Positions 1 through 37,373 of a DNA stretch of 37,373 nucleotides are shown here, piece by piece (within the stretch, counting starts at the first letter, position 1; each line of letters starts with the position of its first letter). The DNA is from a virus. The DNA is taken from positions 7,231-44,603 of IMG/VR virus record IMGVR_UViG_3300030012_004322; one strand, 5' to 3'. A program made the position numbers and the translations under genes. The notes below the pieces were generated by a model that was not told the DNA's origin, searched no databases, and worked only from the letters and a program-made list of their open reading frames with translations.

Positions 1-503
1 ACAATAGAGTTGGACTAGGTCTAACTAATATTACTGTTGCCTTCTTAGATGAAACATGGAGATTTGAATTTGTAGAGACTAGAGATGCCATTAAAGATAG
101 AATGGTAAAGCAGTATGAAGCATCTCAAAAAGGCTTTACAGCCAATCAGACAGATATCATGGGCAAGATTACTCTTGCTAAATACTTCATTTATGTTGAG
201 GTATATGATTATTCTGTATCTGAAGATGAAACGGTAAACTTAAAAGACGGAGTAAAAAATACTCTAGTAACCAGATTAGGTTTACAGATTAGAGCGGTAG
301 ATGCCGAATCAGGACTTTATATGACAGGTTCTGGTTTAGGTAAAGCAACTACTACAAGAGAATTGACTTTATCGAACCCTGATAATTTAGATGAAGTAAA
401 ATTTAATTCATCATCTATAGGGGTAACAACTCGAAAAGCTTTAGAAACCGCAGTAGCGAAAATTGTTAAACGCATGATTCGCAAAGGAATTTTCGATCAT
501 TAA
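1..503 (+). CDS. CsgG-like curli secretion-channel protein, C-terminal part
   Basis: The reading frame is open from the left edge (first full codon at position 3) to the stop at 501-503, so the gene starts outside the window; the first ATG (102) is internal. The visible ~166 residues have the alternating strand/helix look of CsgG C-termini: a passage about family and attributes acquired in the periplasm-facing domain, then a helix (ALETAVAKIVKRMIRKG) at the end. CsgG in bacteria is a lipoprotein that forms a nonameric outer-membrane channel exporting curli subunits. Related genes are known in some marine phages, with no proven role; escape through the outer membrane or export of an adhesin are guesses. 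The next gene, which carries a signal peptide, is 6 nt downstream and may be its partner. The lipobox that would confirm the assignment lies outside the window. Confidence 0.6.
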   Translation, partial: NRVGLGLTNITVAFLDETWRFEFVETRDAIKDRMVKQYEASQKGFTANQTDIMGKITLAKYFIYVEVYDYSVSEDETVNLKDGVKNTLVTRLGLQIRAVDAESGLYMTGSGLGKATTTRELTLSNPDNLDEVKFNSSSIGVTTRKALETAVAKIVKRMIRKGIFDH

Positions 504-509
504 TTGGTT

Positions 510-2243
510 ATGAAAAAGTTACTATTTCTTATAGTGATTACTGCGATGGGGATGTTCAAGGGTCATTCACAGGCCCTTGTTCAAACCTATACAGATCGTT
601 GTACTGGACAAGTAAGTGTATTTACTGTGCCCATGAATGGTCAAACTGTAGTAGCTTTTTACAATCGTTCTGCAACATTTACTTCTCAAGATTTTCAAAA
701 TGGGACTTTGCAAGCTTGGTTAGAAGAAACATATTTATGGTGGACAGCATTAAGCCCATGTTCTACATCAACTACAGGAGCACAAGCCACTCAGCAAACT
801 ACTCAGCAAACTACCCAGCAAGCAACTCAAGCGGCTACTAATGCAGCTCAGAGTACTACTAACGTAAATACAACAGCTAATGTTACACCACCTACCACTA
901 CTAGTCCTCCCCCACCTTCACAAACATCTGCACCTCCGCCTCCAGATACTAGTTCAACTAATAATAATGCTAGTACTCCGGATACAACTGCATCTTCAGG
1001 CAATGCTGGTAATCAAGGAAATAATACGACAACATCGGGAGGATCTACTGAAGGAACGTCAAACTCTCAATCAAATCAAAACTCAACTGAATCGTCATCG
1101 TCAGAGACTAGTAAATCTACGGAACAAACTACAGAATCTTCTTCATCCGAAACAAAATCAACAGAAGAATCTACAACAGAATCAACAGAAGAAGTAAGTA
1201 CAGAAGAAACTTCTACTGAAGAAACTACAACTGAAGAAAGTACTACAGAAGAATCTACTGAAGAAACTTCTACAGAAGAATCTACTGAAGAAAGCAGTTC
1301 TGAAGAATCAAATGAATCAGAAACCGAAGAAGAAACTACAGATGAACAATCAGAAGAAGAAACCACCGAAGAAGAATCAAGTGAAGAATCAGATGAATCA
1401 GAATCAGAAGAAGAATCTGACGAGAGCACAGAAGAGGAATCAGAAGAGGAGACAGATGAAGAGGACACTGAATCCGATGAAGATGAAGAATCTGAGGATG
1501 AAAACTCAGAAGAGGAAAGCGACGACGAAACAGAGGAGAAGGACGGAAAGAAGAAAAAGAAAAAGAGAAATCTCGCTCCTCCAATTGTTACGGCAAATGT
1601 TTTAAGTCAACAAATGCCTACTGGGGAATTTACTCAGGCAGCAATGTTTGGCATAAGTAGATCCTCATTATTAGGAGATAAAACTTATGGGGCCAATGTT
1701 ATGATTTATGATAACATGAACCAATTCATGTTAAATTTAAATTATTCAAAAGTAAACATAAATAAAGAAGGAAGAGTAAATAGAGTTTACTCCGGGTCTA
1801 TTGGTGGAATGAAAATGTTTACTACTTATATGGCTATGATGAATCATTCAATGGTATTTATGGGTAAAAAAGGATCTGTAGCTGGTGTAGCATTTGGAAC
1901 TACAATAACAACTAATGAAGTAGATGTCATAGATGGTAATATTTACTTTGATAATCAATTTTTAGGTGTATCATTAACTGGTTTTTATACTAAACCAATT
2001 CAATGGAGTCCTAAACTTACTATAAGCCCTATGTTAGCTGTATCATCTCCTTTTATGATGTTTGATATGTATCAACACAATACAATGTGGAATTCAGATG
2101 TTATGATAATAGCTGGTTCTAATTTTACTTATAAATTAACTCAAAGATTTGGTTTAAATATAGGAGTAAATATTATCGAATCATCAGCATCGGATTTTCC
2201 AACCATGAAAACCTTTACAATAGGAGGCAGATTAAGTTTTTAA
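510..2243 (+). CDS. Secreted protein with giant Ser/Thr/Glu linker and outer-membrane-like C-terminus
   Basis: Start set at ATG 510 because MKKLLFLIVITAMGMF begins a clear signal peptide; a TTG at 504 is also in frame. Order of parts: signal peptide (~1-22); a compact domain (~23-92) with two cysteines; a Gln/Thr tract built on TTQQ; a Pro-rich stretch; a roughly 190-residue run dominated by Ser, Thr and Glu that becomes strongly acidic; a lysine block (KKKKKK); then ~210 residues of alternating aromatic/polar segments ending in GGRLSF. A C-terminal phenylalanine after such strands is the usual outer-membrane beta-barrel signature. Adjacent to the CsgG-like gene, it could be the exported or docked partner. 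No family recognised for the N-terminal domain. The linker has a long shadow ORF on the other strand that is an artefact of its codon bias. Confidence 0.75.
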   Translation: MKKLLFLIVITAMGMFKGHSQALVQTYTDRCTGQVSVFTVPMNGQTVVAFYNRSATFTSQDFQNGTLQAWLEETYLWWTALSPCSTSTTGAQATQQTTQQTTQQATQAATNAAQSTTNVNTTANVTPPTTTSPPPPSQTSAPPPPDTSSTNNNASTPDTTASSGNAGNQGNNTTTSGGSTEGTSNSQSNQNSTESSSSETSKSTEQTTESSSSETKSTEESTTESTEEVSTEETSTEETTTEESTTEESTEETSTEESTEESSSEESNESETEEETTDEQSEEETTEEESSEESDESESEEESDESTEEESEEETDEEDTESDEDEESEDENSEEESDDETEEKDGKKKKKKRNLAPPIVTANVLSQQMPTGEFTQAAMFGISRSSLLGDKTYGANVMIYDNMNQFMLNLNYSKVNINKEGRVNRVYSGSIGGMKMFTTYMAMMNHSMVFMGKKGSVAGVAFGTTITTNEVDVIDGNIYFDNQFLGVSLTGFYTKPIQWSPKLTISPMLAVSSPFMMFDMYQHNTMWNSDVMIIAGSNFTYKLTQRFGLNIGVNIIESSASDFPTMKTFTIGGRLSF

Positions 2244-2265
2244 TGTTTATATATAAAATAATTAT

Positions 2266-2511
2266 ATGAGTTTTGTTATAGAAATACTAGCATTTATTTT
2301 AATTATATTATTACTGAAAAGAATTTGGAACCAAAAAGTTAAAAAAATAATGGGCCAAATAATTGTAGGTATAAATATTTTTGCCTGCTTTTTATACATG
2401 TATGGTATAATAAATCAATCCATTGAATATGAATTAGCTTTACCTAAAATCTTCTTACATGGTATAGTAGCGGTTATAATACATACTTTATTTACTTTAG
2501 ATAAAGAGTAA
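2266..2511 (+). CDS. Small membrane protein, unknown
   Basis: An 81-residue product with three hydrophobic stretches (about 1-20, 26-47 and 62-76) separated by short Lys- or Glu-bearing loops. It starts 22 nt after the outer-membrane-like protein and ends 24 nt before the protease gene. No family recognised. The spacing and the hydrophobic pattern suggest an inner-membrane protein; a lysis accessory is possible but the likely holin lies elsewhere, beside the endolysin. Confidence 0.6.
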   Translation: MSFVIEILAFILIILLLKRIWNQKVKKIMGQIIVGINIFACFLYMYGIINQSIEYELALPKIFLHGIVAVIIHTLFTLDKE

Positions 2512-2522
2512 ACTAAGTTTTT

Positions 2523-2534
2523 AATATTTATAAT
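2523..2534 (+). promoter_or_regulatory. Candidate late-promoter motif
   Basis: AATATTTATAAT directly before the protease ATG (2536). It occurs in the short gap after the previous stop. Confidence 0.4.
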
Positions 2535-2535
2535 C

Positions 2536-4950
2536 ATGGAAAAAGAATATGTAATTGGTCTTAATAGGGGAATTGATACTAATCAATTTTGGCAAGATGT
2601 TGAAAAAATTACTAATTTAGATAATATTCCTAATCGTGCAGTTGAAGTAGCAAATCCACGTTCTGGAAGTAATAGATTAACTCATTATTATCTTACAGAT
2701 GAAGAAGCAGAAATGATTCGTCAGGATAAAAGAGTTTATTGTGTTGAAATTCCTGCCGATCAAAGAGATGATATTTCTATAGGTTTTGGAGCTACTCAAA
2801 CTGCAAACTTTACTAAAGCTAATGATGTAGATGGTAATGGTGCTGTAGACGCTACTGGCAGTGCCCGAAATTGGGGTTTATTAAGATCTAGATATAATTA
2901 TAACAATTATGGAACTTCTACTGACTTATCAGGAAGTTATTACTATACTTTAAATGGGAAAGGAGTAGATGTAGTTATTCAAGATAGTGGAATACAGAAA
3001 GATCACCCTGAATTTACTGATGAAAGTGGTGCCTCAAGAGTACAAGAAATAAATTGGTATACAGCTTCAGGTCTAACAGGTTCTCAATCTGCATACCTTT
3101 ACACCGATTATGATGGGCATGGGACTCATTGTGCCGGAATAGCAGCAGGTAAAACATTTGGGTTTGCTAGGGGAGCTAGAATATATGCTCAAAAATTAGC
3201 AGGTTTAGAAGGAAGTTCAGATCCTTATGATGGTATTCCTATATCAGATGCTTTTGATACTATAAGATTATGGCATGCATCGAAAAGTGGTAGTAGACCT
3301 ACTGTTGTTAATATGTCTTGGGGTTATGGAACTAATTTATCAGCAGGAGGTATTACTGCTGTAAATTATAGAGGATCAAGTGTAAGTGGAACTGAATATG
3401 CTACTGATTATGGTATTGCAACTTATAGTGCAGCAAGTACTTGGAGAATAAATGCTAGAGTATCTTCTGTAGATGTTGAAATTCAAGAAATGATTGATGC
3501 TGGTATTATAATTTGTATAGCATCTGGTAATTTAAATTATAAAATAGATGTTCCTGGTGGGTTAGATTATGATAATTATTTTACTAAAGGAGGAACAAAT
3601 TACTATTACCACAGAGGAAGCTCTCCATATGATGATGAAGCTTTTATAGTAGGATCTGTATCATACCTTTCTCCAAGTGCTACTACAGATAAAAAATCTT
3701 CATTTTCAAATGCTGGTCCCGGGGTTAATATTTATGCCCCTGGTCATTTTATAATGAGTGCCGAATCTACTGTTTATAATACAAGTGATCATACAGCAGC
3801 TGATTATAATTTAAATAGTTCTTTTAAACAAGCAATATTAAGTGGTACATCAATGGCTTCTCCTCAAGTAGCAGGTGTAGCTGCTTTAGCATTACAAGTT
3901 AGTCCTGCAGCAAAACCCCAATCAGTTAGAGAAGCAATTATTAATAATGCTACATCTAACATATTAATTTCGGGATCAGATCCAAATGGATGGAGTACTG
4001 GTGGTTCTTTAAATACTGCAAGACAACAAGGTGTTGGGTTTGGAACACAAAACGAAGCATTAATGACCACTGGTTGTAATTTCCCTTCCCGTTATTCTTC
4101 TACAGAAGAATATAATGGTTCATCTTGGTCAGCAGGAGGAGCTACAATTAATGCTAGAAATATAGCGGCGGGAGCGGGAACCCAAAACGCGGGTTTAATA
4201 ACTGGGGGGTATAATGGATCGGATAGAATATCTTGTACTGAAGAATATGGTGGTTCCTCATGGACAATAGGCGGTAATTTAATATCAGCAAGAGCTAGTT
4301 TAGCAGGAGCAGGTACTCAAAATGCTGGAATTGTATTTGGTGGGTGGTGTTCTCCTACTTTATTTAGTGCTACTGAAGAATATAATGGTTCTTCATGGAC
4401 CGCAGGTGGTAATTTAATATCAGCAAGATCTGATTTAGCAGGAGCAGGAACTCAAAATGCTGGGTTAGCAACAGGAGGGAATATTTCAGGTTTTGGTGTG
4501 ACATGTACAGAAGAATATAATGGAAGTTCTTGGTCAACCGGAGGCACTTTAATTTCAGGAAGACATAGATTAGCTTCATCAGGAACTCAAAATGCAGGTA
4601 TAGCAATTGCTGGGTTTGATTCATCTTTAACTCGAAGCTCTGCTACAGAATTATATAATGGAAGTTCTTGGTCAACTTCATGTAATTTAAATTGTGGATA
4701 TGAATATCTATCAGGAGCAGGATCTACAACATCGGCATTAGCCTTTGGTGGGGTAAATACACCTGGTAACGTTGTTGCTTGTACAGAAGAATTTACTACG
4801 GGTACTCCTTATTCAAATAACTGTGATTATTCAAGTGACAGTACAATGGGGGGTCCTACTAAAATGCTATGGAATAGATTTGGACAAGATCCTAATCCAA
4901 TTAATCAAAGTGGATCAATGAATATTTCAACATCAATACTTTTAAGCTAA
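2536..4950 (+). CDS. Subtilisin-like (S8) serine protease fused to kelch-like repeats
   Basis: An 804-residue protein in three parts. Residues ~1-80 look like an I9-type propeptide, ending in a strand of the form VYCVEIPAD. Residues ~135-475 are an S8 peptidase with the full triad: D150 (IQDSGI), H195 (DGHGTH) and S439 (SGTSMASP), plus oxyanion Asn332 (ASGN). Residues ~480-760 hold about six repeats of ~47-50 residues, each with a TEEYNGSSW core, a GG turn and an AGAGTQNAG strand, as in kelch-type propellers. There is no signal peptide. The gene sits between membrane-type genes and other tail-like proteins, so the product is probably a virion tail/fibre component. Its protease could mature the tail or digest a host surface protein; which of these is unknown. 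The candidate late-promoter motif lies 1-13 nt before the ATG. Confidence 0.88.
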   Translation: MEKEYVIGLNRGIDTNQFWQDVEKITNLDNIPNRAVEVANPRSGSNRLTHYYLTDEEAEMIRQDKRVYCVEIPADQRDDISIGFGATQTANFTKANDVDGNGAVDATGSARNWGLLRSRYNYNNYGTSTDLSGSYYYTLNGKGVDVVIQDSGIQKDHPEFTDESGASRVQEINWYTASGLTGSQSAYLYTDYDGHGTHCAGIAAGKTFGFARGARIYAQKLAGLEGSSDPYDGIPISDAFDTIRLWHASKSGSRPTVVNMSWGYGTNLSAGGITAVNYRGSSVSGTEYATDYGIATYSAASTWRINARVSSVDVEIQEMIDAGIIICIASGNLNYKIDVPGGLDYDNYFTKGGTNYYYHRGSSPYDDEAFIVGSVSYLSPSATTDKKSSFSNAGPGVNIYAPGHFIMSAESTVYNTSDHTAADYNLNSSFKQAILSGTSMASPQVAGVAALALQVSPAAKPQSVREAIINNATSNILISGSDPNGWSTGGSLNTARQQGVGFGTQNEALMTTGCNFPSRYSSTEEYNGSSWSAGGATINARNIAAGAGTQNAGLITGGYNGSDRISCTEEYGGSSWTIGGNLISARASLAGAGTQNAGIVFGGWCSPTLFSATEEYNGSSWTAGGNLISARSDLAGAGTQNAGLATGGNISGFGVTCTEEYNGSSWSTGGTLISGRHRLASSGTQNAGIAIAGFDSSLTRSSATELYNGSSWSTSCNLNCGYEYLSGAGSTTSALAFGGVNTPGNVVACTEEFTTGTPYSNNCDYSSDSTMGGPTKMLWNRFGQDPNPINQSGSMNISTSILLS
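4020..4790 (+). repeat. Tandem kelch-like coding repeats in the protease gene
   Basis: About six imperfect units of roughly 140-150 bp. The same nucleotide blocks recur: one encoding EEYNGSSW, one encoding GGNLISAR and one encoding AGAGTQNAG. Identity is visible at DNA level, for example near 4270-4345 and 4390-4460, so recent duplication or recombination between units is likely. Confidence 0.8.
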
Positions 4951-4964
4951 TATTTATAATAAAA
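4949..4964 (+). promoter_or_regulatory. Candidate late-promoter motif
   Basis: AATATTTATAATAAAA, beginning in the protease stop codon and ending 7 nt before the kelch-repeat gene's ATG (4972). Confidence 0.45.
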
Positions 4965-4971
4965 TAATTCA

Positions 4972-6069
4972 ATGAAAATATCAGGTAGTTTACATACAAC
5001 AGGAAGTATAGAATTTTCATTTGTGGGCTCAGGTACTGGAGTTTGGGCTTCTTCTACTTCTATGAATGTAGGAAGGAGTAAAACTGCAGGAATGGGAGCA
5101 TGCCAAGATTCAGTTTTAGCTGTAGGTGGTCAAAATCAGTATAATCCATCTGCTTGTAGGTGTATAAACAACACAGAAGCATGGGATGGTACTTCTTGGA
5201 CTCATTGTTCTGTATTACAAAATGGTAGAAATGCATTAGCCGCAGCAGGAACAACAAATTCAGGATTAGCATTTGGGGGTTATTATTCAGTTGGATGCAC
5301 AGAATCTTGGAATGGGTCTGCATGGAGTAATGAATCCAATTTTAGTACAGGACTTGGAGGTAACAATGGATTACAATGCTTATCTGGGGCAGGAACCCAA
5401 AACGCAGCATTAGCCTTTGCGGGTAATGCTTCTTATTATGGACGAAATTATACATTTGCGTTTGATGGTTCTGCATGGTCTTCCGGTGGAAATTTGATTG
5501 TTTGTAGAGCACAAGGTGCAGGATTTGGAATTCAAAATGCCGCTTTAGCAGTAGGTGGGTATAATACACCTAACCCATCATATCCATCTAATAATGTAAC
5601 AGAAGAATATAATGGTAGTAGTTGGTCTCTAGGTGGCAATCTTATTAGTGGCATGATGCAAATAGCAGGAGTTGGCACACAAAATGCTGGATTAGCCTTT
5701 GCGGGTAATTATGTAGAAGAATATAATGGTACTTCATGGTCAACTGCAAATTTAATGTCACCTTCTCATTGCGCTTCAATGCTGGGAGGTGCAGGAACCC
5801 AAGCTTCAGCTTTAGCATTTGGGGGGTATGGTTATCCTGTCTCTTGTAATGCTGCCTCTACATATACAAAACCTACAGGACCTCAAAAAGCATTTGAATT
5901 TATTTCAACAACAGGAAACACAAATCTAACAGGATCATTAAACGGTGATGCTTCTCAAGCTAAAAATAATAATTCAAATAGTGGTAGTTTATCATTTTGG
6001 CAAGGAAGTTCATCTGAATATAGTGCTTTAAGTTCATATGATGATAATACAATATACTTTGTAGTATAA
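4972..6069 (+). CDS. Kelch-repeat tail/fibre-like protein
   Basis: A 365-residue protein made mostly of the same kelch-like repeats as the upstream protease (cores such as EEYNGSSW, GAGTQNA and LAFGG), about six units between residues ~20 and 300. The N-terminus (MKISGSLHTTGSIEFSF) is a short strand-rich lead typical of phage fibre attachment segments. The C-terminal ~70 residues are Ser/Asn-rich without repeats. No protease domain is present. It starts 21 nt after the protease stop and shares its candidate late-promoter motif in the gap. Likely a partner or paralogous copy of the repeat domain, used for binding at the host surface; exact structural role unknown. Confidence 0.75.
   Translation: MKISGSLHTTGSIEFSFVGSGTGVWASSTSMNVGRSKTAGMGACQDSVLAVGGQNQYNPSACRCINNTEAWDGTSWTHCSVLQNGRNALAAAGTTNSGLAFGGYYSVGCTESWNGSAWSNESNFSTGLGGNNGLQCLSGAGTQNAALAFAGNASYYGRNYTFAFDGSAWSSGGNLIVCRAQGAGFGIQNAALAVGGYNTPNPSYPSNNVTEEYNGSSWSLGGNLISGMMQIAGVGTQNAGLAFAGNYVEEYNGTSWSTANLMSPSHCASMLGGAGTQASALAFGGYGYPVSCNAASTYTKPTGPQKAFEFISTTGNTNLTGSLNGDASQAKNNNSNSGSLSFWQGSSSEYSALSSYDDNTIYFVV
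5080..5860 (+). repeat. Second set of kelch-like coding repeats
   Basis: Imperfect repeats of about 130-150 bp, sharing blocks with those at 4020-4790 (the EEYNGSSW and AGxGTQNAG codings). The two sets lie within 300 bp of each other in the same orientation, which makes recombination between genes possible. Confidence 0.7.
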
Positions 6070-6073
6070 AGTT

Positions 6074-7030
6074 ATGGGTTTAAATAGAGGAAATACTACT
6101 ATCTCTGCTGCATATAGAGGAAATACTACTCTTAGTGCCATATACCGTGGTTCTACTCAAATGTTTCCTTCAGGATACTCTGTTAACTACCTTATAGTAG
6201 GAGGTGGTGGCGGAGGTGGAGCAAGAAGAGGTTCCGGAGGTGGTGGAGGTGGATTTAGAACAACTACGGGATCTACTTATTCTGGTAGAAATTCCTCTCT
6301 AGAAAATTCAATCACATTTTCATCTGGTGAAACTGTTACTATTACAGTAGGAGGAGGTGGATCTGGAGCACCGGCAGGTACATCAACTTATGGTTCAAAA
6401 GGAGGAAATTCATCTATATCTTATAGTGGTGGTACATTAACTTCAATAGGAGGAGGAGGTGGAATGGGAATAGGTTGTAGTCATAGTGGTTCAGCAAATG
6501 GAGGTTGTGGAGCAGGAGGTGGTGCCCGAGGTGCCTCTGATTTATATGATTATCCCCCTTATAGTTCTGGTTCAGGAGAAGTAGGTCAAGGTTTTGATGG
6601 AGGATATGGTTCTAAAGCACATAACGGCGGCGGCGGAGGCGGCGGCGGTGGAGGTGGTGCTGGATCAGCTGGTGATAATGGAGTTGGAAATACAGGTAAT
6701 TATTATGGAGGTGGCTCTAACCCAGGTGGATCTGGTATATCAAATAATATTACAGGAACATCTGTTACATATTCTAATGGAGGAAATGCCCCAAATGGAA
6801 TTGGAGGTAATTATAACTCTAACGAACCAGCAAATACAGGAGATGGTTCATCAGGAAATGCTGAAACTGCTGGGGTTAATTATAACTCAGGAAATGGAGG
6901 ATCTGGAATAGTAGTATTAGTAATGCCTACTTCTAATTATTCTGGTACTACAACTGGTTCACCTACAGTTACAACCTCTGGGGCTAACACTATACTTAAA
7001 TTTACATCATCTGGTACTTATACAGGATGA
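6074..7030 (+). CDS. Glycine-rich adhesin-like tail protein
   Basis: A 318-residue protein. The first ~40 residues repeat a short unit (RGNTTISAAY, RGNTTLSAIY, RGSTQMF), a pattern seen as N-terminal attachment segments in marine phage fibres. The unit following it (VNYLIVGGGGGGG) begins a glycine-rich domain that runs to ~residue 280, with clusters of GG/GGG and scattered Ser, Asn and Tyr. The C-terminus is Thr/Ser-rich with beta-strand pattern. Glycine-rich adhesins of T4-like phages pack polyglycine helices and carry the host-specificity loops, which fits here by analogy only. DNA at 6626-6660 is unusually GC-rich because of GGN codons. Confidence 0.75.
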   Translation: MGLNRGNTTISAAYRGNTTLSAIYRGSTQMFPSGYSVNYLIVGGGGGGGARRGSGGGGGGFRTTTGSTYSGRNSSLENSITFSSGETVTITVGGGGSGAPAGTSTYGSKGGNSSISYSGGTLTSIGGGGGMGIGCSHSGSANGGCGAGGGARGASDLYDYPPYSSGSGEVGQGFDGGYGSKAHNGGGGGGGGGGGAGSAGDNGVGNTGNYYGGGSNPGGSGISNNITGTSVTYSNGGNAPNGIGGNYNSNEPANTGDGSSGNAETAGVNYNSGNGGSGIVVLVMPTSNYSGTTTGSPTVTTSGANTILKFTSSGTYTG

Positions 7031-7037
7031 CAATTAG

Positions 7038-7048
7038 ATATTTATAAA
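7038..7048 (+). promoter_or_regulatory. Candidate late-promoter motif
   Basis: ATATTTATAAA just before the MAHYAKI-type gene (ATG 7050). The distance to the ATG is too short for a normal leader, so a role in translation or as a leaderless promoter is possible. Confidence 0.35.
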
Positions 7049-7049
7049 C

Positions 7050-7436
7050 ATGGCACATTACGCAAAAATAGAAAATAATGTAGTTAGTGAAGTTGTAGTA
7101 GCAGAACAAGATTTTATAGATAATTTAGATGGAACTTGGATTCAAACATCTTATAACACTAAAAATGGTGTACATTATCAACCAAATACAACTACTCCTT
7201 CTGAAGATCAATCTAAAGCATTAAGAGGTAATTATGCAGGAGTAGGATTTGAATATGATTCTGAATTAGATGCTTTTTTTTCTCCTAAACTTTTTAATAG
7301 TTGGGTTAAAAATACTAGTTCATTTAAATATGAAGCTCCCATACCTTATCCAAGTGGTGATGCAACAGGTTCTTTTGATGGAATTTATGATTGGGATGAA
7401 GAAAATACTCAATGGGTTACTTCATCATTTTCTTAA
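7050..7436 (+). CDS. Conserved marine-phage tail-associated protein (MAHYAKI type)
   Basis: A 128-residue protein starting MAHYAKIENNVV, with a LDGTWIQTSYNT segment, an ALRGNYAGVGFEYD segment and a Trp-rich C-terminus (YDWDEENTQW). From memory this arrangement is common in proteins encoded beside tail-fibre genes in marine T4-like phages; no function is known to me. It ends just before a holin/endolysin pair. The candidate late motif ends 2 nt before the ATG. No signal peptide or membrane segment. Confidence 0.7.
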   Translation: MAHYAKIENNVVSEVVVAEQDFIDNLDGTWIQTSYNTKNGVHYQPNTTTPSEDQSKALRGNYAGVGFEYDSELDAFFSPKLFNSWVKNTSSFKYEAPIPYPSGDATGSFDGIYDWDEENTQWVTSSFS

Positions 7437-7444
7437 TATTTATA
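7435..7444 (+). promoter_or_regulatory. Candidate late-promoter motif
   Basis: AATATTTATA, starting in the stop codon of the MAHYAKI gene and 13 nt before the holin-like gene. Confidence 0.35.
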
Positions 7445-7457
7445 CTAAAACATTAAT

Positions 7458-7769
7458 ATGGACTCACAAAGACAAAGAAATGCTAACAGAAATAGATTTG
7501 TAATTACTTCTGTAGTTTTAGGTACTTTCTTTTTGATTATGTTAGGAATAGGATTAGCTATATTAGGCCCTAATGATACTCCTAATATAGAACAAGAATG
7601 GAAAGAAGTACTATTATTAGTATTAGGTGCATTTTTAGGTTCTTATTCTAGAATAATAGATTTTTGGTTTAATGGAAACGATATGAATATGGATGGTAGA
7701 CCAGATGTGGCACCTGCCGAACCATGTGATTGTGATGAACCAGATGAAGAATTAGATAACTTATACTAA
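7458..7769 (+). CDS. Probable holin
   Basis: A 103-residue membrane protein. A basic N-terminus (RQRNANRNR) precedes a hydrophobic segment (~16-36); a second follows at ~50-64 (VLLLVLGAFLGSY), and the C-terminal tail is acidic with a CDCDE cluster. Size, two membrane segments and position one nucleotide before the endolysin make a holin the best reading. The GSYSRIIDFWF block is like phage holins with a 3TM fold as I remember them. A different membrane role cannot be excluded. Confidence 0.6.
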   Translation: MDSQRQRNANRNRFVITSVVLGTFFLIMLGIGLAILGPNDTPNIEQEWKEVLLLVLGAFLGSYSRIIDFWFNGNDMNMDGRPDVAPAEPCDCDEPDEELDNLY

Positions 7770-7770
7770 T

Positions 7771-8262
7771 ATGCCCATAAAACCAAAAGGAATTATACTT
7801 CATAGTATGAGTGAATACCTCGTATATGAAGGTAAAAAATTATATGCAAAAGATTTTCTTAAAACTTTAGGATTATCTGTACACGGGTTTATTAAACCTG
7901 ATGGGACTTATGATAAAATGATTGTATCTCCTAATAAAGCATTTCATGCAGGTAAATCATTACATGAAGGTTTATCTGGATTAAATTCACATTATTTAGG
8001 AATAGAATTATTAGTTCCTGGTGTAAATGATTATGGATCATTTAGTAAAAAAATTCAAATCCCTGGAACCTACTCTCAAGCTCAATTTAATACTACAGTA
8101 GAAGTATTTAAATATTGGATGAAACAATACAATATACCTGTATCTAGAGTAGTAAGACATTCTGATGTATCAGGTGATCATGTAAGAGGAAAGGGTAAAG
8201 GTAAAACTGACCCTGGTTCTGCTTTTGATTTTGAAGCCTTAAAAAAAGCATTGTCTGCTTAA
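7771..8262 (+). CDS. N-acetylmuramoyl-L-alanine amidase (endolysin)
   Basis: A 163-residue single-domain Amidase_2-type enzyme that cleaves the bond between MurNAc and the peptide stem of peptidoglycan. Zinc-ligand candidates are H11 (IILHSMSEY), H130 (VVRHSDVSG) and D147 (KTDPG). The AFHAG stretch and the GIELLVPG strand are also family-typical. In T7 lysozyme the third ligand is Cys; here it is Asp as in AmpD. No signal peptide or wall-binding domain, so it would need the holin next door to reach the wall. Confidence 0.85.
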   Translation: MPIKPKGIILHSMSEYLVYEGKKLYAKDFLKTLGLSVHGFIKPDGTYDKMIVSPNKAFHAGKSLHEGLSGLNSHYLGIELLVPGVNDYGSFSKKIQIPGTYSQAQFNTTVEVFKYWMKQYNIPVSRVVRHSDVSGDHVRGKGKGKTDPGSAFDFEALKKALSA

Positions 8263-8286
8263 TAATGCCTTCATACATTATCGAGT

Positions 8287-9492
8287 ATGAAAAAACTGCT
8301 AAATAATATACAGCAGGGATTTTTTCCCACATTAATAGCACTTTCTGCCCTGTCAGTTTCTGCTTCGGCCGCTTTTTATTCTGTAAGTGGCCTTAGCAAA
8401 TTATTTGCCGGAGCTAGCTTTGAAGTAATTATCATGGCTGGTTCATTAGAAGTAGCTAAATTAGTTATTGCTTCTTTATTATACCAATACTGGGAAACAA
8501 TAAATAAATTATTACGTGCGTATTTAACTATAGCTACTATAATATTAGTACTAATTACTAGTATGGGTATTTATGGATTTTTAAGTGCTGCTTACCAAGA
8601 TACTTACAGACAATTAACAATTAAAAATAATCAAGTATCTTTTTTAGACCAAAAGAAAGAATTTTATGAAAAAGATGTTGCAAGATACGATAAGGAACTT
8701 GAAAGAATCTCTAATAATATTAGCACTCTCAGTAATGCTAAAGCTACCTCAATCCAAGTACGGGATACATCGGTTGTGGGCGGTGTTAGACAAACCATCT
8801 CCACTGCTGAACTTAGGTTATCCCAAAAGCGTATTGAAGTTGAAGAAGAAAATAGAGCAAATATTCAAGCTAAAAGGGAGCAAGTAGCTGATAGTCTACA
8901 AAAATATCAACTTGCAATTCTAGACCTGGAAAATAATACAGACATAGCGGGTGAATTAGGACCACTAGAATATCTATCAGGTTTAACTGGTACTCCTATG
9001 GATAAAATTATTAATATACTTTTATTAGTAATTATATTTGTATTTGATCCTTTAGCTATATCGTTAGTAGTAGCTGCTAACTTTGCATTTACACAAGCAT
9101 TTCCAAAAAAAAAGTATCGTGAAAATCTTTATGGTGAAAAAGTAGAAGTAAAAGAAACCCCACCTTCAACTCCTATAAATGAAATTGAGGTTAAAGATGC
9201 TGAAGAAATATTATCAAATAAAGAATTTAATGAAGAATTAGATAAAATTGAATCTATTATTGATGATGAAAACCCCGATGAAGAAGAAGATGAAGAATGG
9301 GAAGAATTAGATTTAAATAAAGATGGAGTTATAGATAAAGAAGAAATAGAAATAGCAAAACAAAGAGTAGAAGATTTAAAAGATATATTAGAAAACAAAT
9401 CAATATCAGGTTGGAGAAGAAATAAAATAATGAATGAAATTGAAAGAATAGAAAATCTCCTTCCTGAAGATGATTTAACTATTACGTATTAA
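8287..9492 (+). CDS. Membrane protein with coiled coil and EF-hand loop
   Basis: A 401-residue protein. Three hydrophobic segments fall at about 10-32, 45-65 and 72-98. A charged coiled-coil region (~105-230) follows, then a fourth hydrophobic segment (~243-275) and an acidic tail. The tail contains a textbook EF-hand loop at 342-353: D342, N344, D346, G347, I349 and E353. One EF-hand on its own is unusual; it may bind calcium. The gene follows the lysis pair by 24 nt and precedes a promoter. No family I can name. A role in lysis or in altering the host membrane is a guess from position. Confidence 0.7.
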   Translation: MKKLLNNIQQGFFPTLIALSALSVSASAAFYSVSGLSKLFAGASFEVIIMAGSLEVAKLVIASLLYQYWETINKLLRAYLTIATIILVLITSMGIYGFLSAAYQDTYRQLTIKNNQVSFLDQKKEFYEKDVARYDKELERISNNISTLSNAKATSIQVRDTSVVGGVRQTISTAELRLSQKRIEVEEENRANIQAKREQVADSLQKYQLAILDLENNTDIAGELGPLEYLSGLTGTPMDKIINILLLVIIFVFDPLAISLVVAANFAFTQAFPKKKYRENLYGEKVEVKETPPSTPINEIEVKDAEEILSNKEFNEELDKIESIIDDENPDEEEDEEWEELDLNKDGVIDKEEIEIAKQRVEDLKDILENKSISGWRRNKIMNEIERIENLLPEDDLTITY

Positions 9493-9494
9493 AA

Positions 9495-9526
9495 TTTGGC
9501 TCCCATAAATAATAGTTGTATATTTA
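9495..9526 (+). promoter_or_regulatory. Bacteroidota-type promoter
   Basis: TTTG at 9495-9498, a 20-nt spacer, and TATATTTA at 9519-9526. This matches the Bacteroidota consensus TTTG ... TAnnTTTG except for the final base. It lies about 16 nt before the ATG at 9542 and would drive the DNA-modification block. Confidence 0.6.
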
Positions 9527-9541
9527 CATCAAACAAAGGTT

Positions 9542-10054
9542 ATGGTATTTAATCCTACATTGTCACGTACACGTTTACAAAAAGAATTTAATAAACTACA
9601 AAAACTTAATTACAACCAATTTCGTTGGTGGCGAATGTATGATTCAAAAAATAAACCACTTGATAAACGCCAACCATTACGTGATCGTATTTTAAATGGT
9701 GATTATGATTTTTCCCATTATTGGTATCAGGCGGCATGGGTTGAGCATGAACTTAATGATTTAGAAGCTGAATGTAAAGGTGATGATGGTTTATTTATTG
9801 AAAAAGGTTCTGTATTAAGAGCACGTCGTAAGCGTTTACTTGAAGATTTTGAAAAGGATGAAAAAGACAAATTAGAAGGATTATATAATGAATTTCCAAA
9901 GTATTTTAATATTAGTAAAGATCAAGTAAAGAAAGAAATGGAAAAATTTAGTGGTTCCCTAATTGATTTTTATTATCATATAGATGATAATTATAGAATA
10001 ATATTTAAACCCTCTCCTTTAAAACGTAGAGGCAGACCTAAAAAAGTATGGTAA
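9542..10054 (+). CDS. Unknown protein with C-terminal AT-hook-like tail
   Basis: A 170-residue, very charged protein, largely helical by composition (for example RARRKRLLEDFEKDEKDKLE). The C-terminus is KRRGRPKKVW, which contains the RGRP core of the AT-hook that binds the minor groove of AT-rich DNA. It is the first gene after a promoter and overlaps the transglycosylase-like gene by 7 nt. It may act on DNA together with that enzyme, which is inference. It uses more CGT/CGC arginine codons than the surrounding genes. Confidence 0.65.
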   Translation: MVFNPTLSRTRLQKEFNKLQKLNYNQFRWWRMYDSKNKPLDKRQPLRDRILNGDYDFSHYWYQAAWVEHELNDLEAECKGDDGLFIEKGSVLRARRKRLLEDFEKDEKDKLEGLYNEFPKYFNISKDQVKKEMEKFSGSLIDFYYHIDDNYRIIFKPSPLKRRGRPKKVW

Positions 10055-10839
10055 TATCACATGAAGTACCCCGCTGTTTACTAACAGCACAATATGAATT
10101 TAACGATTATCTTTATTGTTTACCTCATTTATTAGATAAAGATAAGGAATATAAAGATTTTTTTCTGGAAGCTAGGGATAAAGGAGATTATATTATAATG
10201 GATAATTCACTTCATGAATTAGGACAAGCTTATAACCATAAACGTTTATTACATTGGGTTAAAGAAATAGAACCAGATGAATTTATTGTACCTGATGTTT
10301 GGATGAACTATGCACAAACAGCATCTCAGGCTAAATTTTGGAAACAATATAAATATCCTAAAAAAACTAATATTACTGCTGTAATACAAGGTGAAGATGA
10401 GGAAAAAGCTAATTTATGTGCTATGTTACTTAAAGATTTAGGATATAAAAAATTAAATATTTCATATGGTGCTACTTGGTATGGTGACACTGCTTTAGAA
10501 AAAGCACTTGGTAGAATAAAATTTGTAAAAAGATTATTAAATAACCCTATTTTCGGGGGTATTAAATTTCATTTATTAGGTTGTGCAGTCCCTCAAGAAT
10601 TTGGATGGTATAATAATCATCCACAAATCGAATCAATTGATACATCAAATCCAATTATGGCCGCTATAGATGGAAATATGTATACAGAACAAGGTTTAGT
10701 TGAAAAACCAAAATCAAATATGAATGAGGAATATGAAATTATATTTGAGGAATTTGATTATAGAAATGTAATCCATAATACTAGAATGTTTAGAAAAATT
10801 AATGGTCTACCAGCTGGACCTACTAAATTTATAGGATAA
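10048..10839 (+). CDS. dpdA: TGT/DpdA-like 7-deazaguanine transglycosylase
   Basis: A 263-residue protein resembling a tRNA-guanine transglycosylase TIM barrel. Signs are: D52-N53-S54 in IIMDNS (the DSG position, catalytic base), PD at 82-83, AVIQGE at 111-116, HLLG at 175-178 and SIDTSNP at 196-202, where D198 would be the nucleophile. Shorter than bacterial TGT (~370 aa) and without its C-terminal zinc Cys cluster, as reported for the phage enzyme DpdA, which swaps guanine in DNA for preQ0 or a related base. The genes around it make preQ0, which supports DNA rather than tRNA as the target. The symbol is by analogy; a tRNA target is not excluded. Confidence 0.7.
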   Translation: MVISHEVPRCLLTAQYEFNDYLYCLPHLLDKDKEYKDFFLEARDKGDYIIMDNSLHELGQAYNHKRLLHWVKEIEPDEFIVPDVWMNYAQTASQAKFWKQYKYPKKTNITAVIQGEDEEKANLCAMLLKDLGYKKLNISYGATWYGDTALEKALGRIKFVKRLLNNPIFGGIKFHLLGCAVPQEFGWYNNHPQIESIDTSNPIMAAIDGNMYTEQGLVEKPKSNMNEEYEIIFEEFDYRNVIHNTRMFRKINGLPAGPTKFIG

Positions 10840-11048
10840 TGACAGAATTAATAAAACATGCTTTAGGGATTTGTGGAGATCACTTTCATCCAAATATTTG
10901 GAATCTTTTATTAGGAGGATTTGGATTCCCAATAATTTTATTTTATATTAAATCTTATATTAAATGTAAAATTACAGCGTTTGCCTATACGCTTTATAAT
11001 ACCTGGCAAAATTTAATTAATTATTTATCATGGCGAAAAATGTCGTAG
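10839..11048 (+). CDS. Small membrane protein, unknown
   Basis: A 69-residue product with a hydrophobic stretch (LLLGGFGFPIILFYI) near residues 23-38, and aromatic residues near the C-terminus. It overlaps the transglycosylase gene by one nucleotide and the queC gene by 19. Tight packing argues for a real gene. No family recognised. Confidence 0.5.
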   Translation: MTELIKHALGICGDHFHPNIWNLLLGGFGFPIILFYIKSYIKCKITAFAYTLYNTWQNLINYLSWRKMS

Positions 11049-11821
11049 TTAGTCTTTCAGGAGGGATGGACTCCTCAACTTTATTACTTAGATGTTTATC
11101 TGAGTATGATAATGTAACTGCTTTATCTTTTGATTACGGTCAGAAGCATAGAGTAGAGCTTGAAAGAGCTCAATCATTAGTAGATTATTTAAATGCTAAT
11201 GGTCAGAATATTAAATATCAAGTTATTAAACTTGATGGACTTGTTAACTTACTAAATTCAGCTTTAGTAACAGGAGGTGAAGATGTACCAGAAGGTCATT
11301 ATGAGGAAGATAACATGAAGGCTACTGTAGTACCTAATAGAAATAAAATATTTGCTTCTTTAGTACAAGCAGTTGCTTTATCAGAAGCTAATTCAAATGG
11401 TTTAAATACTGATATAGCTTTAGGTATTCATGCTGGTGATCATGCAATTTACCCTGATTGTAGACAAGAATTTAGAGATGCAGACGATGCTGCCTTTAGA
11501 ATTGGTAACTGGGATGCAGATAAAGTAGGATACTTTACTCCTTACTTAGAAACTGATAAACTTGGAATTTTAAAAGATGGACAGAAATTGGTTAAAGAGC
11601 TCGGAGTTACTTTTAATGATGTATACAAACGTACTAATACATCTTATAAGCCCTATCCTAGCGGTAATAGCGACTATAAATCAGCATCATCTGTTGAAAG
11701 GATTGAAGCATTCATCAACTTGGGTGTGGATGACCCTGTACAATATGAGGATGAGACTGGAGAAGTTGAATATAGTGTTGCGAAAGCACATGTAGAAAAA
11801 CTATTAGCTCAATATGCGTAA
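11030..11821 (+). CDS. queC: QueC-like 7-cyano-7-deazaguanine synthase, zinc site lost
   Basis: A 263-residue PP-loop ATPase. SGGMDSS at 10-16 is the pyrophosphate-binding loop, FDYGQKH and VVPNRN (near 103) are the usual QueC blocks, and the length fits. QueC turns 7-carboxy-7-deazaguanine into preQ0 using ammonia and ATP. Bacterial QueC holds zinc with four Cys in the form SCY...CGxCxxC-xxR. Aligning on TSY and R224, those positions here are S205, D215, S218 and S221, so the site is absent. The rest of the fold looks intact. Whether it is active, or a phage variant that does without zinc, is open. Ends with an 8-nt overlap with the next gene. Confidence 0.88.
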   Translation: MAKNVVVSLSGGMDSSTLLLRCLSEYDNVTALSFDYGQKHRVELERAQSLVDYLNANGQNIKYQVIKLDGLVNLLNSALVTGGEDVPEGHYEEDNMKATVVPNRNKIFASLVQAVALSEANSNGLNTDIALGIHAGDHAIYPDCRQEFRDADDAAFRIGNWDADKVGYFTPYLETDKLGILKDGQKLVKELGVTFNDVYKRTNTSYKPYPSGNSDYKSASSVERIEAFINLGVDDPVQYEDETGEVEYSVAKAHVEKLLAQYA

Positions 11822-12143
11822 GTTTATATTAATATTTACATTAATGGTTAATTCTCTTGCCTTCGGGCAAGAGGATGTACCATATCAAATGTTAGGTATA
11901 TGGTCTAACATGGAAGGAGAATTATTAACTGTCAATAGAAATCTTGATGATATAGTTTTTGTACGTAAATCTAGAACCCAAATTAAAGCTACAGGAAGTA
12001 TAGAACTAAATGACGGTCAATTAAGAATATATAGAAAAGATAAACAGGATGAATATGATCTTGCTTTTTTTATTGGTAACGAAACAATGGTAATTACAAA
12101 ACCAAGATCACCAAGAGCTTGGATTTGGTTTAGAATACAATAA
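11814..12143 (+). CDS. Small secreted protein, unknown
   Basis: A 109-residue protein whose first ~18 residues form a signal peptide (MRKFILIFTLMVNSLAFG, then QEDV). Mature part about 90 residues, with beta-strand-like pattern and basic/aromatic C-terminus (RSPRAWIWFRIQ). No lipobox Cys. It overlaps queC by 8 nt. A periplasmic product in a nucleotide-modification block is unexpected. No family recognised. Confidence 0.6.
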   Translation: MRKFILIFTLMVNSLAFGQEDVPYQMLGIWSNMEGELLTVNRNLDDIVFVRKSRTQIKATGSIELNDGQLRIYRKDKQDEYDLAFFIGNETMVITKPRSPRAWIWFRIQ

Positions 12144-12144
12144 T

Positions 12145-12327
12145 ATGGCTTACGGAACAGAAAGTTATAATCAAAAATATCCTGATGCAAAAAAGCATCA
12201 AATAATAAGTTTTATTAAATCTGGTATTAGAATTTTAGGATATGGTTTTTTGCCTTTTAATTTGGCTATTGCAACTATTATTCTTATATTATCTGAAGTA
12301 ATAGGTATTTACGAAGAATTAGTATGA
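12145..12327 (+). CDS. Small conserved membrane protein
   Basis: A 60-residue product: a basic N-terminus (MAYGTESYNQKYPDAKKHQ), one hydrophobic hairpin (~28-56), and a C-terminal EVIGIYEELV. I recall similar short proteins, ending in a GIxEELV motif, in phages and Bacteroidota genomes, without a known function. It starts 1 nt after the secreted protein's stop and overlaps the next gene. Confidence 0.6.
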   Translation: MAYGTESYNQKYPDAKKHQIISFIKSGIRILGYGFLPFNLAIATIILILSEVIGIYEELV

Positions 12328-12509
12328 GTCCAGATTTTGTAATATCAGCTTTAACATTTTCTATAGTAATGGTAATTTTTAATATTGTTAAAGATTATTT
12401 TATTATTCCTAATTATAATTTATCTGATAAAACTTTAAAAAAAGTTAATAAAAGATGGTATATTAGTTTTATGGTTGGAATAATAATATTATATTTAGTA
12501 TATGGCTAA
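12324..12509 (+). CDS. Small membrane protein, unknown
   Basis: A 61-residue protein with two hydrophobic stretches (~5-22 and 46-60) around a polar, Lys-rich middle. Start overlaps the previous stop in an ATGA arrangement. No family recognised. Confidence 0.55.
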   Translation: MSPDFVISALTFSIVMVIFNIVKDYFIIPNYNLSDKTLKKVNKRWYISFMVGIIILYLVYG

Positions 12510-12630
12510 AAGAAAAGAAGGTTGTGAAATGAATTCACCTATATATAGGCAAATTCTAAAAGAAGTATCTAAAGGTTATAGTTTTGAACAGTGTTATAAA
12601 ACAAATAAAATAATTAGAGTTAAAAGATGA
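12502..12630 (+). CDS. Small basic protein of 42 codons, unknown
   Basis: Reads MAKRKEGCEMNSPIYRQILK, then EVSKGYSFEQCYKTNK and a basic end (IIRVKR). Starts 8 nt inside the previous gene and its stop overlaps the thioredoxin ATG as ATGA. That exact tiling is the main evidence for it being a gene. Two Cys, seven or more Lys. No family recognised. Confidence 0.55.
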   Translation: MAKRKEGCEMNSPIYRQILKEVSKGYSFEQCYKTNKIIRVKR

Positions 12631-12875
12631 AAAAAATATTATATTTTAGTGCTGCGTGGTGTGGACCTTGTAAAACATTAGGACCTATTATGGAATCACT
12701 ATCGGGTCAAATTAATTATGAAAAAGTTGATGTTGATAATAATCAAGATTTACCAATTCAATATGGAGTTAGAAATGTTCCTACTCTAATTTTATTAGAT
12801 GAAACAGGAGAAACTAAAGGTAGATTAGTAGGTATACAATCAAAAGATGCAATTTTAAATTTTTATAATGGGTAA
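12627..12875 (+). CDS. Thioredoxin
   Basis: An 82-residue thioredoxin-fold protein with the canonical active site WCGPC at residues 11-15 and cis-proline VPT at 51-53. It lacks the first strand and helix of E. coli thioredoxin (108 aa), so is a short phage or glutaredoxin-like form. It would serve as disulfide reductant, for instance for a ribonucleotide reductase encoded elsewhere. Overlaps queD by 8 nt. Confidence 0.9.
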   Translation: MKKILYFSAAWCGPCKTLGPIMESLSGQINYEKVDVDNNQDLPIQYGVRNVPTLILLDETGETKGRLVGIQSKDAILNFYNG

Positions 12876-13335
12876 ATTTCAATCAACAAAAGTATTTGAT
12901 GGTTTTTCTACTGTATTTAGACAGTGGAAAGCTGAAACCACTCACTGTAAATATATTCATGGTTATGGAATTTCTTTTAAGATATGGTTTGAAGGAGATT
13001 TAGACGATAGAAATTGGGTATGGGATTTCGGTGGTATGAAAAGAGCTAAAGGTAAAATAGACGGTATGTCACCTAAGGAATGGTTTGATTTTATGTTTGA
13101 TCACACTTTAATTGTGGCCGAAGATGATCCTTATGCTAAGGCATTTGCACAAATGCATGATGCCGGAGTAGCTCAAGTTAGATTTATACCAGCAACAGGG
13201 GCAGAAAAATTTGCTGAATACATTTATGATAAAGTAAATCAGTTTATTTTCCCTGAAACTGATGGAAGAGTACAAGTAGTAAAAGTAGAATTTAGAGAGC
13301 ATGAAAAAAATAGTGCTATTTATATACCTAAATAA
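12868..13335 (+). CDS. queD: QueD-like 6-carboxytetrahydropterin synthase
   Basis: A 155-residue member of the 6-pyruvoyl-tetrahydropterin synthase family. Seen: catalytic Cys27 (THCKY), H31 (HGYG), the VWDFGG block at 51-56 and D78-H79-T80-L81 (canonical DHxxL). QueD converts dihydroneopterin triphosphate to 6-carboxytetrahydropterin, the second step to preQ0. It is the atypical form: canonical FSAAH reads FSTVF (F17) and canonical HGHN reads HGYG, so two of the three usual zinc His are replaced. H26, next to the Cys, may compensate. The same FR.W...HC...HGY pattern occurs, as far as I recall, in a bacterial QueD subfamily. Confidence 0.85.
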   Translation: MGKFQSTKVFDGFSTVFRQWKAETTHCKYIHGYGISFKIWFEGDLDDRNWVWDFGGMKRAKGKIDGMSPKEWFDFMFDHTLIVAEDDPYAKAFAQMHDAGVAQVRFIPATGAEKFAEYIYDKVNQFIFPETDGRVQVVKVEFREHEKNSAIYIPK

Positions 13336-13345
13336 TATTTATTAA
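13334..13345 (+). promoter_or_regulatory. Candidate late-promoter motif (variant)
   Basis: AATATTTATTAA directly after the queD stop, 40 nt before the queE ATG. Variant of the AATATTTATAATAAA motif found in other gaps. Weak on its own in such AT-rich DNA. Confidence 0.3.
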
Positions 13346-13347
13346 GA

Positions 13348-13358
13348 ACAGTGACTGT
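13348..13358. promoter_or_regulatory. Small inverted repeat upstream of queE
   Basis: ACAGTGACTGT is a perfect 5-bp palindrome around a central G, 27 nt before the queE start. It could be an operator half-site pair; too short to be sure. Confidence 0.2.
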
Positions 13359-13384
13359 AAAACCACTTTAAAAAATTAACAATT

Positions 13385-14158
13385 ATGCTCAAACGAATTG
13401 AGGACTATAATAAAGTCCTCCCAATCCTAGAATTATATACAGCAGTACAATCAGAGGGTAGCAGACAAGGCTATCCTACTATTGTTGTTAGAACATCAGG
13501 TTGCACCCATAGATGCTATTTTGGCGAAGGTGGATGGTGCGATTCTTGGTATACAAGTATTCACCCAGAGAAAGGTAAATACAGTTTTCAAGATATAATT
13601 GATATGTACGATGCAAATCCTCATATTAGTGAAATGATGTTAACGGGTGGTTCTCCCACAATGCACCCTAAAATAGTAAACGAATTAACACATTTAGCTA
13701 ATGAAAGAGATATTTTTATTACTATCGAAACTGAAGGAAGCCATTTCCTTCCTACTGATTATCCCATTAATCTTCTTAGTATTAGTCCTAAGTTTTCCAA
13801 TAGTGTTCCTGTACTGGGAGTGGAAACACCGCAAGGAGCGATTACTGATCAAAAGATGATTGATAGACATAATAAATTTAGAGTAAATAAAGATGCAATT
13901 AAAAAAAGTATTAATTATCATTCTGATTACCATATTAAGCCTGTCCTTGACAAAGACTTATCAATGGTTAAAGAAGTTGAAGAATTTATCAAAGACTTAG
14001 AAATCCCAGATGATAAAGTATGGGCAATGCCCGCTGGTGATGATAGAGATGCATTATTTGAAAGTTATGGTCCTGTAATGAATTTTGTAAGAGATAGAGG
14101 TTGGAGATATACAGGTAGATCTCACATAATGGCTTTTGGAACCGAAAGATGTGTTTAA
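13385..14158 (+). CDS. queE: QueE-like radical SAM 7-carboxy-7-deazaguanine synthase
   Basis: A 257-residue radical SAM protein. The cluster-binding cysteines are C40, C44 and C52 (C-x3-C-x7-C) instead of plain C-x3-C-x2-C; the spacing is widened by an FGEGG insert. An EGSRQGYPT block precedes it and TGGSP (87-91) follows, both QueE signatures. The enzyme rearranges 6-carboxytetrahydropterin to 7-carboxy-7-deazaguanine. It is in the same strand and order as the other preQ0 genes, and a ferredoxin follows immediately, a plausible electron donor for the iron-sulfur cluster. Confidence 0.88.
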   Translation: MLKRIEDYNKVLPILELYTAVQSEGSRQGYPTIVVRTSGCTHRCYFGEGGWCDSWYTSIHPEKGKYSFQDIIDMYDANPHISEMMLTGGSPTMHPKIVNELTHLANERDIFITIETEGSHFLPTDYPINLLSISPKFSNSVPVLGVETPQGAITDQKMIDRHNKFRVNKDAIKKSINYHSDYHIKPVLDKDLSMVKEVEEFIKDLEIPDDKVWAMPAGDDRDALFESYGPVMNFVRDRGWRYTGRSHIMAFGTERCV

Positions 14159-14410
14159 ATGAGTTATATTATAGGTAAAGCATGTATTGGAGTTAAGGAT
14201 AGTGCCTGTATAGCGGCATGTCCTGTAGATTGTATCCATACAGGTGAAGAACAAATGTACATTGACCCTGAAGAATGTATAAATTGCGGTGCGTGTGTGC
14301 CAGAATGTCCAGTAGAAGCCATTTTCGAGGATGAAGATGAAGCTATAGAGGCTGGAGAATTAGATTCAGTAAAAGCAAATTACAAATTTTTTGATTTAGA
14401 ATATGAGTAG
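14159..14410 (+). CDS. Ferredoxin (two clusters)
   Basis: An 83-residue ferredoxin with cysteines at 9, 17, 21, 25, 40, 43, 46 and 50. The C-x7-C-x3-CPxxC first half is like seven-iron ferredoxins ([3Fe-4S] plus [4Fe-4S]); the second half CxxCxxCxxxCP is a normal [4Fe-4S] motif. An acidic tail (FEDEDEAIEAGE) suits an electron carrier. It abuts queE and overlaps folE by 8 nt, which suggests it feeds electrons to the radical SAM enzyme; direct evidence is lacking. Confidence 0.88.
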   Translation: MSYIIGKACIGVKDSACIAACPVDCIHTGEEQMYIDPEECINCGACVPECPVEAIFEDEDEAIEAGELDSVKANYKFFDLEYE

Positions 14411-15092
14411 AAAAAAGAAGTTTACAGATTTAGAATCTGTACCTGTAGGTTATGCAAATGGTATTGCACCCGGTTTTCCATTAAATGATAAAGAGAAAAC
14501 TAAAATGATAGAACGTGCGGCTAAGGCGTACGGTAAATTTTTAAGTGAATTAAAATGTGATTGGGAAAATGATCCTAATTCACAAGACACTCCTAGGAGA
14601 GTAGCTAAAGCATATGTAAATGATTTATGGGAAGGTAGATACACCGCTATGAGTGAAGTAACATCTTTCCCAAGTGATGGTTACGATGGTATAGTAATAG
14701 AAAGAAATATTCCGATTACATCAATGTGTTCCCATCACCACCAAACTATAAAAGGTTTAGTCCATATAGGTTATATAGCAAATGAAGATGGTAGAGTAGT
14801 AGGATTATCTAAATTAAATAGAATAGTAGAATTATTTTCTAGAAGAGGTGCTATCCAAGAACAATTAACCTCAGCTATCCATAATGCTGTAAATACTATT
14901 TGTGAAAATAATAAAGGAGTAATAACTACAGTAGTGGCTACACATAATTGTGTTAGTTGTAGAGGAGTTAAACACCATGGTGCATCAATGGTTACAACTA
15001 AAGCATCAGGTGTGTTTATGGAAAATGAGAATTTAGCTCGTAAAGAGTTTTTTGATAGTATAAAAATTAATAATGGAAACCATCCTGTATAA
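14403..15092 (+). CDS. folE: GTP cyclohydrolase I
   Basis: A 229-residue FolE. Zinc ligands C109 (MCSHHH), H112 and C183 (HNCVSCRGV) match E. coli C110, H113 and C181. GLSKLNR (134-140), the FSRR stretch and QEQLT are also family blocks. It opens GTP to dihydroneopterin triphosphate, the first step of the preQ0 route. The related fold of QueF (nitrile reductase) was considered; the zinc site and GLSK motif decide for FolE. No QueF is seen in this window, so the phage product is likely preQ0 and not preQ1. Confidence 0.92.
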   Translation: MSRKKKFTDLESVPVGYANGIAPGFPLNDKEKTKMIERAAKAYGKFLSELKCDWENDPNSQDTPRRVAKAYVNDLWEGRYTAMSEVTSFPSDGYDGIVIERNIPITSMCSHHHQTIKGLVHIGYIANEDGRVVGLSKLNRIVELFSRRGAIQEQLTSAIHNAVNTICENNKGVITTVVATHNCVSCRGVKHHGASMVTTKASGVFMENENLARKEFFDSIKINNGNHPV

Positions 15093-15487
15093 TGTTAGTA
15101 TTAGATAATAAATTAATTTTAAGTTGGTCTGATATAGACGAATTAGTAACTAAGTTATGTAAAAGAATTGAAGAAGAATTTTTACCTATAGATTCGGTTC
15201 ATGGTTTAAAAAGAGGGGGACTAATACCAGCTGTTATGGTTTCTCACAGATTGAATTTACCCTATAGTGAAGCTATTACTCCTACAACTTTAGTTGTAGA
15301 TGATATATGCGACAGCGGAATTACATTAAAAAACGGTCCTGGGGTTTATACAGCAGTATTACACCAAAAACCCGAAACATCTTGTTTTACTCCTAATGTG
15401 TGGGCAGACCTACATTTAGGAAATCAGTGGATTATATATCCTTGGGAAGAACAAGATAGTGAACCAATACAAGATTATTTAAAATGA
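15092..15487 (+). CDS. Phosphoribosyltransferase
   Basis: A 131-residue type I phosphoribosyltransferase fold. The PRPP-binding motif is VVDDICDSG (68-76), with acidic D70 and D71; a basic KRGG at 40-43 sits where the PPi loop is expected. Substrate is not evident: xanthine/hypoxanthine-type enzymes or ComF-like proteins are closest. It could salvage a purine or act on a deazapurine nucleotide. Overlaps folE by one nucleotide. Confidence 0.75.
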   Translation: MLVLDNKLILSWSDIDELVTKLCKRIEEEFLPIDSVHGLKRGGLIPAVMVSHRLNLPYSEAITPTTLVVDDICDSGITLKNGPGVYTAVLHQKPETSCFTPNVWADLHLGNQWIIYPWEEQDSEPIQDYLK

Positions 15488-15630
15488 GATTAGGAGATTT
15501 CGTTGAAAAGTTAATTAGCATTATTACCTTGGGTCAAGGTAAACGTATTGCAACCTACATTGCTAAATTAAGAGGAAAAGAAGATTGTGGTTGTGAAAGA
15601 AGAAAAAACAAACTAAATAAGTTATTATGA
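15484..15630 (+). CDS. Small Cys-rich protein of 48 codons
   Basis: Reads MRLGDFVEKLISIITLGQGK, then RIATYIAKLRG, then KEDCGCERRKNKLNKLL. The DCGC...R...LN ending occurs, as I recall, in many short phage proteins of unknown role; CGC could bind metal. Start overlaps the previous stop and its stop overlaps the next ATG (both ATGA type), which supports it as real. Confidence 0.6.
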   Translation: MRLGDFVEKLISIITLGQGKRIATYIAKLRGKEDCGCERRKNKLNKLL

Positions 15631-16151
15631 GTAAACCTAGTGTACCTTTTGTAAATGAAGTAGAGGAATTTAATCAAACATTTAACAAACCCAATAACTA
15701 TGAACCAACCATCCCAGAAGAAAAAGAATGGAAATTTGTCTACGATTTTATCCTTGAAGAACTCGAAGAATATAGAGAAGCTTGCGAACGAGGCGACATT
15801 GTGGAAGTTTTGGATGCTTTGTGCGACATTGCTTACGTTTCCATTGGGAACGGTACTATGCTACACGGCCTTAAGGATAAGATATGGCCCGCTTATCAAG
15901 AGGTACAAGCAAGTAATATGTCTAAAGCTTGCTCAAGTGAAAAAGAAGCCATGGAAACTGTCAGGGTACGAGCTAAGGAGCAAGGTGAGGAGTGTTATTT
16001 TGAAAAAGTTGCGGAGGGAAGGTATATTGTCTATAGAAAACGAGATAAAAAGGTAATGAAATCTATAAATTATTTTAGACCCGACTTACATCAATTTTTT
16101 AGTGATGAAGATATAGTTAGAACTAGACCACAACAACATATGGGTATCTAA
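15627..16151 (+). CDS. MazG-like nucleotide pyrophosphohydrolase
   Basis: A 174-residue all-alpha NTP pyrophosphohydrolase-like protein (MazG/PRA-PH superfamily). The metal-binding acids are E44, E45, E47, E48 in ILEELEEY and E60, D63, D67 in EVLDALCDI. It would hydrolyse nucleoside triphosphates to monophosphates, for clearing unmodified or damaged nucleotides or altering ppGpp. The last ~50 residues are a basic tail (VYRKRDKK). Codon use is distinctly richer in G+C at 15720-16020 than in neighbours, suggesting separate arrival. Confidence 0.75.
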   Translation: MSKPSVPFVNEVEEFNQTFNKPNNYEPTIPEEKEWKFVYDFILEELEEYREACERGDIVEVLDALCDIAYVSIGNGTMLHGLKDKIWPAYQEVQASNMSKACSSEKEAMETVRVRAKEQGEECYFEKVAEGRYIVYRKRDKKVMKSINYFRPDLHQFFSDEDIVRTRPQQHMGI

Positions 16152-17923
16152 TGTACAAAAAATGTTATCAAGGTAAAAAATTAGGGTCTAATTTATATGA
16201 AATGCATCTTTGGGAATCTGATGGTAAACATCAAGTAGTACCTTATTTAAATGAAGCATACCAAATTTGTGATGATCCCAATTGTGAATATACTGGTTTA
16301 GGGGGTGAACCACTAAAAAAAATTAAAAATTGGTTTTTTTCTAAAAACGAGAGATATTCCCATAATAATACCCCTAATTTGTATTTTAACGATATGGGGA
16401 TAATCCAAAAGTTTTTAGTAGAAAAATATGGTATTAATGATGAACCCTCTACTGGTCATAAAGAATTCTTTTTTGATATTGAGTGTGAAATAGGAGGAGC
16501 ATTAACCCCAGAATATATTGAGCGTGCACCTATGCCTATTACTTCTATAGCTTGGTGGGATAAAAGTTCGGATTGGTGGGCTATACTAGTTTTAGATAAA
16601 AAAAATCAACTTTCTCATACTAAAGCTAAAAATAAAGAGATAATACCCTGTGCTACTGAACAGGATTTATTATTTAAATTTGTAGAAAAATTTAGAGAAA
16701 TTGACCCAGATATTGTAATAGGTTATAATAGTGATTTTTTTGATATACCTTATTTATATTATAGAATGTGTAACGTATTAGGTAAAGAAAGTGCTGATTA
16801 TCTTTCACCTTTAAATGGGTTAGTTGATGAACCTATAGCATCTAAAAAATATAGTAAGTTTTATTATGGTAATGACCAAAGTGTAAATATATTAGGAGTT
16901 GAATCTCTTGATTACATGCGTTTACATAAAAAATATAGTTGGAAAGATGAACCAAGTTGGAAGTTAGATTCAATTGGGGAAAAATATGCCGGGGTAAATA
17001 AAATTGAGTATGAGGGGAATTTAGATCAATTATTTGAAACTGATATTCATAAATTTATTCAATATAACTTTCGTGATGTTGAGATATTAAAATTATTAGA
17101 TGAAAAGTTACAGTATATAGCTTTAACTAAAAATCTATCTCATAAGGGAAAACATAATTATGAAAATGTATACTACAATAGTATAACTCAAGATGGAGCT
17201 ATATCCGCTTATTTATTATCTAAAGGAATTGTACCACCTAATAGAGAGGTAAATCCAAGAAAAAAATTAAATTATGCTGGTGGTTATTTATTTTGTCCTA
17301 AAGCTGGTTTGTATAAATATATGTTTGATGAGGATTTAACTTCACTATATCCCTCTATTATTATGTCACTAAATATAGGTAAAGAAACATTCATGGGTCG
17401 TATTATAGATGCAGATGATCGCAATAATAGATTGGGACTTAATGATTTAGAATCCAAAAATCCAGATGAGGATGTTTTATTTGAAAGTTCATCTGGGAAA
17501 CAATCAAGACAACTTATAGGTGATTTAGTTAAAGCTATTAAATCAAAAAATCTAGCTATTTCAGCTAATGGTGTTATGTTTAGTACAGATAGAGAATCAA
17601 CTTTATCAACAGTTTTAAATAAATGGTTTGAAGAACGAGTTGAATATAAAAGCAAAATGAAAAATGCTTATAAAAAAGGTAATAAAGAAAAAGGAGAATA
17701 TTATCATTTAATGCAATATACAATGAAAATTTTATTAAATAGTTTGTATGGTGCAACAGCCTTACCTAGTTTTAGGTATGGAATGAATTACTCAATATTA
17801 AGTGAAGCAATTACTTTATCAGGTCACAGAATTATTCAAGAATCTGCTTTATGTGCTAATAGACATATGAATAAAGTAATTAGAAATGAAATTAAATTAG
17901 AATTATCAAATGGTAATAGATAG
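16151..17923 (+). CDS. 43A: DNA polymerase (gp43-type), part A: exonuclease and palm/fingers to motif B
   Basis: A 590-residue N-terminal two-thirds of a family B polymerase. Proofreading exonuclease sites are D109/E111 (FFDIECE), D198 (NSDFFDIPYL) and Y305/D309 (YNFRD). Polymerase motif A is D395 (DLTSLYPSII) and motif B is K526 with NSLYG at 530-534. Motif C, which carries the other catalytic aspartates, is missing: it lies in the ORF at 18937-19872. This ORF plus that one total 901 residues, near T4 gp43 (898). The reading frame stops after a short tail (LSNGNR). The two products are expected to assemble; no intein blocks are visible. Confidence 0.95.
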   Translation: MYKKCYQGKKLGSNLYEMHLWESDGKHQVVPYLNEAYQICDDPNCEYTGLGGEPLKKIKNWFFSKNERYSHNNTPNLYFNDMGIIQKFLVEKYGINDEPSTGHKEFFFDIECEIGGALTPEYIERAPMPITSIAWWDKSSDWWAILVLDKKNQLSHTKAKNKEIIPCATEQDLLFKFVEKFREIDPDIVIGYNSDFFDIPYLYYRMCNVLGKESADYLSPLNGLVDEPIASKKYSKFYYGNDQSVNILGVESLDYMRLHKKYSWKDEPSWKLDSIGEKYAGVNKIEYEGNLDQLFETDIHKFIQYNFRDVEILKLLDEKLQYIALTKNLSHKGKHNYENVYYNSITQDGAISAYLLSKGIVPPNREVNPRKKLNYAGGYLFCPKAGLYKYMFDEDLTSLYPSIIMSLNIGKETFMGRIIDADDRNNRLGLNDLESKNPDEDVLFESSSGKQSRQLIGDLVKAIKSKNLAISANGVMFSTDRESTLSTVLNKWFEERVEYKSKMKNAYKKGNKEKGEYYHLMQYTMKILLNSLYGATALPSFRYGMNYSILSEAITLSGHRIIQESALCANRHMNKVIRNEIKLELSNGNR

Positions 17924-17942
17924 AGGTAAAGAATGGGATTGG

Positions 17943-18287
17943 ATGAATGATATTGAAATAAGACCCTGGGGTACCTATAAAGTATTATTAGATTCTATAT
18001 ATTGTAAAGTTAAAGAAATAGTAGTAAATCCGGGTCAAAAATTATCATACCAATATCATTTAAAAAGATCTGAAGTATGGACAATAGTTAAAGGTGGACT
18101 AACTATTATTTTAGATGATGAAAAAATATTTAGAAAAGAAGGTGGATCAATTAAAATCCCTCAAGGTACAAAACATAGAGCTTGGAATGAAACGGATACA
18201 CCAGTAACTTTTATAGAAGTACAAACAGGTACTTATTTTGGAGAAGATGATATAATAAGAATTGAAGACGATTATAATAGAGAATAA
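17943..18287 (+). CDS. Cupin of the mannose-6-phosphate isomerase (type II) family
   Basis: Start put at ATG 17943 (MNDIEIRPWGTYKVL), since homologues begin just before RPWG; an ATG at 17910 in frame overlaps the polymerase gene by 14 nt. About 114 residues form one cupin barrel. Metal-site residues are in YQYHLKRSEVW (HxxR/E) and in the PQGTKHRAWN strand. In PMI/GMP enzymes this domain interconverts mannose-6-P and fructose-6-P; alone it may be a sugar-phosphate isomerase. It lies inside the split polymerase, so it seems to be an inserted gene. Confidence 0.8.
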   Translation: MNDIEIRPWGTYKVLLDSIYCKVKEIVVNPGQKLSYQYHLKRSEVWTIVKGGLTIILDDEKIFRKEGGSIKIPQGTKHRAWNETDTPVTFIEVQTGTYFGEDDIIRIEDDYNRE

Positions 18288-18288
18288 T

Positions 18289-18552
18289 ATGACACTTAAA
18301 CCACAATCAGTTAGAAAGGGAATAACAATATTAGTTGATAATAAACCCATTGAAAAGAAGGAATTAATAAAAATTAGTGAAGAATGGGAAGAAAAACAAT
18401 TAAATTTTTTTAAAAAAATGCTTCATCAAGGAGGAGAATTTATTATAAAAGGAAGAAAATATAGAATTATTCCTAAAGAACAATTATTAACTACTAGAGG
18501 GGAAAAAGATGCCGGGGTAATAACAATACCTGGGTTAGATGGGAGGTTTTAA
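18289..18552 (+). CDS. Small charged protein, unknown
   Basis: Start taken at ATG 18289 in TAATATG; an in-frame TTG at 18262 overlaps the cupin gene by 26 nt. 87 residues. Lys/Glu-rich helical centre (KIKISEEWEEKQ type), then short strands (GGEFIIKGRKYRIIP). No family recognised. It lies in the polymerase break with the cupin and the DUF6165 gene. Confidence 0.5.
   Translation: MTLKPQSVRKGITILVDNKPIEKKELIKISEEWEEKQLNFFKKMLHQGGEFIIKGRKYRIIPKEQLLTTRGEKDAGVITIPGLDGRF
18541..18546 (+). promoter_or_regulatory. Shine-Dalgarno-like site
   Basis: GGGAGG 7 nt before ATG 18554. It is notable because almost no other gene here has one. It also lies inside the coding sequence ending at 18552, and favours 18554 over 18539 as start of the DUF6165-like gene. 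Confidence 0.5.
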
Positions 18553-18553
18553 T

Positions 18554-18937
18554 ATGCAAGTAGAAGTATCAATAGGAGAATTTTTAGATAAAGTTAGTAT
18601 TATAGAATTAAAACTTCTAAATATTAAAGATAAATCAAAATTAGTTAATATTAAAAGAGAGTTTTATTATTTAAACCCTTTTTGTAATGAATTATTTGAA
18701 ACTTATGGAGATGAGTTAAAATCTTTATATCTTAAATTATCCAAGATAAATGGGGCATTATGGACTATAGAGGATAAATTACGTGAATTGGAATCTAAAA
18801 AATCCTTTGGTGAAGAATTTGTAGAATTAGCTCGTTCTGTGTATTTTACAAATGATACACGTGCTGAAGTAAAAAAAGATATTAATTTATTAACTGGTAG
18901 TGAGTTAATAGAAGAAAAATCTTATAAAGATTACTAA
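18554..18937 (+). CDS. DUF6165-like protein
   Basis: A 127-residue protein starting MQVEVSIGEFLDKVSIIELK. The order of blocks, IGEFLDK, then KLVNIKREF, then ALWTIEDKLRELE, then ELARSVYFTND and EEKSYKDY, matches what I remember of DUF6165, found in bacterial LPS and glycosyl-transferase neighbourhoods. Molecular function unknown. With the cupin it gives the insert in the polymerase a sugar/LPS theme. An in-frame ATG at 18539 is less likely. Confidence 0.75.
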   Translation: MQVEVSIGEFLDKVSIIELKLLNIKDKSKLVNIKREFYYLNPFCNELFETYGDELKSLYLKLSKINGALWTIEDKLRELESKKSFGEEFVELARSVYFTNDTRAEVKKDINLLTGSELIEEKSYKDY

Positions 18938-19872
18938 TGAAACATTTAGAAGATACACCTTGGTTTATTTGTGATGCAGAAGATAATAACTACTGTGCTT
19001 ATGTTGATACAGATTCTAATTATTTTAATGCCGAACCTATATTAAAACATCTTTACCCTGATTTTGAAGATTTAAGTGATAAAGAAAAAGATGATAAATT
19101 AGAAAATGTAGCTTTAGCATACCAAGATATTATTACAGATCATTATAACCAATTAGCTAAAGAATGTTTTAATATATCTACTCACCGTTTAGAAATGAAA
19201 ACAGAATGTGTTATTCGTTCTGCTTATTTTAGAAATACAAGAAGATATGCTCAATGGATTACTAAACAAGAAGGTGTTGAAAAAGAAACTTTAGATATTA
19301 AAGGTTTAGAATTTATGAAAGCGAATTTTCCTCCTATTTTAGGTAAATTTTTTAATAAAATATTACAACAGGCATTAAAAGGGGGAGAATATTTATCTAT
19401 TTTATCTCAAATAAAGGATTTTAAAAAAAGAATATTAGATGGTGATATACCAATTGAACAATTAGGTAATCCTACTGCTGTAAAAAAATTAGATAAATAT
19501 ACTTCTAAAAAAGCTAGAGCAGGGGAAGTATTTACTACAATTGAAAAAGGAGCTCCAGCACCTGTAAGAGCAGCTATTAAATATAATGATTTATTACGTT
19601 TATGGAAATTAGATAAACAATATAATTATATTACACAAGCAAGTAAAATTAAATGGATTTATTTAAAAGATAATCCATATAAAATAGAAGCATTAGGGTT
19701 CATTGAGGGTGGAATGCCTAGTAAAATTAAGGAATTTTTAAACCAATATGCAGACCGTAAAAAAGTATTTGAAACTATTTTATTAAATAAATTAGAAGGG
19801 TTTTTTAATGATTTAGATTGGTCTTTAAATTTAAATCCCCATTTAAATAAATTCGCTTCTTTTGAGATTTAA
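18937..19872 (+). CDS. 43B: DNA polymerase (gp43-type), part B: palm motif C and thumb
   Basis: A 311-residue C-terminal third of a family B polymerase. Motif C is YVDTDS at 22-27 with D24 and D26, completing the catalytic site begun in 43A. RRYAQW (a KKRYA-like motif) and DIKGLEFMK follow in T4 gp43 order, then the thumb. The C-terminus (LNKFASFEI) has aromatic residues where T4 gp43 ends in a gp45-binding tail. The start overlaps the preceding stop by one base. It begins with about 20 residues of its own before motif C; whether these replace the residues between motifs B and C or form an added interface is unclear. Confidence 0.93.
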   Translation: MKHLEDTPWFICDAEDNNYCAYVDTDSNYFNAEPILKHLYPDFEDLSDKEKDDKLENVALAYQDIITDHYNQLAKECFNISTHRLEMKTECVIRSAYFRNTRRYAQWITKQEGVEKETLDIKGLEFMKANFPPILGKFFNKILQQALKGGEYLSILSQIKDFKKRILDGDIPIEQLGNPTAVKKLDKYTSKKARAGEVFTTIEKGAPAPVRAAIKYNDLLRLWKLDKQYNYITQASKIKWIYLKDNPYKIEALGFIEGGMPSKIKEFLNQYADRKKVFETILLNKLEGFFNDLDWSLNLNPHLNKFASFEI

Positions 19873-19882
19873 CTTACCTATC

Positions 19883-19896
19883 ATATTTATAATAAA
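19883..19896 (+). promoter_or_regulatory. Candidate late-promoter motif
   Basis: ATATTTATAATAAA, 14 nt before the ATG of the fibre gene at 19911. One of the best copies of the recurring gap motif. Confidence 0.45.
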
Positions 19897-19910
19897 CATT
19901 CTATTAAAAA

Positions 19911-20603
19911 ATGGCTAATTTCTCAGGATCCTTTATATCAAATACTTACCATAGAGTATTACAATTAGACACAACTTTACAAGATGGTACTGGATCTTTA
20001 ATCCAATCCTTACCTGTTACTGCTTCAAACGCAATATCAGCTTCTTATGCTATTTCATCTTCACATGAAATTATAAAGGAAGTAAGTGCTTCTATTGCTG
20101 ATACTGCTTCATTTGTTGAATATAGTAATGTAGCTAATAAACCTACTTTATTATCAAGTTCGGCACAAATTGCTGATGATATTAGTGGTTCATTTACTTC
20201 TACTTCTGCTAGTTTTTCTACTACAATTACTTCAAATAGTTCTTCAGCAGCAACAGATATAGCCGCTTTAGAATTATTTAGTTCTTCATTAGATGATACT
20301 TTTGCTACTGATGCCGAACTTAATACAGCAACATCAAGTCTTAGTGCTTCTTTAGCAACAGATATTGCTACTAAAGCAGATAGTGCTTCATTTTCTACAG
20401 ATATAGCTTCATTAGTAACTGATAGTGGATCGTTTAGTACCAGAATAACAAATTTAGTAGATAAAACGGGTTCTTATGCCCCAACTAGTTCACTGGGTTC
20501 GTATGTAAGTTCATCTACAGTTGATTTTATACAAATAATAACATCAGCATCTTATGCATCAATTACCCCAGTTAGTGGCACGTTATATATTATACAAGGA
20601 TAA
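19911..20603 (+). CDS. Ser/Ala-rich tail-fibre-like protein
   Basis: A 230-residue protein. Short runs such as SASYAISSSHE, SASIADTASF, SASFST and SASLATDIATKAD repeat every ~15-25 residues, with alanine/serine heptad-like spacing, as in trimeric fibre stalks of Bacteroidota phages. No catalytic motif. It ends 2 nt before the beta-helix gene; likely forms a stalk or adaptor for it. Confidence 0.7.
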   Translation: MANFSGSFISNTYHRVLQLDTTLQDGTGSLIQSLPVTASNAISASYAISSSHEIIKEVSASIADTASFVEYSNVANKPTLLSSSAQIADDISGSFTSTSASFSTTITSNSSSAATDIAALELFSSSLDDTFATDAELNTATSSLSASLATDIATKADSASFSTDIASLVTDSGSFSTRITNLVDKTGSYAPTSSLGSYVSSSTVDFIQIITSASYASITPVSGTLYIIQG

Positions 20604-20605
20604 CA

Positions 20606-22762
20606 ATGCGTAGTGGAAGGTTTAATACAGCACAAAACGTTTATTTAAATGATGTTTCGGTAGATAATGTTTATTATAACAATAAACGTCTCTATCCTCC
20701 AAATGCATATTTTGTATCAAATAGTGGTAGCAATGATATAACTACAACTGGAGCCGAAAACGATCCTTTCCAAACTTTAAATTATGCCATTTCCAGAATT
20801 ACAGATCAAGACGTAATATATTTTAGAACAGGTTCTTATATATTTGATGAACAAGAAATAACAAATTCTAACATATCAATAATAGGGTATAATGGTGAAA
20901 ATGTTACATTTGATGGAACAAGACCAATTAGTGATTTAGCAGACCCTTCTGTAAATGGTGGTGAGTGGCAAACACATACAACTGATATTGTTACAGATAC
21001 TAATCAAGTAATTAGTGGTAAAACAATTTATAAAATTAAATTAAATTCAACTGCCGAAGTCTGGCAACTATTTCATAATAGAAATGAAGTAATAAATGCA
21101 AGATATCCAAGTGCCCAATGGACTGATGAAAGTGTATATACTTTTAATAATTGGGGACATGGGTATTATAATATTTTAAGTAATGGAAATATTGTAGATG
21201 GTTCGGGTAATGTTTTAGGAAATGGAACCGGTAGTGCATATTATTATGATAATGGAGAAATAGTTGATGTAGCCCATAGTTTTAGTGGAAGTTATAGTGC
21301 TAGTTTATATGATTTTACCACAGCTCAACAAGGAATAGATCCTTCATTTGATATTTCAGGCTCTTTGATTAATTTAAATGTTGGTTCATTTAAAACTTAT
21401 ACTAAAGTAGTAAATTCACAGTCATTAGATAATAGTAATAATCTTATTAGACTATCGTATGACCCTGTTGCTTTATGGAAAGAAAAACATCATTATTATT
21501 ATTTAGAGAATAAATTAGAATATTTAAATAGTGAAAATGAATGGTTCTTTGACAATAATACAAAATATCTTTATGTTTGGTTAAATAGCGATGAAGTTCC
21601 AACTACAACAAATATAAGGGCAAAACAACAAAGTTATTCATTAAATGTAACTACAAATGATGTATCAATTGAAAATATTAATTTTTTCTCTACCACAATA
21701 AAAGGAAATAATGCGAATAGATTAATAGTTCGTGATTGTGATTTCTTATATTCAAGTTGTTATGCTCATATGTTGAACCAAATAAATTCTGGTTCGGCTA
21801 TTGCTCCTGCTACGGATGAAGTTTTTACTACTCAAACAAATATTTCAAGTAGCCCAAATATTACTTTTAATGGATGTGCATTTAGATACACAGATGGTTC
21901 TGTGTTAGAGATAGCAGGTGGGAATACTACAATTATAGATTGTTATTTTAACTATATAGATAAAACTGTTGCTAATTTATCATCTGTAATGACTACTATT
22001 AGATTAATGGGTGATGGTAATATTGTTAAAAATAATACTTTCCGTAAAACAGCAGCTTCTTCTACATTAAATTCAGGAAATGCACCAATTGTGGAATATA
22101 ACGATTTAGCTGAAAGTGGGTACTTACAGAGTGATGGTGCCATGATACACCTCATGGTAAACCAACAAGCAAATGCTAAGATAAGATATAATTGGGTACA
22201 TGACACAATTAAATATGGCATAAGGTGTGACGGTGATGGTGATGGTTTTAATGCTTATATCCATCATAACATTGGTTGGAACTGTGAAGGTGGCATTATG
22301 GCAAAAGGTGGTATATTAGTTAGTGGAAGTAGTGTTGGTGGCCATTTTGTTTATAATAATACTTTCTTTGATAGTGTAGAAAAGAATGATATAATGGTAT
22401 TAAATACCCAAGCAGGTAATAATATTAATTATGGTTCAGTAGTGATGAATAACTTAACTGAAAAATTAAGTGGTCATAGAACCAATATAGAAGGATTTGA
22501 ATCTTGGATAACGGCCTCAAATAATTATACAGCATCTAACATAATACCTTTACTGACAGATACAGGTAGTTTTGATTTTAGACCAATTAACACTGGCTCA
22601 ATAGTAGATGCAGGGAATACTACATATACCAATTTTGAATTTAACCCAACTGGATCAGATGCATTAACAGCTGATATCGGAGCTATGGATTACAATGGTA
22701 CTTTATGGCAGGCTGGAATCACTTATTCTACTAGTAGTAGATTTAATTTTGATTATTCATAA
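20606..22762 (+). CDS. Right-handed beta-helix tailspike-like protein
   Basis: A 718-residue protein. The first ~35 residues (VYLNDVSVDNVYYNNKRLYPP) resemble a fibre attachment segment; then comes a PL6/DUF1565-like beta-helix opening with SNSGSNDITTTGAENDPFQTLNYAI. Coil-forming strands recur (SIENINFFSTT, RLIVRDCDFLYSS, NITFNGCAFRYTD, TTIIDCYFNY, NIVKNNTFR) through about residue 600. This fold is that of phage depolymerases and alginate/pectate lyases; polysaccharide binding or cleavage at the host surface is likely. I cannot fix the catalytic residues. Confidence 0.78.
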   Translation: MRSGRFNTAQNVYLNDVSVDNVYYNNKRLYPPNAYFVSNSGSNDITTTGAENDPFQTLNYAISRITDQDVIYFRTGSYIFDEQEITNSNISIIGYNGENVTFDGTRPISDLADPSVNGGEWQTHTTDIVTDTNQVISGKTIYKIKLNSTAEVWQLFHNRNEVINARYPSAQWTDESVYTFNNWGHGYYNILSNGNIVDGSGNVLGNGTGSAYYYDNGEIVDVAHSFSGSYSASLYDFTTAQQGIDPSFDISGSLINLNVGSFKTYTKVVNSQSLDNSNNLIRLSYDPVALWKEKHHYYYLENKLEYLNSENEWFFDNNTKYLYVWLNSDEVPTTTNIRAKQQSYSLNVTTNDVSIENINFFSTTIKGNNANRLIVRDCDFLYSSCYAHMLNQINSGSAIAPATDEVFTTQTNISSSPNITFNGCAFRYTDGSVLEIAGGNTTIIDCYFNYIDKTVANLSSVMTTIRLMGDGNIVKNNTFRKTAASSTLNSGNAPIVEYNDLAESGYLQSDGAMIHLMVNQQANAKIRYNWVHDTIKYGIRCDGDGDGFNAYIHHNIGWNCEGGIMAKGGILVSGSSVGGHFVYNNTFFDSVEKNDIMVLNTQAGNNINYGSVVMNNLTEKLSGHRTNIEGFESWITASNNYTASNIIPLLTDTGSFDFRPINTGSIVDAGNTTYTNFEFNPTGSDALTADIGAMDYNGTLWQAGITYSTSSRFNFDYS

Positions 22763-22777
22763 ATTTTAAAAATATAG

Positions 22778-22808
22778 TTGGATTCTATAAATAAAATTCT
22801 TATATTAC
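22778..22808 (+). promoter_or_regulatory. Bacteroidota-type promoter
   Basis: TTG at 22778-22780, 20-nt spacer, TATATTAC at 22801-22808, followed by GG. The downstream ten bases TATATTACGG recur at 24108-24117. It precedes the clamp gene ATG (22826) by 17 nt. Confidence 0.5.
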
Positions 22809-22825
22809 GGGAATAAAAGTTATAT

Positions 22826-23548
22826 ATGGTAAGTAAAAATATCTTACAATCAGTTGTATCTAAATATTATTTAGGAGGATTATTTTCACAAGTTAAATGG
22901 CGTATTAAAGATAATACTTTAACTATATATGCTGGTGAACAGGGCAGAGCAGCTAAAGTGTATCTTAAAAATTTCCAATTCGAAGATTGTGAATTAGGTA
23001 TATTTGATACACATAAATTATCTAAATTATTATCCATTACTAATGGAGAGTTATTAATTACAGCTGAAAAAACCCATAAAGTTTATACTAAATTACATAT
23101 TGCTGATTCTAATTTTGATTTAAATTATTCATTAGCAGATATATTTGTAATACCAAAAGCAACTTATTATCAAGAAATAGAAGATCCTGATGTGTCTATT
23201 GATTTAGATAAAGAAAATATAGATGCATTAATAAAGGCAAAAACAGCATTAGCTGATCAAAGTAATTTATTAGTTAAGACCACTGAAAATTTAGATGGAA
23301 CAACAGTATGTGAATTTACTTTTGGTGATATTGAAAATTTTTCTAATAAAGTAACTTACACACTACAAGGTGATATTAAAGTATCTGATTTAGAATTACC
23401 ATTTAATTCTGATATATTAAAAGATATATTTTCTAATAATAAAGATATGGATAGTGGCAAATTAAGGATATCAGTTGATGGAATGATTCAATTGAATTTT
23501 TACTCAGAGGATATAGAAACTGAATATTTTTTATTGAGAAATGAGTAG
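22826..23548 (+). CDS. 45: DNA sliding clamp (gp45-type)
   Basis: A 240-residue protein near T4 gp45 size (228). Two-domain pattern of alternating strands as in phage clamps, with an early LQSVVSKYYLGGLFSQVKWR block, and a second-half strand cluster (CEFTFGDIENFSNKVTYTL, KLRISVDGMIQLNF). It would encircle DNA as a trimer and tether the split polymerase; in T4 gp45 also activates late transcription. It has its own promoter and is followed by heat-shock genes and the clamp loader. The family is remote in sequence, so the call rests on these blocks and context. Confidence 0.8.
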   Translation: MVSKNILQSVVSKYYLGGLFSQVKWRIKDNTLTIYAGEQGRAAKVYLKNFQFEDCELGIFDTHKLSKLLSITNGELLITAEKTHKVYTKLHIADSNFDLNYSLADIFVIPKATYYQEIEDPDVSIDLDKENIDALIKAKTALADQSNLLVKTTENLDGTTVCEFTFGDIENFSNKVTYTLQGDIKVSDLELPFNSDILKDIFSNNKDMDSGKLRISVDGMIQLNFYSEDIETEYFLLRNE

Positions 23549-23551
23549 TAT

Positions 23552-23568
23552 AATATTTATAATAAATA
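23552..23568. promoter_or_regulatory. Palindromic copy of the candidate late-promoter motif
   Basis: AATATTTATAATAAATA; the core TATTTAT-A-ATAAATA (23554-23568) is a palindrome with 7-base arms, so both strands contain ATAAATA, as in T4 late promoters (TATAAATA). It lies in the longest non-coding gap (23549-23640), 72 nt upstream of the Hsp20 ATG. Nothing else is evident in that gap beyond a possible 16-codon ORF (23589-23639) that I do not accept. Confidence 0.45.
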
Positions 23569-23640
23569 ACAATTGTAGCTAGGGCACAATGTTATGTTTT
23601 ATTAACCCGAGTAGCTTAGGCACTCACAAATTTAAATGAT

Positions 23641-24066
23641 ATGAGTACATTATTTTATGAACGTACACCGTTCGACATTTTAGTTAGAAATTTTTTCCAA
23701 GACGCAAGCACTTTTTCTCCGCTTGCAGAAACCAAGATTCCACATCCTGTAGATATTTACACAAACGAAAAAGGCCTCTTTTTCGAAGTAGCTTGTACAG
23801 GGATTTCAAAATCGGATCTTGAAATACAAACACAAGACAACACTTTAAGGATTAATTACGATAAAAACAAAGATACAGCTTGCTGTGATGTTAATGATTG
23901 TGATTATATCCACAAAGGTATTGCAAAAAGATCATTCAATTTAGGTTGGAAGATCGATAGTAAATTTGAATTAAGTAAAGCAAATGCTGAGTTTAAAGAT
24001 GGTTTACTTAAGATTGAGATTCCTTTTGCTAAAGGATCAGAGTTAAAAACTTTGAAAATTAGCTAA
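23641..24066 (+). CDS. Small heat-shock protein (Hsp20 / alpha-crystallin)
   Basis: A 141-residue sHsp. It has a short N-terminal helix segment (PFDILVRNFFQD), an alpha-crystallin domain (~residues 38-130) with strands VDIYTNEKGLFFEV and LRINYDK, an ANAEFKDGLLKIEIPF end (the A-x-x-x-n-GvL motif) and a short tail. An extra CCDVNDCD insert lies in the middle loop. sHsps hold unfolding proteins; cyanophages and other marine T4-like phages carry them too. It precedes GroES/GroEL, forming a folding block between clamp and clamp-loader genes. Confidence 0.88.
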   Translation: MSTLFYERTPFDILVRNFFQDASTFSPLAETKIPHPVDIYTNEKGLFFEVACTGISKSDLEIQTQDNTLRINYDKNKDTACCDVNDCDYIHKGIAKRSFNLGWKIDSKFELSKANAEFKDGLLKIEIPFAKGSELKTLKIS

Positions 24067-24080
24067 TATATTTTATTAAA

Positions 24081-24100
24081 AAGTGTGTCCTAGCACATTT
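24081..24100 (+). terminator. Weak hairpin after hsp20 (possible terminator)
   Basis: AAGTGTG-TCCTAG-CACATTT can pair as seven base pairs with one G.T wobble, followed by GTTTTC. It overlaps the promoter below. Low stability, so a terminator role is uncertain. Confidence 0.25.
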
Positions 24101-24115
24101 GTTTTCGTATATTAC
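24084..24115 (+). promoter_or_regulatory. Bacteroidota-type promoter, possibly leaderless
   Basis: TGTG at 24084-24087, 20-nt spacer, TATATTAC at 24108-24115, with GG next. The ATG at 24120 follows by 4 nt, so the transcript should begin at or near the start codon. Shares TATATTACGG with the clamp promoter. Confidence 0.5.
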
Positions 24116-24119
24116 GGTT

Positions 24120-24437
24120 ATGAAGAAATTTAAACAAATACAAACAATTAACGATCCAGCACTAGAACCTTATTTTATCACTAAAGATGAATATTGTTTT
24201 ACTGTGAAAGAAAATGTAGCACCTAATACCAGTCATTTCAGGACTCAAGGTAAAGGTAAATCATATGAAAAATCCTTATCCTATTATCCTACATTTGAAG
24301 CGGCACTAGAAAAAATATCTACATTACAATTATCTCAAAAGGAAAATTATAATTCAATTCAGGATTATCTTAAAGATTATGATTCAATTAGTAATAAAAT
24401 TAAAATTTATATAGATGGCATTAGAAGCACTGTTTGA
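24120..24437 (+). CDS. Conserved small phage protein, unknown
   Basis: Start put at ATG 24120 (MKKFKQIQTINDPALEPYFI), because the upstream in-frame TTG at 24099 would place the start inside the promoter. 105 residues. Charged helices follow a strand block (FITKDEYCFTVKENV and a GKGKSYEKSLSYYPTFEAAL stretch). No family I can name. It overlaps groES by 23 nt. Confidence 0.6.
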   Translation: MKKFKQIQTINDPALEPYFITKDEYCFTVKENVAPNTSHFRTQGKGKSYEKSLSYYPTFEAALEKISTLQLSQKENYNSIQDYLKDYDSISNKIKIYIDGIRSTV

Positions 24438-24708
24438 TGCAGTTATAGTAAAACCTATAGAAGTTGAAGAAACAACTTATGGAAATATAATTGTTCCTGA
24501 TATAGGTAAAGAAACAAATGAAACTGGGGAAGTTATAGCTATAGGACCAGGTAAACATACTATTTCAGGGACATTATTACCTACACAATTAAAAATAGGA
24601 GATATAGTAGTATTACCTACAATGGGATTTACTAAATTACCTTATGATGGTGAAGAATATTATGTTGGACCCGAAAATCAAGTTTTAGCAAAAATAAATA
24701 ATGAGTAA
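24415..24708 (+). CDS. groES: Co-chaperonin GroES
   Basis: A 97-residue, full-length GroES. DAVIVKPIEVEETTYGNIIVPD opens the barrel and the mobile loop; the IIVP hydrophobic tip would bind GroEL. A GEVIAIGPGK strand and a GDIVVLP/EYYVGPENQVLAKI end follow the family. It forms the lid over GroEL. The next gene, groEL, overlaps by 8 nt as in host operons. Confidence 0.95.
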   Translation: MALEALFDAVIVKPIEVEETTYGNIIVPDIGKETNETGEVIAIGPGKHTISGTLLPTQLKIGDIVVLPTMGFTKLPYDGEEYYVGPENQVLAKINNE

Positions 24709-26317
24709 AGAAATTACATTTGGTACAAATGCCCGTGAAGAATTAGTAAAGGGTATTGATACATTAGCAGATGCCGTAGTGGCAACATTAGGACCTAATG
24801 GTAGGAATGCTGTAATAGATAATGGTGAATCACCCCAATCAACTAAAGATGGGGTAACAGTAGCTAAATCGATTTCATTATCAAACCCAACACAGGAATT
24901 AGGTGTTAAATTAGTTAAACAAGCAGCTATCCAAACAGCAAATAAAGCAGGAGATGGTACAACTACTTCAACATTATTAGCACGTGAAATGGTAAAAGCT
25001 GGTTTGAAAGCAGTTGCACAAGGTCAAAATGCAGTAAATATTAAACGGGATATAGATAAAGCAGTAGAAAAAGTAGTAAATAAACTAAAAAATATAGCTG
25101 AGGATATTACATCTGAAGACCAATTAAAACAAATTGCTACTGTATCGGCTAATAATGATGAAGAAACTGGTGAGCTAATTGCTACTGCTATTGAAAAAGT
25201 AGGTATGGAAGGTGTAGTACATATTGAAGAATCCAGAACTGGGGAAACATATCTTGAAACAGTTGAAGGTATGCAATTTGATAGAGGTTATAAATCACCA
25301 TATTTTGTTACTGATAATAATACAATGTCATCAGTATTAGAAAATCCTATGATATTAATTATAGATCAAAAATTAACCCAAGTAAAAGATTTATTACCAA
25401 TTTTAGAGGCAGTATCTTCACAAGCTAAATCATTATTAATTATTGCAGAGGATATTGATAATGAAGCATTAGCTACTTTAATTGTTAATAAAATGAGAGG
25501 CACAATGAAAGTATGTGCTGTAAAAGCACCTGATTTTGGGGATAGGAGAAAGTTAGTTTTAGAAGATATTGCTATTACAACAGGTGGTCAAGTATTTAGC
25601 AAAGATAAGGGAATGAAACTTGATAAATTTAGTTGGGAATGGTTTGGTGAAGCTAGAAACGTAACTGTAACTAAAGAACAAACAACTATTGTAGATGGAA
25701 AGGGATCAATTGAATCAATTGAAGCACGTATTGAAGAATTACAACAACAAATCGACAAAGCAACTACACCATTTGAAATAGAAAAACTCCAAGAAAGGTT
25801 AGCTAAATTTGTAGGAGGAGTTGCTATTATTCACGTGGGTGGTGCTACTGAAACCGAAATGAGAGAGAAGAAAGATAGAGTAGATGATGCATTACACGCC
25901 ACTAAGGCTGCCATTGAGGAAGGAATTGTCCCTGGTGGTGGTGTCGCTCTATTATATGCTTCACAAATATTAAGACGCAACCAAACAGGAAGTGCTATAG
26001 TTAGACGTGCATGTAGAATGCCATTTAATCAAATATTAGTTAATGCTGGATATGAGACAACTGAAGCACAAATGTTAGGTAAATATAACTTAGTAGAATC
26101 AGGCAACGATGTTTGGGCTGGGATTAATGTTGAAACTGGAGAAGTTATTAATATGAAGGAATCAGGTATTATTGATCCTACTAAAGTAACTAGAACAGCT
26201 CTACAAAATGCTGCCTCAATAGCAGGTACAATATTACTTACAGAATGTACAGTAGTAGATGAACCCAAAGAAGATAAACAACAACCACAATTAGACCCTA
26301 TGATGGGAATGATGTAA
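24701..26317 (+). CDS. groEL: Chaperonin GroEL
   Basis: A 538-residue complete GroEL. ATP-site residues are present: [12 protein letters not shown] (30-40), D50 (TKDGVTV), D85 (GDGTTT, 84-89), and the DDALHAT aspartate at the position of E. coli D398. The distal blocks [11 protein letters not shown] and [19 protein letters not shown] are intact. The tail (DPMMGMM) is a shortened GGM repeat. Encoding both chaperonin halves is unusual for a phage; T4 supplies only a GroES substitute (gp31). The likely client is the capsid or tail protein, which is inference. Confidence 0.97.
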
Positions 26318-26335
26318 ATTTAAATTTAATTAATT

Positions 26336-26503
26336 ATGACAAAGCAAGAAATTTTCGAACAAATTGATGCACTGTATGAAACATTTAAAGCAGAGCATGG
26401 TACAACTACTAAAGCTGGAGCACAAAGAGCTCGTAAAGCTATTGGTAGTATCAAGAAATTAGTAACAGATTATAGAAAAGCTTCAGTAAATGAAAGCAAA
26501 TAA
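26336..26503 (+). CDS. Hc1-like histone-H1-type small protein
   Basis: A 55-codon gene. It reads MTKQEIFEQIDALYETFKAE, then HGTTTKAGAQRARKAIGSIK, then KLVTDYRKASVNESK. The K-AGAQRARKAIGSIKKLV block matches the KAAGTRVRK-type helix of the small histone-H1-like (Hc1) proteins common in Bacteroidota. These bind DNA and compact chromosomes. It starts 18 nt after groEL and its end overlaps the next gene by 14 nt. It could help package or coat phage DNA, or act on the host nucleoid. Assignment by pattern, without an alignment. Confidence 0.6.
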   Translation: MTKQEIFEQIDALYETFKAEHGTTTKAGAQRARKAIGSIKKLVTDYRKASVNESK

Positions 26504-26768
26504 TCCTGAAATTAATATTATTGAGGATAACGTTCTTATTGCTAGGCGGGTGCCGCCTGGTGATAAGTGGCGTTTAGTAGCAAATGAACCTGATGGACAA
26601 GTTCATCCTACTTTAACTGATACTTTAGAAGCATATATGACAAAAACTGGATTTAAGGGAGAGTATCGTTTAGCTCCTTTGAAAAGTGAATTATTTGCCG
26701 TAAATTCAACGGAGGAAATAATTGAACCAGAACCAGAAAAAAGATATTCAATATATGGTGAATACTAA
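26490..26768 (+). CDS. Small protein, unknown
   Basis: A 92-residue product with beta-rich pattern (NVLIARRVPPGDKWRLVA) and an acidic end (EEIIEPEPEKRY). No family recognised. It overlaps the Hc1-like gene and the clamp-loader gene by 14 nt each. Confidence 0.6.
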   Translation: MKANNPEINIIEDNVLIARRVPPGDKWRLVANEPDGQVHPTLTDTLEAYMTKTGFKGEYRLAPLKSELFAVNSTEEIIEPEPEKRYSIYGEY

Positions 26769-27666
26769 AGAGAACACATTATTAAATGAAAAATATCGTC
26801 CTGATAGTTTAGATAATTATGTTGGTAATCCTAATTTAAAATCAACGCTATCGAAACAATTATCCCAAAATGATATTCAAAATTATCTATTTTACGGACC
26901 CGCAGGTACAGGTAAAACTACACTTGCTAAGTTAATAGTTAATAATTTAGATTGTGATTCACTTTATATTAATGCTTCAGATGAACGAGGCATTGAAACC
27001 ATAAGAGATAAAGTAACCGGTTTTTCATCTGTTGCCAGTATTAAATCTTTAAAAGTAGTAATATTAGATGAAGCTGATTTTTTAACAATTCAAGCACAAG
27101 CTTCTTTACGTAATGTAATTGAAACGTTTTCTCGGACTACAAGATTTATCCTAACTTGTAATTTTGTAGAAAGGATTATTGATCCTATCCAATCACGTTG
27201 TCAAACATTTAAAATAGTTCCACCGACTAAAAAAGAAGTAGCGGTCCACATAGCAGGAATATGTGATAAAGAGAATATAGGTTATGAAATTCCATCGGTA
27301 GGGAAATTAGTAAATAAGTATTATCCTGACATTCGTAAAATGTTAAATACTGTTCAATCAAGTACTGTAGAGGGCCATTTACAACTTGATGATAGTTTAC
27401 TTGTTTCATCTAGTTATATGGACTCTGTGCTTGAAGAGTTAAAACAGGGCAATTATAAAAATATAAGACAAATAATAGCAGATTCGGGAGTAGATGATTT
27501 TGAAGAATTATTTCGTTTTTTATATGAAAATGCTTCTGAATATATGCCTAATAAAGAAGGTACGGCTGCTATGTTAATAAATGAACATCAGTATAAATCA
27601 AATTTTAGAATTGATAAGGAAATAAATTTAATGAGTTTAATTCAAATGATAATAAATAGTAAATAA
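26755..27666 (+). CDS. 44: Clamp-loader ATPase large subunit (gp44-type)
   Basis: Start put at ATG 26755 (MVNTKENTLLNEKYRPD), which aligns with the T4 gp44 N-terminus; a TTG at 26722 with GGAGG at 26711-26715 before it would add 11 residues. 303 residues against 319 in T4. AAA+ motifs: Walker A GPAGTGKTT (48-56), Walker B ILDEAD (D105, E106), sensor 1 near ILTCN and the QSRC arginine finger. It assembles with gp62 and opens the gp45 ring. The upstream alternative start deserves note because SD sites are rare here. Confidence 0.92.
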   Translation: MVNTKENTLLNEKYRPDSLDNYVGNPNLKSTLSKQLSQNDIQNYLFYGPAGTGKTTLAKLIVNNLDCDSLYINASDERGIETIRDKVTGFSSVASIKSLKVVILDEADFLTIQAQASLRNVIETFSRTTRFILTCNFVERIIDPIQSRCQTFKIVPPTKKEVAVHIAGICDKENIGYEIPSVGKLVNKYYPDIRKMLNTVQSSTVEGHLQLDDSLLVSSSYMDSVLEELKQGNYKNIRQIIADSGVDDFEELFRFLYENASEYMPNKEGTAAMLINEHQYKSNFRIDKEINLMSLIQMIINSK

Positions 27667-27905
27667 TGGAACAAGTTCAACAACCACAAATTGATCTTAA
27701 AAATACAAGAGGTATAAAAACATCTGATGATAAAAGTATATTCCAATCAGGATATATTTTACGTAGAGTATCTAAATTTGTAACAGGTACAAGTGAAGAT
27801 GCTATGGTACCTATTCCTGTGTTTTTTGAACCAAATACCGGAAAAATATTAACTGATTCTGTACCTAAAGAATTAAGAGAGGAATTAGCGGATGAACTTA
27901 TTTGA
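27666..27905 (+). CDS. Small conserved protein between clamp-loader genes
   Basis: A 79-residue product (MEQVQQPQIDLKNTRGIKT...), with a strand-rich centre (SGYILRRVSKFVTG, VPIPVFFEPNTGKIL) and an acidic C-terminal helix. I have no function for it. Position between gp44 and gp62 with 1-nt and 14-nt overlaps suggests co-expression with the replisome. Confidence 0.6.
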   Translation: MEQVQQPQIDLKNTRGIKTSDDKSIFQSGYILRRVSKFVTGTSEDAMVPIPVFFEPNTGKILTDSVPKELREELADELI

Positions 27906-28308
27906 TTGGTTAAAAGAAATCAATTATAAAAAATCTCCGGTTGATTCATTTACTGATAAAAATTGGGATGAGTTTAATGCCTATATGGTACATCGATTTT
28001 TATCCATGGATAGTAGTTTATTAGAACTAGTAAATGAAGTGCAATCACTTCCACCCACAGATAAAAAACAAATATACTCTATTTATAAAGAATACATACC
28101 TAAAAATAATAAATGGAATAAGTATATTAAATCAACAGTTAAACAACCTAATAAAGATTTAATTCAATATTTAAAAAATTATTTTAAATTGTCATCTAGA
28201 GAAATTCTAGATTACATAAATATTTTGTCCAAGAATCAGATTATTAGTATATTATCCCAATTAGGAATTGAAGATAAAGAAATAAAAAAACTTTTAAAAC
28301 GTGGATAA
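27892..28308 (+). CDS. 62: Clamp-loader small subunit (gp62-type)
   Basis: A 138-residue protein. The MNLFDWLKEINYKKSP start, the VHRFLSMD block, the LPPTDKKQIYSIYKEYIPK block and an N-terminal-like helical end match cyanophage and other marine gp62 proteins as I recall them (which begin with a xxFDWLK motif). gp62 is the non-ATPase subunit of the clamp loader. It sits in the same unit as gp44. T4 gp62 is longer (187 aa). Confidence 0.75.
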   Translation: MNLFDWLKEINYKKSPVDSFTDKNWDEFNAYMVHRFLSMDSSLLELVNEVQSLPPTDKKQIYSIYKEYIPKNNKWNKYIKSTVKQPNKDLIQYLKNYFKLSSREILDYINILSKNQIISILSQLGIEDKEIKKLLKRG

Positions 28309-29212
28309 AGCTTATATTCTCCATGCTAATGAAAAATATTTTGATATAGTATCTACTTGTATCAAATCAATTAGAGAATATAGTAATTTACCTATTTACT
28401 TATATTTAATTAATAGTAGTAAAAAATATAATACAGATAATGTTACTACTATTAGATGGAATATATCATTAACAGACTTAGATGATAGGTACTTAACAGC
28501 AGATGAAAATTTTTATATTAATAGAAGTAGCAGTGAAATTTATAATATTTTAATTCAAAAACCATTAATAACTAAACATGCTTTAAAAAACTTTGCTGAT
28601 GTAGTAGCATATATTGATAGTGATTCTATTGCTACCCCGTATGTAGAAAATATATTTAATTTTAATGTTGATAATTCAGCTTATCCCTATTTTGGAGAAG
28701 GAATTTATGATTATCTTCATTATAATGGTAAAGGAGGGGCAATGGATAGGAATGATTTAAGTACTACTTTAGAACATCCTGTTAGTGAATTATTTAAATT
28801 TGACCAATATAAAAGATTAGATCAAAGGTATAGACAAACAGGTTACTTTATAGCAAATAAAAATAATATTGATTTTTTAGAGGAATGGTATTGGATGTGT
28901 AATCATCCTTTAATTTTAAAAAATAATTCACATTATGCCCCTTTCCACGAGGAAACTATACTTAACCCACTACTTTGGGAAAAAGAATTTTATAATGGCT
29001 TGCCTCTCATATATATTAATGGTACATTACCCACAATAAATGAAGTATATAATGACTTACAATTTGTAGGTGTGCCTAAAGATATAAGACCTTGGCTTAA
29101 ATTGCCATCTAAAAAAGAATACCTACTATTTTTTCATGGTGAAAAAAGAATAGATATGATGAATAAAATGATAATCCAAATAAAACAATTATATGAACAA
29201 GGAACTATTTGA
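28301..29212 (+). CDS. Glycosyltransferase-like protein (GT-A, DxD)
   Basis: A 303-residue protein starting with GTG inside the gp62 stop (GTGGATAAA). N-terminal Rossmann-like strand (AYILHANEKYFDIVSTCIKSI), then D106-S-D108 (YIDSDS) as the metal/nucleotide-sugar DxD motif, and a HEETILNPLLW block with H/E in the catalytic domain. It is a GT-A fold, like family 8 or a related family, with acceptor unknown. It is the first of the glycan genes that dominate the rest of the window. Confidence 0.75.
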   Translation: MDKAYILHANEKYFDIVSTCIKSIREYSNLPIYLYLINSSKKYNTDNVTTIRWNISLTDLDDRYLTADENFYINRSSSEIYNILIQKPLITKHALKNFADVVAYIDSDSIATPYVENIFNFNVDNSAYPYFGEGIYDYLHYNGKGGAMDRNDLSTTLEHPVSELFKFDQYKRLDQRYRQTGYFIANKNNIDFLEEWYWMCNHPLILKNNSHYAPFHEETILNPLLWEKEFYNGLPLIYINGTLPTINEVYNDLQFVGVPKDIRPWLKLPSKKEYLLFFHGEKRIDMMNKMIIQIKQLYEQGTI

Positions 29213-29423
29213 CATGTTAATGTCCGAAGCAGTTGCCGACAGAAATAAGGCAATTTTAACTCTTAATTTATTAACTGAACACCCAGCAGGTATTGGAGAT
29301 CACTCCACTAAAGATTTTTGGGATAATGCAACCGAAGCATTAAAATTATTAGCATCAGCTGATGAAAGAATTGAAACATTAAATAAATATTTTACATCTC
29401 CAAAAGACCAAATAAATGGGTGA
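29193..29423 (+). CDS. Small conserved phage protein, unknown
   Basis: A 76-residue mostly helical product (MNKELFDMLMSEAVADRNKA), with a central HPAGIGDHSTKDFWDNA stretch. From memory similar short proteins occur in marine phages, without known role. Overlaps both neighbours (20 nt and 8 nt). Confidence 0.6.
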   Translation: MNKELFDMLMSEAVADRNKAILTLNLLTEHPAGIGDHSTKDFWDNATEALKLLASADERIETLNKYFTSPKDQING

Positions 29424-29838
29424 TACATTAAAAAAATGGGAAGAAACCCGTACTGATGAAGTAGAACTTAAAACTACTAAAACAAGAAAATTACCTAAGT
29501 ATGATGCTGTGGTTTCACTTTTTGAAAATGAATACCCAGAATTATCTAAGGAATTTAAGGATATCCAAAAAGAAATGTATAGTATGTTTGCTCGTAAACA
29601 CATGGATTATGGATTGAATAATATTGCCCTAGGAGGTGATCTAAGTAATCAGGAAGATAAAAAGTTTTCACTTACTGGTCTAACAATCAGGCTAACAGAT
29701 AAAATTTCTAGATTAAAAAACTTACTTGTTAACGGAAAAAATTTCGTTAAAAATGAAAGTATGGAAGATACGTTTATTGATATAGCCAATTATGGAATAA
29801 TTGGTTTATTAGTAGGACGTAACAAATGGAAAAAATAA
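29416..29838 (+). CDS. DUF1599 / Nmad1-like nucleotide-modification-associated protein
   Basis: A 140-residue protein. Key blocks: KHMDYGLNNIALGG, then LTIRLTDKISRLKNLL, then ESMEDTFIDIANYGIIG, as in DUF1599 (the nucleotide-modification-associated domain 1). This family was proposed from gene neighbourhoods to act with hypermodified bases, which fits the preQ0 block upstream. The acidic/His residues could bind a metal or nucleotide. Biochemistry unknown. Confidence 0.72.
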   Translation: MGDTLKKWEETRTDEVELKTTKTRKLPKYDAVVSLFENEYPELSKEFKDIQKEMYSMFARKHMDYGLNNIALGGDLSNQEDKKFSLTGLTIRLTDKISRLKNLLVNGKNFVKNESMEDTFIDIANYGIIGLLVGRNKWKK

Positions 29839-29841
29839 ATT

Positions 29842-30810
29842 TTGCCTAAAAAAATCCCTAAAATAATTAGAGAGATACAGAATAACCCACCCCAAGAAAT
29901 AAACTTTGCTTACCAGAAAAACATCTCGTATTCGCAGATGTCATTGTTTAGATCTTGTCCTCATAGGTGGAAACTTCAGTATAAAGATAAGATAAAAGTA
30001 TTTACTTCATCTATTCATACTGTATTTGGTACTGCTATACATGAAACACTACAACATTATTTAGATGTAATGTATAACAAGTCTAGTAAATTAGCAGATG
30101 AAATAGATTTAGAAGATAATTTTCAAACTAACTTTATAAATGAATATCAAAAACAATATAAATTAAATAATAATGAACATTTTTCTTCTGCTGAAGAAAT
30201 GAGGGAATTTTTTGAAGATGGAGTTGGTATTTTAACTTGGTTTAGAAAGAAAAAATCAAATTATTTTAAAAAACGGGGATGGCATTTAGTAGGATGTGAA
30301 TTACCTATTGTTATAGCTCCTAACAAAATGTATAATAATATATTGTATACAGGATATTTAGATCTTGTTTTATATGATGAAAAATACAATCAATTTAAAA
30401 TAATTGATATAAAAACCAGTACTAGGGGTTGGAAAGATAGAGATAAAAAAAATGAAGATAAACAATTTCAATTATTATTATATAAACAATTTTTTTCGGA
30501 TCAATATCATATTCCTATTGATAATATAGATATTGAATTTTTTATAGTTAAACGTAAAGTATTAACTTGGGATGATGATAATATTTTATCACCACATCAA
30601 GCATATAGAGTACAAACATTTACCCCTCCAAGTGGAAGGATTAAATTAGGTAGAGCTAAAAAGGCTATAGATAATTTTGTAAGAGAATGTTTTGTATCAA
30701 GTGGAGAAATAAAAGAAATTCATTATCCTAAATCACCTAGTAAGTGGAATTGTGGGTTTTGCCCTTTTAAAGAGGATTTAAATTTATGCGGAGAAGGATT
30801 AAAATTTTAG
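29842..30810 (+). CDS. PD-(D/E)XK nuclease with Fe-S cysteines (Cas4/AddB-like)
   Basis: Start at TTG 29842, since the conserved block YSQMSLFRSCPHRW begins 29 residues later; the next ATG (29938) would cut it. 322 residues. Nuclease motif: D174 (GYLDLVL) then D189-x-K191 (IIDIKTS). Fe-S ligands: C39, C304, C307 and C316, the one-plus-three layout known in Cas4 and AddB. Such enzymes trim DNA ends in 5'-3' direction. For a T4-like phage the likely jobs are recombination, DNA-end processing or degradation of host DNA. Confidence 0.87.
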   Translation: MPKKIPKIIREIQNNPPQEINFAYQKNISYSQMSLFRSCPHRWKLQYKDKIKVFTSSIHTVFGTAIHETLQHYLDVMYNKSSKLADEIDLEDNFQTNFINEYQKQYKLNNNEHFSSAEEMREFFEDGVGILTWFRKKKSNYFKKRGWHLVGCELPIVIAPNKMYNNILYTGYLDLVLYDEKYNQFKIIDIKTSTRGWKDRDKKNEDKQFQLLLYKQFFSDQYHIPIDNIDIEFFIVKRKVLTWDDDNILSPHQAYRVQTFTPPSGRIKLGRAKKAIDNFVRECFVSSGEIKEIHYPKSPSKWNCGFCPFKEDLNLCGEGLKF

Positions 30811-30825
30811 ATATTTCTATATACG

Positions 30826-30836
30826 TATAATAAACG
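30826..30836 (+). promoter_or_regulatory. Weak promoter-like element before RHH gene
   Basis: TATAATAAACG in the 42-nt gap, 16 nt before the ATG at 30853. No good upstream TTTG at the 20-nt spacing; so weaker than the three promoters above. Confidence 0.3.
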
Positions 30837-30852
30837 TTTTAAAATAAAGATT

Positions 30853-31038
30853 ATGCCAAACAAAGACATGACATTAACAAGTGTTAAAATCAAAAGTGAT
30901 TTATTTGAGAATTTTAAAATTGAGTGTGTAAAGCGTAAGTTTTCATTTCAAAAACTTGCCGATCGATCTATTTATTTGTATCTTACAGATGATAATTTTC
31001 GTAAACAAATTGCAACTCAAACTAATCTTGAATTATAA
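30853..31038 (+). CDS. Ribbon-helix-helix-like DNA-binding protein
   Basis: A 61-residue product. Strand TLTSVKIKSDLF, then helix ENFKIECVKRKF, then SFQKLADRSIYLYLTD, matching the RHH (Arc/CopG) order; residues in the strand would face the DNA. It could be a phage regulator. It sits alone with small gaps on both sides (42 and 11 nt), with a weak promoter upstream. Assignment by fold pattern only. Confidence 0.5.
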   Translation: MPNKDMTLTSVKIKSDLFENFKIECVKRKFSFQKLADRSIYLYLTDDNFRKQIATQTNLEL

Positions 31039-31049
31039 ATCAAAAATTA

Positions 31050-32489
31050 ATGAATCAAAGTTTTAAACATCTTCCCAAATCGGAAAGAAAAAAAATACTT
31101 TTAATTTGTGATGATATTAGAGTGCATTCGGGGGTAGCTACTGTTGCTCGGGAAATAGTAATGCATACATGTCATCATTTTAATTGGGCACAAATAGCAG
31201 GAGCTATTAAACACCCAGATAAAGGTAAAGCATTAGATATAAGTAAAGATACTGGTGATAAAATGAAAGTTGATGATGCATATGTAATGATGTATCCAAC
31301 TGATGGTTATGGTAATATTGAATTATTACGTAGTGTTATAAAAAGGGAAAACCCCGATGCTATAATGTTAGTTACGGATCCAAGATACTTTGGTTATATT
31401 TTTCAAGCTGAACAAGAAATAAGAAAAAATATACCTATTACTTATTTAAACATATGGGATGATTATCCAGCACCAATGTATAATCGTGCCTTTTATGAAG
31501 CATGTGATTTATTAATGGGTATTTCAAAACAAACAGTTAATATAAATAAAATTGTATTAGGTGAAGCTGCTAAAAATAGAATATTTAAATATATTCCCCA
31601 TGGTTTAGATACAGAAGATTACCATCCTGTATCTGATACAGATCAAGCATTAGTTAAATTTAAAAACGATTTCTTTAATAAAGAAAACCCTGATTTTGTT
31701 TTATTCTTCAATTCCAGAAATATTAGACGTAAACAAATTCCGGATGCTATGTTAGCATTTAGAGCATTTTTGGACACATTACCTCAGGAAAAAGCAGACA
31801 AATGTAAATTTGTTTTACATACCGAATTAAAAAGTGATCATGGTACTGATTTACGTAAAGTAAAAGAATATTTTTTTGATGAAAAATACTCTAATGTAAT
31901 TAGATTTTCACATAATAAACTTAGTGCCGAACATTTAAATTATTTGTATAATATAGCTGATGCCCAAATATTACTTACTTCAAATGAAGGTTGGGGATTA
32001 ACAATTACTGAAGCTATATTAGCTGGGACACCTATTATAGCTAATGTAACAGGTGGAATGCAAGATCAAATGCGATTTGAAGATGAAAATGGGAATTGGT
32101 TTACTCCATCTCCAGATTTACCTTCAAACCATAGAAAAACATTTACTAAACATGGTGAATGGGCTTTTCCTTGCTTCCCAACTTCTCGTTCAGTACAAGG
32201 TTCACCTACAACACCTTATATTTTTGATGATAGGTGTAAATGGGAAGATGCTACTGAACATTTAATTACTTTATATAATATGACTCGTGAAGAACGTAAG
32301 GCATTAGGTAATAAAGGGAGAGAGTGGGCAATTAGTGATGAAGCAGGGTTTACTGCTAAAAAAATGTCTTATAGAGTAATGGAAGCATTTACTGAATTAT
32401 TTAATACTTGGGAGCCCAGAGAAAAGTATGAAATTATAAATGCAACTGAATATAAAGGAAGACACCTAACACATAAATTATATTATTAA
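31050..32489 (+). CDS. GT-B glycosyltransferase (family 4-like)
   Basis: A 479-residue GT-B enzyme. The N-terminal domain opens with KILLICDDIRVHSGVATVAREI. The C-terminal domain has a donor site with EGWGLTITEAILAG (the E-x7-E of GT4) near residues 312-326, and an NSRNIRRKQIPDAM block before it. It would use a nucleotide sugar. It starts the glycan block and overlaps the next gene by one nucleotide. Acceptor unknown: phage DNA, virion protein or host surface. Confidence 0.88.
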   Translation: MNQSFKHLPKSERKKILLICDDIRVHSGVATVAREIVMHTCHHFNWAQIAGAIKHPDKGKALDISKDTGDKMKVDDAYVMMYPTDGYGNIELLRSVIKRENPDAIMLVTDPRYFGYIFQAEQEIRKNIPITYLNIWDDYPAPMYNRAFYEACDLLMGISKQTVNINKIVLGEAAKNRIFKYIPHGLDTEDYHPVSDTDQALVKFKNDFFNKENPDFVLFFNSRNIRRKQIPDAMLAFRAFLDTLPQEKADKCKFVLHTELKSDHGTDLRKVKEYFFDEKYSNVIRFSHNKLSAEHLNYLYNIADAQILLTSNEGWGLTITEAILAGTPIIANVTGGMQDQMRFEDENGNWFTPSPDLPSNHRKTFTKHGEWAFPCFPTSRSVQGSPTTPYIFDDRCKWEDATEHLITLYNMTREERKALGNKGREWAISDEAGFTAKKMSYRVMEAFTELFNTWEPREKYEIINATEYKGRHLTHKLYY

Positions 32490-33766
32490 TGAATAAACCA
32501 GTTTTTGCAATTAGTTGCCCATATGACACATATTCTGGATATGGTGCACGAGCTAGAGATATAGTTAAAGCTATAATTAATACCGGTAAATACGATGTAA
32601 AACTAATGGCTCAACGATGGGGTTCAACCGCATGGGGATTTTGTGATGACCACCCTGAATGGGCTTATTTAAAAGGACATCAATTACCTGAAAATAAATT
32701 AGCAACTAAACCAGATATTTGGATGCAAATTACTATTCCAAATGAATTCCAACCAGTAGGAAAATATAATATTGGGTGCACAGCAGGAATTGAATCTAAT
32801 TTATGTAAAGTAGAATGGATTGAGGGATTAAACAGGATGGATTTAAATTTTGTTTCATCAAATTTTGCTAAACAAACGTTTGAAGGCACTAAATATGAAA
32901 TGAAGGATAAAAAAACAAATCAAACTGTAAAAACTACTAAATTAGAAAAGCCAATTGAAGTAATATTTGAAGGGGCTAATTTAGATGTTTATAAACCTAT
33001 AACCTCTAAAGAAATTAAAAGTATTAAATTAGAAGAAATTAAGGAATCATTTTGTTTTTTATTCGTAGGTCATTGGATGCAAGGAGCTTATGGACATGAT
33101 AGAAAAAATGTTTGGAAAACTGTTAAGGCATTTTTTGAAACATTTAAAAATGCAAGACAAAAACCCGCTCTAATATTAAAAGCTTCTGTTGGTGTGGCAT
33201 CTTATGCAAGTAGAGAAGATATATTAGATAGAATTAAGCAAATAAGAGAAAGTGTTAATGCTACTGATTTACCTAATGTTTATCTATTAAATGGTGAATT
33301 TAGTGATCAGGAAGTAAATGAATTATATAACCACCCTAAAGTAAAAGCTATGGTTAGTTTTACTAAAGGTGAAGGATTTGGTAGACCTTTATTAGAATTT
33401 AGTTTAACTGGTAAACCTATTATAGCATCAGCTTGGTCTGGTCATACTGATTTTCTTAAATCATCATTTACTACTTTAGTAGGTGGTGAATTAGAAAATG
33501 TAGATGCAAGTGCGGCTAATGATTGGTTAATAAAAGAATCTAAATGGTTTAAACCTCATGATGCTGAAATGGGTCGTTCATTTAAAGAAATGTATAAAAA
33601 ATACAAACAGTACGGTATTAAAGCTAAACAACAAAAAAATTACAGTAAATCAAATTTTAGTTTTGAAAAAATGCAGGAATTAGTTAGTAATGTTTTAACT
33701 GCTAACATACCTGAATTTCCAAAACAAGTTGAATTAACTTTACCTACACTTCAAAAAGCGGAATAA
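32489..33766 (+). CDS. GT-B glycosyltransferase (family 4-like), second copy
   Basis: A 425-residue GT-B enzyme. N-terminal PYDTYSGYGARARDIVKAI has the Gly-rich acceptor/donor loop of GT4. C-terminal motif KGEGFGRPLLEFSLTGKPII (E-x7-E) lies at about 291-310. Similar in design to the preceding enzyme, with which it overlaps by one base, so the two may add consecutive sugars. Donor and acceptor are unknown. Confidence 0.85.
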   Translation: MNKPVFAISCPYDTYSGYGARARDIVKAIINTGKYDVKLMAQRWGSTAWGFCDDHPEWAYLKGHQLPENKLATKPDIWMQITIPNEFQPVGKYNIGCTAGIESNLCKVEWIEGLNRMDLNFVSSNFAKQTFEGTKYEMKDKKTNQTVKTTKLEKPIEVIFEGANLDVYKPITSKEIKSIKLEEIKESFCFLFVGHWMQGAYGHDRKNVWKTVKAFFETFKNARQKPALILKASVGVASYASREDILDRIKQIRESVNATDLPNVYLLNGEFSDQEVNELYNHPKVKAMVSFTKGEGFGRPLLEFSLTGKPIIASAWSGHTDFLKSSFTTLVGGELENVDASAANDWLIKESKWFKPHDAEMGRSFKEMYKKYKQYGIKAKQQKNYSKSNFSFEKMQELVSNVLTANIPEFPKQVELTLPTLQKAE

Positions 33767-34206
33767 TGGCTTATGATAATTTAATAAATTGTACTCGTTG
33801 TGGCAGTGATGCTTGTTATATGCAAGAAGTAACTAAGGATATTAAAATTGAATTATGTTATGGATGTGGTTATCAGTCTAATTCTGTAATGAAAGTTGAT
33901 AGTCAATTTTTAAAGGAACAAATGGAAATCCTCCCAGATTTATATAAATCTCTTATAGATGAAGAAGAGGATGGAAAAGTATGGATGCCTTCATTTCATA
34001 ATGTAGATGGTAAAGGGATGGTATTTGCTGATGGTACTTCTAGGGAACAATGGGCTTGGGGTGCTGCTAAACATATAGAAGTACCTAAGGAAGATAGAGC
34101 TAAATATAAAGGTGCAAAGTATAGAGCAGATATGAGTTCAATTAAACATTTCCCAGAACGTGATTTTATAGGAGCATTAACGTATATTGGTGTATTACCT
34201 GAATAA
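33766..34206 (+). CDS. Zinc-ribbon-type small protein
   Basis: A 146-residue protein with C9-x2-C12 and C31-x2-C34 (NCTRC and LCYGC), a zinc ribbon, plus C17. After it comes a helical part and a C-terminus with Trp-rich EQWAWGAAKH. From memory similar ribbon proteins appear near glycosyltransferases in marine phages. Function unknown. One-nucleotide overlaps at both ends. Confidence 0.65.
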   Translation: MAYDNLINCTRCGSDACYMQEVTKDIKIELCYGCGYQSNSVMKVDSQFLKEQMEILPDLYKSLIDEEEDGKVWMPSFHNVDGKGMVFADGTSREQWAWGAAKHIEVPKEDRAKYKGAKYRADMSSIKHFPERDFIGALTYIGVLPE

Positions 34207-34829
34207 TGAAAATAAGTTACGCAATAACAGTTTGTAATGAAATAGTAGAAATTCAAGAACTTATATCTTTTCTACTTAGTAATAAAAGAACCCAAGATGA
34301 AATTGTTGTATTATATGATTCTAAAGGTGGGATTGAACCAGTAGAAGAATATCTTAGAGCTAAGTCAGTCAATGCCGAGTTTATGTGGCATAGTGGGGAA
34401 TTTGGGGGGCATTTTGCTGATTGGAAAAATAAACTTAGACTATTATGTTCTGGTGATTATATTTTTCAAATAGATGCTGATGAATTACCTCATGAAACAC
34501 TTATAGAACAACTACCTGCAATATTAGAATCTAACCCTGATAATGAAGTTTATTTAGTACCCAGAGTTAACACAGTAGATGGTTTAACCCAGGAACATAT
34601 TGATAAATGGAGATGGAATGTTAGTACATCAGGTTGGATTAATTGGCCTGATTATCAATGGCGTATTTGGAAAAATAAACCTGAAATACAGTGGATAAAT
34701 AAGGTGCATGAAAAACTTAAAGGATTTAAAACATATTCACCTTTACCTGATGTGGAAGCATTAGCATTATATCACCCAAAACAAATAGATAGACAGGAAA
34801 AACAAAATGCTTACTACGATACTCTATAA
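34206..34829 (+). CDS. Family 2 glycosyltransferase
   Basis: A 207-residue GT-A enzyme. ISYAITVCNEIVEIQELISFL is the N-terminal nucleotide-binding strand and helix; D90-A-D92 (QIDADELPHE) is the DxD motif. The end has Trp-rich PDYQWRIWKNK and KVHEKLKG blocks common in family 2. It overlaps both neighbours by one nucleotide. Confidence 0.87.
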   Translation: MKISYAITVCNEIVEIQELISFLLSNKRTQDEIVVLYDSKGGIEPVEEYLRAKSVNAEFMWHSGEFGGHFADWKNKLRLLCSGDYIFQIDADELPHETLIEQLPAILESNPDNEVYLVPRVNTVDGLTQEHIDKWRWNVSTSGWINWPDYQWRIWKNKPEIQWINKVHEKLKGFKTYSPLPDVEALALYHPKQIDRQEKQNAYYDTL

Positions 34830-35638
34830 TGAAACATATTACTATAAATGCTCTTCATGAATGGAGTTGGATATTTGGTTTATATTCGGGTTTTGCTTAT
34901 GGTGAATATTTAAAAGGTAATAAAGTTTTTGTGGTTAGCCATCCAAATTCAAGACCATTTTTTTATTTTTTAGACAGTATAGCTACATATTCAAATAATG
35001 AATGGTTTAAGTGTGGTATTGAAGACATTTATAATAAGGATTTTAACCCAAAAAGTATAAACCCAAATTGGTCACCACCACCATATCAAAAGTATTATTC
35101 TAAATTATTTAAACGTAATCATAATAAAGATGTAATTGTAATTTCTAACAAGTATAATAAAGAATGGTTTAGTAAAGTATACAATTATTTAAGTTTAGAT
35201 TTTTTAGAGAAATTTTTTAAATTATTTTCAAATAAATTTAAAATTTATTATATTAGATATAATGGTAATTCAAAGGATAATAATCAAGAATATTTTGATG
35301 ATGTGACACCTTTACCATTTAATGATTATGAGCTTACTAAAAAATACAATATAGAAACAATATATGATATTATGAATGAAGAAAGTATTGGATTCAATAC
35401 AGCCCAATTATATATTCATTCTAAAGCTAAATACACAGTAACAGTAGCAGGTGGTAATTCAGTATTATCATCATTTTTTGGTGATGAGTTAATTCAATAT
35501 AATTGCCCTGACTGTACTTCTACTAATAGAGAAATATGGGGTAGTGATACTTGGATTAAAAATATAAACAATGTAAAAATAATTGGCAGTCAAAGCCATG
35601 ATGAAATATTAAAAATAACTAAACAAAGATGGTTATGA
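34829..35638 (+). CDS. Glycosyltransferase-like protein, unassigned
   Basis: A 269-residue protein. It begins MKHITINALHEWSWIFGLYS, includes a Lys/Asn-rich centre and ends with a VAGGNSVLSSFFGDELIQYN stretch that looks like the nucleotide-sugar binding site of GT-B fucosyltransferase/heptosyltransferase-type enzymes. I cannot place the family. Context (glycan cluster) supports a transferase. Confidence 0.5.
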   Translation: MKHITINALHEWSWIFGLYSGFAYGEYLKGNKVFVVSHPNSRPFFYFLDSIATYSNNEWFKCGIEDIYNKDFNPKSINPNWSPPPYQKYYSKLFKRNHNKDVIVISNKYNKEWFSKVYNYLSLDFLEKFFKLFSNKFKIYYIRYNGNSKDNNQEYFDDVTPLPFNDYELTKKYNIETIYDIMNEESIGFNTAQLYIHSKAKYTVTVAGGNSVLSSFFGDELIQYNCPDCTSTNREIWGSDTWIKNINNVKIIGSQSHDEILKITKQRWL

Positions 35639-35730
35639 AACGTTTTAGAAATTGGGAATTAATGGATTATATTGCTTGGTCTTTAATAGTAGTATTAATT
35701 ATCCTTTATATTAAATTATTTACAGAATGA
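35635..35730 (+). CDS. Very short single-pass membrane protein
   Basis: A 31-codon ORF: MKRFRNWELMDYIAW, then a hydrophobic segment (SLIVVLIILYIKLF). Basic N-terminus, one membrane span. It overlaps the previous stop and the next ATG (ATGA at both ends), the only strong evidence that it is a gene. No family recognised. Confidence 0.45.
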   Translation: MKRFRNWELMDYIAWSLIVVLIILYIKLFTE

Positions 35731-36170
35731 AAAATATTAGAAAACTAGAATGTTCAGATGTTCCTTTTTATAATATGGTTAGAAATGAATGTTGTGAATT
35801 TTTACATGATCCTACTACATATACATTACCAGAAGCTTATAAATGGTATTTTAATAATAATAACCCATTTTTTATATATGAAATAGATAATGAAATGATT
35901 GGTTATTTTAGAACATCTAATTGGAAATCTAATAGTTGTTATATTGGAATGGATATTCATAAGGATTATAGAGGTAAGGGTTTAGCATATGATGCTTATA
36001 AATTATTTTTTAAGTATTTAAATGATAAATTTGATATACTTAGATTTTATCTTGAAGTATTAGAATCAAATACCCGTGCTTTAAATTTATATAAAAAATT
36101 AGGATTCGAACAAATGAATTCATATATTACAAAACATAATGTTAATAGTTTAATAATGGGCTTAAAATGA
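35727..36170 (+). CDS. GNAT acetyltransferase
   Basis: A 147-residue GNAT protein. Acetyl-CoA loop R82-G-K-G-L-A (82-87) after DYRG, and a LEVLESNTRALNLYKKLGF end that is the family's usual C-terminal block. Placed between glycosyltransferases and an epimerase/aminotransferase pair, it is likely an amino-sugar N-acetyltransferase. Overlaps neighbours by 4 nt each. Confidence 0.88.
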   Translation: MKNIRKLECSDVPFYNMVRNECCEFLHDPTTYTLPEAYKWYFNNNNPFFIYEIDNEMIGYFRTSNWKSNSCYIGMDIHKDYRGKGLAYDAYKLFFKYLNDKFDILRFYLEVLESNTRALNLYKKLGFEQMNSYITKHNVNSLIMGLK

Positions 36171-37141
36171 AAATTAACACTCAAGATTTAGAAAGTATAA
36201 AGGATAGAATTGATTTACCTAAGTTAGAAAACAAAGCTGTTTTATTAATAGGTTCAAGTGGTTTTTTAGGTAATTGGTTTGTAGAACTTTTTGATTACTT
36301 AAATATAGAATATTATAAATTTGATCCTATACTTAATCCAAAACAGGATATAACAAAACCATTTTCACAACTACCCAGGTATGATTATGTTATTAATTGT
36401 GCTGGTATAGCTAGTCCAGAAAAGTATATGCAACAACCTGTACTTACAATGGATATTTCTTATATAGGAACAAAAAACGTATTAGAGTATGCTATTAAAA
36501 ATGAAGTAGAATCAGTAATGATGTTTAGTTCAAGTGAAGTTTATGGGACCCCAAACCCACAAGCTATTCCTACTAAAGAAACATATATAGGAGCTATTCC
36601 TACTATGGGTAATAGAAGTTGTTATGATATAGGAAAACAAGTATTAGAAACATTATGTAACATTTATTATAATGAATACAAGGTTCCCGTAAAAATGGTT
36701 AGACCATTTAATTTTTATGGACCCTATATGGGTATTAATGATAATAGAGTTTTATCTAATTGGATGAGAAATTACCTACAGGATAAACCTATAACAATAT
36801 ATGGTAATGGTAAACAAACTAGAACTTTTTGTTATGCTAGTGATGGTATTGCTATGATTACTGAATTGCTTTTAAATGGAAAAGATGGAGAAATATATAA
36901 TGTAGGTAATCCATCTCCTGAAGTTAATATGGTTGAATTAGCAAATAAATTTTATGAATCTTTGGGTGCTAAACCTAACTACGATTTAATTGATTACCCA
37001 GATGATTATCCTGATGATGAACCATTAAGAAGATGTCCTAATATAGATAAAGTAGTAGCTCATACTAATATTATCCCAATAGTTGATTTTAAAAGGGGAA
37101 TTAAAAACATGTTAAATTATTTTAAAATAGAACAAGAATGA
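36167..37141 (+). CDS. NAD-dependent epimerase/dehydratase (extended SDR)
   Basis: A 324-residue extended SDR. Nucleotide-binding GSSGFLG at 29-35, catalytic Y153-x3-K157 (CYDIGK) with SSSEVYG before it, and a VRPFNFYGPYMG block. Members act on UDP- or dTDP-sugars as epimerases, dehydratases or decarboxylases. With the aminotransferase and acetyltransferase next to it, it would provide the keto-sugar for an N-acetylated amino sugar. Start overlaps the acetyltransferase by 4 nt. Confidence 0.9.
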   Translation: MKINTQDLESIKDRIDLPKLENKAVLLIGSSGFLGNWFVELFDYLNIEYYKFDPILNPKQDITKPFSQLPRYDYVINCAGIASPEKYMQQPVLTMDISYIGTKNVLEYAIKNEVESVMMFSSSEVYGTPNPQAIPTKETYIGAIPTMGNRSCYDIGKQVLETLCNIYYNEYKVPVKMVRPFNFYGPYMGINDNRVLSNWMRNYLQDKPITIYGNGKQTRTFCYASDGIAMITELLLNGKDGEIYNVGNPSPEVNMVELANKFYESLGAKPNYDLIDYPDDYPDDEPLRRCPNIDKVVAHTNIIPIVDFKRGIKNMLNYFKIEQE

Positions 37142-37373
37142 TACCACTAATGAAAGTGCACCTACCCCCAAATGTAGGTCAAATTATAGATAAAGTAGTA
37201 GAAACAGGATTTGTTACTGAGGGGGAATTTGCAGATAAATTTGAAAAATTATTTGGAGAATATATTAATAATCCTAATACTAGATTAGTTAATAGCTGTA
37301 CTTCAGCTATGGCATTAGCAGCTCATATGTGTGATTTGCAACCGGGTGATGAAGTAATTACTACTGCTATGAC
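37138..37373 (+). CDS. DegT/DnrJ/EryC1-type sugar aminotransferase, N-terminal part
   Basis: Begins at ATG 37138 (overlaps the epimerase stop by 4 nt) and is open to the window's right edge, so partial. About 78 residues are visible. Signs of the family: VETGFVTEGEFADKFEKLF and then NSCTSAMALAAHM and LQPGDEVITTAM; the SCTSA region is where PLP contacts are made. It would transfer amino groups to a keto-sugar from the epimerase/dehydratase. The active-site Lys lies outside the window. Confidence 0.88.
   Translation, partial: MIPLMKVHLPPNVGQIIDKVVETGFVTEGEFADKFEKLFGEYINNPNTRLVNSCTSAMALAAHMCDLQPGDEVITTAM

Follow-up and report, generated by a model that had tools for sequence, protein, structure and literature searches.

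The open reading frame at 2536-4950 of the window, i.e. the whole analyzed stretch of 37,373 nucleotides out of a 44.6-kb virus record (G000), encodes an apparently intact protease, predicted from its sequence to be catalytically competent and proteinase-K-like, into which a kelch propeller has been inserted (Table 1). The explanation that we favor, with a probability of roughly 55%, is that of a tail- or baseplate-borne protease restrained by its prodomain, in which the grafted kelch domain binds or positions the target, probably a protein of the host surface.

Table 1. Positions of the protease gene, its parts and its neighbors in the window.
Feature	Position	Strand	Basis or remark
Signal-peptide protein, acidic over a long Ser/Thr/Glu stretch, with a barrel-like C-terminal end (last residue Phe)	504-2243		
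S8 protease with inserted kelch propeller	2536..4950	+	ORF call, 804 aa
N-terminal prodomain, residues 1-90, I9-like fold, no signal peptide	2536..2805	+	
Low-confidence linker, residues 91-111	2806..2868	+	pLDDT <50 at 93-110
Proteinase-K-type catalytic domain, first part, residues 112-484	2869..3987	+	
Catalytic Asp150	2983..2985	+	motif VIQDSGI
Catalytic His195	3118..3120	+	motif DGHGTH
Oxyanion Asn332	3529..3531	+	motif ASGN
Catalytic Ser439	3850..3852	+	motif SGTSMASP
Inserted kelch domain, residues ~485-765, six repeats	3988..4830	+	phmmer; absent from L001
Last strand of protease fold, residues ~766-785 (GGPTKMLWNRFG)	4831..4890	+	aqualysin alignment; conserved tail of standalone relatives
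Short variable C-terminal tail	4891..4947	+	
Kelch-repeat protein with C-terminal Phage_tail_C motif, fibre-like	4972..6069	+	PF24243 2.8e-6, phrog_27227 1.8e-49
Glycine-rich domain protein	6074..7030	+	PF21722 2.5e-15
N-acetylmuramoyl-L-alanine amidase (endolysin)	7771..8262	+	PF01510 1.1e-14

The catalytic domain and its family

By employing a Pfam search on the 804-aa ORF, we found Peptidase_S8 (PF00082) at residues 141-501, with an E-value of 7.5e-33 and a score of 114.5 (cut-off 21.8 bits). In the PHROG search, PHROG 9158, a family of unknown function, matched residues 1-517 (1e-66), and the protease family phrog 3677 was matched by the same ORF (6.5e-40). The triad is in the D-H-S order with the DSG, HGTH and GTSMA motifs of proteinase-K-like S8 enzymes, and the ORF position and the residues D150, H195, N332 and S439 named in the original prediction were all exact, each in its proper motif. 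An AlphaFold model made from 25 alignment rows was confident for the protease and the prodomain and without confidence for residues 494-769. Its structural matches (Foldseek, VIA-align) included aqualysin I, keratinase and proteinase K, and residues 3-276 of aqualysin (4dzt) align to model residues 108-782 (Z 36.8, rmsd 1.9 A, 266 residues), which takes in the subtilisin fold including its last strand. With proteinase K and aqualysin I (S8A) the protein thereby has in common the fold over 108-782, the D-H-S order, the oxyanion Asn, the final strand and an N-terminal prodomain, whereas it differs from them in being phage-encoded, in having no signal peptide and in carrying kelch repeats before the last strand.

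Relatives, ~95 in number, were obtained from two IMG/VR scans and from phage records. Asp, Ser and Asn were each present in 95 of the 96 alignment rows and His in all of them, the three gaps being due to two truncated ORFs and one ORF gapped at the Asn column. Every relative that covers the catalytic residues has kept them, as would be expected of an active enzyme, and the loss in close relatives that had been named as counter-evidence was not seen in these 96 rows. When 84,980 genomes of bacteria and archaea were scanned, only four loci of the protease family came up, so that the family looks mainly viral. The catalytic domain is what unites its members, which occur throughout aquatic T4-like phages. 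Among them is the PHROG 9158/T4-GC 292 "subtilisin-like serine protease" of Kyanoviridae (S-CREM1, S-H38, S-WAM2 and P-SSM2), with the same prodomain and protease unit at 28-37% identity and with a location beside baseplate and tail-fibre genes, but without kelch repeats and with different C-terminal ends.

A kelch propeller inside the protease fold

Six kelch repeats of ~45 aa are found within residues ~486-752, with units starting at 501, 546, 591, 636, 681 and 727. Their homology to known kelch propellers follows from phmmer matches to the designed kelch protein SAKe6 (8pjx, 3.9e-11), KLHL12 (2.1e-9) and Keap1 (~1e-5). The kelch-like family phrog_27227 matched residues 530-775 of the protease ORF (8.7e-46), and Pfam Kelch did not match this ORF at E-values up to 1. 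The AlphaFold model of the propeller (alignment A4) had a pLDDT of 38.7 and was discarded, leaving the propeller to rest on sequence. Propellers are usually closed by one repeat that is split between both ends. As the stretch before residue 501 (GWSTGGSLNTARQ) resembles the final part of a C-terminally shortened repeat unit, we infer that the sixth repeat may be divided between the ends of the insert, which would close the propeller.

Standalone relatives end in ...NDY...S..GG....YN.. shortly past the last helix, and the same tail (DYSSDSTMGGPTKMLWNRFG) is found here after the repeats. The closest relative, L001 (IMGVR_UViG_3300026187_000360), has a protease of 77% identity with synteny on both sides; its protein of 525 aa runs from VSGSGD directly into NDYSDDSTMGG without any kelch insert, and the downstream kelch fibre and Gly-rich genes are absent as well. 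In alignment A2 the kelch-only rows were misaligned over the protease, and only its S8 rows were read. Because the aqualysin match spans model residues 108-782, the last protease strand is formed after the repeats, and the predicted propeller is inserted into the protease loop before that strand, i.e. not fused C-terminally. Of the protease-kelch fusion in the original prediction, the kelch repeats are thus real, and they are placed inside the protease fold rather than appended to it.

As far as the searched collections show, from which records very close to the window may be absent, this in-fold insert is new, its parts and the family being already known. Among 99 S8 and 233 kelch ORFs the window ORF alone had both, neither a junction query, a scan with the junction DNA pattern nor the isolate phages gave a true second case beyond the window, and no publication on a phage subtilase with kelch repeats, or on its function, was found in the open-access literature. 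The missing second case would suit a chimera produced during assembly, or a dead insertion that occurred only once, with a plain S8 protease like that of L001 as the real protein. We consider this very improbable, because both junctions are in frame and at domain borders, the GC3 of the insert (0.14) lies within that of its surroundings (0.10-0.18), and long repeats are absent from the joints, the longest exact repeat touching the insert being 24 bases and situated within the repeats, away from the junctions. The insert also holds six repeats, with a split one at its ends. It would rather be a natural case in which a binding propeller interrupts a protease whose sequence signature stays intact.

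The repeats are ~50-58% identical to those of aquatic-phage kelch-repeat proteins (phrog_27227; L010-L028), which unlike the window protein have no protease and are often very long. The adjacent kelch gene was considered as a recent source of the insert and rejected, as the two share only ~70% DNA identity, in pieces, which argues against recent copying.

The prodomain

Residues 1-80 had pLDDT values mostly of 77-91, with one block at 64, and the model gives the element order E3-9 H15-23 E38-40 E48-53 H55-62 E67-71. Structures of pro-enzymes align from the very start of the model, i.e. ProN-Tk-SP (3afg, chain B) from residue 1 and fervidolysin (1r6v) from residue 2, and eight prodomain positions (P32, R34, R42, L53, E57, A58, D64 and R66) are invariant across 27 rows. 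The prodomain profile (A7) met the propeptide chain 8c4z_A of a proteinase-K-like enzyme weakly (E 1.1), and none of 25 family members matched Pfam I9 at E-values up to 1. The I9-like prodomain that had been proposed is accordingly backed by fold and position and not by a Pfam I9 match; judging from these features, which are as in pro-subtilisins, the domain likely works as an I9 prodomain does. The claimed absence of a signal peptide agrees with the N-terminus, which is not hydrophobic (top 12-residue hydropathy of 0.02 within the first ~45 residues).

The protease would be synthesized in the cytoplasm without a signal peptide, and the prodomain would aid its folding and block its active site. 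Conservation within the first 484 residues is lowest in the stretch 76-112, and self-cleavage would probably take place in the linker 91-111 or in the prodomain tail just before it.

Gene neighborhood and virion location

Upstream of the protease, the window encodes the secreted acidic barrel-like protein as well as a small membrane protein; downstream come the kelch protein, the Gly-rich protein, two small proteins (one membrane-type) and the amidase. L001 and L038 have the acidic barrel-like protein in the same place before the protease, and over its N-terminal part it shares 36% identity with a region of Flavobacterium phage immuto. A curli (CsgG-like) identity for the upstream genes lacked Pfam or PDB support and was dropped. 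The scanned parts of the window yielded no gene that could be named as a canonical tail or head gene. The description of the gene as lying among tail genes holds for its 3' side, with fibre-like neighbors (PF24243/kelch and Gly-rich), but not for its upstream side, where the acidic barrel-like and membrane proteins are encoded.

Across the 58 non-redundant relatives of a family-wide survey, baseplate and tail-fibre genes commonly flank the protease. Matches to phrog_677 (baseplate wedge-tail fibre connector) were seen directly upstream in 14 of 54 relatives and directly downstream in 22 of 49, and many tail-fibre families were found as well. Nearly all non-redundant relatives with upstream sequence have a same-strand gene directly upstream, which usually overlaps the protease gene or lies within ~40 bases of it, and in the Kyanoviridae set (S-CREM1, S-H38 and Sf-FR1) the protease gene adjoins baseplate genes. 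A place among baseplate and fibre genes is thus seen family-wide, and in the window only on the 3' side.

Since the window gene lies few genes ahead of a membrane protein and the amidase, and after secreted or envelope-type genes, it could also encode a free protease that comes out at lysis or acts while the cell is dying, and that would aid the breakdown of envelope or debris. This seems quite unlikely, as baseplate and fibre genes are the commonest recognized neighbors in the family and a homolog is labeled as a virion protein. That homolog, S-SCSM1 gp144, is an S8 protein with intact triad, annotated "baseplate wedge subunit (virion protein)", and a distant relative with ~30% identity to the protease studied here. 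Like the latter it combines an intact-triad protease and binding-type domains in one chain, but it has lectin-like regions after the protease instead of a kelch insert. According to PMC9602691, 45 virion proteins of S-SCSM1 were detected by mass spectrometry. The "(virion protein)" label very probably marks these detected proteins, since we counted 47 such labels in the S-SCSM1 record, NMNAT, which the paper names, is labeled, and several predicted structural genes are not. The virion-borne location put forward in the original prediction is in this way supported by evidence from relatives, i.e. the family-wide neighbors and the virion-labeled homolog, and the latter does not point to the absence from virions that would speak against it.

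Domain gains among relatives

Additional domains occur at several places in the family. Some relatives carry Calx-beta-like arrays past the last protease strand, L112 has an insert of ~300 residues at ~position 160 (with a cut copy in L108), and L006-L009 have one of ~100 residues at ~position 252. As read from the sequence, S-SCSM1 gp144 has two lectin-like regions, and the S-MbCM7 protease (L201:3986-6910) continues into a hydrolase-like region and then a cupredoxin-like end; in BFVD, one S8-like phage protein is filed under a lectin name. A domain marked by an EVIEHVMHTLH-like motif, or the terminal part of this domain (NPLGYA..), lies inside the protease fold in L112 (L112:2890-5418) and within the Calx-beta-like array of L002/L005/L009, and is apparently mobile, given its differing sites in these four. 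By analogy, the repeated gain of differing domains, C-terminally or in other loops, resembles the evolution of host-facing fibres.

The role of the protease

One could suppose that the enzyme serves assembly or maturation, cutting adjacent fibres or baseplate parts or only itself, with the kelch domain docked to the adjacent kelch-bearing fibre; the usually tight packing of the gene with fibre and baseplate genes and the kelch repeats in the next gene would suit this. A review on jumbo phages has also argued that those peptidases whose occurrence correlates with virion type serve mostly to process proteins of the virion (PMC7824862). We nevertheless find such a role unlikely, as the S-SCSM1 homolog, by its label, appears to remain in the virion. 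Moreover, proteinase-K-like enzymes are typically broad in specificity, and the varied gains of binding-type domains are easier to reconcile with a host target that changes than with an unchanging virion substrate. It is because many such domains were gained that we suggest a target that changes, for instance the host surface; this is an argument rather than a test.

For the favored virion-borne protease, the propeller would most likely bind or position the substrate, which may be an outer-surface protein of the host met at adsorption. Its support comes from the S8 match, the triad, the aqualysin fold, the prodomain, the baseplate and fibre neighbors and the virion-labeled gp144. On the other side stand the low pLDDT of the propeller, virion evidence drawn from a relative of ~30% identity, an upstream gene that here, in L001 and in L038 encodes the secreted acidic barrel-like protein instead of a part of the fibre or baseplate, and the lack of a Pfam I9 match.

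More tentatively, phages might possess a class of virion-borne, prodomain-restrained broad proteases that clear or remodel host surface proteins at adsorption and are retargeted by acquiring binding domains. If so, these would be the protein counterpart of tailspike depolymerases, with domains (kelch, lectin, Calx-beta-like) acquired in or beside the enzyme. Enzymes of the virion that attack host polysaccharides are well known, and to our knowledge tail-carried proteases that cut host proteins have hardly been studied; a virion role of this protease family appears not to be described in the open-access papers searched. As the family is widespread, has kept its active site, is virion-labeled in one isolate and occurs in cultured cyanophages, the idea can be tested at once.

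Other features of the phage genome

Judging by its genes, the phage is a relative of Flavobacterium phage immuto, and its host likely belongs to the Bacteroidota. QueC is 69% identical between the two, and immuto has a relative of a gene upstream of the protease (51% identical to the copy in L001), but no S8 match. QueC, QueE-like and GTP cyclohydrolase genes, i.e. a 7-deazaguanine pathway set, are located at 11030-15092, with MazG next at 15627, and this set suggests modified phage DNA.

The record L030 begins with two bacterial-looking genes, the barrel end of a TonB-dependent receptor (L030:3-716) and an S1/P1 nuclease (L030:1010-1939). The nuclease had no match in the isolate phages searched, and the receptor matched in two unannotated gut contigs; this start may be phage cargo or a mis-joined end. 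Ten N near the window start in the same record (L030:7225-7240) represent a gap in the scaffold that falls within the gene before 7332.

In the window, the T4-type DNA polymerase (phrog_262) is split into ORFs at 16151-17923 and 18937-19872, which match profile positions 25-569 and 565-851, respectively, with three small ORFs in between. A full-length GroEL (TIGR02348, above cut-off) is encoded at 24701-26317, and two glycosyltransferases and a nucleotide-sugar epimerase-like gene are found at 31050-37141.
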